From positions 1,134,462 through 1,198,461 of the forward strand of contig NZ_CP017448.1 of the NCBI RefSeq assembly GCF_001753165.1: a stretch of DNA of 64,000 nt, in the 5' to 3' direction. Within the stretch, counting starts at the first letter, position 1, and each line of letters begins with the position of its first letter. This DNA is from Acidihalobacter aeolianus (lineage in GTDB: Bacteria; Pseudomonadota; Gammaproteobacteria; DSM-5130; Acidihalobacteraceae). The notes under the pieces are model-generated. The model was not told where the DNA came from and did not search any database. It saw nothing but the letters and a program-made list of their open reading frames with translations. Below are positions 1 through 64,000 of this stretch, in pieces. The translations under genes were made by a program, and so were the position numbers.

Positions 1-2
1 TC

Positions 3-515
3 GGCATTACCAAGGCCTACACCACCCGCGTCGGCGCTGGACCGTTTCCCACCGAGTTGATGGACGAGATGGGCGAGCATCTCGCACGCCGTGGCCACGA
101 ATTCGGCTCGACCACGGGTCGCGCACGCCGCTGTGGCTGGTTCGACGCCGTCGCCATGCGCCGCGCCATCCAGATCAACAGCATCTCCGGTCTGTGCATC
201 ACCAAGCTCGACGTGCTCGACGGGCTGGAGTCGCTGCGCATCTGCGTCGGCTACCACTATGATGGCGAGCGCCACGAGTTGCCGCCGAGCGGTGCCGAAT
301 CGCTCGCGGTGTGCCAGCCGATCTATGAGGAGATGCCCGGCTGGCGCAGTTCGACGGTGGGCATCACCGCCTATTCCGAACTGCCAGTGCAGGCTCAGGC
401 CTATCTGGAGCGTATCCAGGAGCTGGCCGGAATTCCCATCGATCTGATTTCGACCGGGCCGGACCGCCAACAGAACATCGTGCTGCGCAATCCGCTGAAG
501 AGCTCAAAGGACTGA
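3..515 (+). CDS. purA: Adenylosuccinate synthetase, C-terminal part (partial)
   Basis: The reading frame is open from the window edge and ends at 515. The visible 170 residues match the C-terminal half of PurA, which condenses IMP and aspartate (GTP-dependent) to adenylosuccinate in AMP synthesis. Visible family features are GAGPFPTE, a GxTTGRxRRCGW segment (nucleotide/IMP-binding loop), the [10 protein letters not shown] stretch that recognises the guanine base, and the ending around STGPDR..I. The 5' half lies outside the window, so the start cannot be given. No gene follows on this strand for 88 bases. Confidence 0.95.
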
Positions 516-603
516 GTGTGCCGACGCCTTCGCAGCTGACCGTTCGCTGCTGGCAAGCATCCTGCTAGATCGACAGCAGGGCATCGGCATCGCGGAGGGC
601 GCA

Positions 604-2340
604 ATGGCACTGTCTGGGGACGTCAAAGAGCGGGCAAGAGGCCTGCTGCATGCACTGTATGAGTGCGCTGGAATGGACGAGGCCATTGCGGGTCTCGAAA
701 GCCGCCTCTCCGAGGGGCTGCCAGAGGTACGTCCGCGCCCGCCGCTTTCCGAGCGCGATGCGCTGCTGATCACCTACGGCAACACCTTCAGCGCACCAGG
801 CGAGGCGCCGTTGGCGACCTTGCGGCGTTTCCTGCGTGACCATGTCGGTTCGGCGATCAGCCTCGTGCATCTGCTGCCGATTTTCCCGTACAGCTCAGAC
901 GACGGCTTCTCGGTGGTCAATTACCGCGAGGTCAACCACGAGTTGGGGAACTGGGATAACATCGTCGCGATCGGCGCCGAATACGGCCTCGCGCTCGATC
1001 TGGTGCTCAACCACTGTTCGCGCAGCCACCTGTGGTTCCAGGATTACATCCGCGGCGAGGCGCCGGGCCGCGATTACTTCGTGGAGGCCGATCCGGACGA
1101 TCCCCGCCTGGCCCTGGTCACACGTCCGCGCAACAGCCCGCTGCTGACCCCGGTCGAAGTCCGCGATCAGGGCTCGCGCTGGGTCTGGACTACGTTCAGC
1201 GCCGATCAGGTCGACCTCAATTTCGCCAATCCGGCGGTGCTCCTGGAGTTCGTCGATATCCTGCTGGACTACATTCGCCACGGCGCGCGCATCGTGCGCC
1301 TGGATGCGGTCGCCTACCTGTGGAAGAAGCTCGGCACGCCGTGCATCAACCTGCCCGAGACCCACGCCGTGGTGAAGTGCCTGCGTCTCGTGGTTGATGC
1401 CGTAGCCCCGGGAACCCAGCTGCTGACCGAAACCAACGTGCCGCAGGCGGAGAACCTGAGCTATTTCGGCGACGGCGACGAGGCGCATCTGATCTATCAG
1501 TTCAGCCTTGCGCCGCTGCTGCTGCACGCCCTGACCCTCGGTCGCACCTCGGCCCTGCGCACTTGGGCGTCGGCGGTGCCGGCGCCGCCTCCGGGCGCGT
1601 CCTACGTCAACTTCACCGCTTCTCACGACGGCGTCGGTCTGCGCCCACTTGAGGGTCTGGTGTCCGAGGCAGACCGCGACGCCCTGCTGCGGCGAATGCG
1701 CGAGCGGGGCGGCTACGTGTCGATGCGCCGTTTGCCCGACGGGCGCGATTCGCCGTACGAACTCAACATCAGCTATTTCAGCGCCCTGGGCGGCGACGAC
1801 GGCGAGGTGGCGCAACTTGCGCGCTTCCTGCTCGCGCAGACTGTGGCCCTGTCCCTGCAGGGCGTGCCGGCTCTCTATGTGCAGTCGCTGATCGCTACCG
1901 AGAGCGATCTGCTGGGCGTGGAACGCACCGGACAGACCCGGGCGATCAACCGCCGCCGCTGGGACTACGGCGAGCTCAGCGGTCTGCTGGCGCGCGAGGG
2001 ATCGGTACAGGCGCGCTGCCTGAGCGAGATCGTGCGCCGCCTCAAGTTGCGCCAGGCACATCGTGCTTTCCATCCCGAGGCTGCGCAGCAGATCTTGGAC
2101 AGCGACGACGGCGTGTTCGCCGTGCTGCGCACTCCGCGTCCGGTGGACCGGGGCGTGTCCATGCCGGTGCTCTGCCTGTTCAATTTCACCCCGGAAGTGC
2201 GTGAGGTGGATATAGGGGCGGTATGCGACGACAACGGCCGGCAGAGCGTGGTCGATCTGATCGGCAACCGCCGGCTGGCCTGTCCTCGGCGCATGATTCG
2301 CCTGCCGGCCTACGCCAGCATGTGGATCAAGGCGGTCTGA
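604..2340 (+). CDS. GH13_18 phosphorylase, probably glucosylglycerate phosphorylase
   Basis: This 578-residue protein is a glycoside hydrolase family 13 enzyme of the sucrose-phosphorylase subfamily. Visible are the barrel motifs LLPIFPYSSDDGFSV, LVLNH (near residue 135), RLDAVAY (nucleophile D234), LTETNV (acid/base E276) and SHDG (D342). It starts at ATG with GGAGG just upstream. Members act on sucrose, sucrose-6-phosphate or glucosylglycerate, using phosphate to release glucose-1-phosphate. Its neighbour across the convergent junction (6 bases apart) is a glucosyl-3-phosphoglycerate synthase with its phosphatase, so glucosylglycerate is the best-supported substrate. The family call is seen; substrate choice is inference from context. 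Confidence 0.85.
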   Translation: MALSGDVKERARGLLHALYECAGMDEAIAGLESRLSEGLPEVRPRPPLSERDALLITYGNTFSAPGEAPLATLRRFLRDHVGSAISLVHLLPIFPYSSDDGFSVVNYREVNHELGNWDNIVAIGAEYGLALDLVLNHCSRSHLWFQDYIRGEAPGRDYFVEADPDDPRLALVTRPRNSPLLTPVEVRDQGSRWVWTTFSADQVDLNFANPAVLLEFVDILLDYIRHGARIVRLDAVAYLWKKLGTPCINLPETHAVVKCLRLVVDAVAPGTQLLTETNVPQAENLSYFGDGDEAHLIYQFSLAPLLLHALTLGRTSALRTWASAVPAPPPGASYVNFTASHDGVGLRPLEGLVSEADRDALLRRMRERGGYVSMRRLPDGRDSPYELNISYFSALGGDDGEVAQLARFLLAQTVALSLQGVPALYVQSLIATESDLLGVERTGQTRAINRRRWDYGELSGLLAREGSVQARCLSEIVRRLKLRQAHRAFHPEAAQQILDSDDGVFAVLRTPRPVDRGVSMPVLCLFNFTPEVREVDIGAVCDDNGRQSVVDLIGNRRLACPRRMIRLPAYASMWIKAV

Positions 2341-2346
2341 AGCGCT

Positions 2347-3567
2347 TCAGGGCGCGGTCGCGTTGTCCTCCGCCACCGCGTCAGCGAGGGCCTGCGGAAT
2401 GTCCGGGCAGGCGCTGGCGACCCGGCTCCAGCTCGGTATGTAGGGGGGTTCGAAGGGGCTGGCGAGGAAGGTGTCGCCGGCCTCGATCACCGCGCGGGTG
2501 AAGGTTTCCACCGCGGCTTCCTCGGCGTGGATGTTGAAGTCGAGGCCGTTGAGCGCGGCGTCGGCCTGATAGCGCTGCACCAGATCCAGCGCGTTGCGCA
2601 GATAGGCGGCCTTCAGGGTGCGGAAGGTTTCCGGCGCGAGCACCACCCCCTCGGTCGCCAGCTTGCGGAACACCGACACCGCGATTTCGCGGCTCATGCG
2701 CGCCAGCCCGCTGTTGGCGTCGCTTTCCGACATCGATTGGTGCTTGTGGTCGTAGCGGGCGGCGATGTCTACCTGGCAGACGCGACGGCTGTTCAGATTG
2801 CGGTAGACCTCCGACAGCAGCCCGACTTCGAGTCCCCAGTCCGGCGGAATGCGCAGCCGGGTGATTTCGTCGGCGTGCATCGCGAACTCGCCGGACAGGG
2901 GATAGCGGAAGGCGTCGAGGAATTCGAGGTAGTTCATCGAGCCGAGAATCTGCGCCAGGCTGCGGATCAGCGGGGTGAAGAACAGCCGCGATACGCGCCC
3001 GCCCAGCCGGTTGTCGGCCACGCGCGGGTAGTAGCCCTTGCAGAAGCGGAAACCGAAGTCGGGCGCGGCGATGGGGTACAGCAGGCGCGCCGGCAGGGCG
3101 CGGTCGTAGGTGAGGATGTCGGCGTCGTGCACCGCAACGACCTCGGCAATGCCGGTCGCCGCGATGTAGCCGAGGCAGTACCAGACGTTGCGTCCCTTGC
3201 CGGGTTGGTTGGGGGCCAGATCTTCCGCTGCCAGCCGGTCGTGGATCGCACGCAGCCGCGGGCCGTCGTTCCACAGCAGGTGCAGCGGCTGAGGCAGGCG
3301 GGAGAAGAACTGCCGGGCGGCGTGAAACTGCGCCTCGTCGGCCTGGTCCAGGCCGATCACCACCGACGACAGATAGGGAATCCTGGCGATGTGGTCGATG
3401 ATGTTCGACAGCGCAGGCCCTTCCAGTTCGGAGTAGAGCGCCGGGATCAGCAGTGCCAGCGGCCGCTTCTCGTTGTAGTCGCACAGTGCCCGTTCCAGGT
3501 CGTCGAGACTGCGGGTGCCCAGATCGTGCAGCGTGGCGACCGTGCCGCCCTGATAAAAATCGGCCAT
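2347..3567 (-). CDS. gpgS: Glucosyl-3-phosphoglycerate synthase (GT81)
   Basis: This 406-residue protein matches retaining GT81 glycosyltransferases, which join NDP-glucose and 3-phosphoglycerate. Visible are an N-terminal IPALYSE sugar-nucleotide segment, GPRLRAI, GKGRN (123-127), the metal-binding DAD at 148-150 and a conserved SGEFAM region. The open frame runs further upstream, but the start at 3567 is chosen because the upstream part overlaps the phosphatase gene in another frame. The stop of that gene lies one base before this ATG, so they are co-transcribed. Mannosyl donor use (MpgS-like) is possible but GT81 proteins of this length are usually GpgS. Confidence 0.9.
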   Translation of the reverse strand: MADFYQGGTVATLHDLGTRSLDDLERALCDYNEKRPLALLIPALYSELEGPALSNIIDHIARIPYLSSVVIGLDQADEAQFHAARQFFSRLPQPLHLLWNDGPRLRAIHDRLAAEDLAPNQPGKGRNVWYCLGYIAATGIAEVVAVHDADILTYDRALPARLLYPIAAPDFGFRFCKGYYPRVADNRLGGRVSRLFFTPLIRSLAQILGSMNYLEFLDAFRYPLSGEFAMHADEITRLRIPPDWGLEVGLLSEVYRNLNSRRVCQVDIAARYDHKHQSMSESDANSGLARMSREIAVSVFRKLATEGVVLAPETFRTLKAAYLRNALDLVQRYQADAALNGLDFNIHAEEAAVETFTRAVIEAGDTFLASPFEPPYIPSWSRVASACPDIPQALADAVAEDNATAP

Positions 3568-3568
3568 G

Positions 3569-4336
3569 TTATGCCACTCCCAGACGTGTGAGCGCGTCGA
3601 TCCAGCCGGTCGGGCCTGCCTGGCGCGCGTGAAGGCAAGAGGTGTCCGCGGGCAGGGGATTGGGCCCGGGCAGACAGGCGGCCAGATCGGCCATTTCGAG
3701 CAGTCGGCGGTCGTTGGGGGCGTCGCCCAGAGCGATGATCCGGGGACGCCGACTGCCGGCATACAGATGATGCAGCAGCGCGCTGGCGCCGGTGGACTTG
3801 TCGATGCCGAGCGGCTGCACGGTCAGGAAGCGGCCGCCTTGCAATGCGGTCAGCCCCAGGGCACGCAAGCGGTCGAGCAGCCTCTGGTCGGGCGATCCGC
3901 TCCAGCGCAGGGGCTCGGAGGCCATGCGCGTGCGTGCCGCCAGGGCATTGATCGGGCTGAGGCCGGTCAGTCGGCACACCGTGCCCAGCGACCAGTCGCC
4001 GAAGCCTTCCAGCGGCAGATCCAGGGCGCTGCGCAGGCCGCGCACCGCGGCGCGGATTGAGGTGTAGCGCCAGGTGGTGAGCCGTTCCACGTACCAGCCG
4101 CGATCACGCCGCGGCAGGCACAGCGCGGCGCCATTCTCGACCACTGCGGGTCCATGCAGGCTCCAGCGCCGCCAGAGATTCAACACCTCGGCCGCTGTCT
4201 TGCTGGTGGCAGGGATGACCGGGATGCCGCGGGCCGCCAGCCGGCGGATGAACGGCGCGGCTTTGCCCAGCCCGCCGCGGGCGTCGAGCAGGGTGTGGTC
4301 GAGGTCGGTGAAGATTACGGTGTGGCGGTGAGTCAT
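3569..4336 (-). CDS. HAD-IIB glucosyl/mannosyl-3-phosphoglycerate phosphatase
   Basis: A 255-residue HAD-superfamily phosphatase of the MpgP/GpgP group that dephosphorylates glucosyl- or mannosyl-3-phosphoglycerate to give the compatible solute. The catalytic DLDHTLLD motif starts at D11 (nucleophile D11, D13), PATSK is motif II and GDAPNDR is the C-terminal metal motif. The start at 4336 (MTHRHTV) puts motif I at the usual distance from the N terminus; an in-frame start at 4384 is less typical. It is the first gene of the pair with gpgS. Whether the sugar is glucose or mannose follows from the neighbour, not from this protein. Confidence 0.88.
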   Translation of the reverse strand: MTHRHTVIFTDLDHTLLDARGGLGKAAPFIRRLAARGIPVIPATSKTAAEVLNLWRRWSLHGPAVVENGAALCLPRRDRGWYVERLTTWRYTSIRAAVRGLRSALDLPLEGFGDWSLGTVCRLTGLSPINALAARTRMASEPLRWSGSPDQRLLDRLRALGLTALQGGRFLTVQPLGIDKSTGASALLHHLYAGSRRPRIIALGDAPNDRRLLEMADLAACLPGPNPLPADTSCLHARQAGPTGWIDALTRLGVA

Positions 4337-4569
4337 CAGAGACAATCGTCGCTCGGCCTGGTCCAGCACGGGAGTGTACCGCATGCAGGGAGTGTGCCGG
4401 GCGAAACGGGGTTTTTGATGAGATTGTTGAACGGCAAGATGATCGCAGGCTATATGCGGCTGCCAAAATTGCCATGGAATCCCATTAGTGGAATTCGGTG
4501 AGTGGTTGGTACCGAAGTTTGGGACACCATTCGTAACTTTTCGATATGTATGGCTTATCGGTGATAAAA

Positions 4570-4610
4570 CTGAAACACCACCGTCGCGACCAGCATCGGT
4601 GGTGTTTCAG
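4570..4610 (-). terminator. Perfect 13-bp inverted repeat, likely terminator of the DUF3579-like gene
   Basis: Positions 4570-4582 and 4598-4610 are exact reverse complements separated by 15 bases. On the minus strand the stem is followed by GTTTTATC, a short T-rich tail. It lies 22 bases past the stop of the minus-strand gene at 4632. The rest of 4337-4631 contains no gene I can support; it should hold the promoter of the gpg pair near its left side. Confidence 0.5.
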
Positions 4611-4631
4611 GTGTGCGCCCAAACTTTATCT

Positions 4632-4967
4632 TCACGCAGCATGGGCTTGTTGAGTGGTGGTGGGGTCGTAGTACGCGCGATCTCCCTCCAGGGTATAGAC
4701 TTCCAGATGATTGCTGGCGATGAAATCGAGTACTTGCCTGTAGACGTAATCGCGATCTGTACGCATGGCGTCGAAATCAACCTCAACACAATGGCCGTAA
4801 CCCTCTACATAAGCTGGCTGCAGATACTCTGCATAAACCAGATGGTGCTGTTCGTTATATTCGGCAGCCATATCGCTAAGCATTTCAGACCATGCAGAGG
4901 GTCGGAACTTGACGCCATTACGATAGCCTGAAACGATCAGTTTGCCGTGTAGTTCTATGTTGTTCAT
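4632..4967 (-). CDS. DUF3579-family protein
   Basis: A 111-residue protein resembling the DUF3579 family of small proteobacterial proteins. Conserved traits include a short beta start, a GxKFRPSAWSEML segment, a YAEYLQPAY segment, GHCVEVDFDAM, and a DYVYRQVLDFIASNHLEV helix. Start 4967 is chosen because AAGGAG lies nine bases upstream; a longer open frame to 5129 runs through a hairpin-rich leader and looks noncoding. The function of the family is not known to me. It follows the quinol oxidase genes on the same strand and shares their lower GC. The family assignment is from memory of the motif pattern. Confidence 0.7.
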   Translation of the reverse strand: MNNIELHGKLIVSGYRNGVKFRPSAWSEMLSDMAAEYNEQHHLVYAEYLQPAYVEGYGHCVEVDFDAMRTDRDYVYRQVLDFIASNHLEVYTLEGDRAYYDPTTTQQAHAA

Positions 4968-5235
4968 CTTATTCGCTCCTTCATGGTGGTTTGAAGGACC
5001 GCCGCTGCAGGTGCTTTCCACCTGCAGCGTGCGTGTAACGTCTGTTTGACGTTCTACGCGGATGCGGCCATGGGTCCCATAGCGGCCGTCATCCCCGCGG
5101 TTAAGGCAGGGTAATGCCTTGATCCGCATGAATATATTGCCATAGCCAGTTCCATGGTAACTGATCCATATCAGGGAAAACGCAGTGGAATATGCAATGC
5201 CATCGTGGCATTAAGCTGATGCGGATTTCATCATT
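4968..5235 (-). other. Hairpin-rich intergenic leader between cyoD and the DUF3579-like gene
   Basis: No gene is supported here. Five perfect small inverted repeats occur in series: arms 5004-5013/5019-5028 (10 bp, loop 5), 5037-5042/5048-5053 (6 bp), 5103-5108/5115-5120 (6 bp), 5161-5165/5170-5174 (5 bp) and 5196-5202/5206-5212 (7 bp, loop 3). None is followed by a run of T on the minus strand. They could be a structured 5' leader or RNA element for the downstream gene, or processing/termination hairpins after the oxidase operon. Confidence 0.4.
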
Positions 5236-5580
5236 TCACGTACCCCCGATCATCGTGCGGTGCGTCAATGTGATAAACATCATGGTTGTCAGCCCAATGG
5301 TGATGACCAGTAGCGGCAGCGTGAGCACCAGCGAAACGGTATGCCAAATCCGGTGTTCGGACAGGTTGAGCTTGAAGAAGGCATAAAGCTGTACGGCGAT
5401 TACGATGAGTGCGATGGCCAGGATCAGGATCAACAATGCAGGACCGTTCAGCCAGTGGGTGTTGAGCAGCCAGACACAGGCCGCCATTGCTAAGTATTCG
5501 AGAATAAACACGAACAGATATCCTGCGCCATTGGCGACGATATCCTGCGCCATTGGCGACCTGGACCTCGGGATGTTCAA
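5236..5580 (-). CDS. cyoD: Quinol oxidase subunit IV (CyoD-like), 5' end frameshifted
   Basis: A small three-helix membrane protein following the subunit III gene. Helices are near GYLFVFILEYLAMAA, LLILILAIALIVIAV and VSLVLTLPLLVITIG, as in heme-copper oxidase subunit IV. The expected start, with a GGAG site, is ATG at 5611 or 5605, which encodes a short tail (MSMSHSHFDPIEHPEV). A 22-bp tandem duplication at 5517-5560 throws that start out of frame. The intact helices are reached only from TTG 5580 or ATG 5553. Removing one repeat copy restores a single continuous protein. It may be a slightly truncated working gene, a switchable one or a pseudogene. Confidence 0.75.
   Translation of the reverse strand: MNIPRSRSPMAQDIVANGAGYLFVFILEYLAMAACVWLLNTHWLNGPALLILILAIALIVIAVQLYAFFKLNLSEHRIWHTVSLVLTLPLLVITIGLTTMMFITLTHRTMIGGT
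5517..5560. repeat. Exact 22-bp tandem duplication inside cyoD
   Basis: Positions 5517-5538 and 5539-5560 are identical and directly adjacent. Twenty-two is not a multiple of three, so gain or loss of one copy changes the reading frame of the subunit IV gene. The flanking bases differ, so the repeat is exactly two copies. Confidence 0.95.
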
Positions 5581-5632
5581 TCGGATCGAAGTGTGAGTGC
5601 GACATCGACATGTCTCCGTAGGTTTGCAGTGA

Positions 5633-6265
5633 TCAGATGGCAGCCAATGAGGTCGAACCCATGAGGTAGACGAGGGTGAATACGCAGACCCAGATCACGG
5701 CCTGAAACAGCCAGAATATTTTGAGGTTGAGCAGGCGATACACCACGTCCTCAGTGAATCCCTCAAGCGCCACCTGAATGAACATGGCTGCCAACCAGAG
5801 CAGGCCAAAGGCAACGTGCACGGCGTGAACCAGCACGATGACCCAGTAATCGGACAGGAAGCCGCTCTTTTCGGGAATTGCACCCATCGCGTATAGATCG
5901 CTGAATTCGTGCCATTCCATGCCCAGGAAAGCGATGCCCAGGACGAATGCCATGGCAATGCCGAGGAGTACGCCACTGCGATTGGCCTTCTTGAGAGAGA
6001 CCATGGCATATCCATAGGCGAGAACGCTGGCAAAGATGAATGCCGTCGACCACAGGGCGGGGCCCGGATGGATGACCTGACCTGCAGTAAAGGCTCCTGC
6101 ATAGTGCATCCCGTCGGCGTAGATGCCGAAGGTGGCGAACAATCCGGCAAAGATCATCAGGTCGCTCATCATGTACAACCAGAAGCCGAGTGTTCGCGTG
6201 CCAATGGCATCGTGTGGGTGATCCTCGTATTGCCACATGTCGCTGGTGTCTTGGTATGTATTCAT
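5633..6265 (-). CDS. cyoC: Quinol oxidase subunit III (CyoC-like)
   Basis: A 210-residue, five-helix integral membrane protein of the heme-copper oxidase subunit III family. It starts with a soluble tail (WQYEDHPHDAIGTRTLGFWLYMMSDLMIFAGLF), where GFWLYMMSDLM is the usual first-helix signature. A GMEWHEF segment and a conserved WVIVLVHAVHVAFGL helix follow. It stabilises the catalytic subunit and affects proton uptake. It lies 63 bases after subunit I in the same direction. Length and five-helix form fit the quinol oxidase branch (CyoC) rather than seven-helix mitochondrial-type CoxC. Confidence 0.9.
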   Translation of the reverse strand: MNTYQDTSDMWQYEDHPHDAIGTRTLGFWLYMMSDLMIFAGLFATFGIYADGMHYAGAFTAGQVIHPGPALWSTAFIFASVLAYGYAMVSLKKANRSGVLLGIAMAFVLGIAFLGMEWHEFSDLYAMGAIPEKSGFLSDYWVIVLVHAVHVAFGLLWLAAMFIQVALEGFTEDVVYRLLNLKIFWLFQAVIWVCVFTLVYLMGSTSLAAI

Positions 6266-6328
6266 CAGTCGTGAACTCCAGAAATCAGGCTTGAGTCGTT
6301 CTGGCTGAAGCGGTGTTCCCGCATGAAA

Positions 6329-8446
6329 TCAATAATCCGGATGTCTGGCCGCGGGAGCGCCATGGTTGGGCATGGATCCGCCGCCGGTTCCCATAGAAAC
6401 GGGGTTCTCGATTTCTTCGGTTTGGCGATGCGGCCGCGATGTGCGTTCCAGTTCCCCGATTGCCTCGGCCGTGATGACATATCCGGGGTTCTTGGTGAAG
6501 GAGCGAATCAGCACCAGTGCGATGATCGCAATGAAGCTGACCAGGGCCAGCCAGTAAATGCGCCATACCATGGAGAAACCGCAGATCAGGGTGAAACCGC
6601 TGATGATGATCGGCATGCCAGTGTTGTTCGGCATGTGTATGTCTGTGTAGCGTTCGGGCTGCCGATCAAGAGTACCCTGTTCGCGTCGCCAGACGACCTC
6701 GTCCAGTGCATGCACGATCGGAGTCACGGCGAAGTTGTAGAACGGAACCGGCGTATGGGTCAGCCACTCAAGGCTCCGCGAAGTACCCCAGGCATCATCG
6801 GCAGTGACGGCATTGCTGGCGCGGTCACGGTAACTGACGTAGATCATGCCTAGAAACACGAATACCGAAACCAGATAGAAGCCGATGCCGCACAGTTCGA
6901 TCAGCAGCAGGGGCCACCACGAAGGGTGGGAGATGTAATCGAGACGACGCGTCATGCCCATGAGGCCGAGCGTATACATCGGCAGGAAAACCAGGGCAGT
7001 GCCGGTCGAGAATAACCAGAAGAACATGCGTCCAAGGCGTTCATCGAGCTTGAAGCCGAACACCTTGGGCCACCAAAAGACGATCGCGCCGAAAGCAGCG
7101 TAGGTGATCACCATGAACATGTTGTGAAAGTGGGCAACCACAAAAACACTGTTGTGCACAATGTAGTTGATCGCTGGAATGGACAGCATCATGCCCGTCA
7201 TGCCGCCGATGATGAGCAGAAAGACCGATGTTACCGCCCATAGCATCGGTACCTCCATCCGGATGCGGCCTCGATACATCGTGAACACCCAGTTGAACAC
7301 CTTCACGCCCGTCGGAATGCCGACCAGCATGGTGGTGATGCTGTAGAAGGCCAGTACCTTTGGGCTGGCGCCCATGGTGAAGAAATGGTGCAGCCAGACC
7401 AGCCAGGACACACCGGCGATACTGAATGAAGCCAGTACCATGGTGGTGTAGCCAAACAACGGTTTGCGAGAAAAGGTTGGAATGATTTCAGACAGAAATC
7501 CGAAAGCCGGCAGTACGACGAAGTACACTTCCGGGTGTCCCCAGATCCAGAACAGGTTGGTGTACATCATGAGATCACCGCCAAGGCCAGCGGTGAAGAA
7601 GTGCGTGCCAAGGTAGCGATCGAAGGTCAAAAGGCTGAGTGCAACGCCAAGTACCGGGAACGAGGTCAGCCCGATGATGCTGGTGGCCATCGAAGTCCAG
7701 GTGAATATCGGCAGTCGAAACCATTTCATACCTGGGGCGCGCATCTTGATGATCGTGGCGATGATGTTGATCGAGCCCAGCGTCGTGCCGATGCTGCCGA
7801 TCTGTATCGACCATATCCAGTAATCCACGCCCACTCCTGGGCTGTATGCAAGTTCGGTAAGAGGTGCGAGGCCGACCCAGCCGGCGTGCGAGAAATCGCC
7901 GACGAACAGCGCGATCATGACCAATGCGGCCGACACGGCGGTCAACCAAAGTCCGAGAGCATTTAAATACGGATAAGCCATATCGCGCGCGCCTATCTGC
8001 AGCGGCACGATCAAGTTCATCATGCCGATAAGAATCGGTGTGACCGCCAACAAGATCATGATCATTCCGTGCGCGGTCCAAACCTGATCAAGATGGAAAG
8101 GTGGCAGATATCCGTGCAAGGCGCCGAGCACGCCAGGGGAATTTGGTCCAACGGCTAAGGCTTGTTGAGAGCGGATCATGAGCGCGTCGAAAAAACCACG
8201 GAACAGCATGACCAGGCCGATCAGCACATACATGATGCCGATTTTCTTGTGGTCTACCGTGGTCAACCAGTCGCGCCACAGCCAGCCCCAGCGGCCAAGA
8301 ATCGTGAGCGTCGTGAGGACGGCTGTGCCCCCGACTGTGACCAGCATGAAGGCGAAAAATATGACGGGGTTGTTGTAGTGCGGGATCAGCAGCAGGCCAA
8401 GGCGGCCGAACAGTTCATTCCATGGACCTTGTAGATGAACAGGCAT
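6329..8446 (-). CDS. cyoB: Cytochrome bo3-type ubiquinol oxidase subunit I
   Basis: A 705-residue catalytic subunit that oxidises quinol, reduces oxygen to water and pumps protons. Typical stretches include WLTTVDHKKIGIMY, the CuB/heme helix WGHPEVYFVVLP, WLHHFFTMG, the TGVKVFNW K-channel region and AHFHNMF with the heme ligands. Residues matching the E. coli CyoB quinol site are present: R83, D87, H118 and Q121; H126 is a heme ligand. This, with the lack of CuA in subunit II, indicates quinol rather than cytochrome c as donor. The C-terminal tail (ERTSRPHRQTEE onward) is long and hydrophilic. The operon lacks cyoE, so heme O/A synthesis must come from elsewhere. Confidence 0.93.
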   Translation of the reverse strand: MPVHLQGPWNELFGRLGLLLIPHYNNPVIFFAFMLVTVGGTAVLTTLTILGRWGWLWRDWLTTVDHKKIGIMYVLIGLVMLFRGFFDALMIRSQQALAVGPNSPGVLGALHGYLPPFHLDQVWTAHGMIMILLAVTPILIGMMNLIVPLQIGARDMAYPYLNALGLWLTAVSAALVMIALFVGDFSHAGWVGLAPLTELAYSPGVGVDYWIWSIQIGSIGTTLGSINIIATIIKMRAPGMKWFRLPIFTWTSMATSIIGLTSFPVLGVALSLLTFDRYLGTHFFTAGLGGDLMMYTNLFWIWGHPEVYFVVLPAFGFLSEIIPTFSRKPLFGYTTMVLASFSIAGVSWLVWLHHFFTMGASPKVLAFYSITTMLVGIPTGVKVFNWVFTMYRGRIRMEVPMLWAVTSVFLLIIGGMTGMMLSIPAINYIVHNSVFVVAHFHNMFMVITYAAFGAIVFWWPKVFGFKLDERLGRMFFWLFSTGTALVFLPMYTLGLMGMTRRLDYISHPSWWPLLLIELCGIGFYLVSVFVFLGMIYVSYRDRASNAVTADDAWGTSRSLEWLTHTPVPFYNFAVTPIVHALDEVVWRREQGTLDRQPERYTDIHMPNNTGMPIIISGFTLICGFSMVWRIYWLALVSFIAIIALVLIRSFTKNPGYVITAEAIGELERTSRPHRQTEEIENPVSMGTGGGSMPNHGAPAARHPDY

Positions 8447-8462
8447 CGCGTGGGCTCCTGAG

Positions 8463-9422
8463 TCAGTTGGAGTGAGTGCGGAAGATTTTGGCGTGCATGT
8501 TTTCCGTCATGGCCATCGGGGTGACATAGTGAAGGCGTTGCGAACGTACTGCTTTTATGACTTTGGCGAACAAGCCGGTTTTTACATCGGAAAAATAATG
8601 TATTTTTCTTTCGATATTGACAGTCGGCTCGGCAAACCTGGAGAAGCTTGCATAGTTCAAGGTGTTTTTAGAGATCCCGGCTTTTTTTATCCAGGCTGTG
8701 AATTTCACCGGCGGAACAGCCTTGAGCTTGAAATCCATCCAAGAGAAACCGGGGCCGCTGAATGCCGCTGAAAACCCATGATAGCTACCTGGATGGTCAA
8801 CTTCGAAAGATTGTTTTGTGCGCATACCGGGCATTGCGTAAATCTGCCCAACGATCTGCGGGATATAGAAGCTGTTGACCACAGACGTCGAGGTCAACTT
8901 CAAATGCAGTTTCGTCCCGGTCGGCACAACGAGCTCGTTGGCTACTGCAATATGTTTATTCGGGTAAACAAAGAGCCACTGCCAATCTGTGGTTATGACA
9001 TCGACCGTGAGTGGTTTGTGGGAACGGGCTGTGCTGGCGCCGTGGCTATTAAGTGCATGTGGATTGTAGGGGTTGACGGCTTGAATGCCGCGCCATGAGT
9101 AATATGACAGCATGCCAACGATCAGCAGTGGTATCCCCCATACCACAACCTCTATCACATTTGAGTGCGACCATTCTGGTGCAAATGCCGATCTGCGTTT
9201 TTCTCGGTAGCGCCAGACTACCCATATCAGCAGGAAAGTCGTTGGTACGATCACGATTGCCATCAAGGTCACATCGATAATCATGTAGTGCAATTCTGTG
9301 TCAGCGATGAGTCCTTTGGGATCGAACAGCCAAAAATGGGTGTCGCTACAGCCACTCAGAAGCAGCAAGGGTGAATACGCTAGGTAACGAAAATATAAAA
9401 CGTACCGTTTCGCCCATTTCAT
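8463..9422 (-). CDS. cyoA: Quinol oxidase subunit II, lipoprotein (CyoA-like)
   Basis: A 319-residue subunit with a lipoprotein signal ending in LLSGC, two membrane helices (about 46-70 and 88-110) and a periplasmic cupredoxin fold. The region that carries the CuA ligands in cytochrome c oxidases reads GFSAAFSGPGFSWM and has no cysteines, as in CyoA; this marks a quinol oxidase. The TDWQWLFVYP segment is conserved. The gene starts the operon, with AGGAGG upstream of the ATG. Base composition is clearly AT-richer than most of the window, suggesting acquisition by transfer. Confidence 0.92.
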   Translation of the reverse strand: MKWAKRYVLYFRYLAYSPLLLLSGCSDTHFWLFDPKGLIADTELHYMIIDVTLMAIVIVPTTFLLIWVVWRYREKRRSAFAPEWSHSNVIEVVVWGIPLLIVGMLSYYSWRGIQAVNPYNPHALNSHGASTARSHKPLTVDVITTDWQWLFVYPNKHIAVANELVVPTGTKLHLKLTSTSVVNSFYIPQIVGQIYAMPGMRTKQSFEVDHPGSYHGFSAAFSGPGFSWMDFKLKAVPPVKFTAWIKKAGISKNTLNYASFSRFAEPTVNIERKIHYFSDVKTGLFAKVIKAVRSQRLHYVTPMAMTENMHAKIFRTHSN

Positions 9423-9744
9423 AGTCGACAGGCCTCCTGAAAGCGGGTGAATCAGAATTTTCTGTCTCTAAAAAACAGAAAATAATAAGATCTAATTAAT
9501 AAGATGCGCTTGAAAAAAACACCTTAATGACAAGGTATTTTTGAGTGAGAAGTGTTGCTCGATGTTATGTGTGAATAAGTCCATGTAAAAAAGTTTCTTA
9601 ATATCTGCTTATTTTAAAATAGATGATATTTATGCTTATATTTTAGGGGGTGATTGATGAAAATTGGATGCTTCGTTGGTTGTGTGATAATTGAAGTTAT
9701 GTGTTGATGAAATGCAGTTGGCGTGGGATGAGATAAAATCGAAT
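9423..9744. promoter_or_regulatory. AT-rich upstream region of the cyo operon with inverted repeat
   Basis: No gene is supported in these 322 bases, which are strongly AT-rich compared with the rest of the window. The minus-strand promoter of cyoA should lie here. An 8-bp inverted repeat (9458-9465 and 9475-9482, loop of 9) sits about 40 bases upstream of cyoA and could be an operator. The left end of the ISL3-like element begins near 9745. Confidence 0.4.
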
Positions 9745-11047
9745 GGACTCTATTGAACGAGTGGGTTATACGACATGTGGGTTGATTCGAGAGAAGTCGA
9801 GCTTGGCGGCGATTAGGAAGAGCACGGTGCGCATGGTTTCGAATCGGGTGTAGCCGCGTGCCTTGCGCTTGGCGGCCTGGAACAGTCCGTTGAGCGCTTC
9901 GATGAAGCCGTTGGTTTGTCGGGTTTGTGTCCAGGCCACGATGGCGTTGAAGTGGTTGCGGATTAACGCAGTCACCGCCTTCATGGGCTCGACCTTGGAC
10001 CGCATGACGTTGGTACACCATTGGGTCAGCAGGGCCGAGACCCCGTTGATCTGCTTGCGGTCGAGGATGTCGCGCAACTGCTCCCGATAGAGCCAGGTCC
10101 GCGCGGTGCGCTTGGTGGTCACCTGGCTAATGAGCGCATCCAGGTCGGCCCGTTGGCTGGCCGGCAAGTGATTCCGGTCCTTGAGCAGTGTCCAACGCAG
10201 CCCCTTCAGTTCGGGATCGGTCTTCTGCTCGATACGGCGGGTCTTGTCCACGGCAGCCGAGGCATGGGCCACCACATGGAACTTGTCGAAGGTGATGCGG
10301 GCGTTGGGCAGCTGTTCGGTGACGCCCTTGATGAAGGCCGGGGACATGTCGATGCTGACCGAGGTGATCTGTTCCGGCGTGGCGTGATGATCGGTCAGGT
10401 GCTCCACCAATTGGGCGATCGTCCGCGCCCCTTTGCCTTCGGTGACGAAGACCACGCGGTGTTCAACCGCATCAGCCGCCACGGTCAGATAACGATCGCC
10501 GCGTCGATACGAGGTTTCGTCAATGGCCAAGGCCGTGACACCCGACGGGTCCGCCTCCGCCACGGCCATCTCGACGTAGCGCGAACAGATGGCATCCAAG
10601 ATTCGCCCACGGTACGCGCCACCGCCGCAAACGGCATCTGTTGGGCTGGGGCCAGCACCAACGCCTCGAACAGCAGGGTAAAGCCAGAGAGTTTGCCCGC
10701 CCGAGGAGGCTCCATCAGCGTCACAGACCCGTCAGGCAGACGGATGCGAGGGGCGCGAACTTCCAGATAGCACTCATGCTGAAAGAAGTGCAGGTGCCGA
10801 TAGCGCTTGGCTTGGGTGTCGTGGACCGGATGTTCGCCAGGGAAATCGGGATGCTCAAACCGGCTGCCCGCCACGAAATCGATGACAATGGTCAGCGTCT
10901 TCTGCACCGCATCAAAGTCAACGCCCTTCACGTACCAAGGCTCTTCAACTCCCAGAGCGGCTTCAAACAGTTTGTTTTGCACGAACGTACGTCCTCAGAG
11001 ATCAGTCCGTTCTTGACCCCGTTACCCACTCAGAATTCAAATGAGGC
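9745..11047 (-). mobile_element. ISL3-family insertion sequence, inactive
   Basis: About 1.3 kb around a broken ISL3 transposase gene. Reading outward, both ends show ACCCACTC followed within a few bases by TTCAA and GAG (near 9745-9768 on the left and 11024-11047 on the right), an imperfect terminal inverted repeat. I see no clean 8-bp target duplication, so the exact boundaries are approximate. It separates the oxidase operon from the diguanylate cyclase gene. Confidence 0.65.
9766..10982 (-). pseudogene. ISL3-family transposase, frameshifted
   Basis: Two frames together give one ISL3 transposase. The N-terminal part (10982 to about 10600) has HPVHDTQAKRYRHL and SGFTLLFEALVL. The C-terminal part (about 10599 to 9766) has the DDE domain with AIDETSYRRG, SIDMSPAFIKG and NGFIEALNGLFQAAKRKARGY. 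The frames break just after VGESW near 10597. Compared with family members as I recall them, about ten bases (including a short H-R-V segment) are missing there, which would explain the frame change. A programmed frameshift is unlikely, as residues seem lost. The two pieces are unlikely to give active enzyme. Confidence 0.85.
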
Positions 11048-11103
11048 ATATTGATAACGCACTAGCACTACACGGGTATTGATTTTTCCTGTTCACAGAT
11101 CGC

Positions 11104-12060
11104 CTACATCGTTCCCGATTCGATCCGGTTCCGGCCGTTGTGTTTTGCCTGGTAAAGCAAGCCGTCGACGAAATCGACGAAGCGCCTGGGTTCGTCCTCG
11201 GTGAAGGTGTGGGTGGTGCCCACGCCGATGCTGACGGTGACGAGCGGGCCGATGCGCGAGGCTTCGTGGGGGATCTCCCGCGCTGCGATCAGGCGGATGC
11301 AGCGTTCGGCGATGGCCTTTGCCGCGTCGGCGTCCGTTTCCGGCAGCAGGAGAGCGAATTCCTCGCCGCCGAAGCGGGCCAGCACGTCGCGCGGGCGGGC
11401 CGCGGCGGCCTGCAGGGTTTCGGCCACGTCTTTGAGGCAGGTGTCGCCCTGGCCGTGGCCGTAGCGGTCGTTGTACTGCTTGAAGTAATCGACATCGAGC
11501 ATGACGAGCGAGAGCGGCGTTCCACTGCGCCGTGCGCTCGCCCATTCGGTTTCGAGGGCGGCGTCGAGGCGGCGCCGGTTGGCGATGCCGGTCAGGCCGT
11601 CCATGAAGGACAGCGCCTCCAGTTCCGCCTGCAGGCGGATCAGTTCCTCCTCGGCCTTCTTGCGCTCGCTGATGTCGAACATGAAGCCGACCAGGGCCTC
11701 GACATCGCCGTTTTCCTTGCGCACGACGTGCACCACGTCGCGAATCCAGACGTATCCGTTGTCCTTCGTCAGCGCGCGGTAATCGGCCTCGTGGTCGATG
11801 CCTTCCTTCGACTGCGAGATGCAGAAATTGACCACGTAATCGCGGTCGTCGGGGTGTATGCGCATGGCCCAGTCTTCGGCCGTGACCCAGCTTTCCTGGG
11901 TCCAGCCGAGCAGGGGCTCGATTTGCGGGCCGATGTAGGCGAACGTCATCGTGTCCCAGTCGATCTTCCAGGGAATGGCCTTGGTCGATTCCAGCAGGGT
12001 CTTGTGGACCGCATCGACGCTGTCTGCGTCGTATTCCTTGTCTGACATGGTGTGCCCCAT
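11104..12060 (-). CDS. PAS-GGDEF diguanylate cyclase
   Basis: A 318-residue soluble protein. Residues 20-135 form a PAS sensor (IGPQIEPLLGWT, IHPDDRDYV and the PAC tail WIRDVVHVVRKENGDVEALVGFMFDISERKKAEEEL). A short coiled linker leads to a GGDEF domain from about 150 (DGLTGIANRRRLD, LDVDYFKQYND, active-site GGEEF). It should make cyclic di-GMP from GTP. The usual inhibitory RxxD upstream of GGEEF is not evident (RPRDVLARFGGEEF has R at a different spacing). An alternative ATG at 12048 is also possible. A CheA with MshEN-like motifs elsewhere in the window could be one c-di-GMP reader. Confidence 0.9.
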   Translation of the reverse strand: MGHTMSDKEYDADSVDAVHKTLLESTKAIPWKIDWDTMTFAYIGPQIEPLLGWTQESWVTAEDWAMRIHPDDRDYVVNFCISQSKEGIDHEADYRALTKDNGYVWIRDVVHVVRKENGDVEALVGFMFDISERKKAEEELIRLQAELEALSFMDGLTGIANRRRLDAALETEWASARRSGTPLSLVMLDVDYFKQYNDRYGHGQGDTCLKDVAETLQAAAARPRDVLARFGGEEFALLLPETDADAAKAIAERCIRLIAAREIPHEASRIGPLVTVSIGVGTTHTFTEDEPRRFVDFVDGLLYQAKHNGRNRIESGTM

Positions 12061-12350
12061 TCGATACTTATCTTGTGTCGACGCTGCGGCGATGATCGCG
12101 CCCCGAGGACGGACTGGCGTCGCGACTTGCGTCGTTGCGTCTGATTCGCGGCGGGATGTGGCGCGCGACCGATGGCATGTCCGGTTTCACGGCCGGCGGG
12201 GTGCGCGATGCGCATGACCGTCCGCATCACGCCTTCAGCTTCGTGAAGTTACTGCCCGAGGCCGGGTTGTGGCAAATACCCCTGCCGCGACGCGCGATAT
12301 GCGTCGCTCGTCGCGCCGCGCATCGTACATCACGCGGCGCTGGCTTGGGA

Positions 12351-14099
<1,749 letters not shown>

Positions 14100-14134
14100 G
14101 TGTGCCTCTCCCTGAAGCTATCTCGAACGCGTCC

Positions 14135-15487
14135 TCAATCGGCCAGATTGTCCACCACGGCTTCGAGCAGACTGTGCGCGGTCTTGTCCCAATGGAAATG
14201 CGCCTGGCCGTCGTCGAAGGTGATGCGGCAGTTGGAGCAGCTGGTCAGCAGCATGTCGGCCTCGGTTTCCTCTACCTGACGCATCTTGATCTGGAAGGCC
14301 TTGTAGCGCAGCGGGTCGGCGCGGTGGTTGCTGTACACGCCGCCGCCTCCGCCGCAGCACCAGTTCATGCCGCGGTTTTCCTTCATTTCGTGGATTTCGG
14401 CGCCCAGTGCCTGCAGTACCACGCGTGGTGCCTCGATGGCGCCGCCGCGGCGGGCCACCTGACAGGGGTCGTGGTAGGTGACGGTGGTGTTGAGCCCCTG
14501 CTTGACCCGGATGCTGCCGTCGGCGATGTGTTCGCCGAGGAATTCCGAGATGTGGCGGACCTTGAACGGCAGCGGCTTGCCGTAGATGTTGGCGCCCGAC
14601 CAGCGCATGGCGCTGTAGGCATGGCCGCACTCCGGCAGCAAAAGCAGCTGGGCCTTGCAGGCGATGGCGGCGTTGATGAGCTTCATGCTCATGTCCTTCT
14701 GCCAGTCCGCGTTGCCCGAGAGCAGGCCGAAGTTGGTCGCCTCGTAGCCGTCGGTGCGGAAGGTCCAGCTCATCCCCATGTGGTTGAGCAGCTTGGCCAT
14801 GTGGGCGATGGCCTGCGGATATTTCTGGATCTCGATCGAGGACAGGGTGACCAGCACGTCGGCCTGGTCCAGGTTCATGTGCATCTCGACGTCGTTCTCG
14901 TCGCCCATCCACTCGACGCGGTCGGCGAACACGTCGGGGGTGGCGCCGAGCGGGCTGCCCTCGCGCTCGCCGCGTTCCGCCGTCGCCCACAGCTCGTGCG
15001 GCACCAGCCCGGCCTTGTGCATGCCGTGACGGGCGAGGCCCACGAGGCTGGCGATGTCGATGCCCATGGGACAGATCAGCGTACAGCGGCCGCAGGTGGT
15101 GCAGGAATCGAAGATCAGCTCCTGCCAATCCTCCAGTTCCTTGAGCGTGACCTTGCGCTTGAGGTTGAGCGCGCGCATGAAGATGGCGAACGGCCCGACC
15201 TCGCGCTTGTAGGCCTGCTTGAACGGTTCGATCTTCCAGATCGGGCTGTACTTGGGGTCGCCGGTCTGAACGTAGAAGGGACAGGCCTCGGCGCATATCC
15301 CGCAATGGATGCAGGATTCCATGTAGGTGGCGGCGACGGCGCCGAAATCGCGTACGAAATGGCGCATGGCGGTCTCGACGCGCTCGGCGTCGGGCATGTC
15401 GCCCTGCAGGTCGTAGCGCTGTTGCGGTTTCTTGATGCCGAAACGCCCGCCTTCGGTTTCCAGCAGCGGCAGGGTGCCCTCGCTCAT
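14135..15487 (-). CDS. isp2: Isp2: HdrD-like Fe-S subunit of Isp-type hydrogenase
   Basis: A 450-residue cytoplasmic iron-sulfur protein. Two ferredoxin motifs (CIHCGICAEACP near residue 38 and CTTCGRCTLICPMG near 133) should bind two [4Fe-4S] clusters. Two cysteine-rich CCG-type domains follow (DPCQVARRGG..WCCGGGGGVYSN and a C-terminal CSNCRITFD), as in the heterodisulfide reductase subunit HdrD. It likely takes electrons from the hydrogenase and passes them to Isp1. Its ATG overlaps the isp1 stop (ATGA), and hynL follows after 35 bases. Confidence 0.9.
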   Translation of the reverse strand: MSEGTLPLLETEGGRFGIKKPQQRYDLQGDMPDAERVETAMRHFVRDFGAVAATYMESCIHCGICAEACPFYVQTGDPKYSPIWKIEPFKQAYKREVGPFAIFMRALNLKRKVTLKELEDWQELIFDSCTTCGRCTLICPMGIDIASLVGLARHGMHKAGLVPHELWATAERGEREGSPLGATPDVFADRVEWMGDENDVEMHMNLDQADVLVTLSSIEIQKYPQAIAHMAKLLNHMGMSWTFRTDGYEATNFGLLSGNADWQKDMSMKLINAAIACKAQLLLLPECGHAYSAMRWSGANIYGKPLPFKVRHISEFLGEHIADGSIRVKQGLNTTVTYHDPCQVARRGGAIEAPRVVLQALGAEIHEMKENRGMNWCCGGGGGVYSNHRADPLRYKAFQIKMRQVEETEADMLLTSCSNCRITFDDGQAHFHWDKTAHSLLEAVVDNLAD

Positions 15488-16137
15488 GTGCTGGCTCCTT
15501 TACGTGCGAAGAGGGCGCCGGTGGTGCCCCGCGAAACGAAGATCATGACGCTGTGCATCAGCTTGCCGAACGGCAGCCAGACCAGCAGCAGACAGACCGA
15601 CAGGATGTGGATCGCGAGCAGCGTTTCGTAGCGCGCGCCGAGGTGCGCGGCGGCGAGCAGCCCGGTGACCACCGGCGCCACCGTGACCAGCCAGCTGAAG
15701 TAGTCGTCGAAGTTCGACAGCAGGCGCAGCACCGGATTGCTCACCCGGCGGATCAGCGCGGCGACGAGGGCGGCGATGGTGATGCCGCCGGTGGCGTAGA
15801 TCAGGCTGTTCGGCAGATTCGGCCAGCTCACGCCGACGAGGCTCTTGATGAACAGGATGTGCGGCGCGAACCCGAAAATGACCACGACCAGGCCGACGTG
15901 AAACACGTAGCCGATGGTCTGGCCGAAGGCGGTCGTCGCCCAGAACTCGCGCTTGGGCCAGGAGCGGGTGACGATGAGCTTGAGCGCGCCGAGCCAGGTG
16001 CCGGTGTTGCGCGGCTCGGAGTAGTCCGGCTTGCGCCGCAGCAGGAGAATGCCGGTCAGGCGCCACAGAATGCCGGCGGCGCAGATGATCAGCGACCATT
16101 GCAGGATAGGCCCGCGTGCCAGGGTGAGCAGATCCAT
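15484..16137 (-). CDS. isp1: Isp1: NarI-like cytochrome b membrane subunit
   Basis: A 217-residue membrane protein with about five helices (near 10-33, 68-90, 112-130, 150-168 and 175-198). It resembles the cytochrome b subunits of nitrate and heterodisulfide reductases. Histidines inside helices (GYVFHVGLVV, AAHLGARYETLLAIHILS, KLMHSVM) are candidate heme b ligands. It should pass hydrogenase electrons to or from the quinone pool. Its ATG overlaps the stop of hynS (TGATG), and the next gene overlaps its stop, so translation is coupled. Confidence 0.88.
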   Translation of the reverse strand: MDLLTLARGPILQWSLIICAAGILWRLTGILLLRRKPDYSEPRNTGTWLGALKLIVTRSWPKREFWATTAFGQTIGYVFHVGLVVVIFGFAPHILFIKSLVGVSWPNLPNSLIYATGGITIAALVAALIRRVSNPVLRLLSNFDDYFSWLVTVAPVVTGLLAAAHLGARYETLLAIHILSVCLLLVWLPFGKLMHSVMIFVSRGTTGALFARKGAST

Positions 16138-17204
16138 CACTTCTTCTCCGTGATTTTGCTCTGCCGGTGACGTGCCGTGGCGGCGGCCAGGCCGCCGATG
16201 GCGATGCCGGCCACGGCCGCGGCGCCGAGGTCGGCGCCGATGCTGCCGTGCCACAGACCGGCGGAGAGCGGTTTGTAGAGATCGCCGCGATCCCAGAAAT
16301 TCGGTTCCGAGCAGCCGATGCAGCCGTGCCCGGACTCGATCGGGAAGCTGGTGCCCGCGTTCCACTTGGTGGTGGCGCAGGCGTTGTAGGTGGTCGGCCC
16401 CTTGCAGCCCAGCTCGTACAGGCACCAGCCGTTGCGCGCGCCCTCGTCGTCGAAGGTCTTGGCGAACTCGCCGCGGTCGTAGAACGGGCGGCGGTAGCAG
16501 CGGTCGTGGATGGTGTTGCCGTAGAAGGCGATGGGGCGCTTCAGGTGGTCGAGGTCCGGCAGCCGGCCGAAGGTGAGGAAGTGGGCGAGCGTGCCGGTGA
16601 TCACCACGGGGATCGGTGGGCAGCCGGGGACGTTGATCACCGGCTTGTCGGTCACGATGTCGCTGACCATGGTCGCGCGGGTCGGGTTCGGATTCGCCAT
16701 CGGCAGGCCGCCGAAGGACGCGCAGGTGCCGACCGCGACGACCGCGGCGGCACCCTTGGCGACGTCCTGGATCGACTGCAGGGCCGACTTGCCGGCGGCG
16801 GTGCAATAGCCGTTGTTGCCGTCCGGAATGGCGCCGTCGACGATCATCAGGTACTTGCCCCAGTTCGCCTTCATCGCCGCCTCGCGCGCGGCCTCGGCCT
16901 GGAAGCCCGCGGCTGCCTGCAGCGTGTCGTCGTAGTCCAGCGACATCACGTTGAACATCAGGTATTCGAGCGTGGGGGTGAACGAGCGGGTGAGCGATTC
17001 GAGGCAGCCGGTGCATTCCTGGTAGGACATGTAGATCACCGACGGCCGGCGTTTCTGCGGCAGGGTCTCGGCCATCGCCAGCGCGGCGCCGGGGGGCAGG
17101 GCCAGGGCCGAGGCCATGGCCGCGCAGAGCTTGAGGAAGGCGCGCCGGCTGATGCCCTGGCTGCGCAGATAATCGCCGATTGTGTTTTTGTCGTCTGCGT
17201 CCAT
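16137..17204 (-). CDS. hynS: [NiFe] hydrogenase small subunit, Tat-exported
   Basis: A 355-residue small subunit. A twin-arginine signal (SRRAFLK, R20-R21, then a hydrophobic run ending near ALAMA) directs the folded dimer across the membrane. ECTGC (C64, C67), GTCASFGG, GCPPIP, and the C-terminal cluster motifs CYRRPFYDRGEF and GCIGCSEPNFWD bind the three Fe-S clusters. A hydrophobic segment near 325-345 anchors it. The start at 17204 overlaps the previous stop (TGATG); the longer open frame upstream lies over the HupH-like gene and is not real. Confidence 0.94.
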   Translation of the reverse strand: MDADDKNTIGDYLRSQGISRRAFLKLCAAMASALALPPGAALAMAETLPQKRRPSVIYMSYQECTGCLESLTRSFTPTLEYLMFNVMSLDYDDTLQAAAGFQAEAAREAAMKANWGKYLMIVDGAIPDGNNGYCTAAGKSALQSIQDVAKGAAAVVAVGTCASFGGLPMANPNPTRATMVSDIVTDKPVINVPGCPPIPVVITGTLAHFLTFGRLPDLDHLKRPIAFYGNTIHDRCYRRPFYDRGEFAKTFDDEGARNGWCLYELGCKGPTTYNACATTKWNAGTSFPIESGHGCIGCSEPNFWDRGDLYKPLSAGLWHGSIGADLGAAAVAGIAIGGLAAATARHRQSKITEKK

Positions 17205-17650
17205 CAGGCGTCCTCGCGTGCGGTCTCGGGTGGGTTTTCGTCGTCGGCCAGGTCCTGCCGCAGGCGAGCCAGTCCGTCTGCGACGTCCACAGGGTGACTG
17301 GCCAGCAGCGGCGGCTGCAGGGCGATGTCGATCAATTCGGCGACGACCTCGCCGGATTCGGCGCGCAGGGTCGTCCACCACACGCCGGGAAAGCCGGTTT
17401 CGTAGATTTCCGCTTCGCCCAGAGCGTCGAAGCGTGCGCTTATCTCGCCACGCCCGAGCGCTGCGCACAGCGCCTCGCGTTCGCCGGGCAACAGCGGCAG
17501 GCTGCGCAGGTCGATGGTGTTCGTCTCGCCACGTTGCAGCAGCGCTTCAAGATGAGTGGCGATCTCGGACTGCAGCGCACGGACGTTGGGTGTCGTCCCT
17601 GCAGGCGGCGGCGCGTGCACGACCTTGACGGAGATATCCTCAAGCGGCAT
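17204..17650 (-). CDS. HupH/HyaF-type hydrogenase expression protein
   Basis: A 148-residue protein like the C-terminal domain of HupH/HyaF. It shows an ALLQRGETNTIDLRSLPLLPGE segment, a conserved GEISA and ETGFPGVWWTT, and a later IDIALQPPLL. These proteins help mature the small subunit of exported hydrogenases. It overlaps the protease gene by 11 bases and is translationally coupled to hynS. Family HupH proteins are usually longer, with an extra N-terminal domain; only one domain is present here. Confidence 0.8.
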   Translation of the reverse strand: MPLEDISVKVVHAPPPAGTTPNVRALQSEIATHLEALLQRGETNTIDLRSLPLLPGEREALCAALGRGEISARFDALGEAEIYETGFPGVWWTTLRAESGEVVAELIDIALQPPLLASHPVDVADGLARLRQDLADDENPPETAREDA

Positions 17651-18125
17651 CGGCCTGCTCCCAGCGGGCGATGAGTGCCTGCGCCAGAGCGCAGGCCTCT
17701 GCGATGCCGCGTTGGCCCGCCGCGGTGGCTACATCTGCCCAGTCCACGCATTCGGGCTGGATGCCGATCAGCGCCCGATGCGCCGGCAGTTCGTCGGTCA
17801 GGCAGGCCATGGAAAGCAGGTCGGCGAGGCTGACCTCGTGCACGCTACGCTTGCCGCCGGCGCCGACATAGCGGTCCATGGCCTCGTTCTCGAACACACA
17901 CACGCTGCCGGGCGACGCGTGCAGTTCTGCGGCGTCGATGACAATGAGGCGGTCGCAGTCCGCAATCGGGCCGGCGAGGGTGAAGCTCAGGGTGCCGCCG
18001 TCCAGGCAGTCGACATGCGGCAGAGTCGAGCAGGTGCGTTCCAGCTCCCGAGCGGCGTAGACACCGATGCCCTCGTCGCCGAGGAGTGTGTTGCCGAGTC
18101 CCAGTACCAATACGCGTGAGGTCAT
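17640..18125 (-). CDS. Hydrogenase maturation endopeptidase (HyaD/HynD type)
   Basis: A 161-residue protease that removes the C-terminal peptide of the large subunit after nickel insertion. The motif GLGNTLLGDEGIGV carries the first nickel-sensing acid (E in GDEG), and DGGTLSF and VIDAAELHA match the other conserved parts. Start 18125 fits a family N terminus (MTSRVLVLGLGN). It is the first gene of the Isp hydrogenase operon. The substrate is probably HynL, whose 15-residue tail is intact. Confidence 0.9.
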   Translation of the reverse strand: MTSRVLVLGLGNTLLGDEGIGVYAARELERTCSTLPHVDCLDGGTLSFTLAGPIADCDRLIVIDAAELHASPGSVCVFENEAMDRYVGAGGKRSVHEVSLADLLSMACLTDELPAHRALIGIQPECVDWADVATAAGQRGIAEACALAQALIARWEQADAA

Positions 18126-18477
18126 GCTGGTGCTCCGTGATTCGTCTTTTGCATGGCGTCCAAGCCGCAAGGATTACGTCGCCACGTTGCGAGTCGGTTC
18201 GATCGGCGCAGTTTTTTTAATATGACGTCAATCAACTTGCCCCAAACTCTAGGCCAGAAATATTTGCGGCGTGTTACCCAGAGTGATTGATTTGTGACAC
18301 GGATCATTTGTAACCGATGTTCGGTGAGATGGATCATCTTTATTCTGCGGTTTAGTTGCTTTTCGCAGACATGCACTTGAATATTTTGAGCGTATTTGAA
18401 GGCGCGGATACGGGGCCCCGGTAACGCGCAAGACTTAGCGCAGTCCCTGATGCGGTGCTGCAGCTGCGAGGAGACGC
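18126..18477. promoter_or_regulatory. Divergent promoter region between the two hydrogenase operons
   Basis: These 352 bases hold no gene I can support. They separate two operons transcribed away from each other, so promoters for both must lie here. The middle (18200-18370) is AT-richer and includes a T7 run (about 18212-18218). On the minus strand there is a TTGATTGACGTCAT segment resembling a half-kept FNR site. GAGGAG stands four bases before the ATG at 18478. No sigma-54 promoter was recognised. Confidence 0.4.
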
Positions 18478-19590
18478 ATGGCGAGCGAACCAGGTTTTCT
18501 GCCGCGGGACGGTCTGGACCGGCTGATCGAGGCGCTGCGCCGCGACGGCCGCGAGGTCATAGGGCCGCGGGTGCGCGACGGCGCCATCGTCTACGCGCCC
18601 ATCGCAGCCGCCGCCGATCTGCCCGCCGGCGTACGCGATGCGCAATCCCCCGGCGCCTATGCGCTGCATGCGGTCTCGCCCGACGAGCGCCTGTTCGCCT
18701 GGGCGAACGGGCCGCAGGCGCTCAAACCCCTGGTCTTCGTGCCGCACGAACTGCTCTGGTCCAGTCGCAATGATGGCGCCGACGGCCCGCAGTTCACCGC
18801 CGCCGAGCCCGCGGCCCGCCCGACCGCGGTAATCGGCGTGCGCGCCTGCGATCTTGCCGCACTGGCGTTGCAGGACCGTCACTTCCTGCGCGAGCCGTAT
18901 CCCGATCCCGCCTACCGCGCGCGGCGCGATGCGCTGTTTCTGGTGGCGGTGCACTGTACGCATCAGGCCGACACCTGCTTCTGCGCCTCCACCGGCGACG
19001 GGCCCGAGGCCGAGTCGGGTTTCGACCTCGCGCTGCACGAGATCGACGACGGTTTCATCGTTGCCGCCGGCAGCGACGCCGGCGCCGCGGTGCTGGCCGG
19101 GCTCGATCTGGCGGCAGCGGATCAGGCCCGGATGGACGAGGCGCGGGCGGGTGTCGAGGCGGCCGCGGCGGCGCAGAGCCGCAGCCTGCCGTCGCGCGAC
19201 CTGCGCCCCACTTTGCTGGAACGGCTGGAGTCGCCGCAATGGGATGCGGTGGCCGAGCGCTGCCTGTCCTGCGGCAACTGCACCGCCGTCTGCCCGACCT
19301 GCTTCTGCAACGCGGAGGTGAACGAAGCCACCATCGACGGACGCGAGAACGGGCATTACCGCCAGTGGGATTCCTGCTTCACCTCCGGACACAGCTATCT
19401 GCACGGCATCGTGATCCGCTCGGAAACCCGCGCGCGCTACCGCCAGTGGCTGACCCACAAGTTGGCCCACTGGCACGACCAGTACGGGCGCTCCGGCTGC
19501 GTGGGCTGCGGGCGCTGCATCTCGTGGTGCCCTGTGGGCATCGACCTGACCGCGGAAGTCGCCGCGCTGGCCGGCGAGGGGACGGCATGA
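18478..19590 (+). CDS. hyhB: Group 3b hydrogenase Fe-S subunit beta (HyhB/HydB type)
   Basis: A 370-residue iron-sulfur protein of the sulfhydrogenase beta-subunit family. An N-terminal domain carries VIGVRACDLAAL and a Cys cluster (CFCASTGDGP). Two C-terminal [4Fe-4S] motifs (CLSCGNCTAVCPTCFC near 262 and CVGCGRCISWCPVGID near 341) form the electron relay between the hydrogenase core and the flavin subunit. GAGGAG precedes the ATG. It opens an operon of five overlapping genes. In archaeal relatives the complex is cytoplasmic and uses NADPH, with optional sulfur reduction. Confidence 0.9.
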   Translation: MASEPGFLPRDGLDRLIEALRRDGREVIGPRVRDGAIVYAPIAAAADLPAGVRDAQSPGAYALHAVSPDERLFAWANGPQALKPLVFVPHELLWSSRNDGADGPQFTAAEPAARPTAVIGVRACDLAALALQDRHFLREPYPDPAYRARRDALFLVAVHCTHQADTCFCASTGDGPEAESGFDLALHEIDDGFIVAAGSDAGAAVLAGLDLAAADQARMDEARAGVEAAAAAQSRSLPSRDLRPTLLERLESPQWDAVAERCLSCGNCTAVCPTCFCNAEVNEATIDGRENGHYRQWDSCFTSGHSYLHGIVIRSETRARYRQWLTHKLAHWHDQYGRSGCVGCGRCISWCPVGIDLTAEVAALAGEGTA

Positions 19591-20420
19591 CACTGCACGA
19601 ACTGCCCGCAACGGCCGAGATCATCGAGCGTATGGACGACTCGTCCAGTATCTTCACCCTGCGCCTGCGCTTCGTCGACCCGGCGCGGCAGACGGCGTTC
19701 CGCAGCAGCCCGGGCCAGTTCAACATGCTCAGCATGCACGGCGTCGGCGAGGTGCCGATCTCGATCTCCTCCGACCCTGAAGACATACACTTCATCGGCC
19801 ACACGGTGCGGGCGGTGGGGCGGGTGACGCACGCGCTTGCCACCCTGCGCCCGGGCGACCGGGTCGGGCTGCGCGGCCCCTACGGGCGCGGCTGGCCGCT
19901 GCAGGAGGCCGAGGGCGGCGACGTGGTGCTGGTGACCGGCGGTCTGGGCTGCGCCCCGGTCGTGTCGGTGATCGATTACGTCATGCGCCGGCGCGAGCGC
20001 TTCGGGCGGCTGGTCATCATCCAGGGCGTCAAGCATGCCGAGGACCTGATCTGGCGCCAGCGCTACGAGGCCTGGGCCCATGCGCCGGACACCCAGGTGT
20101 GGCTGGCGGCGGACGTGGGCGGGCCGCACTGGGCCTGGGATGTGGGCCCGGTCACGGTGCTGCTCGATCACGCCGAATTCGATCACGCCCAGGCGCACGC
20201 GCTGATGTGCGGGCCCGAGCCGATGATGAAGGCGGTCGCCGAGCGTCTGTTGGACGACGGCATGCCGACCGAACGGTTGTGGCTGAGCATGGAGCGCAAT
20301 ATGCACTGCGCGGTGGGCCACTGCGGCCACTGCCAGCTCGGGCCGCTGTTCGTATGCCGTGACGGCCCGGTATTTCCCTATCCCGTGTTGGCGCCGTGGC
20401 TGCGGCACCGGAGTCTGTGA
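19587..20420 (+). CDS. hyhG: Group 3b hydrogenase flavin/NAD(P) subunit gamma
   Basis: A 277-residue ferredoxin-reductase-like protein. The FAD domain shows SPGQFNMLSM and PISISS. The nucleotide-binding domain shows LVTGGLGCAPVVSVIDYV and ALMCGPEPMMKAVAE. The C-terminal cysteines (MHCAVGHCGHCQLGPLFVCRDGP) bind a [2Fe-2S] cluster as in the DHOD electron-transfer family. It exchanges electrons between NAD(P) and the hydrogenase. The start overlaps the previous stop (ATGA), so the longer open frame upstream is not used. Confidence 0.9.
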   Translation: MTLHELPATAEIIERMDDSSSIFTLRLRFVDPARQTAFRSSPGQFNMLSMHGVGEVPISISSDPEDIHFIGHTVRAVGRVTHALATLRPGDRVGLRGPYGRGWPLQEAEGGDVVLVTGGLGCAPVVSVIDYVMRRRERFGRLVIIQGVKHAEDLIWRQRYEAWAHAPDTQVWLAADVGGPHWAWDVGPVTVLLDHAEFDHAQAHALMCGPEPMMKAVAERLLDDGMPTERLWLSMERNMHCAVGHCGHCQLGPLFVCRDGPVFPYPVLAPWLRHRSL

Positions 20421-21238
20421 TGAGCGAGGTATCCGCAAGCAACGCCACCGCGCCGCCGTGCAAACCGCGCGTGGCGGTGCACAAGTTCAGCTCCTGCGAC
20501 GGCTGCCAGCTTGCCCTGCTGAATGCCGGCGAGGCGCTGCTGGCGCTGGCCGAGCGGGTCGATCTGGTGCACTTCGCGGAAGCCGGTCCCATGGACCCGG
20601 AGGCGGAGGTCGACATCGCCTTCGTCGAAGGCAGCGTGTCCACGCCGGAGGACCGCTCGCGCATCGTGCGGGTGCGCAGCAACAGCCGCTTTCTCGTCAC
20701 CCTGGGCGCCTGCGCCACCGCCGGCGGCATCCAGGCGCTGCGCAACTTCGCCGACGGCGACGGCTGGCTGGGCGCGGTCTACGCCAGCCCCGAGTTCGTT
20801 TCCAGCCTGGCACAGGTGTCGCCGATTCGCGAGCACGTGCACGTCGACCTGGAGCTCTGGGGTTGCCCGGTCAGCGGCCGGCAGGTGGTGTCGGCCGTGG
20901 GCAGCCTGCTCGCTGGCGCGCCACCTGCGGTGCCCGACGAGCGGCTGTGCCTCGAATGCAAGCGCCAGCAGGCGGTGTGCGTGATGGTCACCCGCGGCGC
21001 GCCGTGCATGGGTCCGGTCACGCGCACCGGCTGCGGGGCGTTGTGCCCGCGTTTCGAGCGCGATTGCTACGGCTGCTACGGCCCGGCCGAACACTCCAAC
21101 ACGCAGGCGCTGGGTCGCCGCTTCGCCGGGCTCGGCCTGGTCGACGAGGCAGTCGTGCGGCGCTTCCATTTCATCAACAGCCAGGCGCCCGCATTCCTCG
21201 AGGCCGGGCAGCGGGCGCGGGGGCATGCCGATGACTGA
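20420..21238 (+). CDS. hyhS: Group 3b [NiFe] hydrogenase small subunit
   Basis: A 272-residue small subunit without a signal peptide, so the enzyme is cytoplasmic. Visible are KFSSCDGCQLALL (proximal cluster cysteines), LGACATAGG, WGCPVSG and a distal set of cysteines (CLECKRQQAVCVM..GAPCMGP..CGALCPRFERDCYGCYGP). The start at 20420 shares a base with the previous TGA; a TTG-initiated longer form from 20396 is less likely. It pairs with the large subunit that overlaps its 3' end. Confidence 0.92.
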   Translation: MSEVSASNATAPPCKPRVAVHKFSSCDGCQLALLNAGEALLALAERVDLVHFAEAGPMDPEAEVDIAFVEGSVSTPEDRSRIVRVRSNSRFLVTLGACATAGGIQALRNFADGDGWLGAVYASPEFVSSLAQVSPIREHVHVDLELWGCPVSGRQVVSAVGSLLAGAPPAVPDERLCLECKRQQAVCVMVTRGAPCMGPVTRTGCGALCPRFERDCYGCYGPAEHSNTQALGRRFAGLGLVDEAVVRRFHFINSQAPAFLEAGQRARGHADD

Positions 21239-22529
21239 ACGCCGCGACGTGCGCATCGAGGTGCCCGTGCTGGCGCGGGTGGAGGGCGAGGGCGCGCTTT
21301 CGCTGGAGGTGCGCGACGGCCGCATAGAACGCCTGCAACTGCGCATCTACGAGCCGCCGCGGTTGTTCGAGAAATTCCTCGAGGGGCGCGGCCACGAGGA
21401 GATTCCGGACGCGGTGGCGCGCATCTGCGGCATCTGCCCGGTGGCCTACCAGATGAGCGCGGTCGCGGCCCTGGAGCAGGCCATGGGCGTCGGCATCGAC
21501 GACTGGGTGCGGCGCATGCGCCGGGTGTTCTATTGCGGCGAATGGCTGCAGAGCCATGCGCTGCACATCCACCTGCTCGCGGCACCCGATTTCCTCGGTT
21601 ACGACAGCGTCGTCGAGATGGCCAAGGGGCATCCCGATCTGGTCCGCCGCGGACTGCGCCTGCAGGCGTTGGGTAACGACCTGATCGCCCTGTTCGGGGG
21701 GCGCTCGGTGCATCCCGTGGGCGCCTGCGTGGGCGGCTTCCATCACGCCCCGACCGTGGCGGCGGTAGCGGCCATGCGCACACGCCTGAACGATGCACAG
21801 GAGGACGCGCGGGCCCTGCTCGACTGGGCACTGGCCTTGCCCGTGCCGGACTCCGACCAGGACTTCGTCAGCGTTGCCCTGCGCCATCCGCAGGACTATG
21901 CGATGGCCGAGGGGTGCATCGTCAGCGACCGCGGCCTGGATATCGGGGCGGAGGCCTTCGAGGCGCATTTCCGCGAGCTGCAGGTGCCGCATTCCACCGC
22001 GCTGCATGCACTGCTGCACGATGAGCCCTACATGGTCGGCCCGTTGGCACGCCTGAATCTCAACCACGAGCGCCTGCCGGAGGCGCTGCGCGAGCGGCTG
22101 CTCGCGGCCGGGCTGCGGCTGCCCAGCAGAAACCCGTTCCATAGCCTGATCGCCCGTGCGGCGGAGATCGCTTTCATCGTCGGCGAGGCCGCGCGGCTGC
22201 TCGCGGACTATGCCGAGCCGCCGCTGCCCGCCGCGGCGGTGACGCCGCGCGCCGGGATGGGCTTCGGCGCCACCGAGGCGCCGCGCGGCCTGCTCTGGCA
22301 CCGCTACGAGGTGGACGACGCCGGGCACGTACGCAGCGCGCGCATCGTGCCGCCAACCAGCCAGAACCAGGCGCGCATCGAGGCCGACCTGCGCCAGTCG
22401 CTGGAACTGCTCGGGCTGGACCAGCCGGACGAGGCCCTGCGCCTGCGCGGCGAGCAGGTCATCCGCAGCTACGACCCCTGCATCTCCTGCGCCACGCACT
22501 TCCTGCGTCTGGACGTGCGCCGCAGGTGA
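21231..22529 (+). CDS. hyhL: Group 3b [NiFe] hydrogenase large subunit
   Basis: A 432-residue catalytic subunit. RICGIC gives the first two nickel cysteines (C66, C69) and DPCISCATH the C-terminal pair, followed by a nine-residue tail (FLRLDVRRR) to be cleaved on maturation. Short length and motif form fit the bidirectional NADP-linked group 3b. ATG 21231 is preferred over ATG 21225 because the G-rich ribosome site ends at 21223, leaving seven bases. It overlaps the small-subunit stop. Confidence 0.92.
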   Translation: MTERRDVRIEVPVLARVEGEGALSLEVRDGRIERLQLRIYEPPRLFEKFLEGRGHEEIPDAVARICGICPVAYQMSAVAALEQAMGVGIDDWVRRMRRVFYCGEWLQSHALHIHLLAAPDFLGYDSVVEMAKGHPDLVRRGLRLQALGNDLIALFGGRSVHPVGACVGGFHHAPTVAAVAAMRTRLNDAQEDARALLDWALALPVPDSDQDFVSVALRHPQDYAMAEGCIVSDRGLDIGAEAFEAHFRELQVPHSTALHALLHDEPYMVGPLARLNLNHERLPEALRERLLAAGLRLPSRNPFHSLIARAAEIAFIVGEAARLLADYAEPPLPAAAVTPRAGMGFGATEAPRGLLWHRYEVDDAGHVRSARIVPPTSQNQARIEADLRQSLELLGLDQPDEALRLRGEQVIRSYDPCISCATHFLRLDVRRR

Positions 22530-22960
22530 CGCGGCTCGCAGTCATCGGCATCGGCTCTCCCTTCGGCGGCGACCGCATCGCCTGGAGCCTGATCGAGCGC
22601 CTGCAGCACAGCCGCTTCGCGTCTGCCGGCGGCATGTCGTTCGAGGTCAGCGATCGCCCCGGACCGGCCCTGCTCGAACGCCTGAGCGGCGCCGAACGCG
22701 CAATCCTGATCGACGCGGTCGCCGGCGCCGACGAACCCGCCGCCTGGTATGCCGAGGACGCCTTCGCGCGGTTGTCGGCGCCGCTTTCCGGGCACGCCAT
22801 CGGCCTCGCCGAAACGCTCGATCTTGGTCGTGCGCTCGGCGACCTGCCGGCGCTCGAACTCCTCGGCCTGCGTCTGCAGCCGGACGGCAGCGCCGGCCCG
22901 CGCGCCTGCGCGGCGGGCCTGCGCCTGCTCATCCGCCGTCTGCGCAACCTTTCCGGCTAG
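22526..22960 (+). CDS. Hydrogenase maturation protease for the group 3b enzyme
   Basis: A 144-residue HycI/HyaD-family endopeptidase starting at GTG that overlaps the large-subunit stop (GTGA). It keeps VIGIGSPFGGDRIAW, where the metal-binding acid is D rather than the common E, plus ILIDAVAGA and a late GHAIGLAETL segment with the conserved histidine. It most likely processes the tail of the group 3b large subunit. A weak hairpin (22972-22978/22989-22995) follows. Confidence 0.85.
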   Translation: MTRLAVIGIGSPFGGDRIAWSLIERLQHSRFASAGGMSFEVSDRPGPALLERLSGAERAILIDAVAGADEPAAWYAEDAFARLSAPLSGHAIGLAETLDLGRALGDLPALELLGLRLQPDGSAGPRACAAGLRLLIRRLRNLSG

Positions 22961-23089
22961 ATAGCAGCTCGCGCCCTGTGCCCAAAAGCAGGGCGATACC
23001 GGAACCATCGCAGTGCGCTCGCCCCAACATGAAGCCTACGCGGCCACAGTACGTGGCTGCCCTGTCTTTGATTAGTAATTCAAATTAAA

Positions 23090-23101
23090 ACAAGTGCTTG
23101 T
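23090..23101. promoter_or_regulatory. 12-bp palindrome upstream of the APC permease
   Basis: ACAAG-TG-CTTGT is a perfect palindrome in an AT-rich stretch (23070-23115), about 155 bases before the permease start. It could be a repressor operator. The rest of 22961-23257 holds no gene; a TGGAGGT ribosome site lies near 23243-23249. Confidence 0.3.
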
Positions 23102-23257
23102 ATTTTATGGATAGATGCATGTCGTGGCGGGTCAAGGCCGTGTAACACCCATGAAACGGTATGGCTATTGCAATTGTCCACATCGATAGACGGCGATAAG
23201 GGGGGCCGTTGCTGCGCATCGTCGCGGCGACATCACTCGATAGTGGAGGTACCTGTT

Positions 23258-24901
23258 ATGGCCATGACACACGATGCGATGCGCGTCAGTACCGGAGCGG
23301 GCAAGCTGCGGCGCGAGGCGGGCATCCTGAGCCTGTTGTTCGCCAGTCTTGGCGGCATGATCGGATCGGGTTGGCTGTTCGGTCCGCTCAATGCCGCCAA
23401 GGCCGCGGGGCCCGCCAGCCTGTTGTCCTGGGTGATCGGCGGTGCCGCGATCCTGCTGCTGGCCTTCGTCTACGCCGAACTGGCGACCGCCTTCCCGCGC
23501 GCCGGGGCGGTGGTCGCCTTTCCCAAGCTCAGCCATGGCAACCTGATGGCGATGGTGATGAGCTGGGTGGTGTTCCTCGGTTACGTTTCGGTGCCGCCGG
23601 TGGAGGTGATGGCGGTGCTGAGCTACGCCAACAATTACCTGCCAGGACTGGTCACGCCGCACACCGGTATGCTCACCACCGTCGGCTTCGTTTCGGCGGT
23701 GGTGCTGATGGGCGTGTTCATCGTGCTGAATACCTTCGGCATCCGCTGGCTGCTGCGCATCAACACCGCACTGGTGTGGTGGAAGCTGGCGATTCCGGCG
23801 ATCACGATACTCGCCCTGCTGCTGTTTTCCTTCCATGCAGGCAACGGCAGCGTGCAGGGCTTCGCGCCCTACGGTTCGCAGGGCGTGCTGTCGGCAGTGG
23901 CCACCTCAGGCATCGTGTTCAGCTATCTCGGATTCCGCCAGGCGGTCGAGCTGGCCGGCGAGTCGCGCGACCCGAAACGCACCATACCCAAAGCGGTGAT
24001 CGGTTCGGTGGTGCTCGCGCTGGGCCTTTACCTGCTGCTGCAGCTGGCGATGATCTATGGCGTCGCGCCCGGCAGCATCGCCCACGGCTGGGCCAATCTG
24101 CACTTCGCGGGCATCGCCGGGCCCTTTGCTGGCATGGCGGCACTGGCCGGTCTCGGCTGGCTGGCCCTGTTGCTCTACATCGACGCGGTGATCTCGCCAG
24201 GCGGCACCGGCATCATCTACAGCACCACCTCGTCGCGGGTGGTTTACGCCACCGGCAGCGAGGGGCTGATGACCTCGCTGATGAGTAAGGTGACGGACAA
24301 GGGCGTGCCCTGGGTGGGGCTGGTCGTAACCTTTGCCTTCGGGGTGTTCTTCTTTTTCCCCTTCCCGTCCTGGCAGAAGCTGGTGGGCTACATCTCGTCC
24401 GTATCCGTGCTTTCCTACGGCATCGGCCCGGTGGTGCTGCTCAGCCTGCGCAAGACCCTGCCGGTAGCCGATCACGGACGCCCGTTCCTGCTGCGCTGGC
24501 CGTGGCTGATCGCGCCGGTCGCCTTCACCGTCTCCAACTACATCATCTATTGGAGCGGGGCGGGCACCGACGATTTCCTGTTCGGCATGCTGGCGGTGTT
24601 CTTCCTGATCTATCTTGCCTACGAGCTGGCCACGCGCCGCAGTCTGGCGCACCTGGAGTGGCGCGGTGCGTGGTGGCTGCTGCCGTATTTCATCGGCATG
24701 TGGCTGATCACCTACCTCGGTCCCAAGTCGTTGACCGGCGGGCTGGGCGACATCGTCTATCCGTGGGGCATGGTGATTATCGCGGTGTTCAGCCTGGTCA
24801 TCATCTTCCTGGCACGCGCCAGCGCGATGATCGACCCGGAGGAGGCGCGCGCGACGCTGCTCAGCGGTGAACCCGAGGCTTTCGATCAGAGGGCCGGCTG
24901 A
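23258..24901 (+). CDS. APC-superfamily amino acid permease
   Basis: A 547-residue inner-membrane transporter with about twelve to fourteen helices. The first helix carries the APC substrate motif (SLGGMIGSGWLFGPL) and helix 6 has the typical SGIVFSYLGFRQAVELAGESRDP region. Start 23258 follows a GGAGGT; an earlier in-frame start at 23168 would add an unstructured leader. It probably imports an amino acid or amine by proton symport. The nearby beta-alanine/polyamine genes suggest, but do not prove, that substrate range. Confidence 0.88.
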   Translation: MAMTHDAMRVSTGAGKLRREAGILSLLFASLGGMIGSGWLFGPLNAAKAAGPASLLSWVIGGAAILLLAFVYAELATAFPRAGAVVAFPKLSHGNLMAMVMSWVVFLGYVSVPPVEVMAVLSYANNYLPGLVTPHTGMLTTVGFVSAVVLMGVFIVLNTFGIRWLLRINTALVWWKLAIPAITILALLLFSFHAGNGSVQGFAPYGSQGVLSAVATSGIVFSYLGFRQAVELAGESRDPKRTIPKAVIGSVVLALGLYLLLQLAMIYGVAPGSIAHGWANLHFAGIAGPFAGMAALAGLGWLALLLYIDAVISPGGTGIIYSTTSSRVVYATGSEGLMTSLMSKVTDKGVPWVGLVVTFAFGVFFFFPFPSWQKLVGYISSVSVLSYGIGPVVLLSLRKTLPVADHGRPFLLRWPWLIAPVAFTVSNYIIYWSGAGTDDFLFGMLAVFFLIYLAYELATRRSLAHLEWRGAWWLLPYFIGMWLITYLGPKSLTGGLGDIVYPWGMVIIAVFSLVIIFLARASAMIDPEEARATLLSGEPEAFDQRAG

Positions 24902-25509
24902 GCGGTGGTCAGATGCAAGAACTGGGCGATGCCGCTCAGCAGCATCTGCACCGCGATGACGGTTAGGATCAAGCCCATTAGGCGCTCCAGGGCTACGAGG
25001 CCGCGCGCGCCCAGGTGACGCGACAACCGGGTGGCCGCCAGCAGAATGCTGCCGCTGGCGGCCCAGGCGATGAGCAGTGCGCCGGTCCACAGCGGCCAGT
25101 CGCCGGGTTGCCGGCTGGCCATCAGCATGGCCGCGGAGATCGCCGAGGGCCCTGCGATCAGCGGCACGGCGAGTGGCACCACCAGCGGCTCGCCCTCGAT
25201 CTGCTCATGCAGCCCGCCGGCATCCGGAAACACCATCTTCAGTGCGATCAGGAACAGCACCACGCCCCCGGCCACGCCCAGCGCCGCCGGTGAGACCTCC
25301 AGCAGGTCCATCAGCTGCTGGCCGAAGAACATGAACACCAGCAGGATGACCAGGGCAATCAACATCTCGCGCACGATCACCCGCGGCTGGCGCTCGCGCG
25401 GCGTTTGTCTGAGCGCGCTCAGGAACAGCGGGATGTTGCCGAAGGGGTCCATCACCAGAAAGAACAGCAGCGCGGCGGAGAACAGGGTCATCTGGGGTCC
25501 GTGGGTCAT
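24886..25509 (-). CDS. MarC/YhgN-family membrane protein
   Basis: A 207-residue six-helix protein of the MarC family. The first helix (FFLVMDPFGNIPLF) and the fourth (VPLAVPLIAGPSAISAAM) are the two halves of the internal duplication. The role of the family is unsettled; it is not the antibiotic pump once proposed. Its last 16 bases overlap the 3' end of the permease gene read from the other strand. Confidence 0.9.
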   Translation of the reverse strand: MTHGPQMTLFSAALLFFLVMDPFGNIPLFLSALRQTPRERQPRVIVREMLIALVILLVFMFFGQQLMDLLEVSPAALGVAGGVVLFLIALKMVFPDAGGLHEQIEGEPLVVPLAVPLIAGPSAISAAMLMASRQPGDWPLWTGALLIAWAASGSILLAATRLSRHLGARGLVALERLMGLILTVIAVQMLLSGIAQFLHLTTAQPAL

Positions 25510-25524
25510 GGGGAGCTTAATGAT

Positions 25525-25589
25525 ACGGCCCCGCGGTGCGGGGCCGTAAAGGGTAGATCATTTCCCGCCCGGCATTGCCGCCGGGCGGG
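25525..25589 (-). terminator. Two GC-rich hairpins after mmsA
   Basis: Two perfect 10-bp inverted repeats lie between mmsA and marC: 25525-25534/25538-25547 (loop 3) and 25564-25573/25580-25589 (loop 6). They lack a T tract on the minus strand, so any termination would be atypical for an intrinsic terminator. Confidence 0.45.
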
Positions 25590-25596
25590 GCCGGAA

Positions 25597-27117
25597 TCAC
25601 TTGTGCACGGGCATCTGGAATTCGCTGCCCGTGGCGCGCGAGGGCCAGCGCGAGGTCACCGTCTTGAGGCGGGTGTAGAAGCGCACGCCCTCGGGGCCGT
25701 GCATGTGCATGTCGCCGAACAGCGATTGCTTCCAGCCGCCGAAGCTGTGGAAGGCCATGGGCACCGGGATCGGTACGTTGATGCCGACCATGCCGGCCTG
25801 CACGGCGTGGCTGAAGCGCCGCGCGGTGCCGCCGTCGCGGGTGAAGATCGCGGTGCCGTTGCCGAAGGCGTGATCGTCGATCAGGCGCAGGCCGCTGTCG
25901 AAATCGGGCACGCGCACCACTGCGAGTACCGGGCCGAAGATTTCCTCGCGGTAGATGCGCATCTCGGGAGTGACGCGGTCGAACAGGCAGCCGCCGAGAA
26001 AGTGGCCGTCCTCATGGCCGGGCACGCGGCAGTCGCGGCCGTCGACCACGAGTTCCGCGCCTTCTTCCACACCCAGGCCGACATACCACTTCACGCGCTC
26101 GCAGTGCTCGCGGGTGACCAGCGGCCCCATCTCCACCTCATCGGCGTCGCCGGGGCCGACCTTGAGCGCGCGGGCGCGCTCGGCCAGGCGCTCGACCAGC
26201 GGGTCGGCGATGTCGCCGACCGCGACCGCCACGGAGATTGCCATGCAACGTTCGCCGGCGGAACCGTAGGCCGAGCCGATCAGCGCGTCCACGGTCTGGT
26301 CGAGGTCCGCGTCGGGCATCACCAGCATGTGGTTCTTGGCCCCGCCGAGGGCCTGCACGCGCTTGCCGTGGGCGGTGCCGGTCTCGTAGATGTAGCGTGC
26401 CACCTGGGTCGAGCCGACGAAGCTCACTGCCGCGACGCGGCTGTCGGTGAGCAGGGTGTCTACCGCTGCCTTGTCGCCGTTGACGACGGAAAAGACGCCA
26501 TCGGGCAGGCCGACCTCGGTGAGCAGTTCGGCCACGCGCAGCGGGCAGCTTGGGTCCTTCTCGGAGGGCTTGAGGATGAAGGCGTTGCCGGCGGCGAGGG
26601 CGACCGGGAACATCCACATCGGCACCATCGCCGGGAAGTTGAACGGGGTGATGCCGGCGACCACGCCGAGGGGTTGGCGTAGCGACCAGCTGTCGACGCC
26701 GGTGCCGACGTCCTCGCTCATCTCGCCCTTGAGCAGATGCGGGATGCCGCAGGCGAATTCGACCACCTCGATGCCGCGGGTCAGCTCGCCGAGGGCGTCG
26801 GGCACGGTCTTGCCGTGTTCGCGCGAGATCAGCCGCGCGAGTTCGTCGGCATGCGCCTCCAGCAGGGCCTTGAAGCGGAACAGCACGCGCGCGCGGCGCA
26901 GCGGCGTGGTGGCGGCCCAGCCGGGTGCCGCGGCGGCGGCGCTGGCGATGGCGCGCTCGGTTTCCGCCGCGTCGGCCAGCGCGACGCGGGCCTGCACCTG
27001 TCCGGTCGCCGGGTTGTACACGTCGCCGAGGCGGCCGCTGGTACCGGGGGCATGGCGCCCGTCGAGGTAATGGCCGAGCACTGGCAGGCCGGTCTGGGTT
27101 GCGGAGTTGTCGTTCAT
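25597..27117 (-). CDS. mmsA: Methylmalonate/malonate-semialdehyde dehydrogenase (CoA-acylating)
   Basis: A 506-residue aldehyde dehydrogenase matching MmsA. Visible are [39 protein letters not shown] and the catalytic cysteine in [10 protein letters not shown]. It converts malonate or methylmalonate semialdehyde to acetyl- or propionyl-CoA with NAD and CoA. With the omega-aminotransferase upstream, beta-alanine to malonate semialdehyde to acetyl-CoA is the likely route. It is the last of three minus-strand genes reading aminotransferase-ald-mmsA. Confidence 0.92.
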
Positions 27118-27174
27118 CGGGAATCTCTCGGTTCGGCGTCCCCGGCGGCGGCCGGGGACGTGGGACGGTGTCGG

Positions 27175-28293
27175 CTAGGCGGCCAGGACCTGCGCTGCGG
27201 TTCGGTAGGTGTAGCCCAGGGCCTCGGCGACCGCGGCATAGGTCACCGCGCCGCGATGCACGTTCAGCCCGGCGCACAGGTGCGGGTCGTCGAGCAGTGC
27301 CTGGCGGTAGCCCTTGTCGGCCAGTGCGAGCACGTAGGGCAGGGTGGCCTGGGTCAGCGCGAAGGTGGCGGTGCGCGCCACGCCGCCGGGCATGTTGGCC
27401 ACGCAGTAGTGCACCACGCCGTCGACCGTGTAGGTCGGGTCCTGATGGGTGGTCGGATGGCTGGTCTCGAAGCAGCCGCCCTGGTCGATGGCGACGTCCA
27501 CCACCACCGCACCGGGGCGCATGCGCGAGATCATCGCCCGCGTCACCAGCTTGGGCGCTGCGGCGCCGGGAATCAGCACCGCGCCGATCACGAGATCGGC
27601 ATTGAACACGGCGCTCTCCAGCGCATCGGCGGTCGAGTACACGGTCTTGAGGCGCGGCCCGAACTGGGCGTCGATCTGGCGCAGCCGCGTCAGGTCGAGA
27701 TCGAGCACGGTGACGTCGGCGCCGAGGCCGAGGGCCATGCGCGCGGCGTTGAGCCCGACCACGCCGCTGCCGATCACGCTCACGTTCGCCGGGGGAACGC
27801 CGGGCACGCCGGCGAGCAGCACGCCGCGGCCGCCCTGGGCCTTTTCCAGGGCATGCGCGCCGGCCTGGACCGCCATGCGTCCGGCCACCTCGCTCATCGG
27901 CGCAAGCAGGGGCAGACCGCCGTGCGCGTCGGTGACGGTCTCGTAGGCGATGGCGACGGCGTCCGAATCCACCAGCAGGCGGGCCTGCTCGGGGTCGGGG
28001 GCGAGGTGCAGATAGGTGAACAGGATCTGTCCGGGGCACAGGCGCGCGCATTCCTCGGGTTGCGGTTCCTTGACCTTGACGACCATCTCGGCCTCGGCGA
28101 AGACCTCTGCGGGGTCGTCGGCCAGGCGCGCGCCGGCGATGACGTAATCCTCGTCCTTGAGGCCGACGCCGGCGCCCGCGCCGCGCTGCACCAGCACGCC
28201 GTGGCCGCGCCGGGTCAGCTCGCGCACGCCGGTGGGCGTCAGTCCGACCCGGTATTCGTGGTTCTTGATTTCCTTGGGAACTCCGACAAGCAT
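27175..28293 (-). CDS. ald: Alanine dehydrogenase
   Basis: A 372-residue NAD-dependent enzyme that interconverts alanine and pyruvate plus ammonia. It begins with [20 protein letters not shown], the family signature with catalytic lysine and arginine. It continues with KVKEPQ, the histidine-bearing TYLHLA and the Rossmann [20 protein letters not shown]. It would regenerate the pyruvate that accepts the amino group in the neighbouring omega-aminotransferase reaction, so the two genes form a cycle that releases ammonia. Confidence 0.95.
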
Positions 28294-28315
28294 GCGAACC
28301 TCCGCACGGTTGGGT

Positions 28316-29662
<1,347 letters not shown>

Positions 29663-29703
29663 GCCGCGGTTCCTCGGAGGCGGTGGTGTTCCAGGGATTC
29701 TAA

Positions 29704-29783
29704 GACATGTTAAATAAAATAAACAATCTTAGTTTTTATGGGCTGGAGATGTCCTTTTCTGTTAGCATCATGTTTAATATTTT
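29704..29783. promoter_or_regulatory. Candidate PuuR-like operator pair in the divergent promoter
   Basis: The 148-base gap between the aminotransferase and the regulator is AT-rich. It contains two similar sites in the same orientation: CATGTTAAATAAAAT (29706-29720) and CATGTTTAATATTTT (29769-29783). The reverse complement of the second, AAAATATTAAACATG, resembles the asymmetric E. coli PuuR site as I recall it. They flank the region where both promoters should lie. Confidence 0.4.
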
Positions 29784-29810
29784 GTCTTGTCGGCAAGCGA
29801 GGACTGTCGA

Positions 29811-30353
29811 ATGGAGATAGGCGCCCGCCTGCGCGCATTGCGCGAGCTGTATGGACTGTCACAGCGGGAACTGGCCAAGCGTGCGGGGGTCACCAACGGC
29901 ATGATCTCGCAGATCGAGCAGGATCGCGTGAGCCCCTCGGTGGGCTCGCTGAAGAAGATCCTGGACGGACTGTCGATCTCCATCGCCGACTTCTTCACCC
30001 AGGACTTTGGCGGTCCGGTACAGGTGTTCTTCGACCGCGACGAGATGCCCGATCTGGGCAACGGGCCGGTGAACCTGTTTCTGGTCGCGGCCGGGCGCAA
30101 GAACCGCGAGATGTCGATGCTGCGCGAGGTCTACGCCCCCGGCGCGGATACCGGCGAGGACATGCTGCAGCACGAGGGCGAGGAGGCCGGGGTGGTGGTG
30201 CGCGGCACGATGGAGATCACCGTCGGCAGCGAGACACGCCTGCTGCGCCCGGGCGACGCCTATTATTTCGAGAGCCGGATTCCGCATCGTTTCCGCAATC
30301 CGGGCGAGGCCGAGGCCGAAATCGTCAGCGCCAACAGCCCGCCCACCTTCTGA
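29811..30353 (+). CDS. PuuR-like regulator: HTH (XRE) plus cupin
   Basis: A 180-residue transcription factor. Residues 2-58 form an XRE helix-turn-helix (RLRALRELYGLSQRELAKRAGVTNGMISQIE). Residues 100-180 form a cupin (HEGEEAGVVVRG, LRPGDAYYFESRIPHRFRNPG) that would bind an amine ligand, as in PuuR. ATG 29811 is used instead of an upstream TTG. It sits between divergent operons of amine catabolism and probably represses both until the inducer appears. Confidence 0.87.
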   Translation: MEIGARLRALRELYGLSQRELAKRAGVTNGMISQIEQDRVSPSVGSLKKILDGLSISIADFFTQDFGGPVQVFFDRDEMPDLGNGPVNLFLVAAGRKNREMSMLREVYAPGADTGEDMLQHEGEEAGVVVRGTMEITVGSETRLLRPGDAYYFESRIPHRFRNPGEAEAEIVSANSPPTF

Positions 30354-30407
30354 GACCTGCTGCCGGCGCGGCCGGCGGCCCCGAAAGTCTGTACGAGGAT
30401 GCAAACC

Positions 30408-31910
30408 ATGAGCAGCAAGTACACGCTGGAAGACTGGCGCGCCAAGGCGGCGGCGCTGAAGATCAAGGGCCGGGCCTTCGTCGACGGTCGCTACGTCGAT
30501 GCCGTCTCGGGCAAGACCTTCGACTGCATCAACCCGGCCACCGGCGCGGTGCTCGCGCGCATCGCCGAATGCGACGCCGAGGATGCCGAGCGGGCGGTCG
30601 CCGCCGCGCGGCGCGTGTTCGAGGACGGCGCGTGGTCGCGCATGGCGCCGCGCGAGCGCAAGACGGTACTGATCCGCTTCGCGCAGCTCATTGAGGATCA
30701 TGCCGAGGAGCTGGCGCTGCTCGAATCCCTCGATGCGGGCAAGCCGATCGGCGATACCACGCGGATCGACATCCCCGCCGCGGTGCGCTGCGTGCGCTTC
30801 AACGGCGAGGCCGTGGACAAGCTCTACGACGAGGTCGCCCCCACCCCCGACGATGCGCTCGGCCTGATCACGCGCGAGCCGGTCGGCGTGGTCGCCGCCA
30901 TCGTGCCCTGGAACTTCCCCATCCTGATGGCCTCATGGAAGTTCGCCCCGGCGCTCGCGGCCGGCAACTCGGTGATCCTCAAGCCCTCCGAGAAGGCGCC
31001 GCTGACCGCCATCCGCGTCGCCGAGCTGGCGCAGGCGGCCGGCATCCCGGACGGCGTGTTCAACGTGCTGCCCGGCTTCGGCGGTACGGTGGGCAAGGTA
31101 CTCGCCCTGCACATGGACGTCGACTGCGTGGCCTTCACCGGCTCGACTGCGGTCGGCAAGCAGATCATGCAGTACGCCGGCCAGTCCAACCTCAAGCGCG
31201 CCTGGATGGAGTGCGGCGGCAAGACGCCGAACATCGTCTTCGCCGATTGCCCTGACCTCGACGCCGCCGCGCGCGCCGCCGCCTTCGGCATCTTCTACAA
31301 CCAGGGCGAGATGTGCACCGCCGGTTCGCGCCTGCTGGTCGAGGCCTCGATCAAGGACGCCTTCCTGGAGAAGGTGATCGCGGCCGGCGAGGCCATGCAG
31401 CCGGGCGACCCGCTGGACCCCGCCACGCGCATGGGCGCCATCGTCGACGACATCCAGCTCGACCGCGTGATGGGCTACATCGAGGCCGGTCAGGCCGGCG
31501 GCGCGACCCTGCGCCTGGGCGGCGAGCGCGTGATGAACGAGACCGGCGGCTACTTCATCGCGCCGACCATCTTCGACAACGTGACCAACGACATGAAGAT
31601 CGCGCGCGAGGAGATTTTCGGGCCGGTGCTGTCGACTATCGCCTTCACCGACGAGGCCGAGGCGATCCGCATCGCCAACGACTCGCCCTACGGCCTGGCC
31701 GCCGCGGTGTGGACCTCCAACCTCAGCCGCGGTCACCGCGTCGCCCGCCGCCTGCGCGCCGGCAGCGTGTGGGTCAACTGCTTCGACGAGGGCGACATGA
31801 CCGTGCCCTTCGGCGGCTACAAGCAGTCCGGCAACGGCCGCGACAAGTCGCTGCACGCGATCGACAAATACGTCGAACTCAAGGCGACCTGGATCGACCT
31901 GAGCCGCTGA
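30408..31910 (+). CDS. PuuC-like aldehyde dehydrogenase
   Basis: A 500-residue NAD(P)-dependent aldehyde dehydrogenase close to gamma-glutamyl-gamma-aminobutyraldehyde dehydrogenase (PuuC). Visible are VAAIVPWNFPILMASWKFAPAL, LKPSEKAPL, FTGSTAVGKQIM, the catalytic glutamate in MECGGKTPN and the cysteine in NQGEMCTAGSR. ATG 30408 is preferred to 30399 because GAGG at 30395-30398 is nine bases before it. It probably oxidises aminoaldehydes formed from putrescine or similar amines, downstream of the cupin regulator. Confidence 0.88.
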   Translation: MSSKYTLEDWRAKAAALKIKGRAFVDGRYVDAVSGKTFDCINPATGAVLARIAECDAEDAERAVAAARRVFEDGAWSRMAPRERKTVLIRFAQLIEDHAEELALLESLDAGKPIGDTTRIDIPAAVRCVRFNGEAVDKLYDEVAPTPDDALGLITREPVGVVAAIVPWNFPILMASWKFAPALAAGNSVILKPSEKAPLTAIRVAELAQAAGIPDGVFNVLPGFGGTVGKVLALHMDVDCVAFTGSTAVGKQIMQYAGQSNLKRAWMECGGKTPNIVFADCPDLDAAARAAAFGIFYNQGEMCTAGSRLLVEASIKDAFLEKVIAAGEAMQPGDPLDPATRMGAIVDDIQLDRVMGYIEAGQAGGATLRLGGERVMNETGGYFIAPTIFDNVTNDMKIAREEIFGPVLSTIAFTDEAEAIRIANDSPYGLAAAVWTSNLSRGHRVARRLRAGSVWVNCFDEGDMTVPFGGYKQSGNGRDKSLHAIDKYVELKATWIDLSR

Positions 31911-31995
31911 GTGCCGCCCCCGCCGCTCGCCGCGCTTGGGTGAGGCGGGCGGCTGGCGGATAATGCCGCCCATCCATCACTCCCGGGGAAACGAC

Positions 31996-32874
31996 ATGCG
32001 AACCGTGACCGTCGCGGCCACCCAGATGGCCTGCAGCGAAGACCGCGAGGCCAACATCGAGCGTGCCGAAGGCCTGATCCGTGAGGCCGCGGGCCGGGGC
32101 GCGCAGATCGTGCTCATCCAGGAACTGTTCGAGGGGCCGTACTTCTGCAAGGACCAGTTGCCGGAGCATTTCTCTTTGGCGCGGCCCTTTGCGGACAACC
32201 CGATGATCGCGCGCATGAGCGCGCTGGCCGCCGAGCTGGGTGTGGTGCTCCCGCTGTCCTTTTTCGAGCGTGCGGGCAATGCGTTCTTCAATTCGCTGGC
32301 CATGGTCGACGCGGACGGGCGCGTGCTCGGGCTCTATCGCAAGTCGCACATCCCGGACGGACCCGGCTACCAGGAGAAGTTCTATTTCTCGCCCGGCGAC
32401 ACCGGGTTCAAGGTCTGGCAGACCCGCTACGGGGTGCTCGGCGTCGGCATCTGCTGGGATCAGTGGTTCCCCGAGGCCGCGCGCAGCATGGCGCTGATGG
32501 GCGCCGAACTCCTGCTCTATCCCACTGCCATCGGTTCCGAACCCCAGGAACCCGAACTTGACTCACGCGACCACTGGCAACGCGTGATGCAGGGACACGC
32601 CGGTGCGAACATCGTGCCGCTGATCGCCTCCAACCGCATCGGCGTCGAGCGCGGGCAGAGCTGCGAGCTGACCTTCTACGGCTCGTCCTTCATCGCCGAC
32701 CACCTCGGCGCCAAGGTCGCCGAGGCCGGTCGTTCCGACCAGACCATTCTCACCGCTAGCTTCGATCTCGATGCCATCGGCGAGGCCCGCCGCGCCTGGG
32801 GCGTGTTCCGCGACCGCCGTCCGGAACTCTATGGCGCCTTGTGCACCTACGATGGGACGTACACATCCAGCTAA
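31996..32874 (+). CDS. aguB: N-carbamoylputrescine amidase
   Basis: A 292-residue nitrilase-superfamily enzyme that hydrolyses N-carbamoylputrescine to putrescine, ammonia and CO2 in the arginine-agmatine route. The catalytic triad is visible as E43 (LIQELFEGPYFC), K116 (YRKSHIPDGPGYQEKFYF) and C153 (GICWDQWFPEAAR). The start follows GGGGAAACGAC. The partner agmatine deiminase (aguA) usually sits beside it but is absent here; what follows is a gene remnant and the tRNA-Glu island. Confidence 0.92.
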   Translation: MRTVTVAATQMACSEDREANIERAEGLIREAAGRGAQIVLIQELFEGPYFCKDQLPEHFSLARPFADNPMIARMSALAAELGVVLPLSFFERAGNAFFNSLAMVDADGRVLGLYRKSHIPDGPGYQEKFYFSPGDTGFKVWQTRYGVLGVGICWDQWFPEAARSMALMGAELLLYPTAIGSEPQEPELDSRDHWQRVMQGHAGANIVPLIASNRIGVERGQSCELTFYGSSFIADHLGAKVAEAGRSDQTILTASFDLDAIGEARRAWGVFRDRRPELYGALCTYDGTYTSS

Positions 32875-32938
32875 CCCGTCCGTGCACGGTTTGACGCCAG
32901 CATGGGTCTGCACGGTTCCGGGCTCATGCAGCCGATGT

Positions 32939-33191
32939 CTAGCCCTCGGAAATTCTCCAGTCGGGCGGAGCGGCCTGCTTATATCCGGCAAATAGCCTGC
33001 CGCCGTTCGCACCCAATATCTGGTCGGCCAGTTCAATCGCCGGGCCGGCATCGGCGTGGGTGAAGAACCGTTCGAACGCCTGCTCGAAGTAGTTGTCGGC
33101 AAATTCCGGAGAAACTTCGTGCAGGTGCTTGGGGATGGTCTTGTCCTCGGCGGAACTGTGAGCCAGACGCTGGCGATCACTAGAAGGGGAT
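32939..33191 (-). pseudogene. C-terminal remnant of an unknown gene left of the island
   Basis: One minus-strand frame is open from a TGA near 33191 to a TAG at 32939 and reads like real protein (EFADNYFEQAFERFFTHAD, IELADQILGANGG, GYKQAAPPDWRISEG). It has no start codon or ribosome site at its 5' end, where two copies of GATCACTAGAAG (33175-33186 and 33189-33200) occur. It is therefore probably the tail of a gene cut off by an insertion or deletion. I do not recognise the family. Confidence 0.45.
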
Positions 33192-33436
33192 CACTAGAAG
33201 CTGTGTGCCGTTACTTGCGTAAGGCATGTCCTCGACGTTTCGAAGACGATCTAAGGATACGGTACAAGAACCGTGCTAATCGTTGCGCTAAATCGCGCTA
33301 CGCACATGCCGCGAGATACCCATATATGCCTATATGCGCACATGCGAAAATACGCTGTAAGTGACTGTTTTGCTGCAAAGATCTAAAAAATACCGCCAAA
33401 TCAGCGGCTTACGTAAGTCATTGATTTTGGGAAGTG

Positions 33437-33480
33437 TGGTGCTCCCACGGGGACTCGAACCCCGGTTTTCGCCGTGAGAG
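33437..33480 (-). repeat. attL-type site: displaced 3' end of tRNA-Glu
   Basis: Positions 33441-33480 are identical over 40 bases to 38173-38212 inside the intact tRNA-Glu gene. On the minus strand the copy covers the anticodon arm, T arm and acceptor strand and then reads A-CCA, so it is a tRNA 3' fragment with its CCA. It marks the left boundary of the integrated element. A further 17 bases (33412-33428) just outside it are also repeated near the right end. Confidence 0.9.
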
Positions 33481-33603
33481 AGTGAACCTTTATTATATCG
33501 GCGTTTCCGCATGTATCAGAAAGTACCAATGACAACAATGACTTAGAAATATGCCTTGTCTTGAGGTGTCCCAAAGTATCGGTTATTCTCGCTCCATATA
33601 ATG

Positions 33604-33622
33604 CACAAAAAGTGATACCACG
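33604..33622. repeat. 19-bp direct repeat near both element ends (candidate integrase arm site)
   Basis: CACAAAAAGTGATACCACG occurs at 33604-33622, just before the integrase gene, and again at 38118-38136, just inside the right end. A related inverted TAAGTCATTG motif is at 33535-33544 and 38152-38161. Repeats placed symmetrically inside both ends are what integrase arm or excisionase sites look like. Confidence 0.55.
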
Positions 33623-33642
33623 CCCACGGAGGACGTAAGGTT

Positions 33643-34845
33643 ATGGCTAGAATGGTCAGAGACGCGGTGCTACAGAACCGCACAAACCGGCTCAAGCTGG
33701 CCGACCGCTGTTACCACTGGCGGACGATTAGCAAGGGTCTGTCGATTGGCTACCGGCGAGGCGGTGGAACGGGCACGTGGTATGTCCGAACCATCAAAAA
33801 CGGCAAGCGCACACTCAGGGCGCTAGGCAAGGCCGACGACTTTCAGGAAGCGGACGGAGCCGAGATACTGAACTTCGGGCAAGCCCAAAACGCCGCCCGC
33901 GACATGGCGCACGAACTGGCAACACGCAGAACCCTGTACACCGTGAACGATGCGCTGAACCACTATCTTGAATGGTTCAAGGCCGAGCGCCGGAGCTATG
34001 ACAAGACGAAAGGCACTGTTGACCGCCTGATTAGGCCGAAGCTTGGCAAGTATCAGTTGGCCGAGCTAACGCCCGACATTATCCGCCGCTGGCGCGATGG
34101 ACTTGTGCGACCAAGCGATAAGCCGGACAGATTACGCGCACGACGAGCCACGGCTAACAGGGTGCTGACCGTCCTGAAAGCCGCGTTGAACCACGCATGG
34201 CGGAACGACAAAGTTGAATCGGATGGCGCGTGGAGGCGTGTCGGCCCCTATCAGCGGGTGGACGCGCCGAAAATACGCTATTTGAGCGTGGACGAATCAC
34301 AGCGGCTTGTGAACGCATGCGAGCCTGATTTTCGCCTGCTGGTGCAAGCGGCGCTGTATTGTGGCGCACGGTATGGCGAACTGATTGCTGCTTCCGTGAA
34401 GGACTACCACCCGGACGCAAAAATATTGATGTTGACGCACACGAAAAACGGCAAGCCGCGAGCCGTGCCGCTGACCGTTGAGGGTGACGCTTTCTTTAGC
34501 CGGGTGGCCGCTGGCAAGGAACCGGGAAGTCGATTATTCACCCGCGAAAATGGCGAGCATTGGAAGGCGTCTGACCAAGTGCGAAGGATGGCAGCGGCCT
34601 GCGAACGCGCCGGGTTGGAAAAGGTCAGGTTCCACGATTTGCGGCACAGCTACGGTTCCGCGTTGGCAATGGCAGGGGTTCCGCTACAGGTCATTGCGCA
34701 CGTGCTCGGACATTCCGACACGCGAATAACAGAGCGCCATTACGCGCACCTGTCGCCGTCATTCGTGGCCGATGCCGTTAGAGGCAGCCTGCCCGACCTG
34801 GGGGCGCACAAGGGTGATAATGTGATTCCGATAAAGCGGGAGTGA
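33643..34845 (+). CDS. int: Tyrosine-type integrase of the tRNA-Glu element
   Basis: A 400-residue phage-type recombinase. An N-terminal arm-binding domain (YVRTIKNGKRTLRALGKADDF) and a SAM-like core-binding domain (VNDALNHYLEWFKAERRSYDKTKG) precede the catalytic domain. Catalytic residues visible are R in CGARYGEL, K in HTKNGKPR, HxxR in HDLRHSYGS, H in LGHSDTRITERHY and the nucleophile Y of that last motif. It should catalyse integration at the tRNA-Glu gene. It lies at the end carrying the displaced tRNA fragment. Confidence 0.95.
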   Translation: MARMVRDAVLQNRTNRLKLADRCYHWRTISKGLSIGYRRGGGTGTWYVRTIKNGKRTLRALGKADDFQEADGAEILNFGQAQNAARDMAHELATRRTLYTVNDALNHYLEWFKAERRSYDKTKGTVDRLIRPKLGKYQLAELTPDIIRRWRDGLVRPSDKPDRLRARRATANRVLTVLKAALNHAWRNDKVESDGAWRRVGPYQRVDAPKIRYLSVDESQRLVNACEPDFRLLVQAALYCGARYGELIAASVKDYHPDAKILMLTHTKNGKPRAVPLTVEGDAFFSRVAAGKEPGSRLFTRENGEHWKASDQVRRMAAACERAGLEKVRFHDLRHSYGSALAMAGVPLQVIAHVLGHSDTRITERHYAHLSPSFVADAVRGSLPDLGAHKGDNVIPIKRE

Positions 34846-34911
34846 TTGAGAACGGGCAAGGCCAGCGGTGGCACGCTGACCAAGCCCTACCATCGAACAG
34901 GGAGGTGAACG

Positions 34912-35568
34912 ATGAATGCAGGCGATATTACCATCCGGCGAATTGAGCGGGAATACTTTGTCGTCCAGTCGGACGGAACCGGCGAGCCTGTCGAGGCACG
35001 CGGGCCGTTTAAAACGGTCGAGGAAGCGCAGAAAGAGCACGCTCAATGGGTAGGTGAGCTAGAGGCCGTGCAAGCCGCACAGAAGCCCGTACAGGACGCG
35101 ATAGAGGCGATGCGCGATGCTTATCTGAGGCATCCGATATTTAGAAAAATAGCCAACAGAATCGACCGCGAAACAGAAACGGGCAAATTGCAGGAACGCG
35201 CAGAACGGGCAAAAAAGATTCGTGCGGAATTAGCGGACTTCGAGTATGCACACCCACCCATCCAGACAGAACCGCAAGCGTCCGGGTGGATGCAGCAATC
35301 AACGGTTAAACCGATTGAGCCAACACCTGAGCAGATAGCGAACTGGCGAAAGAGTGCCAAGAGCGCGGCCAACGCACACCGGCACGCAAAAAAGAATCGC
35401 ATGAAAGTTCCGAAGGCGGCAGCGGCGCGGAAAGCGGGCAAGGCAGCGAACAGGGCCAAGGTGCTGGCGATGACCGCGCAAGGAATGACGAACGGGCAAA
35501 TAGCGGATAAGCTTGATATTTCAGAGCGTTACGTCAGGCAGTTGCGGAACGAGAAGGGGAGGAACTAA
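34912..35568 (+). CDS. Element protein with C-terminal helix-turn-helix, unknown role
   Basis: A 218-residue protein that I do not recognise as a whole. Residues 1-60 look like a small beta domain (ITIRRIEREYFVVQSDG..FKTVEEAQKEH). The middle is charged and helical, and residues 150-185 are rich in lysine and alanine. The C terminus (RAKVLAMTAQGMTNGQIADKLDISERYVRQLRNEKG) is a clear LuxR/sigma-4-like helix-turn-helix. A strong GGGAGGTGAACG precedes the ATG. It is probably a DNA-binding regulator or accessory protein of the element. Confidence 0.75.
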   Translation: MNAGDITIRRIEREYFVVQSDGTGEPVEARGPFKTVEEAQKEHAQWVGELEAVQAAQKPVQDAIEAMRDAYLRHPIFRKIANRIDRETETGKLQERAERAKKIRAELADFEYAHPPIQTEPQASGWMQQSTVKPIEPTPEQIANWRKSAKSAANAHRHAKKNRMKVPKAAAARKAGKAANRAKVLAMTAQGMTNGQIADKLDISERYVRQLRNEKGRN

Positions 35569-35652
35569 CCCACTCTGCAAATTCTCAGGAGGACTCCACA
35601 AAACCCAACAATTCTATTGCGCAATGTCGCGCGAATTGTTGGAGTTCTTACC

Positions 35653-35847
35653 ATGGGAAACCCTGAGGAAAAGGTTTACTCAGTTTCTGAGTTTTGCGCG
35701 CTGAGCCGAATTAGCAAGCCGACCATCTATCGACTCTGGCAGGAAGGCCGTGGGCCGGAAAGCGTTCGTGTTGGCCGCAAACGCTTAATCACCGAAAGCC
35801 CGCTTGAGTACGTGCGTCGCATCGGTGTGGCGGGGGGTGCGGAATGA
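35653..35847 (+). CDS. AlpA-like helix-turn-helix regulator/excisionase
   Basis: A 64-residue protein with a MerR/AlpA-type fold: VYSVSEFCALSRISKPTIYRLWQEGRGPESVRVGRKRLITESPLEYVRR. AlpA proteins switch on excision and operon expression in P4-like and phage-inducible islands. ATG 35653 with GGAG nine bases before is chosen over a TTG at 35617. A short AT-rich gap of about 85 bases precedes it, so a new promoter is likely here. The next gene overlaps its stop (ATGA). Confidence 0.75.
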   Translation: MGNPEEKVYSVSEFCALSRISKPTIYRLWQEGRGPESVRVGRKRLITESPLEYVRRIGVAGGAE

Positions 35848-36101
35848 GACTGACGCCGCGCCAAATTCGGGCATTGTCGATGCTCGGGAAAAACCCCGTT
35901 TCGCGGGCTACCCTGGACGAACATGCGGGTTGCAGCAACAGCCCGGCGTTGATTGCCGGGCTTCGGAGGATGGGCCTCGCTTTGCCGTGCACGATGGTGC
36001 CGTGCCGCGACCGCGACGGGCGGAAAACGCATTATGGCCTTTACCGGGCGACAGGGGACGACCGCCGTAAAATCGCCGAACTTTTGGGAGACAGCGAATG
36101 A
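35844..36101 (+). CDS. Small winged-helix-like protein of the element
   Basis: An 85-residue protein whose pattern (LTPRQIRALSMLGKNPVSRATLDEHAGCSNSPALIAGLRRMGLALPC) looks like a winged helix, followed by a short beta hairpin (RKTHYGLYRATGDD). It overlaps the genes on both sides by ATGA, so it belongs to the replication operon. The function is not known; it may help regulate or load the replication protein. Confidence 0.65.
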   Translation: MRLTPRQIRALSMLGKNPVSRATLDEHAGCSNSPALIAGLRRMGLALPCTMVPCRDRDGRKTHYGLYRATGDDRRKIAELLGDSE

Positions 36102-36778
36102 GCCGCCGGCGCGGGCCAAAGCGGGCCGAATCGCACGTCAGGCTGTACCGGCATGAGTTGGAGAGCGCGGCGTATCGCAGTCTGAGCTGTGAAGCCCGCG
36201 CCTTGCTGGTCGAGGCTAGGTCGCTGTTCAGCGGAGGCGAGAACCGCATCCATCTGTCCATCCGCAAAACACAGCGCCGGTTAGGCGTCGGTCGCCATTT
36301 GGCCGAAAAGGCCTTGGCCGAATTGCAAGACCGTGGCTTTATTCGCCTGCTCCAAAAAGGCGGCTTCAACCGCAAAGTTCGGCACTCTAGCGAATTCGCT
36401 TTGACCAACGAGCCACTGGCCGACCGTGACGGGGCCGTCCCGAGCAAGGACTTTTTGCGGTGGACGCCAGCGGAAAAAAAAATCACGGTGCCGCTCAGCA
36501 GCACCGACGGTGCGGGTCAGCAGCACCGAGGCCCTTCCGGCCTACCCCAAAAACCGCCTCACGGTGCGGACCAGCAACACCGAAAACCCTGTTTCGGGCA
36601 CATCCACGGTGCTGCCCACCAGCACACAGATAGTTTACCAGCTACTGCCATTCTTTCAGGTGGCGCAGGTGCGGCTTTCGGCTGGTGGCGCATGGCCCTA
36701 TGGCAAAGGCCCGAGGAGCAGCTCAAGGCTTGCTTGGCAATGGTCACGCTGTCCAACAGTCAGGAGGCGGCGGCATGA
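36098..36778 (+). CDS. Replication-initiator-like HTH protein with internal iterons
   Basis: A 226-residue protein. The N-terminal 110 residues (HVRLYRHELESAAYRSLSCEARALLVEARSLF, IHLSIRKTQRRLGVGRHLAEKALAELQDRGFIRLL) match a winged-helix family common in genomic islands and related to plasmid/phage replication initiators. A run of nine A (36474-36482) and four 22-bp DNA repeats follow inside the gene. The encoded C terminus there is low-complexity (GAGQQHRG, HGADQQHRK) and then ends in WWRMALWQRPEEQLKACLAMV. Iterons inside an initiator gene recall lambda O. The initiator role is inference. Confidence 0.7.
   Translation: MSRRRGPKRAESHVRLYRHELESAAYRSLSCEARALLVEARSLFSGGENRIHLSIRKTQRRLGVGRHLAEKALAELQDRGFIRLLQKGGFNRKVRHSSEFALTNEPLADRDGAVPSKDFLRWTPAEKKITVPLSSTDGAGQQHRGPSGLPQKPPHGADQQHRKPCFGHIHGAAHQHTDSLPATAILSGGAGAAFGWWRMALWQRPEEQLKACLAMVTLSNSQEAAA
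36485..36627 (+). repeat. Four 22-bp iterons, candidate replication origin
   Basis: Copies lie at 36485-36506, 36507-36528, 36561-36582 and 36606-36627, with shared pattern ACGGTGC....CAGCAGCACCG. Each is itself a partial palindrome (CGGTGC/GCACCG arms, weaker in the fourth). The first two are directly adjacent. A run of nine A lies just upstream. The set lies inside the replication-initiator-like gene. Confidence 0.75.
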
Positions 36779-36972
36779 GCGGGCCATGTCCATGCGGAGG
36801 CTTCACGCTCCATCGGAAAGCCCGACACGGCAGCGCCACCCTGTACTGGCGCAGGTGCGGCGCATGTGGCCGCTGCGGCGGCTTCGTTTTGATTCGACCG
36901 CCAGATTTAATCCTTTGCGGGGAACCGGCACGCCAAACGTTCAGCGACTTGCGGAGGCTGAGCCATGATTGA
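36775..36972 (+). CDS. Small Cys-rich zinc-ribbon-like protein of the element
   Basis: A 65-residue protein starting MSGPCPCGGF, with a second cluster CGACGRCGG, so four or more cysteines could hold a zinc ion. It overlaps the preceding stop (ATGA) and the following SSB start. Longer open frames upstream belong to other reading frames of the initiator gene. I cannot assign a function; a nucleic-acid-binding accessory protein is plausible. Confidence 0.6.
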   Translation: MSGPCPCGGFTLHRKARHGSATLYWRRCGACGRCGGFVLIRPPDLILCGEPARQTFSDLRRLSHD

Positions 36973-37336
36973 CGGGCTGATAGCCGGAAAGTTGTGCGGC
37001 AAGCCACAACAGCGAACAAGCAACGCGGGCAAGTCGTTTGCCACATGCCGGGTGCGCACGACCACGGGCGACGGCAACAGCGTCTTTGTGAACGCGATTG
37101 CCTTCGCGTCGGACGTGTGCGCGTCGCTGCTGGCACTGGCCGATGGCGACAGCGTGAGCCTGAGCGGTCCGCTGACCCCGAAGGCCTGGATGGACAAGGC
37201 TGGCGAGCCGCGACCGGCGCTTGATTTGGTGGCCCATGCGGTTCTGACGCCCTACCACGTCACGCGAAAGCGGGCTGCCATGCGGAAAACCGACCAGCCA
37301 CCCGGCGACCCGAACGACGACTTGCCGGACTTCTGA
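36965..37336 (+). CDS. ssb: Single-stranded DNA-binding protein
   Basis: A 123-residue OB-fold protein (IAGKLCGKPQQRTSNAGKSFATCRVRTTT, VFVNAIAFASDVCASLLALADGDSVSLSGPLTPKAW) with a flexible tail ending in DDLPDF. Such an acidic, phenylalanine-ended tip recruits replication and repair partners in SSB proteins. It is shorter than chromosomal SSB, as usual for mobile elements. It overlaps the Cys-rich gene by eight bases and supports the view that the element replicates itself. Confidence 0.85.
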   Translation: MIDGLIAGKLCGKPQQRTSNAGKSFATCRVRTTTGDGNSVFVNAIAFASDVCASLLALADGDSVSLSGPLTPKAWMDKAGEPRPALDLVAHAVLTPYHVTRKRAAMRKTDQPPGDPNDDLPDF

Positions 37337-37385
37337 GGCGATGCGCCAGAGTGGCAAAACAAACTGACACCAAAGGGACACTGAC

Positions 37386-37790
37386 ATGACCAAGAAAGTT
37401 GTTTCAATTCAAACCCTTGAGCGACGCAAAAAGGCTGTTGAGCTTCGCAAGGCGGGCCTGAGTTACGCCAAAATCGGCGAGCGGTTGGGTATTGCCCGGC
37501 AAAGCGCCTTCGCGCATGTCCGCCATGTGCTGAGCGAGCTTCAGGCCGAGACTGCCGAGAGCGCCGAACAGGTGCGCCAAATCGAGTTAGAGCGCTTGGA
37601 CCGCGCGACCGAGCTATGCATGCGCGGCATCGAAAACGGCGAGCTTGCGGCCATTGACCGGCTAATTCGGATTCAGGAGCGCCGCGCCCGATTGTTGGGG
37701 CTGGATGCTGTCGAACGGCTGGACATTGGCACGCAGCCATTGCCGAGCGTTATCTACTGCGAACCCGTTTCGCCAGCGCCCCGCGAATGA
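37386..37790 (+). CDS. TerS-like helix-turn-helix protein
   Basis: A 134-residue protein. The N-terminal half is a helix-turn-helix (RRKKAVELRKAGLSYAKIGERLGIARQSAFAHVRHVL). The second half is a helical oligomerisation region (QIELERLDRATELCMRGIENGELAAIDRLIRIQERRARLLGLDA). This order and the ERRARLLGLDA ending resemble HTH proteins annotated as small terminase subunits in phages. In a satellite it could direct packaging of element DNA into a helper capsid. A plain regulator is the alternative; there is no large terminase here. Confidence 0.6.
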   Translation: MTKKVVSIQTLERRKKAVELRKAGLSYAKIGERLGIARQSAFAHVRHVLSELQAETAESAEQVRQIELERLDRATELCMRGIENGELAAIDRLIRIQERRARLLGLDAVERLDIGTQPLPSVIYCEPVSPAPRE

Positions 37791-38168
37791 GGCTTTAACC
37801 GCCATCTGACCGCCTGAGAGGCGTTCTAAGCGCCGTTCTCCATTTCAGCCATAGGGTGATAGCCACCCGGCACCCTTCATCCATCCATCATCGCGTAGAC
37901 GGCCTCTGACGGCGCTCAGATAGCCCTTTTGCGCAGACCGTACAAGGCGAACGGTCGCCAGCCATAGGGTACCCTTGCTGTCGCGTGATTGGCCCCATAT
38001 GACCCCCGCTACGGCGGTCTGGTGGCCTGTTTGCCTGCAACCGACAAGGATTGCTTGCCTGTTCAATCGAGCCGCACATTCAGCGCCGCGCCCGATACGT
38101 TCCTGCACCGCATAAGTCACAAAAAGTGATACCACGATTCTGACAGTTCGCGTAAGTCATTGATTTTA
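37791..38168. other. Noncoding right end of the tRNA-Glu element
   Basis: About 380 bases with no gene I can support; small minus-strand frames here lack ribosome sites and recognisable domains. Positions 37852 and 37964 share CATAGGGT repeats. Near the right boundary are the 19-bp repeat (38118-38136) and the 17-bp repeat CGTAAGTCATTGATTTT (38151-38167), which also occurs outside the left boundary. This is probably the attachment-arm and packaging/replication side of the element. Confidence 0.4.
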
Positions 38169-38244
38169 TGGCGCTCCCACGGGGACTCGAACCCCGGTTT
38201 TCGCCGTGAGAGGGCGACGTCCTAGACCGCTAGACGATGGGAGC
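38169..38244 (-). tRNA. tRNA-Glu (anticodon CUC)
   Basis: Cloverleaf read on the minus strand: acceptor GCTCCCA pairs with TGGGAGC, D arm GTCTAGCGGTCTAGGAC, anticodon stem TCGCC/GGCGA with loop CTCTCAC (anticodon CTC), and T arm CGGGG-TTCGAGT-CCCCG. The discriminator is G and CCA is encoded. Its 3' 40 bases are the right attachment site of the element, so the working 3' end was supplied by the integrated DNA. Confidence 0.95.
38173..38212. repeat. attR-type 40-bp direct repeat within tRNA-Glu
   Basis: Identical to 33441-33480. It spans from the acceptor strand to part of the anticodon arm. Identity stops at 38213, next to the anticodon loop, so crossover probably occurred in the anticodon or T arm. 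Confidence 0.9.
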
Positions 38245-38343
38245 TTGCAGAACTGCAAGGTACGCGAAAGGCTGGTATTATACTGGCCGACCCGATTTTC
38301 TCAAGCGGCTAAAAGCCCCCTTGTCAGCGAGTTTGTAACGAGC

Positions 38344-39669
38344 TTGAATTCGCCATCCTCCGCCTCTTCCCCCCGCATCATTCCCCGTGCAGAGCACGCC
38401 ATCTCCCGCGCCAATATCAGTCAGAACGCGCTGAAGGTGCTATATCGCTTGAAGGATGCCGGCTACGAGGCCTATCTGGTCGGCGGGGGGGTCCGGGATC
38501 TGTTGCTTGGGCGTGAGCCCAAGGATTTCGACATCGCCACCAGCGCGCGGCCCGAGGAGGTGAATCAGCTGTTTCGCAACTGCCGGCTGATCGGGCGCCG
38601 CTTCCGTCTCGCGCATGTGCATTTCGGCCGCGAGATCATCGAAGTGGCGACCTTCCGCGCGCCGCATGAGATTGCCGCGGGGGAGGACGAGGCTGTGCTC
38701 AGCGACGAAGGGCGTATCCTGCGCGACAACGTATACGGCACCTTCGAGCAGGATGCCTGGCGGCGGGACTTCACCGTCAACGCGCTGTACTACGATATCC
38801 GCGATTTTTCCGTGGTCGACCACACCGGCGGGGCGGACGATATCCGCGAGGGTGTGCTGCGTCTGATCGGCGACCCCGAGGTGCGCTATCGCGAGGACCC
38901 CGTGCGCATGCTGCGCGCGGTGCGTTTTGCGGCCAAGCTGGGATTCCGCATCGAGCGGCGCAGCGAAACGCCTCTGTTCGAGCTTGCGCCGCTACTCGCC
39001 GATGTGGCCCCGGCGCGCCTCTTCGACGAGATGCTCAAGCTGTTTCAGGGCGGGGCGGCCGTCGCCAGCTTCGAACTGCTGCGCCATTATGGCTTATTTG
39101 GCGTGCTCTTCCCGGCCACCGAGGCCACGTTGGCCACCGAGGTTGACGGTTTCCCGCTGACCTTCCTGCGTCTTGCACTGGAGAATACCGACCGTCGCAT
39201 CGCGGAGGGCCTGCCGGTGACGCCCGCGTTCCTGTTCGCGACGCTGCTTTGGGAGCCGGTGCGTCTGCGCGCGGCCGATCTGGCGCACGATGAACTGGGT
39301 GAATTGACCGCGTTGCAGATCGCGGCGGCCGAGGTGACCGCGGAACAGACACGCAGCATCAGTATGCCGAAGCGTTTCAGCCTGCCGATGCGCGAGATCT
39401 GGACGCAGCAGCCGCGTTTCGCGCAGCGCCAGGGCAAGCGGCCGCTGCGCCTGATGGCGCACCCGCGTTTTCGTGCGGCTTATGATTTCCTTTGCCTGCG
39501 CTCAAAGGCAGGCGAACTGGACACCGAGTTGTGCGAGTGGTGGACTCGGCTGCAGGAGGCCGACCCCGAGGCCCGGCAGACGCTGCTCGATGCCTCGCCG
39601 CGTACCGCCAAGGGTCGGCGCCGGAGGCGGCGCAGCCGCGCGCGCAAGTCCACCCCTAGCGATGCCTGA
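38344..39669 (+). CDS. pcnB: Poly(A) polymerase I
   Basis: A class II nucleotidyltransferase that adds poly(A) tails to RNA and promotes decay. IIPRAEHAISRANIS, GGGVRDLLLG.PKDFDIAT (metal-binding DFD), RRDFTVNALYY and EDPVRMLRAVRFAAKLGFRI match PcnB. The C terminus is a basic tail (KGRRRRRRSRARK). No ATG or GTG exists near the expected start: candidates are TTG 38344, or ATC/ATT at 38377/38380, like the ATT reported for E. coli pcnB. The open frame extends into the tRNA gene but cannot be coding there. It overlaps folK by eight bases. Confidence 0.9.
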   Translation: MNSPSSASSPRIIPRAEHAISRANISQNALKVLYRLKDAGYEAYLVGGGVRDLLLGREPKDFDIATSARPEEVNQLFRNCRLIGRRFRLAHVHFGREIIEVATFRAPHEIAAGEDEAVLSDEGRILRDNVYGTFEQDAWRRDFTVNALYYDIRDFSVVDHTGGADDIREGVLRLIGDPEVRYREDPVRMLRAVRFAAKLGFRIERRSETPLFELAPLLADVAPARLFDEMLKLFQGGAAVASFELLRHYGLFGVLFPATEATLATEVDGFPLTFLRLALENTDRRIAEGLPVTPAFLFATLLWEPVRLRAADLAHDELGELTALQIAAAEVTAEQTRSISMPKRFSLPMREIWTQQPRFAQRQGKRPLRLMAHPRFRAAYDFLCLRSKAGELDTELCEWWTRLQEADPEARQTLLDASPRTAKGRRRRRRSRARKSTPSDA

Positions 39670-40165
39670 GTATCGTCCGGCCTACGTGGCCCTGGGCAGC
39701 AATCTGGATGATCCGGTAGCACAGATCGAGCGGGCCACGCATGCGCTTGCGGCCCTGCCTCTGACCCGGCTGCGCCGGCGATCGCAGCTATACGCCAATC
39801 CGCCCATGGGGCCGCAGGATCAGCCCGAGTACGTCAATGCCGTGGCTGCGTTGGAAACGGCGCTGGCGCCGTTGGCGCTCCTCGACGCGCTGCAGGCCAT
39901 CGAGACGGAGCAGGGCCGGACGCGCAGCGGGCCGCGCTGGGGTGCGCGCACGCTGGACCTGGACCTCCTGCTGTACGACGACCTGGAATGGGACGACCCG
40001 CGGCTGACGCTGCCTCATCCGGGTCTGCATGAACGGGACTTTGTCCTGTATCCTCTCGCCGAAATCGCTCCGCAGCTCGCCATACCCGGGCGCGAACCGC
40101 TGGTCGCGCTGCTGGCGCAGTGCCCGTCGCGAGGACTTCGCCCATTGGATCGTGCCGATGACTGA
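39662..40165 (+). CDS. folK: 6-hydroxymethyl-dihydropterin pyrophosphokinase
   Basis: A 167-residue HPPK enzyme that transfers pyrophosphate from ATP to the pterin before dihydropteroate synthesis. It begins AYVALGSNLDDP and contains PEYVNAVAALET and the signature GPRWGARTLDLDLLLYDD with its catalytic acids. Start 39662 overlaps the end of pcnB, and its own end overlaps the next gene by eight bases. The order pcnB-folK-panB-panC is a common gammaproteobacterial cluster. Confidence 0.95.
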   Translation: MPEYRPAYVALGSNLDDPVAQIERATHALAALPLTRLRRRSQLYANPPMGPQDQPEYVNAVAALETALAPLALLDALQAIETEQGRTRSGPRWGARTLDLDLLLYDDLEWDDPRLTLPHPGLHERDFVLYPLAEIAPQLAIPGREPLVALLAQCPSRGLRPLDRADD

Positions 40166-40805
40166 CCTGCCTGCCTTTATCGCCATCGAGGGCCCGATCG
40201 GGGTCGGCAAGACCACGCTGGCGCGCCGCCTGTCCGAGGATTTCGGCGCTTCGCTGCTGCTCGAACAGCCGGAGGAAAACCCATTCCTGGAGCGTTTCTA
40301 CGAGAATCCACGCGCCGTAGCCCTGCCTACGCAGCTCAGCTTCCTGATGACGCGGGTGCGTCAGATGCGCGAACTGCGTCAGAACGATCTATTTACCAGC
40401 ACGCGGATCGCGGATTTCGTGCTGGAAAAGGATCGCCTGTTCGCCGAGGTGACCCTGGATTCCGACGAACTCGAGCTGTATGAGCAGGTCTACGTCCAGC
40501 TTTCGCTGGATGCACCGCGGCCGGATCTCGTGGTCTATCTGCAGGCGCCGGTGGACGTATTGTTGCGGCGTATCGAGCGGCGCGCGCGCAACTACGAGCG
40601 TATGATCGAAGCTGCTTATCTGTCTCGGCTATGCTCGCGTTACACGGACTATTTCTATCATTATGACGCCTCGCCGCTGCTGATCGTCAATGCCAGCGAA
40701 ATCGATATCGTGAACAACGAGAAGGATTACCAGGCGCTGGTCGACGAGATCCGCAGCCCGCCGAGCGGGCGCCGTTATTTCAATCCACTGCCGTTTACGA
40801 TGTGA
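40158..40805 (+). CDS. Deoxynucleoside kinase family protein
   Basis: A 215-residue P-loop kinase (FIAIEGPIGVGKTTLARRLSEDFG, Walker A at about 12-20) with LLEQPEENPFLERFYENP, a DRLF motif and a lid RRIERRARNYE. It matches deoxyguanosine/deoxyadenosine-type kinases that phosphorylate deoxynucleosides for salvage. A homologue between folK and panB occurs in many proteobacteria; its substrate there is not certain to me. ATG 40158 overlaps folK. Confidence 0.88.
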   Translation: MTDLPAFIAIEGPIGVGKTTLARRLSEDFGASLLLEQPEENPFLERFYENPRAVALPTQLSFLMTRVRQMRELRQNDLFTSTRIADFVLEKDRLFAEVTLDSDELELYEQVYVQLSLDAPRPDLVVYLQAPVDVLLRRIERRARNYERMIEAAYLSRLCSRYTDYFYHYDASPLLIVNASEIDIVNNEKDYQALVDEIRSPPSGRRYFNPLPFTM

Positions 40806-40809
40806 AGCC

Positions 40810-41622
40810 ATGAGCGTACAGAACGAAACAAGGCGTGTGACCGTGGCTGACCTTCATCGCGCCAAGCGTGAGGGGCGCCGAATCGCCTGCCTGACTGCCT
40901 ACGACGCGAGTTTCGCGCATCAGGTCGACGCGGCCGGTGCGGACGTGATTCTGGTCGGCGACTCCCTGGGCATGGTGATGCAGGGCCACGATACGACCAT
41001 TTCGGTCACCATGGACGAGATGACCTACCACACGCGACTGGCCGCCGCCGGTCGGCGCCATGCACTGCTGATGGCGGACCTGCCTTTCATGAGTTTCGCC
41101 GAGCCGGCCAGCGCCCTGCGCAACGCCGCGCGCCTGATGCAGGAAGGCGGTGCCGAGGTCGTCAAGCTGGAAGGCGGCGCGGATCAGGTGGTGGTGGTCG
41201 AACGGCTGAGCGCCAACGGCGTGCCGGTGTGTGCGCATCTCGGTTTGCGTCCGCAGTTCGTGCACAAGCTCGGTGGTTACCGGGTGCAGGGTCGCGACGA
41301 CGAAACCGCCGATATGCTGCGCCGCGATGCGCGCTCGCTGGCCGCGGCCGGTGCCGAACTGATATTGCTCGAATGCGTGCCGGCCAAACTGGCTGCGGAA
41401 ATCACCGAAACCTCCGATATCCCGGTCATCGGCATCGGCGCAGGCGCCGCCTGCGATGGGCAGATCCTGGTGCTGCATGACGTATTGGGGATCACCCCCG
41501 GCAAGCCGCCGCGCTTCGCGCGCAACTTTATGCCGGGCCACGACAGTGTCGGCGCAGCGCTGCGCGCCTATGTCGAAGCAGTGCGCGACGGCAGCTTCCC
41601 GGCGCCGGAACACGGTTTCTGA
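40810..41622 (+). CDS. panB: Ketopantoate hydroxymethyltransferase
   Basis: A 270-residue enzyme that adds a hydroxymethyl group from methylene-tetrahydrofolate to ketoisovalerate in pantothenate synthesis. The metal ligands sit in LVGDSLGMVMQGHDTT and LLMADLPFMSF, with KLEGG and the catalytic glutamate in LLECVP. The late IGIGAGAACDGQILVLHDVLG segment is typical. It is followed after one base by panC. No panD is seen in this window. Confidence 0.96.
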   Translation: MSVQNETRRVTVADLHRAKREGRRIACLTAYDASFAHQVDAAGADVILVGDSLGMVMQGHDTTISVTMDEMTYHTRLAAAGRRHALLMADLPFMSFAEPASALRNAARLMQEGGAEVVKLEGGADQVVVVERLSANGVPVCAHLGLRPQFVHKLGGYRVQGRDDETADMLRRDARSLAAAGAELILLECVPAKLAAEITETSDIPVIGIGAGAACDGQILVLHDVLGITPGKPPRFARNFMPGHDSVGAALRAYVEAVRDGSFPAPEHGF

Positions 41623-41623
41623 C

Positions 41624-42484
41624 ATGCGTGAAACCGGTAGACCGCTGGAGCTGCACAGCATCATTCGGGGCTGGCGCCTGCAGGGCGAGCGCGTGGCGCT
41701 GGTGCCAACCATGGGCCATCTGCACGACGGGCACCGCGCGCTGATCCGCGAGGCGCGCCAGCGTGCGGATCGTGTGGTGGTGAGCATCTTCGTCAATCCG
41801 CTGCAGTTCGACCGTCCCGACGACCTGGCTGCCTATCCGCGTACCCTGGACGCGGACCGCGGCGTGCTGGTGCGCGACGGCGTCGACCTGCTGTTCACGC
41901 CCGATGCCGATACCCTCTATCCGCAGGGACTGGAGCAGGCGACGCGCGTCAGCGTGCCCGGCATCGGCGACATCCTGGAGGGCGAGTACCGGCCGGGGCA
42001 TTTCACCGGCGTCGCTACGGTGGTGTGCAAGCTGTTCAATCTGGTGCAGCCCGACGAGGCCGTGTTCGGCGAAAAGGATTACCAGCAGCTGCTGCTGGTG
42101 CGGCGCATGGCGTCGGACCTCGACATTCCGGTTCGCATTCACGGTGTGCCGGTGGTCCGCGACGAGGACGGCCTGGCGCTGAGTTCGCGCAACAGCCGCT
42201 TGGACGAGGCCTCGCGCCGGCGTGCGCCGATGCTGCACCAATGCCTGGGCAAGGCCGAGGAGTTGCTGCGCCAGGGCGCGGCGGCCTTCGACAAGATCGA
42301 GCGTGCGGCCACCGATGCACTGGCCAAGGCGGGGTTCAGGGTCGAATACCTGGTAATTCGACGCGCCGAAGATCTTGCGCCGGCCGAACGCGGCGAGCGG
42401 AATCTGGTGCTGCTGGCAGCCGCCTGGATCGGCGGCGTGCGTCTGATCGACTCCCTGCCGACGGTGCTTGCGGACGGCAGCTGA
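41624..42484 (+). CDS. panC: Pantothenate synthetase
   Basis: A 286-residue ligase that condenses pantoate and beta-alanine with ATP. It has the HIGH-like motif (PTMGHLHDGHRALI), VSIFVNPLQF, GHFTGVATVVCKLFN, FGEKDYQQL and the KMSKS-equivalent SSRNSRLD. It immediately follows panB. The beta-alanine needed here is also a likely substrate of the catabolic cluster at 25597-29662. Confidence 0.96.
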   Translation: MRETGRPLELHSIIRGWRLQGERVALVPTMGHLHDGHRALIREARQRADRVVVSIFVNPLQFDRPDDLAAYPRTLDADRGVLVRDGVDLLFTPDADTLYPQGLEQATRVSVPGIGDILEGEYRPGHFTGVATVVCKLFNLVQPDEAVFGEKDYQQLLLVRRMASDLDIPVRIHGVPVVRDEDGLALSSRNSRLDEASRRRAPMLHQCLGKAEELLRQGAAAFDKIERAATDALAKAGFRVEYLVIRRAEDLAPAERGERNLVLLAAAWIGGVRLIDSLPTVLADGS

Positions 42485-42829
42485 CCCTCTTCTCGTACGT
42501 CGTACGCGGTCGCCTTTCCCTGCGGTACTTACCGCTGCGTGAATATCTTGTGACGAACGGAACAATTATAAGAAAAAATTGTCGCTAGGATGAGCGATTC
42601 CATTCGTGTGCTCGCAACCCATCGGGCGCTGTGGGATTTGCCACCGGATTGTCTAAGCTAAATAAGGTTTCGTCGGATTTAACTATTCCGCCGGAACGTC
42701 GATATAACGATAAAAGCTTCAAATGCAGGTGGTGCCGATACGTAGCCCCGCTTCGATGGCGGGCTTGACGGTGCCGCGCCTGCCGATCGGGGATCGGCGG
42801 CCATTCGAGCTAAGGAAGAACGAAAAGGC
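42485..42829 (+). promoter_or_regulatory. Upstream region of the chemotaxis operon
   Basis: No gene is supported in these 345 bases. An inverted repeat ACAATT..AATTGT (42562-42582) may end the pan operon. TTAA-N15-GTCGATAT (42679-42705) loosely resembles a sigma-28 flagellar promoter (TAAA-N15-GCCGATAA). A perfect 7-bp hairpin (42782-42788/42792-42798) lies shortly before the ribosome site of the first gene. Confidence 0.35.
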
Positions 42830-44002
42830 ATGACGAGCGAATCGACACTGACCGCCCTCTGGGCACGGGGGAGCGTCCTGCCCTGGGGGATCGCAACGGC
42901 GGCATTGCTGGTGTGGGGGCAGCCGAGGTGGCTTGCCTACACCTGCGCTGCCGTCTTCGCCCTGATCTGGGTATGGCGATCCCGTCCAAGCCCCGCAAGC
43001 GCGCCCAAGATCGCCTCTGTGGCCGCGATTCCTGCGGAATCGATGACGGAGCATCAGATCGGGCATGAGGAATCTGACACCCTGGCAATCGCGCAGGCGC
43101 TGCAGATCGTGTCGCGCCAGATCGATACCGCCAGGACGCAGACGGAGCAGGGCGTCGGTTCGCTGCTCGCGGAATTCGACAGCCTGCAGGGGCGCCTGGA
43201 TCAAGCGGTACAGACTGCCTCTGCCATCGCCGCAGGTGGCAGTGGAGATGCACATGGGCAAGATGACTTCGCGCGCAACGAAAGCGACCTGCGCTCGGTG
43301 CTGAGCACGCTGGAGGCCTCCGGCGAGCGTCGGCGCACGCTGCTGCAGGCCCTGGATGGCCTGGATGCCTATGCCGAGGCGCTGCGCAACATGACCGGCG
43401 AGGTGGAGGTGATCGCCTCGCGCACCAACCTGCTGGCGCTGAATGCGGCCATCGAGGCGGCGCGCGCGGGCGAACAGGGCCGGGGGTTTGCCGTGGTCGC
43501 CGAGGAGGTGCGCAAGTTGTCCGGCCTGTCGTCCGACACGGTGCGAAGGATGGCCGAGAAGATCCAGAGCATTTCCGATTCCCTGGCGCATATCGGTCAG
43601 TCCGCGGCGGTTTCCGGGGAGGCCGACCAGCAGGCGATGACGGACGCGGACGAGGCGGTGAACGCCGTACTTACCCGTTTTCGGCGCTTCACGGAGCAGA
43701 CCCGAGAGTCGGCCGAGGCGGTGCGTCACGAAAACGACGGCATTCGCGCCGACGTAGCGCAGATGCTGGTGTCGCTGCAGTTCCAGGACCGCGTGAGCCA
43801 GATACTGTCGCACGCCAAAATCAGTCTCAACGGGCTCGGCCAATTGCTCGACGAGCAGCTGTCCGCCGGCGCCAACGTCCGTGAGGTGATCGAAAGCTGG
43901 CTGGAGGACGTCGAACGCAGCTACACGACGGACGAACAGCGACGCAATCACCACGGCGACCAACAAGGCCCGACCGATGCGGGCGAAGTGACGTTTTTCT
44001 GA
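42830..44002 (+). CDS. Short methyl-accepting chemotaxis protein without periplasmic sensor
   Basis: A 390-residue signalling protein. Two closely spaced hydrophobic segments (about 16-28 and 33-48) anchor it with almost no external loop. A coiled-coil MCP signalling domain follows, with hairpin tip [41 protein letters not shown]. It ends EVTFF, vaguely like a CheR/CheB docking tail. It may sense an internal signal. It starts the chemotaxis operon. Confidence 0.88.
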
Positions 44003-44067
44003 TTGCCGCCGCGTCGCGTGAAGGCGACGGGCCGGAACATAGTGCTACCAAACCGGGGGAATGACGC

Positions 44068-44436
44068 ATGCCGAAAACCGTGATGATCGTGGATGACTCC
44101 GCCTCTCTGCGCCAGGTGGTGAAAATGGCGCTGGTAGGTGCGGGTTATGAGGTACTGGAAGCCGGCGACGGGCAGGATGCCCTGGACAAGCTCACGGGCA
44201 AGAAGGTCCAACTGGTCATCAGCGACGTGAACATGCCGCGGATGGATGGGATCACCTTCGTCAAGCAACTCAAGCAGCGCCCGGAATACCGCTTCGTGCC
44301 GGTCATCATGCTCACCACCGAGGGGCAGGACGCGAAGAAGGAAGAAGGGCGTGCTGCGGGCGCCAAGGCCTGGATGGTCAAGCCTTTTCAACCGGCCCAG
44401 ATGCTGGCGGCCGTATCCAAGCTGGTCGGGCAGTAG
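44068..44436 (+). CDS. cheY: Chemotaxis response regulator CheY
   Basis: A 122-residue single-domain receiver. Acid pocket D9-D10 (VDDSASLR), phospho-acceptor D53 (ISDVNMPRMDG), the threonine in MLTTEG and the lysine in WMVKPF are all present. It carries the CheA phosphate to the flagellar motor switch or a pilus motor. GGGGGAATGACGC precedes the ATG. Confidence 0.95.
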   Translation: MPKTVMIVDDSASLRQVVKMALVGAGYEVLEAGDGQDALDKLTGKKVQLVISDVNMPRMDGITFVKQLKQRPEYRFVPVIMLTTEGQDAKKEEGRAAGAKAWMVKPFQPAQMLAAVSKLVGQ

Positions 44437-44457
44437 CCGCAGCTGGAGGGGGGATCT

Positions 44458-44790
44458 ATGGACATCGTTGCGGAGCGCCAGGGGGATCGGATGCAGCTCA
44501 GTCTGATGGGCGATCTCGATATCTACGGCGTCGCTGACATCCACGCGCATCTCGCGAGCGCTCTGGACGAGGCCGCGACGGTGTCGCTGGACCTGTCGCG
44601 GGTGGAAAACGTGGATGCCGCCGGCATCCAGCTGCTGATGGCCGTCAAGCGCGAGGCCGGGCATCGCGACAAGACGTTTGCGCTGATCCATCACAGCGCC
44701 TGCGTGATCGAGGCCATCGAGCTGTGCCAGCTCGAACGCTTCTTCGGCGATCCCCTGGTACTGCGGCCCGCCGCCGGGAGGCGCACGTGA
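44458..44790 (+). CDS. STAS-domain protein of the chemotaxis operon
   Basis: A 110-residue anti-sigma-antagonist-like STAS protein (LSLMGDLDIYGVADIHAHL, VSLDLSRVENVDAAGIQLLMAVKREA). The position usually holding the phosphorylatable Ser/Thr (D-S/T-A-G) is alanine here (DAAG), so control by serine phosphorylation seems lost. Similar genes sit beside cheA in several proteobacteria. Its stop overlaps the GTG start of cheA. Confidence 0.85.
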   Translation: MDIVAERQGDRMQLSLMGDLDIYGVADIHAHLASALDEAATVSLDLSRVENVDAAGIQLLMAVKREAGHRDKTFALIHHSACVIEAIELCQLERFFGDPLVLRPAAGRRT

Positions 44791-47054
44791 GCGACGATTT
44801 CGATCTCGGCAGCGTGCTCGGCACCTTCCTCGACGAGGCGCGCGAGTTGCTGATGCAGATGGAGACCATCCTGCTGGGTATGGAGTCCGGAGGCGGCGAG
44901 GCGGATCCGGAAGAAATCAATGCCCTGTTCCGTGCAGCGCACACCGTCAAGGGGTCCGCGGGGCTGTTCGGGCTGGACGACGTGGTGGCCTTCGGGCACC
45001 GGGTCGAGAGCGTGCTCGACCGGGTGCGCGACGGCGAGTTGGCACTCACCCCGGATAGGGTCGGGCTGCTGATCCGCTGCACCGATCATCTCGGCCAGCT
45101 GGTGAATTGCGCCGCCGAGGCGCGCGATCCCGACGAGGCCCTGATCGCTCAGGGCAACGAACTCGCTGCGGCGCTGCAGGCCGGCGGCGCGTCTGCCGCG
45201 GATCCGGCACCGAAGCCGGAAGCTACCGCCAAACCCGAGTCGCAGGCGGGCGGGCGCAGCGAATCCACGGTTCTGGCCGCGACCGGCACCGCGGTGGAGT
45301 CGGCCATCGAGTCATGGACACGCCGTTCGGAGCGCGACGGTTGGCACCTTTCGCTGCGCTTCAGCGAGGAAACCTTCCGCAACGGCATGGACCCGCTGTC
45401 GTTCATCCGTTACCTGCAGTCGCTGGGGCAGCTCGTGCGGGTCGAAACGCTGCCGGACCGCATTCCGGAAACGGACTTCGACCCGGAGTCCTGCTATCTG
45501 GGCTTCGAGATCCACTTCCTCGGCGAGGTCACCAAACAGGCACTGGAGGACGTATTCGAGTTCGTCCGCGAGGATTGCCAGATCCGCATCCTGCCGACCG
45601 CGAGCAAGGTGGAGGAATTCCTGTCGTTGATCCGCTCGCTGCCGGAGGACGATCTGCGTCTCGGCGAGATCCTCGTCAAGGTGGGTACGCTGACCGAGCG
45701 CGAACTGCAGGAGGCCCTCGCCGCGCAGGCGCAGTCGGAGAGTCCCGATCCGCTCGGCCGGATCCTGGTCAAAAGCGGCACGGTGCAGCCGCCGGTGGTC
45801 GAGGCGGCCCTGACCAAACAGGTCAAGGTGAAGGAGGTCAAGGCGCGCGAGACCCGTTCGGTCAGAGTGCAGGCGGACAAGCTGGATTCGCTCATCGATC
45901 TCGTCGGCGAACTCGTGATCGCCAGTTCGGCGGCACGCTCGCTGGGTGCGGTGAATCCCGACTCGGCGCAACACCAGGCCGCGCTCGAAGTGGGGCGCCT
46001 GGTCGAACTCATCCGCGAGGGTACGTTGCGTCTGCGCATGGTCGAGATCGGCGAGACCTTCGCGCGCTTCCACCGCATCGTGCGCGACACCGCACGCGAG
46101 CTCGGCAAGGAGGTCGCCCTGGAAGTGGAGGGTGGCGATACGGAGCTGGACCGGACCATGGTCGAGAAGATCGCCGACCCGCTGACCCACATGGTGCGTA
46201 ACGCCATCGATCACGGCATCGAAATGCCGGAGCTGCGTCTGGCGCGCGGCAAAACCGAGAAGGGCACGATCCGCCTAGCCGCGTTTCACGATTCGGGCAA
46301 CGTGGTCATCGAGGTGGGCGACGACGGCGCCGGACTGGACCCCGAACGCATTCGCAACAAGGCGCTTTCCCGCGATCTGATCGGCGAGGACGACACGCTG
46401 TCCCCGCGGGATCTCTATCAGCTGATTTTCGAACCGGGTTTCTCGACGGCGGAACAGGTGAGCAACCTGTCCGGGCGCGGAGTCGGCATGGACGTGGTGA
46501 AGAAGACGGTCGAAGGGCTGCGCGGTAGCATCGACATCGACAGCGTGCCCGGCAGCGGGACCTCGGTACGCCTGCGACTGCCGCTCACCCTGGCGATCAT
46601 CGACGGTTTTCTCCTCGGCGTCGGCGAATCCAAGTTCGTATTGCCGCTGGACCTGGTCGTCGAATGCATCGACCTGCAGCGCGTCGAGGAGCGTGCGGCG
46701 CAAGGGACATACGTGCGCGTGCGCGGCGAGGTGATTCCCTATTTGCGCATTGCGGATTTCTTCGGCCTGCAGGCACGCGGACACGGTCGCGAGAGTCTGG
46801 TCGTGGTGCAGGGCAGCGGGCGCCGCTTCGGTCTCGTGGTCGACGAACTGCTGGGCGAACTGCAGACGGTGATCAAGCCGCTGGGCGGCCTGTTCGAGCA
46901 TCTCAAGGGCATCAGCGGCTCGACGATCCTGGGCAGCGGGGAGCTGGCACTGATTATCGACGTGGCGGGCCTGAGCCAGTTGGCAGCCCAACGTGATGAA
47001 CGAGCGGGACCGCGGCGGGAACAGGCCGCCGGCGGTGAAACGGTGCGCGGCTGA
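44787..47054 (+). CDS. cheA: Chemotaxis histidine kinase CheA with MshEN-like insert
   Basis: A 755-residue kinase. Domains in order: Hpt with H52 (LFRAAHTVKGSAGLFG), a P2-like region around 180-280, two motifs at 291-314 and 322-345 that resemble MshEN c-di-GMP-binding repeats, the dimerisation helices, the ATPase (LTHMVRNAIDHGIE, GDDGAGLD, GRGVGMDVVKK) and a C-terminal CheW-like domain. Start is GTG 44787 overlapping the STAS stop (GTGA). It phosphorylates CheY and CheB in response to the MCPs. Confidence 0.94.
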   Translation: MSDDFDLGSVLGTFLDEARELLMQMETILLGMESGGGEADPEEINALFRAAHTVKGSAGLFGLDDVVAFGHRVESVLDRVRDGELALTPDRVGLLIRCTDHLGQLVNCAAEARDPDEALIAQGNELAAALQAGGASAADPAPKPEATAKPESQAGGRSESTVLAATGTAVESAIESWTRRSERDGWHLSLRFSEETFRNGMDPLSFIRYLQSLGQLVRVETLPDRIPETDFDPESCYLGFEIHFLGEVTKQALEDVFEFVREDCQIRILPTASKVEEFLSLIRSLPEDDLRLGEILVKVGTLTERELQEALAAQAQSESPDPLGRILVKSGTVQPPVVEAALTKQVKVKEVKARETRSVRVQADKLDSLIDLVGELVIASSAARSLGAVNPDSAQHQAALEVGRLVELIREGTLRLRMVEIGETFARFHRIVRDTARELGKEVALEVEGGDTELDRTMVEKIADPLTHMVRNAIDHGIEMPELRLARGKTEKGTIRLAAFHDSGNVVIEVGDDGAGLDPERIRNKALSRDLIGEDDTLSPRDLYQLIFEPGFSTAEQVSNLSGRGVGMDVVKKTVEGLRGSIDIDSVPGSGTSVRLRLPLTLAIIDGFLLGVGESKFVLPLDLVVECIDLQRVEERAAQGTYVRVRGEVIPYLRIADFFGLQARGHGRESLVVVQGSGRRFGLVVDELLGELQTVIKPLGGLFEHLKGISGSTILGSGELALIIDVAGLSQLAAQRDERAGPRREQAAGGETVRG

Positions 47055-47125
47055 GCGGGCAGATGGCCTGCGCGGGGCGACGAGCGAAACGATAACTACC
47101 ATTGCGAGATGCGAGTGAGGGGAAT

Positions 47126-48790
47126 ATGTCATTCAGAAATTTGAAGATAGGTGTCCGCCTGGGCATCGGTTTCGGGGTGTTGCTGCTCCTGCTGGTCGTG
47201 GTGGCGGGCATGGGCGTGCGCGAAATGTCCATGATCAAGCAGGGTACCGACACCATCGCCACCCACGACTGGGTCAAGGCCAAGCTGGTCATGCAGGTCA
47301 AGGACGAGATCCTGGAGGACGACGCTGACTTCCAGGCCATGATGCTGACCCAGGATGCAACGAAGCGCGAACAGCTTGCGGCACGCATCAGCACTCACGA
47401 GCAGGGCATCGAGACGCGCTTCAAGTCGCTCGACGAGATGGTCGATTCGGCGCAGGGAAGGGCGCTGATGACCGCCACGCGCAGCGACCTGGCCAAGCTC
47501 AATGCGGTCAAGAGCGAGGTGGCGCAAACCCTGTCTGCGGGTAATGCGACCAAGGCGGCGAGCGACTTCTCCACGCGCGGTCTGCCGCTGGTCGACAGCC
47601 TGCGCAGCAACCTCAACCAATTGGTCACGCTGCAGCAGCAGCATCTGGACAATTCCTACCATGAGGCCAATGTGGTCTACCGGGAATCCCGCATCATGGT
47701 GATCAGCATCATCGTGATCGGTTTGCTGATAGGCATCGGTTTCGCCTGGTTTACTACCCGCAGCATCACCCGCCCGATCGGCGAGGCGGTCAATGTCGCC
47801 AATCATCTGGCCGACAACGATCTGACCGTCGAGATCGAGGTCACGTCGAACGACGAAACGGGGCATCTCCTGGCGGCCATGCGCACCATGGCGGAAAATC
47901 TCGCCGGCATCATCGCCGAGGTGCGCGGTGCCGCCGATTCATTGTCCAGCGCGTCCGAGCAGGTGAGCACCACCGCGCAGGCGGTATCCCAGGCTTCGAC
48001 CGAGCAGGCCGCGAGCGTCGAGGAGACGACCGCCTCGATGGAGGAAATGGGCGCTTCGGTCACGCAGAATTCGGAGAATGCCAGGGTCACCGACGGCATG
48101 GCCGGCGAGGCGGCCACCAAGGCCTCCGACGGCGGGCAGGCGGTGGAGCAGACCGTCAAGGCGATGAAGGACATTGCCGACAAGATCGGCATCGTCGACG
48201 ACATCGCCTACCAGACCAACCTGCTGGCCCTCAACGCCGCGATCGAGGCCGCGCGTGCCGGCGAGCACGGCAAGGGCTTCGCGGTGGTCGCCGCCGAGGT
48301 GCGCAAGCTGGCCGAGCGCAGCCAGGTGGCGGCGCAGGAGATCGGCGAGCTGGCCTCCAGCAGCGTCTCACTGGCCGAACGTGCCGGAAAGCTGCTGACG
48401 GAAATCGTTCCCAGTGTGCGCAAGACCTCGGATCTGGTACAGGAAATCGCCGCAGCGTCGGACGAACAGAACAGCGGCGTCGGTCAGATCAACGTGGCGA
48501 TGAATCAGCTGAGTCAGGCGACACAACAGAATGCCTCCGCCTCGGAGGAACTGGCGGCCACGGCCGAGGAGCTCAACGGCCAGGCCGAACAACTGCAACA
48601 GCTGATGGCGGTGTTCAAGCTGCGCAGCGGGCGCAACGACGCGGACCAGCTGCGCGCCAGCGCCCATACCTTCACCGCGCAGACCCGACGCAAACCCGCT
48701 GCGCCGCCGGCGTCCAAGCCCAAACGCGGCGAACCCGCGGCGGACGACGAGTCCGGTCTGGCGGAAGAAGGCGAATTCGTGCGCTTTTGA
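47126..48790 (+). CDS. Methyl-accepting chemotaxis protein
   Basis: A 554-residue transmembrane receptor. A first helix at 8-30, a four-helix-bundle periplasmic sensor (about 31-190, with helix [22 protein letters not shown]), a second helix near 192-212, HAMP ([20 protein letters not shown]) and a long signalling domain with tip [41 protein letters not shown]. The ATG at 47126 follows GAGGGG. The ligand cannot be told from sequence. Confidence 0.93.
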
Positions 48791-48802
48791 CGGGAGGCGG
48801 CA

Positions 48803-49369
48803 ATGGCTCAGCAATTGGAAGTCGCGGGCGGGCGTGAGCCGGCTGCGGGCGTGGGGGTAGACGGTCAGGCGGGGCAGTATCTGAGCTTCACCCTGGCCGA
48901 GGAAACCTTCGCCATCGATATCCGCTATATCCGCGAGATTATCGAATACGAGGTCGTGACCACCGTGCCGATGATGCCGGCCTTCCTGCGCGGCGTCATC
49001 AATCTGCGTGGCCGCGTCGTGCCGGTGATCGACCTCGCCGTGCGTTTCGGGCGGCGTCCGATGGAAGTACGCCGCCGTACCTGTATCGTCATCATCGAAA
49101 TCGGCGGCGAGGGAGCGGGCCAGGATCTCGGCATCCTGGTCGATTCGGTGAACGAAGTGGTCGAGATCGAGGCCGCCAGTCAGGAGCGCCCGCCGGCCTT
49201 CGGCGCCGGTCTGCGCAACGACTTTATCGCAGGCATCGGCAAGGTGGACGGGCGCTTCATCGTGATCCTGGACATCGATCAGGCGCTTTCTCTCGCGGAA
49301 ATGTCCGCGCTCGCCGAATCCGCCAGCAAGAGTTTCGGTGCCCAGCCCGACGAACCGGCAGGGATTTGA
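48803..49369 (+). CDS. cheW: Chemotaxis coupling protein CheW
   Basis: A 188-residue scaffold protein that links CheA to receptors. The SH3-like fold shows YLSFTLAEETFAIDIRYIREIIEYE, FLRGVINLRGRVVPVIDLAVRFG and VDSVNEVVEI. It has short N- and C-terminal extensions compared with E. coli CheW. GGGAGG precedes the ATG. Confidence 0.95.
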   Translation: MAQQLEVAGGREPAAGVGVDGQAGQYLSFTLAEETFAIDIRYIREIIEYEVVTTVPMMPAFLRGVINLRGRVVPVIDLAVRFGRRPMEVRRRTCIVIIEIGGEGAGQDLGILVDSVNEVVEIEAASQERPPAFGAGLRNDFIAGIGKVDGRFIVILDIDQALSLAEMSALAESASKSFGAQPDEPAGI

Positions 49370-49375
49370 GGCGGG

Positions 49376-50245
49376 ATGTCCGGCGTTTCCGGGCAGGATG
49401 CAAGCACGGCCGAGCCGGTCATCGAACAGCGCACCGGCCCGATAACCCTGGGTGATCATGAATTCCAGGAGATCCGTGAATTCATCTACCGGCGCGCAGG
49501 CATTCATATGAGCACCGCAAAGCGCGCCCTGGTTGCCGGGCGGCTGGAAAAACGTCTGCGTGAACTGGGTTGCCGGGGATACCGCGAATATCTCGATCGT
49601 TTGCGCGGCGACGCCGGTCCAGGTACGGAAGTGCAGCGGGCCATCGATCTGCTCACCACCAACGAGACGTATTTTTTCCGCGAACAAAAGCATTTCGCCT
49701 TTCTAGCCGAACGCGTGCTCCCCGAACTGCAGTCGGCATCGAACGTACGCATCTGGAGCGCGGCCTGCTCCAGCGGCGAGGAGCCGTACAGCGTCGCCAT
49801 GTTGCTGGCGGAACACCGCGGAACGAAACCCTGGGCGGTGCTGGCCACGGACCTTAGCCAGCGGGTGCTGGAACGGGCTGCGAAGGGCGTCTACCCGATG
49901 GAGCGGGCGGAGCGCATTCCCCGCCCGTATCTGCGCGCATACTGTCTCAAGGGCGTCGGTTCGCAGACCGGGAATTTCAGCGTGGCCAGAAAGCTGCGCG
50001 ACCACGTGAGCTTCCGTCGACTCAATCTGAACGAGGCATTGCCCGGCGACATCGGCGAATTCGATGTGATCTTCCTGCGCAACGTGATGATTTATTTCGA
50101 CCTGCCCACCAAGCAGGCGCTATGCAAGCGACTGCTCGCCCATCTCAAGCCGGGAGGCTATTTTTTCATCGGACATTCCGAGACGCTCAACGGCGTCAAT
50201 TCGGACGTGGCCCTCGAAGCGCCTTCGATCTTCCGGCGACCGTGA
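49376..50245 (+). CDS. cheR: Chemotaxis methyltransferase CheR
   Basis: A 289-residue enzyme that methylates receptor glutamates using S-adenosylmethionine. Visible are IYRRAGIHMSTAKRALVAGRLEKRLRELG, TNETYFFREQKHF, the SAM motif SAACSSGEEPYSVAM, and FLRNVMIYFDLPTKQ. Its stop overlaps the GTG start of cheD. Confidence 0.95.
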   Translation: MSGVSGQDASTAEPVIEQRTGPITLGDHEFQEIREFIYRRAGIHMSTAKRALVAGRLEKRLRELGCRGYREYLDRLRGDAGPGTEVQRAIDLLTTNETYFFREQKHFAFLAERVLPELQSASNVRIWSAACSSGEEPYSVAMLLAEHRGTKPWAVLATDLSQRVLERAAKGVYPMERAERIPRPYLRAYCLKGVGSQTGNFSVARKLRDHVSFRRLNLNEALPGDIGEFDVIFLRNVMIYFDLPTKQALCKRLLAHLKPGGYFFIGHSETLNGVNSDVALEAPSIFRRP

Positions 50246-50760
50246 ACGCGGAAAACTGGCGGCGATACGATATTTTCCTCAACCCGGGCGAGTTTTTCTT
50301 CGGCGGGGAGGACGTGCGCGTCAAGACGATTCTCGGTTCCTGCGTCGCGGTGACGCTCTGGCATCCGCAGCTGCACATCGGCGGGATGGGGCATTTCATG
50401 CTGCCGAGCCGCGGTCGTGGTTCGCCACGACAGGACGATACGGCCTGGGACGGCAAATACGCGGACGAGATGATGCACCTGTTCATGGAGGCGATCCGTA
50501 GCGCGCAAACGCGACCCCGCGACTACGAGATCAAGCTCTTCGGCGGCGGCAACATGTTTCCCGGCCTGCGTTCCCACTCGACCCAGGGCGGGGTTTCGGC
50601 GCGCAACGTGCATGCCGCGCGCGCATTGATGGCGGCCTATGCCTTCAAGGTAGCGGGCGAACATCTGGGCGGCGAAGGTCATCGCAGCCTGGTGTTTGAT
50701 CTTGCCGACGGGGCGGTGTATCTCTCCTACAGGTCGGCAATCACGCGAGGTGATCGATGA
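50242..50760 (+). CDS. cheD: Chemoreceptor glutamine deamidase CheD
   Basis: A 172-residue deamidase that converts receptor glutamines to glutamates and can modulate CheA activity. It retains the active-site cysteine in [10 protein letters not shown], the histidine in GGMGHFMLP and [11 protein letters not shown] 50242 overlaps the cheR stop; the longer frame upstream runs over cheR. Its own stop overlaps the cheB start (ATGA). Confidence 0.94.
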
Positions 50761-51824
50761 CGCCTATCACGGCGGCAGGCAAAATCAAGGTACTGATCGT
50801 CGACGATTCGGCGGTGGTTCGGCAGGTGCTGCAGGCGACCTTGAGCAAGGACCCGGCGATCGAGGTGATCGGTGCCGCATCGGACCCCCTGTTCGCGATG
50901 CAACGGATGCAGCGCCAGTGGCCGGATGTCGTCGTGCTCGACGTCGAGATGCCGCGGATGGACGGGATCACCTTTCTCGGCCATCTCATGCGCGAGCACC
51001 CCACGCCGGTGATCATCTGTTCCACGCTGACCGAGAAGGGGGCCGCGACCACCATGCAGGCGCTGGCGGCCGGGGCGGTGCAGGTGGTGACCAAGCCGAC
51101 CGTGGGCGTGCGCGACTTCCTGCTCGACAGCGCCAACGATCTGGCCGCCGCGGTAAAGGCCGCAGCGCGCGCGAACATGGGCAATCTGGCCCGCCGCCCG
51201 TCGCCGGCACCCGTTTCCCAGCCGGCCGCCGCACCCGAGCAGGGTGAGGCGATGCTGCGGACCACCGAGTGCATCGTGGCCATCGGCACCTCGACCGGCG
51301 GCACCCAGGCGCTCGAAACGATCCTCACCGCGTTGCCCAAGGTCACCGCACCGATCGCCATCGTGCAGCACATGCCGGCGATGTTCACCGCCGCCTTCGC
51401 CGAACGGCTCAACGGTCTGTGCCAGGTGGAAGTACGCGAGGCGAAATCGGGCGACCGGCTGCTGCCCGGTCTTGCGCTCATCGCCCCGGGCGGGTGCCAT
51501 ATGAAGATCGTCCGGCAGGGGGCGCAATACTACGCCGAGGTGTTCGACGGGCCGCTGGTCAACCGCCACAAGCCGTCGGTGGATGTGCTGTTCCGTTCCG
51601 CCGCGCAGGTGGTCGGGCGCAACGCCATCGGCATCATCATGACCGGCATGGGCGGAGACGGTGCGCGCGGACTCAAGATCATGCGCGACGCGGGTGCGAC
51701 CACGATGGCGCAGGACGAGGCGAGCTGCGTGGTGTTCGGCATGCCCAAGGAAGCGATCAAGCTCGGTGCCGCCGAGCGCGTCGGCGGCTTTGCGGAAATC
51801 GTCGGCCTGATTCGCCAGGCCTGA
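50757..51824 (+). CDS. cheB: Chemotaxis methylesterase CheB
   Basis: A 355-residue response regulator/esterase. The receiver has VDDSAVVR and the phospho-aspartate in [11 protein letters not shown]. The esterase has its serine in [10 protein letters not shown], its histidine in VQHMP and its aspartate in MTGMGGDGA. It removes methyl groups from receptors during adaptation. It closes the operon; the tamB gene converges after six bases. Confidence 0.95.
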
Positions 51825-51830
51825 GCCGCG

Positions 51831-54800
51831 TCAACGCGGCCCGAACACGATCTGGTAAAGCAGGTCGATGCCCTGGGCGGTGCCGGATTTCGCTTCCACG
51901 CTGAAATGCTGCGACAGGCGGTAGTTGAGCGCCAGCGTGTTGCTGTGGTCGAACAGTCCGGCGGCGTAGCGCACGTAGAGGTCCGGGGTGAGGTATTTGC
52001 CGAGCAGCAGCGCGCTCTGCTGCAGGCTGTCGCCGCCCTGCACGCCGATCTCGCTGAGCCCGGTGCGCGCCTTGAGCGTACTCAGCAGACCGCCGCTGCC
52101 GCCGCCCTGGTCGAGGTGCATGCTCGCCAGCGCCTTGAGCAGCAGTGCGGCATCGCTTTTCGACGAACCGGCCAGTCCGTGCCCGGTGATCAACCAGGAC
52201 AGCGCCTCGGACTCCGACATGGGCGGCGTGGCGCTGACCCGCGAGCGAGGTGTTTTAAGCGTGCCGGTGACGGTCAGCTGCGCGGTGACGTCGCCGGTCT
52301 GGCGTTGGGCGACGATGTCGAGTCCCGGGTTGTCCACCGGCCCGGCGAAATTGAGCACGCCGCGGCTGATCGTGAGGTTGAGGCCGTAGGCGGCGTAGGT
52401 GCCATTGACGATGCTCAGGCTGCCGTCGGCGGTCGCCGGGGAGCCGCTGTGCTGGTTGAGCAGCAGACTGCCGTTGAGCTGCCCGGCCAGACCGAAGGCG
52501 TCGAGCTTGACGTTCTTCCCGAGGATCAGATTCACGCTGATGTCGTGCTGCGGACCGGCCGCCGGGGCGGATGCCTCGCTGCCGACGATGCGGGTGTCCG
52601 CGGAGACGTCGACCGCACCGGGCGGCATGCGCTTGAGGGTGATGTCGGCCTGCGGCACTTCGATGTTGCCGCGAACCCGGATCAGGGCCGGATCGGCATC
52701 GACGATCAGCTTCGGGCTGATCAACGCGGTGACCTGGGGCAGATGCACGGCTTCGAAACGCTGTCCATCGATCTGCAGGTGCACCTGAGGCCTGGGCGTC
52801 AGCCAGTGCTCGACCTGACCGGTGGCGTTGATGTTGCCAGGGCCGGATTTGGCCTGCAGGGCCAGCTGCAGGCTCTGTGCGTGTGGCTTGCCGCTGAGCA
52901 CGGCGTGCATCTCATGCAGGCGGATGCCGGCCTGGGGCAGGGTGAATGCCCCCTTGTCGAGCGTGATCTGCCCGCCGATGGCGGGTGTGGAGCGCGTGCC
53001 GTCGAGCGTCACGTCGCCCTGCAGTGTGCCGGTGATGTGCTCGGTACCGGGTATCAGGCCGTTGAGGAAGGCGAGGTCTGGCAGGTTCGCACGCAGGTTG
53101 CCGTGCAGCGGCGCATCGGCGGCAAGCCCGCTGTCGACGCGGGCGTCCAGACTGCCTTTACCCGGGAGGCCGGCCTGCAAGGTCAGGGCGAATTTCTGCT
53201 GGTGCAGACTGGCCTCGACCTGCTTCAGCGCCAGTGGATAACGCATGCGCGAGGCATTCTGTCCGGTTTCGAGATAGGCATCGGGCGCAGCTGCGGTGAG
53301 CATCACCTGCGGGGCCGCTGTCGTACCAGTGACTTCGGCGCGGCCGTGCAGCAGGCCGCCGACATGCACGGATGCCGGCAGCCAGGTATCGAGCAGGGAG
53401 AGCGGTATGCGTGCCCAGTCTGCCTGTGCGTTCAACTGACTGCCAGCCAGCTTCATCTGGGCACAGAGGTGCGCAGACGCGTCGCGCGTGTCCTGCAGGC
53501 ACAGTGGCGAGACGGCGTACTGGCCGCGTGAAACATCGATCATGGCCGGCCTGGTGAGTTTCCAGTCGCCTGTCACGCGGGTGCCAGTCGCCAGGCGAGT
53601 CAGCCGACCCTGCCAGCGCGAGAACGCATGGCTGAAGCCGCCTTCCAGCGAGAGATTTAGATGCGCATCGGCCGATTCGGCGCTCAGGGAGAGGCGTTGG
53701 GACGACGGATGTCCGCTGGCGTTAAGCAGAATCCGGTTGAGCTTGAGACTGCCGCGCCTAACGCCGCTCAAGGCCAGGCGAGCAACGAGTGCGTTGTTGC
53801 TCGAAGGGATGATGCTGCCTTGCAGGCGCGCGATTCGTAGATCGCGCAACTGAAGTTTCTCGCCCGAGATTCGGGCGTCGATGCGCGGCCAGGTCCAGGG
53901 GCCGGCAAGGCTGCCGCTGGCGCGCAGTCCGCCTTGGGCCTGGGCGGTGAATGCATGCAGCTGCGGTACGTCCAGGCTGAACTTGAGGTTTCCGCGCGCC
54001 GAGCCGGCGTGGCCGGCCAGGTCCAGCGTGGCATCGAGTACGCGCAGGTGCGATGGATCCAGGCTCAGTTCGTGCGTGACAAGATCGAGGCTGCCGCGTG
54101 CCCGGGCCTGCACTGGTCGGGTGCGCAGCGCGCCTTCGAGCCGGCTCAGGTCGAAGTGCAGCGTGCGCGCGTCGCCGGACAGGGCGGCCTGGAGGTTCAG
54201 TCGTCCCGGCCAGTCGGTCCAGTGGAGCCCCGGGTTGAGGCCACTTCCCTGTAAGTCGAGATGCCAGGCCAACGCAGGCTGCCAGGCGATGCTGCCACTG
54301 GCCTTGAGCGTGCCGTTGAGCAAGGCAGCGGTGAGCCGCTGCAGGTCCAGCTTTTCGCGGTTGCCGCCGGCCTGGGCCGCCAGATGGGGTATGTCGAGGG
54401 TGCCTGCGCGCAGGTCGGCCTTGAGATCGAGTCGGTAGGCGTCGAGACCGCCCGATAGACGCAGGGTTCCGGTGCGGCTTTCGACCTGAGCGGGCCCGCT
54501 CAACGGCCAGCGTGCCTGCTGCCACGAAAGACTGAGAGTTGCGTTCTGTGCGGGGACATCGATTTGGCCGGCAATGCGTGCCTGGAAGGGCTGCTTCAGG
54601 TGCTGCTCGATGCGCAGGGCGGTCAGCTTGCCTTGCAGCGTGCCGTGACCCTTCAGTGCCTTGCCGCCGGCGAGCTGCCAGTCCCATGCCGTACGCAGGT
54701 CGAGCGCCATCGCGGGTGCGAGGTCCAGCTCGCCGACGACCGCCAGTCCGCCCTGCGGAGTGCGTACGCTCAGCCGGGTCAGGTGCAGGCGATTGCCCGC

Positions 54801-55289
54801 GAGGCTGAATTCGCCGCGGATGCGGGCAATGCGCATCGGCGTGCCCTGCTCGACGACGACGAGGTCGTCGATGCTCAGGGCCCCGACATGTACCGCCAGC
54901 GGCAGTGCCGGCAGGGTGGTCGGGGAGGCGGGCGAGGTTGCCGCTGTTGAGGCAGGCGGAGCATGGCGCACGACGAGGACGTGCTGCGCGGTCAGTGCGT
55001 CGATCTGCAGCCGGCCGGCGAACAGGTCCAGCGGGCGCCAGAGCAGCCCCGCGTGGGCAATGTCGATCTCAAGTTCGGCCGATTGCCAGCGCAGTCCGTC
55101 CACGTCGAGCCCGCCGAGGAGGCTGCCCCGGACAGTGGAAAAAGCCAGCTGGCCGTGGCTGAGTTGCACGGCCGTTTCCAGCAGCCAGCGGCTGCCTGTC
55201 GGGGTGCCGATGAAGACGTAGGCTACCGCGGTCAGGATCACGAAAGCCGACAGGGCGCCGTAAAAGATGCGAGCCAGCCAACGCCTCAC
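51831..55289 (-). CDS. tamB: TamB: translocation and assembly module subunit
   Basis: A 1,152-residue protein with one N-terminal membrane helix (FYGALSAFVILTAVAYVFI) and a long periplasmic run of beta repeats (AsmA-like, DUF490), ending in the conserved C-terminal block LSEIGVQGGDSLQQSALLLGKYLTPDLYVRY..LLYQIVFGPR. With TamA it bridges inner and outer membranes for assembly of outer-membrane proteins and lipid transport. GTG start overlaps the tamA stop (GTGA). Confidence 0.93.
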   Translation of the reverse strand: MRRWLARIFYGALSAFVILTAVAYVFIGTPTGSRWLLETAVQLSHGQLAFSTVRGSLLGGLDVDGLRWQSAELEIDIAHAGLLWRPLDLFAGRLQIDALTAQHVLVVRHAPPASTAATSPASPTTLPALPLAVHVGALSIDDLVVVEQGTPMRIARIRGEFSLAGNRLHLTRLSVRTPQGGLAVVGELDLAPAMALDLRTAWDWQLAGGKALKGHGTLQGKLTALRIEQHLKQPFQARIAGQIDVPAQNATLSLSWQQARWPLSGPAQVESRTGTLRLSGGLDAYRLDLKADLRAGTLDIPHLAAQAGGNREKLDLQRLTAALLNGTLKASGSIAWQPALAWHLDLQGSGLNPGLHWTDWPGRLNLQAALSGDARTLHFDLSRLEGALRTRPVQARARGSLDLVTHELSLDPSHLRVLDATLDLAGHAGSARGNLKFSLDVPQLHAFTAQAQGGLRASGSLAGPWTWPRIDARISGEKLQLRDLRIARLQGSIIPSSNNALVARLALSGVRRGSLKLNRILLNASGHPSSQRLSLSAESADAHLNLSLEGGFSHAFSRWQGRLTRLATGTRVTGDWKLTRPAMIDVSRGQYAVSPLCLQDTRDASAHLCAQMKLAGSQLNAQADWARIPLSLLDTWLPASVHVGGLLHGRAEVTGTTAAPQVMLTAAAPDAYLETGQNASRMRYPLALKQVEASLHQQKFALTLQAGLPGKGSLDARVDSGLAADAPLHGNLRANLPDLAFLNGLIPGTEHITGTLQGDVTLDGTRSTPAIGGQITLDKGAFTLPQAGIRLHEMHAVLSGKPHAQSLQLALQAKSGPGNINATGQVEHWLTPRPQVHLQIDGQRFEAVHLPQVTALISPKLIVDADPALIRVRGNIEVPQADITLKRMPPGAVDVSADTRIVGSEASAPAAGPQHDISVNLILGKNVKLDAFGLAGQLNGSLLLNQHSGSPATADGSLSIVNGTYAAYGLNLTISRGVLNFAGPVDNPGLDIVAQRQTGDVTAQLTVTGTLKTPRSRVSATPPMSESEALSWLITGHGLAGSSKSDAALLLKALASMHLDQGGGSGGLLSTLKARTGLSEIGVQGGDSLQQSALLLGKYLTPDLYVRYAAGLFDHSNTLALNYRLSQHFSVEAKSGTAQGIDLLYQIVFGPR

Positions 55290-57091
55290 AGCTCGGGACC
55301 CATGCTGACCTGAACGGTATAGAGGCCGGCGCCCGGGAGGGGATTGAGCGCGCGTCCGATGTCGAGACGGATCGGGCCCAGCGGCGAACGCCAGCGCAGG
55401 CCGACACCGGCACCCCGGCGCACGATGAACGGCCAGTTATCGAAGGCGTTGCCGGCGTCGTAAAACACCGCCCAGTAGAAGTTGCCGTAGAGGTGGTGGT
55501 CGTATTCGACACTGCCCACGGCCAGATAGCGCCCGCCGACCACCACGCCCTGGGCATCCGTGGGGCCGAGGCTCTGGTAGGCGAAGCCGCGCACGCTGCG
55601 CGCACCGCCGGCGAAGAAACGCAATGTGGCAGGGAGTTGGGTCACGTCATTGACGGCGGTGGCCCCGAATGATGCGCGGGTCAGGATGCGGCCGCCGAGG
55701 GTCGACACGATGTCATGGAGGGACAGCTTGGCCTGCACGAAACTCACGGTCGAGACCACCCCGCGCGCAGCACCTGTCAAACCAGCATCCACTGCCCAGC
55801 CGTTGCGTGGGTAGATCGCGGGGGTGGCCACGGTCCTGCTGAACCCGATCCCGGGCATCAGAAAGTGACCGGACAGGGTCTGGCCGGCGATGGACGAGTT
55901 CTCGTTCAGGTAGGTCAGAGAAAGCCGGCGCAGCCAGTCGTCGGCGAGCATGTGCGTGCGCGTGGCGGCCAGTTTCCAGATGCGTGATTGAGCAGTGAGG
56001 GTGTTCTGGTATTGATAGCCGCCTTCCAGCGTCAGCCAGTCGGTGCGCGGGTTGGCCAGCGGTATCTCGTAGCGCGCGGTGGCCTGGGACTGGATGCGCG
56101 CGAGCTGCAGGTTGAGCGCGAAGCGGTGGCCGGCATGGTTCACCCGGCGGTCGCGGAAATCCAGGCGCAGGGTTGGCCCGGTGTCGCTGGAATAACCGGC
56201 GCCGGTGAGCAGCTGGAAGCGGCGTGCCGGCGTGGTCACGAGATGCATGGGTACCTCGCCGTCATGTCGGCCATGCACATCGGTTACCAGCCGGACGCTG
56301 TCGAAATAGCCGCTCGAGACCAGCGCGTTCTGGCTTTCGATCACCGCGGCGCTGCTATATGGCTGTCCGGGGCGGTAGTCGAGGAAGCCGCGCACCAGAT
56401 CGGGGTTCAGCGAGTGCAGGTCGAGCTGGGTGGGGCCGAAGACATAACGGCGCCCGGTGGTGAATTCCAGCTCGATGCGCGCGCTGTGCGTCTGCGGGTC
56501 GACAAGTATGCTGTGACGCAGGAACTTCGCGTCGAAGTAGCCGTGCTCGCGCGCCGCGGTTTCCAGGCGTTGCTTGAGCGCGCTATAGAGTCCCTGGTCC
56601 AGGGTCGTGCCCCGGCGCAATCCGCTGTCCGCGAGCAGGGTGCGCAGTGCAGGGTCGTCCTTGCCGGAGCCGGACAGGGCGAGATCGAGTGCGGTGATTC
56701 TGACTGGAGAGCCCGCCGTGACATGCACGTTGATGTGCCAGCAGGCGCCCTCGTGCCCAAGCTGCGGCTTGATCGTCGGGCTGTAATAGCCGAGTGCGTT
56801 GAGCGCATTACGGACCGCACGGGTGGCCTGCGTCTGGGCGAGATCGGCCTGCCAGGCGGGAGCATCGCAGGCGAGCGTAACACCGCTCAGGTGGGCGCGG
56901 GCGTTGTCGAGCAGTGCGCCTGACAGACCCTGCACCTCGATGCCGGCATCCGCTGCCTGCGCCGGTACCGGCAGGAACAGGGCAGGAATGACCAAGGGGA
57001 GCAGCAGGCCGAGACTGTGGACGGCGCGTGGGCGAAGCTGTCTGCGGCGCTGCGGGTCATCGGGCGAGGGGGGCATTACGGCGGCGGGCAT
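55286..57091 (-). CDS. tamA: TamA: Omp85-family outer-membrane component
   Basis: About 600 residues. A signal peptide (GLLLPLVIPALFLPVPAQA) is followed by three POTRA domains (up to about 260) and a 16-strand barrel with the Omp85 motif GGARSVRGFAYQSLGP and the end PIRLDIGRALNPLPGAGLYTVQVSMGPEL. Start 57091 is chosen for signal-peptide placement and a nearby GGAG; ATG 57076 or 57115 are alternatives. It pairs with tamB and diverges from the short dehydrogenase gene. Confidence 0.9.
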   Translation of the reverse strand: MPAAVMPPSPDDPQRRRQLRPRAVHSLGLLLPLVIPALFLPVPAQAADAGIEVQGLSGALLDNARAHLSGVTLACDAPAWQADLAQTQATRAVRNALNALGYYSPTIKPQLGHEGACWHINVHVTAGSPVRITALDLALSGSGKDDPALRTLLADSGLRRGTTLDQGLYSALKQRLETAAREHGYFDAKFLRHSILVDPQTHSARIELEFTTGRRYVFGPTQLDLHSLNPDLVRGFLDYRPGQPYSSAAVIESQNALVSSGYFDSVRLVTDVHGRHDGEVPMHLVTTPARRFQLLTGAGYSSDTGPTLRLDFRDRRVNHAGHRFALNLQLARIQSQATARYEIPLANPRTDWLTLEGGYQYQNTLTAQSRIWKLAATRTHMLADDWLRRLSLTYLNENSSIAGQTLSGHFLMPGIGFSRTVATPAIYPRNGWAVDAGLTGAARGVVSTVSFVQAKLSLHDIVSTLGGRILTRASFGATAVNDVTQLPATLRFFAGGARSVRGFAYQSLGPTDAQGVVVGGRYLAVGSVEYDHHLYGNFYWAVFYDAGNAFDNWPFIVRRGAGVGLRWRSPLGPIRLDIGRALNPLPGAGLYTVQVSMGPEL

Positions 57092-57188
57092 GGCTCCATC
57101 ATACCTTGCGAGCATAGTGCTGGCAGCGTGTCGTGCGGTGTCGGCATTGACTATGATGTTGCCGACATTCCGGTATCGAGGTGACGAC

Positions 57189-57923
57189 GTGGACCTGGGA
57201 CTGAGCGGGAAATGGGTGGCGGTGACCGGCGGTACGGCCGGCATCGGTGCGGCCATCGTGGAGGGATTCGCGCGCGAGGGCGCGAACGTGGCCTTTTGTT
57301 CGCGATCGGCCGAGCGCGTCGGCAACATGCTGAGCGTGCTGGCGCGCTATCCGGTGGAAAAGCGGGGCGCGGTCGTCGACGTGACCGACGGCAACCGCCT
57401 GAGCCGCTGGCTGGAGGACCTGGCGCGCATCGACGTCTTCGTGCCGAACGTGAGCGCGATCTCGCCGGACTGGGAAACCACCCTCGAAACCGATCTGCGG
57501 GCCACGGTGCGCGCAACCGAGGCGGCGATCCCGAGGCTGGCGGCAGCCGGATCGTCGGCCATCACCTATATCGGCAGCAAGGCCGCAACCTTCGGCACCC
57601 CGGGCTACGAATCCTACGGTGCAGCCAAGGCGGCGTTGACGCACTACATGAAATCGCTGAGCCGTCGCCTGGTGGGGCAGGGTATCCGGGTGAACACGGT
57701 GGCGCCGGGCGACGTGTTCGTGGAGGGCGGCTTCTGGGACCGCATTCGCCGCGAGCAGCCGGCGGCATTCCGCGAGACCCTGGAGGCCAACCCGCTGGGG
57801 CGTCTGGCCACGCCCGAGGAGATCGCCGACGTGGTGGTGTTTCTGTCCAGCCCGCGGGCGAGTTTCGTCACCGGCGCACACTATCTGGTCGACGGCGGTG
57901 CGACCCTGCACGTGCAGTCGTGA
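57189..57923 (+). CDS. Short-chain dehydrogenase/reductase
   Basis: A 244-residue Rossmann enzyme of the classical SDR family. It has the cofactor motif TGGTAGIG, the catalytic serine in AITYIGSKAA and YGAAK (Y and K) preceded by GYES, with PGDVFVEGGFW after it. The arginine in FCSRSAERV suggests NADP use. GTG 57189 is preferred because GAGGTG lies six bases before it; an ATG upstream lacks a site. The substrate is unknown. Confidence 0.87.
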   Translation: MDLGLSGKWVAVTGGTAGIGAAIVEGFAREGANVAFCSRSAERVGNMLSVLARYPVEKRGAVVDVTDGNRLSRWLEDLARIDVFVPNVSAISPDWETTLETDLRATVRATEAAIPRLAAAGSSAITYIGSKAATFGTPGYESYGAAKAALTHYMKSLSRRLVGQGIRVNTVAPGDVFVEGGFWDRIRREQPAAFRETLEANPLGRLATPEEIADVVVFLSSPRASFVTGAHYLVDGGATLHVQS

Positions 57924-57984
57924 GTCGGCGGGATACGGGCGGCCCGTTTCTGGCGACCCGGGTTCCGACACAGGAGGATCGGGC

Positions 57985-58425
57985 ATGAACGAGCGTAAAC
58001 ACGATACCTACACCGGCGGTTGTCTGTGCGGCGCCGTGCGCTATGCCGCCGAGCGTTTCGAGCCGGAGATGGCCCACTGTCACTGTTCGATGTGCCGCCG
58101 CTTCCATGGTGCGGCCTACGCTACCTTCGGCCGGGTGCGGCGCGAGCATTTCCGTTGGCTGAGCGGAGAGGATCGGCTGCGCGCCTATCGTGCCGACAAC
58201 GGCACCGTGCGCCGCTTCTGCGCGGATTGCGGCTCCAGCCTGAGCTTCGCGCCCGCGAACGACGACGGGCGCTATGTCGAGGTGGCGCTGGGCACGCTGG
58301 ACGGCGAGCTGGAGCAGCGCCCCGATGCGCATATCTTCATCGGTTCGAAGGCCAATTGGGTCGAGCCCTGCGACGGTCTGCCGCAATATGTCGAGGATCG
58401 CCGCGGACCGCGTGCGGACGGCTAG
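57985..58425 (+). CDS. GFA-family (CENP-V) zinc protein
   Basis: A 146-residue protein of the glutathione-dependent formaldehyde-activating family. Zinc cysteines are visible in GGCLCGAVRY, HCHCSMCRRFHG and FCADCGSSL. Most members are uncharacterised; formaldehyde activation is proven for few. AGGAGG precedes the ATG. It shares direction and a short gap (61 bases) with the SDR gene. Confidence 0.9.
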   Translation: MNERKHDTYTGGCLCGAVRYAAERFEPEMAHCHCSMCRRFHGAAYATFGRVRREHFRWLSGEDRLRAYRADNGTVRRFCADCGSSLSFAPANDDGRYVEVALGTLDGELEQRPDAHIFIGSKANWVEPCDGLPQYVEDRRGPRADG

Positions 58426-58432
58426 GCGGGCC

Positions 58433-59431
58433 TCATTCCCAGCGGAAGCTCCAGGCACCGACGGCGAGAAAGACCGCGGTCATCACGGCCAGGGTGATCA
58501 GGTTGGGGGCGATGGCGGCGAGGCCGTCGCCGTCGAGCATGATCGCGCGGGCGGCATGGATGATGTGCGTGAGCGGGAAAATCAATGCGATTTTCTGCAT
58601 CCACGGGTTCAGCCCGGCGAGCGAGAACCAGACCCCGGAGAGGAACATCATCGGCCAGGTGATGGCGTTGAGCAGGCCGCCGGCCAGCTCCTCGCTGCGC
58701 AGCCGCGCGGCCACCAGCATGCCGAGGCTGATCAGGCAGGCCGAACCGAGCAGGAACACCAGCAGCAGATCGAGATAGGAACCCATCACCGGGAAGCCGA
58801 GCATCAGCTTGAGGCCGAAGAAGATGATGGCGGTGACGATCAGCATCAGCCACAGACGCGAGAGTACCTGGGCGGCAAGAAATTCGAAGGCGGCGAGTGG
58901 CGTCGCCTTGAGGCGCTTGAGCACGCCGTTGCGGCGATAACGCACGATCACGTAACCGACGCCGAACAGGGCGGAGAACATCATGTTCATGCCGAGCACG
59001 CCGGGGATCAGCCAGTCGACGTAGCCGATCTGGCGACCCTGGACGGTAGCCTGGCGATACTCGCCGGCCTGGGTCTCGCTGCCGGCGAGGATGCGTGCGA
59101 GCAGATAGCCCTTGGGCGAGCTGTCGTTGATCCAGTAGCGCTTGTCGCCGGGGTCGACGAACATGTCGAGCTTCTGATGGCCGACCCAGGCGATGCCCTG
59201 GTCCCGTGTGTGTACGGGTACGAAGCGGATGTAGCGGGTGGCGAAGAAGCCGCTGTCCGCATGCGGCCCGTAGACACCGACCTTGTAGGTGCTCAGCGAG
59301 TTGCCGCTGTAGGCGAAGGCGAAGCCGAGCACCACGAACAGCGGCAGCGCGAAGTTCCAGGCAAGCGCGGCGCGGTCGCGCAGGAATTCGAGATTGCGGG
59401 CCTGGATGACGGCGAAGATACGTGCGAACAC
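58433..59431 (-). CDS. ABC-2 type exporter permease
   Basis: A 332-residue membrane protein: one N-terminal helix (LPLFVVLGFAFAYSGN), a large extracytoplasmic loop (about 50-150) and five helices at the C terminus containing MNMMFSALFGVGYVIVRYRRNGVLKRLKATPL and NAITWPMMFLSGVWF. This is the layout of ABC-2 drug or lipid exporters. It is co-transcribed with the ATPase upstream (nine bases apart). The substrate is unknown. Confidence 0.9.
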   Translation of the reverse strand: MFARIFAVIQARNLEFLRDRAALAWNFALPLFVVLGFAFAYSGNSLSTYKVGVYGPHADSGFFATRYIRFVPVHTRDQGIAWVGHQKLDMFVDPGDKRYWINDSSPKGYLLARILAGSETQAGEYRQATVQGRQIGYVDWLIPGVLGMNMMFSALFGVGYVIVRYRRNGVLKRLKATPLAAFEFLAAQVLSRLWLMLIVTAIIFFGLKLMLGFPVMGSYLDLLLVFLLGSACLISLGMLVAARLRSEELAGGLLNAITWPMMFLSGVWFSLAGLNPWMQKIALIFPLTHIIHAARAIMLDGDGLAAIAPNLITLAVMTAVFLAVGAWSFRWE

Positions 59432-59440
59432 TGGGTTCTC

Positions 59441-60328
59441 CTAGCCCCTCAGGGCCTCGCCGGTGAGTTCGAGGAAGAGGTCTTCCAGCGTGCGGCCGCG
59501 GATGCGCAGACCGCCGAGGGGGACTTGCGCGTCGAGCAGTTGGGCCAGCGTGCCGTTGACGTCGCCGGTCTCGATTTCGAGGTGATCGTGCTGGCGGCGG
59601 ATCTCGAAGGGCAGGCGCTCGGGCGCTTCTACCGCGTCGGCGGGCAGCTGCAGCACCACGTCGCTGAAGTGGCGGGCGAGGAGTTCGTCGGGGGTGCCGC
59701 GTGCGATCACTTGGCCATGGTCCATGATCGCGATCTCGTCGCACAGGGTGTAGGCCTCCTCCATGTAGTGTGTGCTCAGGAGAACGGTCTTGCCCTCGGC
59801 CTTGATGTCCTCGATCAGATGCCAGAAATTGCGCCGTGCCTGGGGGTCGAGGCCGGTGGTGGGCTCGTCCAGGAAGAGGATGTCCGGGTCGTTGATCAGG
59901 GCGATGGCGAGCAACAGGCGCTGGCGCTGGCCGCCGGACAGGCGGCGGCTGTCGCGGTCGAGAAATTCTTCTAGCGTGCAGCGGGCGATCAGTTCCTCGA
60001 TCGACCGGGTGCGTGGATACAGGCGCGAGAACATGCGCAGGGTCTCGCGCACGCTGATGTGCTCGGGCAGGGCGGTGTGCTGGAACATGATTCCGGCCTC
60101 GTTGCGAAAGCGCGCGCCGAGCGGCTCGCCGCGGTAGCGGATCTCGCCGGCAGACGGCTCGCTCAGGCCTTCGAGCATTTCCAGGGTCGAGGTCTTGCCG
60201 GCGCCGTTCGGGCCGAGCAGGCCGAGGCAGCGTCCGGCTGGCACGGCCAGGTCGATGCCGCGTACGGCATGCACCTTGCCATAGCGTTTTTCGAGTCGGC
60301 TGGCGGCGAGCAGGGCGTCGTCGGTCAC
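59441..60328 (-). CDS. ABC-2 exporter ATPase
   Basis: A 295-residue nucleotide-binding protein with Walker A GPNGAGKTST, the signature LSGGQRQRLLLA, Walker B DILFLDEPTTGLD and the switch histidine in LLSTHYMEEA. A C-terminal regulatory stretch follows, as in DrrA/CcmA-type ATPases. It energises the permease encoded next. Its gene is preceded by an unknown gene with a seven-base gap. Confidence 0.93.
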   Translation of the reverse strand: MTDDALLAASRLEKRYGKVHAVRGIDLAVPAGRCLGLLGPNGAGKTSTLEMLEGLSEPSAGEIRYRGEPLGARFRNEAGIMFQHTALPEHISVRETLRMFSRLYPRTRSIEELIARCTLEEFLDRDSRRLSGGQRQRLLLAIALINDPDILFLDEPTTGLDPQARRNFWHLIEDIKAEGKTVLLSTHYMEEAYTLCDEIAIMDHGQVIARGTPDELLARHFSDVVLQLPADAVEAPERLPFEIRRQHDHLEIETGDVNGTLAQLLDAQVPLGGLRIRGRTLEDLFLELTGEALRG

Positions 60329-60335
60329 GGGGGGC

Positions 60336-60773
60336 TCAATCGGTTCCGATGTGGTGGTCGATGCGTCCGCGGGACAGGTCGATGAACAGGCGGTCGCCGT
60401 CGAGCACGCTGGCGCAGGCGAGGAGGAATATCTCCACGAACTCGTTGCGCTCCTCCTCGGGCAGTTCGCCGCCCGGGGTGAAGGTGCCGAAGGTGGCGTC
60501 GTGGAACGAGGCGATGTAGACGATCATCGCTTCGATGCGTTCGCGATCGTAGGGGTTGGGCCCCTTGAATCCGGCGAACACGGGGGTGTCCCCCAGCTTG
60601 CGACGGATCGTCTCGTCCAAGTGTTCGAGGTATTCGAGCGCGCTCATACGCCCATTCGCATCCGCCAGGGTGACGTCGAGGCTGACCCGCGCGCCGCTCC
60701 GTGTTTTCAGCGAGATTCGCTTCTGGATGGGCGTGCCGCTCTCGGCGGGCGGTTGTGGGCCGGACACGCTCAC
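60336..60773 (-). CDS. Conserved-looking protein of unknown function
   Basis: A 145-residue soluble protein that I do not recognise. It starts with a disordered MSVSGPQPPAESG, then a beta region (KRISLKTRSGARVSLDVTLADANG), helices (MSALEYLEHLDETIRRKLGD) and an acidic helical part (IEAMIVYIASFHDATFG, EERNEFVEIFLLACASVLDGDRLFIDL). It lies between the methyltransferase and ABC ATPase genes with gaps of four and seven bases, so it is part of that operon. Codon use matches its neighbours. Confidence 0.65.
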   Translation of the reverse strand: MSVSGPQPPAESGTPIQKRISLKTRSGARVSLDVTLADANGRMSALEYLEHLDETIRRKLGDTPVFAGFKGPNPYDRERIEAMIVYIASFHDATFGTFTPGGELPEEERNEFVEIFLLACASVLDGDRLFIDLSRGRIDHHIGTD

Positions 60774-60777
60774 GGAC

Positions 60778-61806
60778 TCAGTCGACGAGGGTGCCGGTCA
60801 CGACCGCGTCCCGGCCGTCGGCCACGAAGTACACCTCGGGCTTGAGGCCGACCGCGCGGAACTGATCGGCGATCTCCTCGGGACGCAGGAAGTGGTTGCC
60901 CTGGACGTGCTCAGTGAGGTTCTGGAAGGCCATGGCGCGGCGGTCTGGGCTGCGCAGGTCGCTGCGGTTGGCGGGCCAGTTCGGCTCCCAGATGACCGCG
61001 GCGCCGCCGGGCTTGAGGTGTTCGCGCAGGATGCGGAAGACGTTCTCCTTCTGGTCCCAGACGTGATGCAGCGCACGGTTCATGGCGATCAGGTCGACTG
61101 GTTCCTCGATATGGAAGCGGTTGAGGTCGCCGACGGCGAAGGTGAGACGGTCGCTGAGGCCTTCGGCCTCGGCCATCCGGGTTGCCTGGTTGACGTTCTC
61201 CTCGAAGCCGTCCATGCCGATGCCGCGCAGGTGCGGGTAGCGGCGCGCGAGGCGGCGCAGGTACCAGCCGTTGCCGCAACCGAGATCGACTGCCAATCCC
61301 CCGCGTGAGTCCACCTCGCGGAACACGGGTACCTGATCGAGCACCTGCTTGTCGAGTAGCGGGCCGAACTGGTATTCGAGCATCGGGCCGAACCAGGGCA
61401 GGATGGTTTCGCGCTCGGCGAGCACGGATTCGCCGGGACGTTCGCCGGTGCGCATCAGGCCGGCGGCGCGCTCGGCCATGTGCGCGGACAGCACCGACAT
61501 CACCGCGAACGGCATCAGAGTGCCTGGGCTGTCGGGCAGGAAGGCGCGCCCGCTGTCGCTCAGGCGGAACACGCCGGGCTCGATTTCCTCGAGATATTCG
61601 AAGGCATAGGCGGCGTCGCACCAGCGGTCGACGTAGCCGGAATCCATGCCGGTGTCCTGTGCCAGTTCCGGCACGCTAGCATGGGTGAGTCGGTCCAGCG
61701 CGGCGAAGAGACCATTGGCGACGCCGATGAAGGCGATGTTCAGGCTCACTGCGCCCTGGGCGCGGCGCATGATGTCTTGACGCAGGGAATCGATCTGGCT
61801 GCTCAT
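60778..61806 (-). CDS. SAM-dependent methyltransferase with N-terminal winged helix
   Basis: A 342-residue protein. The N terminus ([41 protein letters not shown]) is a winged-helix dimerisation domain as in small-molecule O-methyltransferases. The C-terminal Rossmann domain has [20 protein letters not shown] (SAM motif), GIGMDGFE and [11 protein letters not shown]. It begins the operon that continues into the ABC exporter, so modification and export of one compound is a possible theme (inference). ATG 61806 is chosen because the longer frame overlaps purT in the other strand. Confidence 0.85.
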
Positions 61807-61936
61807 GGGCACTCGCTTGGTGGCGGTTGGTATTTCGCTGGGCGCATATCCTAGCACCGTGGAGACGACAGCGGCATGTCGGTGCCGGGGCGTGGGCGAG
61901 GCTATAATGCGGGCTTTGCTTTGCAGAGGGTCTGAC

Positions 61937-63136
61937 ATGCGCTTGGGTACTCCGTTCACGCCGAATGCCACACGGGTCATGCTGCTGGGATCGGGAGAAC
62001 TGGGCAAGGAGGTGATCATCGCCCTGCAGCGGCTGGGCGTGGAGGTGATCGCGGTAGACCGCTATGCCGATGCGCCAGGGCATCAGGTGGCCCATCACGC
62101 GCGGGTCATCGACATGAGCGACGGTGCCGCCCTGCGTGCGCTGATCGAGGCTGAGCGCCCGCAGATCGTGGTGCCCGAGATCGAGGCCATTGCCACCGAC
62201 ACCCTGGCCGAGATCGAGGCGGAGGGGCTGGCCGAGGTCATCCCCACCGCGCGTGCGGCGCAGCTCACCATGAACCGCGAGGGTATCCGCCGACTGGCGG
62301 CGGAGACTTTGGGCTTGCCTACCTCGCGCTATGCTTTTGCCGATTCTCTGGACGGGCTGCGCGTGGCCTGTGCAGGGATCGGCTTCCCCTGTTTGGTCAA
62401 GCCGGTCATGTCGTCTTCCGGCAAAGGGCAGTCCCTGTTGCGCGGCGAGGATGACGTCGAGTCCGCCTGGTCGTATGCGCAGAGCGGCGGTCGCGTGCGC
62501 CGCGACCGGGTGATCGTCGAGGAGATGATCGACTTCGAATTCGAGATCACCCTGCTCACGGTGCGCGCGCGCGGCGCCGACGGCGAGATCGGTACGCAGT
62601 TCTGCGCCCCCGTCGGACACCGTCAGGTCAGTGGGGACTACGTGGAGAGCTGGCAGCCCCAGCCGATGAGCGAGGCCGCACTGACGCGCGCGCGGGAGAT
62701 TGCCGCCAAGGTCACCGATGCCCTCGGTGGGCGTGGCATATTCGGCGTCGAATTGTTCGTGCGCGGCGACGAGGTGTGGTTCAGCGAGGTGAGCCCGCGC
62801 CCCCATGACACCGGCCTGGTGACGCTGGTCACCCAGGCGCAGAGTGAGTTCGCTCTGCATGCCCGCGCCATCCTGGAGCTGCCGGTCTCGACCGAAATGC
62901 TGAACCCGGGGGCCAGCGCGGTGGTCTACGGCGGGATGGATGCGCGCGGCATCGCCTTCGAGGGCGTCGCCGAGGCGCTGGCCGTGCCGGGTACGGAGCT
63001 GCGCCTGTTCGGCAAGCCGGAGGCCTTCGTGCGCCGGCGCATGGGCGTTGCCCTGGCGCGCGGGCGCGATATCGCCGAGGCGCGCGAGCGTGCCTCGGAG
63101 GCGGCCGCGCGGGTGCGTCCGGTGCAGCCCGATTGA
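61937..63136 (+). CDS. purT: Formate-dependent GAR transformylase
   Basis: A 399-residue ATP-grasp ligase that makes formyl-glycinamide ribonucleotide from formate, an alternative to PurN. Visible are [64 protein letters not shown] and [18 protein letters not shown] 61937 gives the usual N terminus. It stands alone, divergent from the methyltransferase gene. Confidence 0.96.
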
Positions 63137-63174
63137 TTCCTCAACCCATACCCCACAATCCAGGAGACGATCCG

Positions 63175-63492
63175 ATGATGTATGTAGTGGCCAACCGTGT
63201 GCCCGTGGCCCCCGAATGGGCAGCCGAGTTCGAGGCGCGTTTTCGCCGTCGCAGCGGTCAGGTCGAGCATCAGCCCGGCTTCGTCAGCATGGAAGTGATG
63301 CGTCCGAAGTCGCCGGACGCGCCGTGGATCGTGCTCACCCGCTGGGAAAGCGAGGAAGCCTTCCGCAACTGGGTCGGCAGCGACGACTTCAAGGAAGCGC
63401 ACCGCAATCCGCTGCCTAAGGAGGCCTTCAACGGCGAGGGTCGCCTCGAACAGCATGAGGTGCTGATCTCGGCGTACCGAGAGGCGCCCTAG
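63175..63492 (+). CDS. ABM-fold monooxygenase-like protein
   Basis: A 105-residue ferredoxin-like alpha/beta barrel protein of the antibiotic-biosynthesis-monooxygenase family (MYVVANRVPVAPEWAAEFEARFRRR, PGFVSMEVMRP, WIVLTRWESEEAFRNWVGSDDFKEAHR). Some members degrade heme (IsdG/HmoB), others oxidise quinone-like substrates. AGGAG lies eight bases before the first of two adjacent ATGs. Its end overlaps the convergent OsmC gene by four bases. Confidence 0.85.
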   Translation: MMYVVANRVPVAPEWAAEFEARFRRRSGQVEHQPGFVSMEVMRPKSPDAPWIVLTRWESEEAFRNWVGSDDFKEAHRNPLPKEAFNGEGRLEQHEVLISAYREAP

Positions 63493-63974
63493 CCCTCTTC
63501 GTTCTCGTCCCCTCCGCCACCGGCCGTCAGGTCGGTGCGGATGCGGATCGGTGCGTTGCTCAGGCTACGGTGCACCGGGCAGCGGTTGGCGATTTCCAGC
63601 AAACGGGCGCGCTGGGCCGCATCGAGCGGGCCTTCAACCTCGATGCGGCGTGCAATGGCCAGCACCTGACCGCCTTGTTCGGCCTCGACCCCGTGCTCCA
63701 GACGCACGGTGACTGCGGTCAGCGGCCAGCCCTTGCGCTGGGCGTAGCCCTCCAGCGTCATCGCGGTGCATGCGCCGAGTGCGCTCAGTAGCAGCGGGTA
63801 GGGCGCAGGACCCAGGTTGTCGCCCTCGAGGGCGATCGGTTCGTCGGCGATCCAGTGATGGTCGCGGGTATAGATATCCTGGGCGAAGCGCCGGCCGGCC
63901 CGGCTGCGTACCATGACTTCCGAATCGCCGACGACCGGTCGGCGATGGGCGCGTGCACCGCTTCTGGCCTCCAC
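63489..63974 (-). CDS. OsmC-family protein (5' end uncertain)
   Basis: A 161-residue reading of an OsmC/YhfA-type thiol peroxidase fold: FAQDIYTRDHHWIADEP, LGPAPYPLLLSALGACTAMTLEGYAQRKGWPLTAVTVRLEH and EIANRCPVHRSLSN. The two redox cysteines (in GACTAM and RCPVH) are present, so it may detoxify organic hydroperoxides. GTG 63974 is the first start seen, but the frame stays open to the window edge, so the gene may begin beyond 64000; ATG 63914 is another candidate. Confidence 0.88.
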   Translation of the reverse strand: MEARSGARAHRRPVVGDSEVMVRSRAGRRFAQDIYTRDHHWIADEPIALEGDNLGPAPYPLLLSALGACTAMTLEGYAQRKGWPLTAVTVRLEHGVEAEQGGQVLAIARRIEVEGPLDAAQRARLLEIANRCPVHRSLSNAPIRIRTDLTAGGGGDENEEG

Positions 63975-64000
63975 GTAGCGCGATGCCCAACCTGCGATCA

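Follow-up and report, generated by a model that had tools for sequence, protein, structure and literature searches.

The island and its insertion site

What kind of mobile element occupies positions 33442-38212 of the 64,000-nucleotide stretch of Acidihalobacter aeolianus DNA analysed here (the window, to which all coordinates refer)? The island, which we call E1, spans 4.73 kb between direct repeats of tRNA-Glu (Table 1). A preliminary description had placed eight co-oriented genes between 40-bp copies of the repeat; all eight open reading frames were recovered on the plus strand and the repeats are real, although somewhat longer than 40 bp (49 bp, 46 of 49 positions identical or 94%, with a spacing of 4732). 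In three relatives of the host the tRNA-Glu site is empty, intact and uninterrupted, and the flanks of E1, when joined in silico, match these empty sites at 78-81 of 85 positions. Because the joined flanks reproduce intact empty sites in three relatives, the interval 33442-38212 is an insertion, and its integration is evident from the sequence. A perfect 17-bp repeat outside the core (33412-33428 and 38151-38167) accompanies the perfect 19-bp pair of Table 1; both resemble integrase arm sites, and comparable end repeats are present in E2, E3 and E4 (see below), for which both ends are known.

Table 1 Features of E1 and its borders in window coordinates.
Feature	Position	Strand	Basis
attL: tRNA-Glu 3′ part, left copy	33437..33485 (core ~33442-33481)	.	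49-bp repeat; empty sites
Left arm-type repeat CACAAAAAGTGATACCACG, putative integrase arm site	33604..33622	.	perfect 19-bp pair with 38118-38136
Tyrosine integrase, 400 aa	33643..34845	+	Pfam Phage_integrase 2e-26; SAM_3 1e-6
P2, HTH protein, 218 aa	34912..35568	+	C-terminal HTH_23 3e-7
AlpA-like regulator / excisionase	35653..35847	+	HTH_17 8e-8; PHROG_10045 1e-5; excisionase PHROG_66 9e-4
P4, small winged-helix-like protein, 85 aa, directly after AlpA	35844..36101	+	homologues in sister elements
Replication initiator, RepA_N-like fold, 226 aa	36098..36778	+	AF2 model; PDB structure alignment
Four palindromic iterons inside the initiator gene, putative origin	36483..36628	.	repeat search
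Small Cys-rich protein, 65 aa	36775..36972	+	ORF only
SSB, single-stranded DNA-binding protein, 123 aa	36965..37336	+	Pfam SSB 1.8e-5
TerS-like protein (P8), 134 aa	37386..37790	+	TerL-adjacent relatives; fold; E4 homologue
Conserved non-coding right-end block, candidate packaging site	37790..38095	.	common to E2 and E4
Right arm-type repeat	38118..38136	.	perfect 19-bp pair with 33604-33622
tRNA-Glu (CTC), intact; 3′ part = attR (38169-38217)	38169..38244	-	ARAGORN; repeat

The AlpA/winged-helix, winged-helix/Rep and Rep/Cys-rich junctions are all 4-nt ATGA overlaps, and the genes of the Cys-rich protein and SSB overlap by 8 nt. The gene described earlier as AlpA-like keeps this identity on the strength of its HTH_17 match, while its start is more likely to be ATG 35653 than TTG 35617; against the Pfam AlpA model itself the protein scores 0.03, which is below the cut-off. 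P2, possibly a regulator or excision accessory, found no match in phage records and has a homologue at the equivalent place in E4 (49% over 148 aa). Homologues of P4 are encoded in E2 (54% identical, dN/dS ~0.24), E3, L028, L038 and L039. The Cys-rich protein matched nothing in Pfam to E=5 or in PHROG to E=1.

Sister elements

The preliminary description had pointed to homologous elements with the same kind of boundary as a check on its reading, and such elements exist: E2, in tRNA-Gly on E1's own chromosome, and E3 and E4, in tRNA-Leu and tRNA-Arg of related genomes. A partial element, E5, lies beside tRNA-Met. Their common plan is an integrase, AlpA, a replication module and one or more terminase genes towards attR. 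E4 is the closest sister of E1 and keeps its type of terminase and its right end but has a DUF3987 primase module (5e-88); E2 lacks the terS of E1 but shares its P4 and right end and has a Rep related to that of E1; E3 carries TerL.

Taken by itself, E1 might be viewed as a decayed prophage or satellite remnant that is no longer mobile, as it is very small, includes no structural, lytic or capsid-forming phage gene among its eight (Pfam, PHROG), has no detected resident helper and differs in G+C content from its flanks (59% vs 65%). We nevertheless consider this very unlikely. No gene of E1 is broken, dN/dS values of 0.24-0.39 across the genes compared indicate purifying selection on TerS, P2 and P4, the att copies and arm-type repeats are intact, and complete sisters of 5.4-7.4 kb follow the same plan in other tRNAs.

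A probable small terminase as the last gene

P8 matches PHROG_645 (1e-22), whose label, ‘Rnase E’, we rejected as a misnomer because members of this group occupy terS positions. Relatives of P8 are encoded directly upstream of TerL in L011, Leaf (gp4/gp5), Jace (gp1/gp2) and pSR14; terL is absent from E1 itself. The homologue in E4 (68%) gives a dN/dS of ~0.27. In the structural model of P8, an HTH (residues 8-55) is followed by helices 57-83 and 88-104, and this arrangement aligns with the small terminases of G20c/P74-26 over 99-102 residues (6ejq, Z 7.8; 6v1i, 6.7; 4xvn, 6.6), although Z values of 6.6-7.8 may reflect a common arrangement. A Foldseek search of the model against the PDB returned no match below E 0.49, the small terminases being listed only in a second structural comparison; its BFVD matches include entries named TerS. 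The comparison with TerS folds that had been proposed for this product favours a small terminase over a simple repressor, with a modest fold match.

E1 could also be a satellite-like island whose last gene encodes an HTH regulator of helper packaging or late genes instead of TerS. The HTH is the only part of P8 that gives significant PDB sequence matches, and on the E6 contig a P8-like protein is found next to a Terminase_2 TerS, so that proteins of the P8 family may in some cases not be the only TerS. The relatives directly before TerL argue against a regulator, as do the helices beyond the HTH, which fit small terminases, and the same slot in E2, which holds a gene unrelated to P8 that has a relative overlapping TerL. 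We therefore regard the regulator as improbable; homology, fold and gene neighbourhood support the reading of the last gene of E1 as a small terminase.

A probable RepA_N-like replicon

The AF2 model of the initiator has low overall confidence (pLDDT 52) and contains a winged helix at about residues 18-105. Its best PDB alignments are to RepA_N plasmid initiators (Z 9.2-10.2 over 94-99 residues). Viral contigs searched with alignment A2 as the query yielded no relatives of Rep. The four iterons are 25-bp palindromic repeats with 76-100% identity to the reference repeat, and the Rep genes of L038 and E3 contain repeats as well; in E2, whose Rep is shortened, repeats follow directly after the gene. 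The SSB match, at 25.2 bits, falls just short of the Pfam cut-off of 26. Homology, fold and gene neighbourhood support this predicted replicon.

The organization of the module is like that of pSK41-type RepA_N replicons, in which a winged-helix N-terminus and a further C-terminal domain are joined by a linker whose coding sequence holds four Rep boxes centrally inside rep (PMC5703833). E1 differs from them in being a chromosomal island with int and TerS and in giving no Pfam RepA_N sequence match. The PLE of Vibrio cholerae has a RepA_N-type initiator with iterons and without predicted primase or helicase activity (PMC7145576); the fold and iterons of E1 fit this type, while a Pfam RepA_N match is missing. 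PLE repeats, however, lie in a separate non-coding region and those of E1 inside rep (PMC7145576); furthermore, PLE is ~18 kb in size and uses a large serine recombinase, compared to 4.7 kb and a tyrosine recombinase in E1. Beyond PLE, RepA_N initiators are otherwise very rare in Proteobacteria, and the PLE study raised the possibility that RepA_N genes located next to recombinases on chromosomes mark cryptic satellites (PMC7145576), for which E1 is a concrete candidate.

The conserved right end

The non-coding block between terS and the right end is common to E1, E2 and E4 (81% identity over 103 bp between E1 and E2, 79% over 170 bp between E1 and E4; alignment scores of 61-159 among the pairs, compared with shuffle maxima of 26-30) and absent everywhere else tested. 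It is kept in E2 despite the different TerS of that element. An equation with a known phage packaging site had to be dropped, as the block matched no phage and a search of IMG/VR with one pattern gave no match. An 18-mer from the right end was found at chance level in two contigs, in a tail gene in one and a few hundred bases upstream of a different terS in the other. In relatives, the right end matched two short stretches surrounded by ordinary genes, which we likewise ascribe to chance. The tendency of the block to form a special DNA structure was not significant (z ~ -1.5).

Conservation of this cis block independently of TerS type would also suit an integrative, plasmid-like or mobilisable element spread by conjugation. 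Rep and the iterons would then make E1 a plasmid once excised, the right-end block would serve as oriT for a conjugative plasmid acting in trans, and the last gene would encode an HTH regulator. The RepA_N-like replicon is of a plasmid type, and the 162-kb plasmid of the host is reported to have transfer genes (PMC5255921). On the other hand, the block has no match in that plasmid, the ORF list and Pfam revealed no relaxase in E1, the last gene has the context and fold of a small terminase, and the sister element E3 carries TerL. Conjugative transfer is therefore an unlikely explanation.

The TerS-like protein of E1 could plausibly direct its packaging by a helper. Searches of the host with three profiles for a large terminase found only a RecD helicase (phrog_2) or nothing (phrog_9, PF03237), and no phage carrying the right end of E1 was found. 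One congener has a Mu-like prophage that encodes a large terminase; this helper lead was discarded, as the same genome has no relative of P8 or of the E2 TerS.

Proposed life cycle

Combining these findings, we consider it probable that E1 is a minimal phage satellite: once excised, it would replicate in the manner of a RepA_N-type plasmid and use its own TerS to divert the packaging motor of a helper. The tyrosine integrase would insert E1 into the 3′ end of tRNA-Glu, and AlpA, perhaps together with P2, would serve as a directionality or activation factor upon which E1 is excised as a circle. The overlapping genes of AlpA, P4, Rep, the Cys-rich protein and SSB look like a single early operon. 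Rep would bind the iterons in its own gene and start theta replication with the helicase, primase and polymerase of the host (or helper), like the RepA_N proteins of pSK41 and PLE. TerS would recognise E1, probably at the right-end block beside terS, and pass its DNA to the TerL and capsid of the helper phage. Induction, excision, replication and packaging are steps that we infer and, since no helper was found, so is the name satellite. With this proviso, the reading of the preliminary description, an unusually small satellite-like element that has a replicon and a TerS-like protein of its own, is the best supported, backed by the relatives E2-E4 and the small-terminase model.

For the elements together, we lean towards a previously undescribed family of mini-satellites, 4.7-7.4 kb long and sited at tRNA 3′ ends in Gammaproteobacteria, whose members exchange blocks within one design. 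Its frame would consist of the tyrosine integrase and AlpA, joined in E1, E2 and E4 by the common right end; replication would be served by either a RepA_N-type replicon or a DUF3987 primase, and packaging by different types of TerS or by TerS together with TerL. E1 and E4, which keep terS and the right end but not the replicon, form with the E1/E2 pair a natural test of this modularity. If the family reading is true, RepA_N replicons are a recurrent satellite replication system in Gram-negatives and not a peculiarity of PLE.

Relation to known satellites

Hallmark genes of PICIs are those for integrase, AlpA and replication, in some cases joined by TerS (PMC6092414). Gram-negative PICIs of the EcCICFT073 type have, like E1, int, an AlpA-type activator and a replication module in this order and no structural or lytic genes, and some carry terS (PMC6092414). 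At 4.7 kb, however, E1 is outside the PICI size criterion of 12-15 kb (PMC6092414), and it has a RepA_N-like initiator with SSB instead of Pri-Rep, and a tRNA site. Further PICI criteria are phage-induced excision and packaging, both proposed for E1, and an att site never occupied by prophages (PMC6092414); the tRNA-Glu site of E1 is empty in three relatives, a small number of genomes. P4-like and cf-PICI satellites have similar Int/AlpA modules and take over helper packaging, as proposed for E1, which is without their P4 alpha-type primase, capsid-size gene and capsid genes.

PICMIs resemble E1 in minimal size, in the series int, alpA, one small gene and a replication gene, and in having no capsid genes (PMC10803314). 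E1 differs from them in its location in tRNA-Glu and not at fis, in having no DUF3987/DUF5906 primase and in TerS as its last gene (PMC10803314); the DUF3987 primase of E4 is of the type used in the PICMI model (PMC10803314). PICMI115, with 6.1 kb and no terS homologue, was the smallest satellite with characterised activity according to a 2024 paper (PMC10803314). A literature search brought up no phage satellites described from the biomining acidophile Acidihalobacter, and the family of E1 is seemingly undescribed. E1 is probably one of the smallest parasites of bacterial viruses known so far, since it has genes only for integration and excision, self-copying and a packaging “label” protein. 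If our reading of E1 is true, it connects PICI- and PICMI-like islands to the type of RepA_N replicon that PLE has, and the gene set of a TerS-carrying satellite fits into <5 kb, less than PICMI115.

Integration site and gene content of E1

The preliminary description had placed an island of eight genes in tRNA-Glu, and this island (E1) is real. It is enclosed by a 49-bp direct repeat (94% identity, spacing 4732 bp), the right copy of which is the 3′ part of the intact tRNA-Glu gene, and the loci of three relatives are uninterrupted, matching the joined E1 flanks at 78–81 of 85 positions. On sequence grounds, site-specific integration is shown. Both ends also carry a 17-bp repeat immediately beyond the core and a 19-bp repeat a short way into the element, the pattern expected of integrase arm sites. 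The 17-bp sequence of the right end also occurs in the chromosomal flank left of attL (33412–33436), possibly as a relic of an element that had previously occupied the tRNA; a similar sequence adjoins a tRNA in a congener.

ORF, Pfam and PHROG searches bear out the eight genes: an integrase, P2 (HTH protein), AlpA, P4 (a small winged-helix-like protein), Rep, a Cys-rich protein, SSB and the last gene product, P8. ATGA overlaps at three junctions within AlpA–P4–Rep–Cys and an 8-nt overlap before SSB suggest a single operon with coupled translation that runs from AlpA to SSB. The host carries a chromosome of 3,363,634 bp and a plasmid of 162,484 bp.

Coordinates of E1, its features and related elements
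Feature	Location	Site	Size and att repeat
E1	window 33442–38212	tRNA-Glu	4.73 kb
P8 gene	window 37386–37790
Right-end block	window 37790–38095
E2	host chromosome 462226–467624 (L016 6226–11624)	tRNA-Gly	5.4 kb; 50 bp, 98%
E3	G057, L029 4620–12032	tRNA-Leu	7.4 kb; 60 bp
E4	G004, L054 3590–9847	tRNA-Arg	6.2 kb; 69 bp, 90%
E5	G194, cut by contig end	beside tRNA-Met	partial

The replication initiator

An autonomous replicon in E1 is supported. The Rep model consists of a winged helix (about 18–105), a low-confidence linker and C-terminal helices, and its best four PDB alignments (4pql, 4pt7, 5kbj and 4pta, Z 9.2–10.2) are all to RepA_N-type plasmid initiators. Four palindromic iterons lie at codons 129–177 of the gene, much as the pSK41 rep gene contains four central boxes that encode a linker; a further domain of pSK41 Rep contacts DnaG (PMC5703833). 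RepA_N is otherwise nearly absent from Proteobacteria but is used by the Vibrio satellite PLE, and 4PTA and 4PT7, listed as matches of the PLE initiator (PMC7145576), are structural matches of E1 Rep as well. As E1 Rep has no match to Pfam RepA_N, we claim for the modelled protein a RepA_N-type fold and architecture, not family membership.

The last gene encodes a small terminase-like protein

The earlier reading of P8 as TerS-like is supported, mainly by the position of its relatives directly before TerL, in an IMG/VR contig (L011, 51% identical), Microbacterium phage Leaf, Gordonia phage Jace and Salinibacter plasmid pSR14; several depositors name such relatives terminase small subunit. P8 matches PHROG_645 (1e-22), whose 'Rnase E' label is probably a misannotation, P8-family members occupying terS positions; the name also stands in RefSeq phage record NC_047974, gene 1. 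The AF2 model of P8 (pLDDT 73.5, from three sequences) displays an HTH and two helices. Foldseek against the PDB gave no significant match, and in a second structural comparison small terminases of phages G20c and P74-26 made up the majority of near-full-length matches, with modest scores (Z 6.6–7.8, 99–102 residues). Most weight is placed on gene neighbourhood, not on fold. Plasmid pSR14 (14.9 kb) encodes a primase-helicase, ParA, a terminase and the P8-like protein; none of its genes is annotated as structural, and it is possibly a phage-plasmid or a satellite in plasmid form.

Related elements and exchange of modules

Homologous elements with tRNA att borders, at sites other than tRNA-Glu, were found (E2–E4, see table). 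E2 encodes an integrase, an AlpA-like protein, P4 (54% identical to that of E1), a shortened Rep and, in last position, a different TerS-like protein; in Rhizobium phage RHph_N2 a relative of this last gene overlaps terL. A copy of the right-end block lies on either side of a further E2 gene, which encodes an Mrr-type nuclease (Mrr_cat 1e-32) and is probably defence cargo. E3 contains an integrase, an AlpA-like protein, P4 and a Rep whose gene holds tandem 11-bp repeats. A TerS candidate is present too, and although the element also encodes a large terminase (PHROG_2 1e-22), no capsid gene was recognised in it. E4, from another genus of the same family, has the order integrase, P2 homologue, AlpA-like protein, CHC2 zinc finger, DUF3987 (5e-88) and a TerS 68% identical to that of E1, the DUF3987 primase module standing where E1 has Rep/SSB. 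In E5, a helicase/primase-like gene, by eye a candidate DUF3987-like gene, is followed by a gene related to one of E4, TerS and tRNA-Met.

In a set of 369 Gammaproteobacteria that included the host, 3 gave a P4-family match and 8 a P8-family match, so close relatives are rare in this sample. An IMG/VR contig (L038, 1–14705) encodes an AlpA-like protein and P4 together with a Rep whose gene contains four palindromic repeats, CACCGTCTCACGGTG. Its related integrase/AlpA/P4/Rep region is flanked by two tail tape-measure-like genes and is perhaps beside or inside a prophage. Contig E6 (L056 1566–7279) carries a P4-like gene, a primase-like gene, a DUF927 helicase, an SSB-like gene and two adjoining TerS-like proteins, one P8-like and the other a separate Terminase_2 small terminase.

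E1 and E4 are 70–79% identical in DNA over terS, the non-coding right-end block and part of P2, whereas their replication modules and att sites differ. Between E1 and E2, the shared parts are P4, a related Rep and the right-end block (81% identical over 103 bp), whereas their last genes are unrelated. Judged from these alignments, the replicon, TerS and integrase/att modules appear to be swapped among family members. Values of dN/dS of 0.24–0.39 indicate selection for function on TerS, P2 and P4. The right-end alignments score 61–159 against shuffle maxima of 26–30, and the block was in none of the other places tested (host plasmid, phage records, IMG/VR by one pattern, relatives). Because this cis element outlasts exchange of replicon, TerS and integrase, it is best read as a putative packaging or helper-recognition site, an oriT being the main alternative.

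Classification and proposed life cycle

We call E1 a variant of the satellite kind, working like a phage satellite. Since it lacks a primase, does not sit at fis and carries TerS, it is not a PICMI; nor is it a cf-PICI or, having a tyrosine integrase, a PLE. At 4.7 kb it falls outside the PICI size criterion.

By analogy with PICI and PICMI, AlpA would drive activation. E1 would then excise, replicate by the theta mode with host or helper proteins and be packaged by a helper TerL, probably as concatemers, given how small 4.7 kb is beside a phage genome and by analogy with the 6.1-kb PICMI115. No helper phage was found, and as three profiles detected no large terminase in the host, E1 would require an incoming phage, perhaps a virulent one. 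A congener harbours a Mu-like prophage with a large terminase (L065, about 2200–9100), the sole terminase found in the genus by PF03237.
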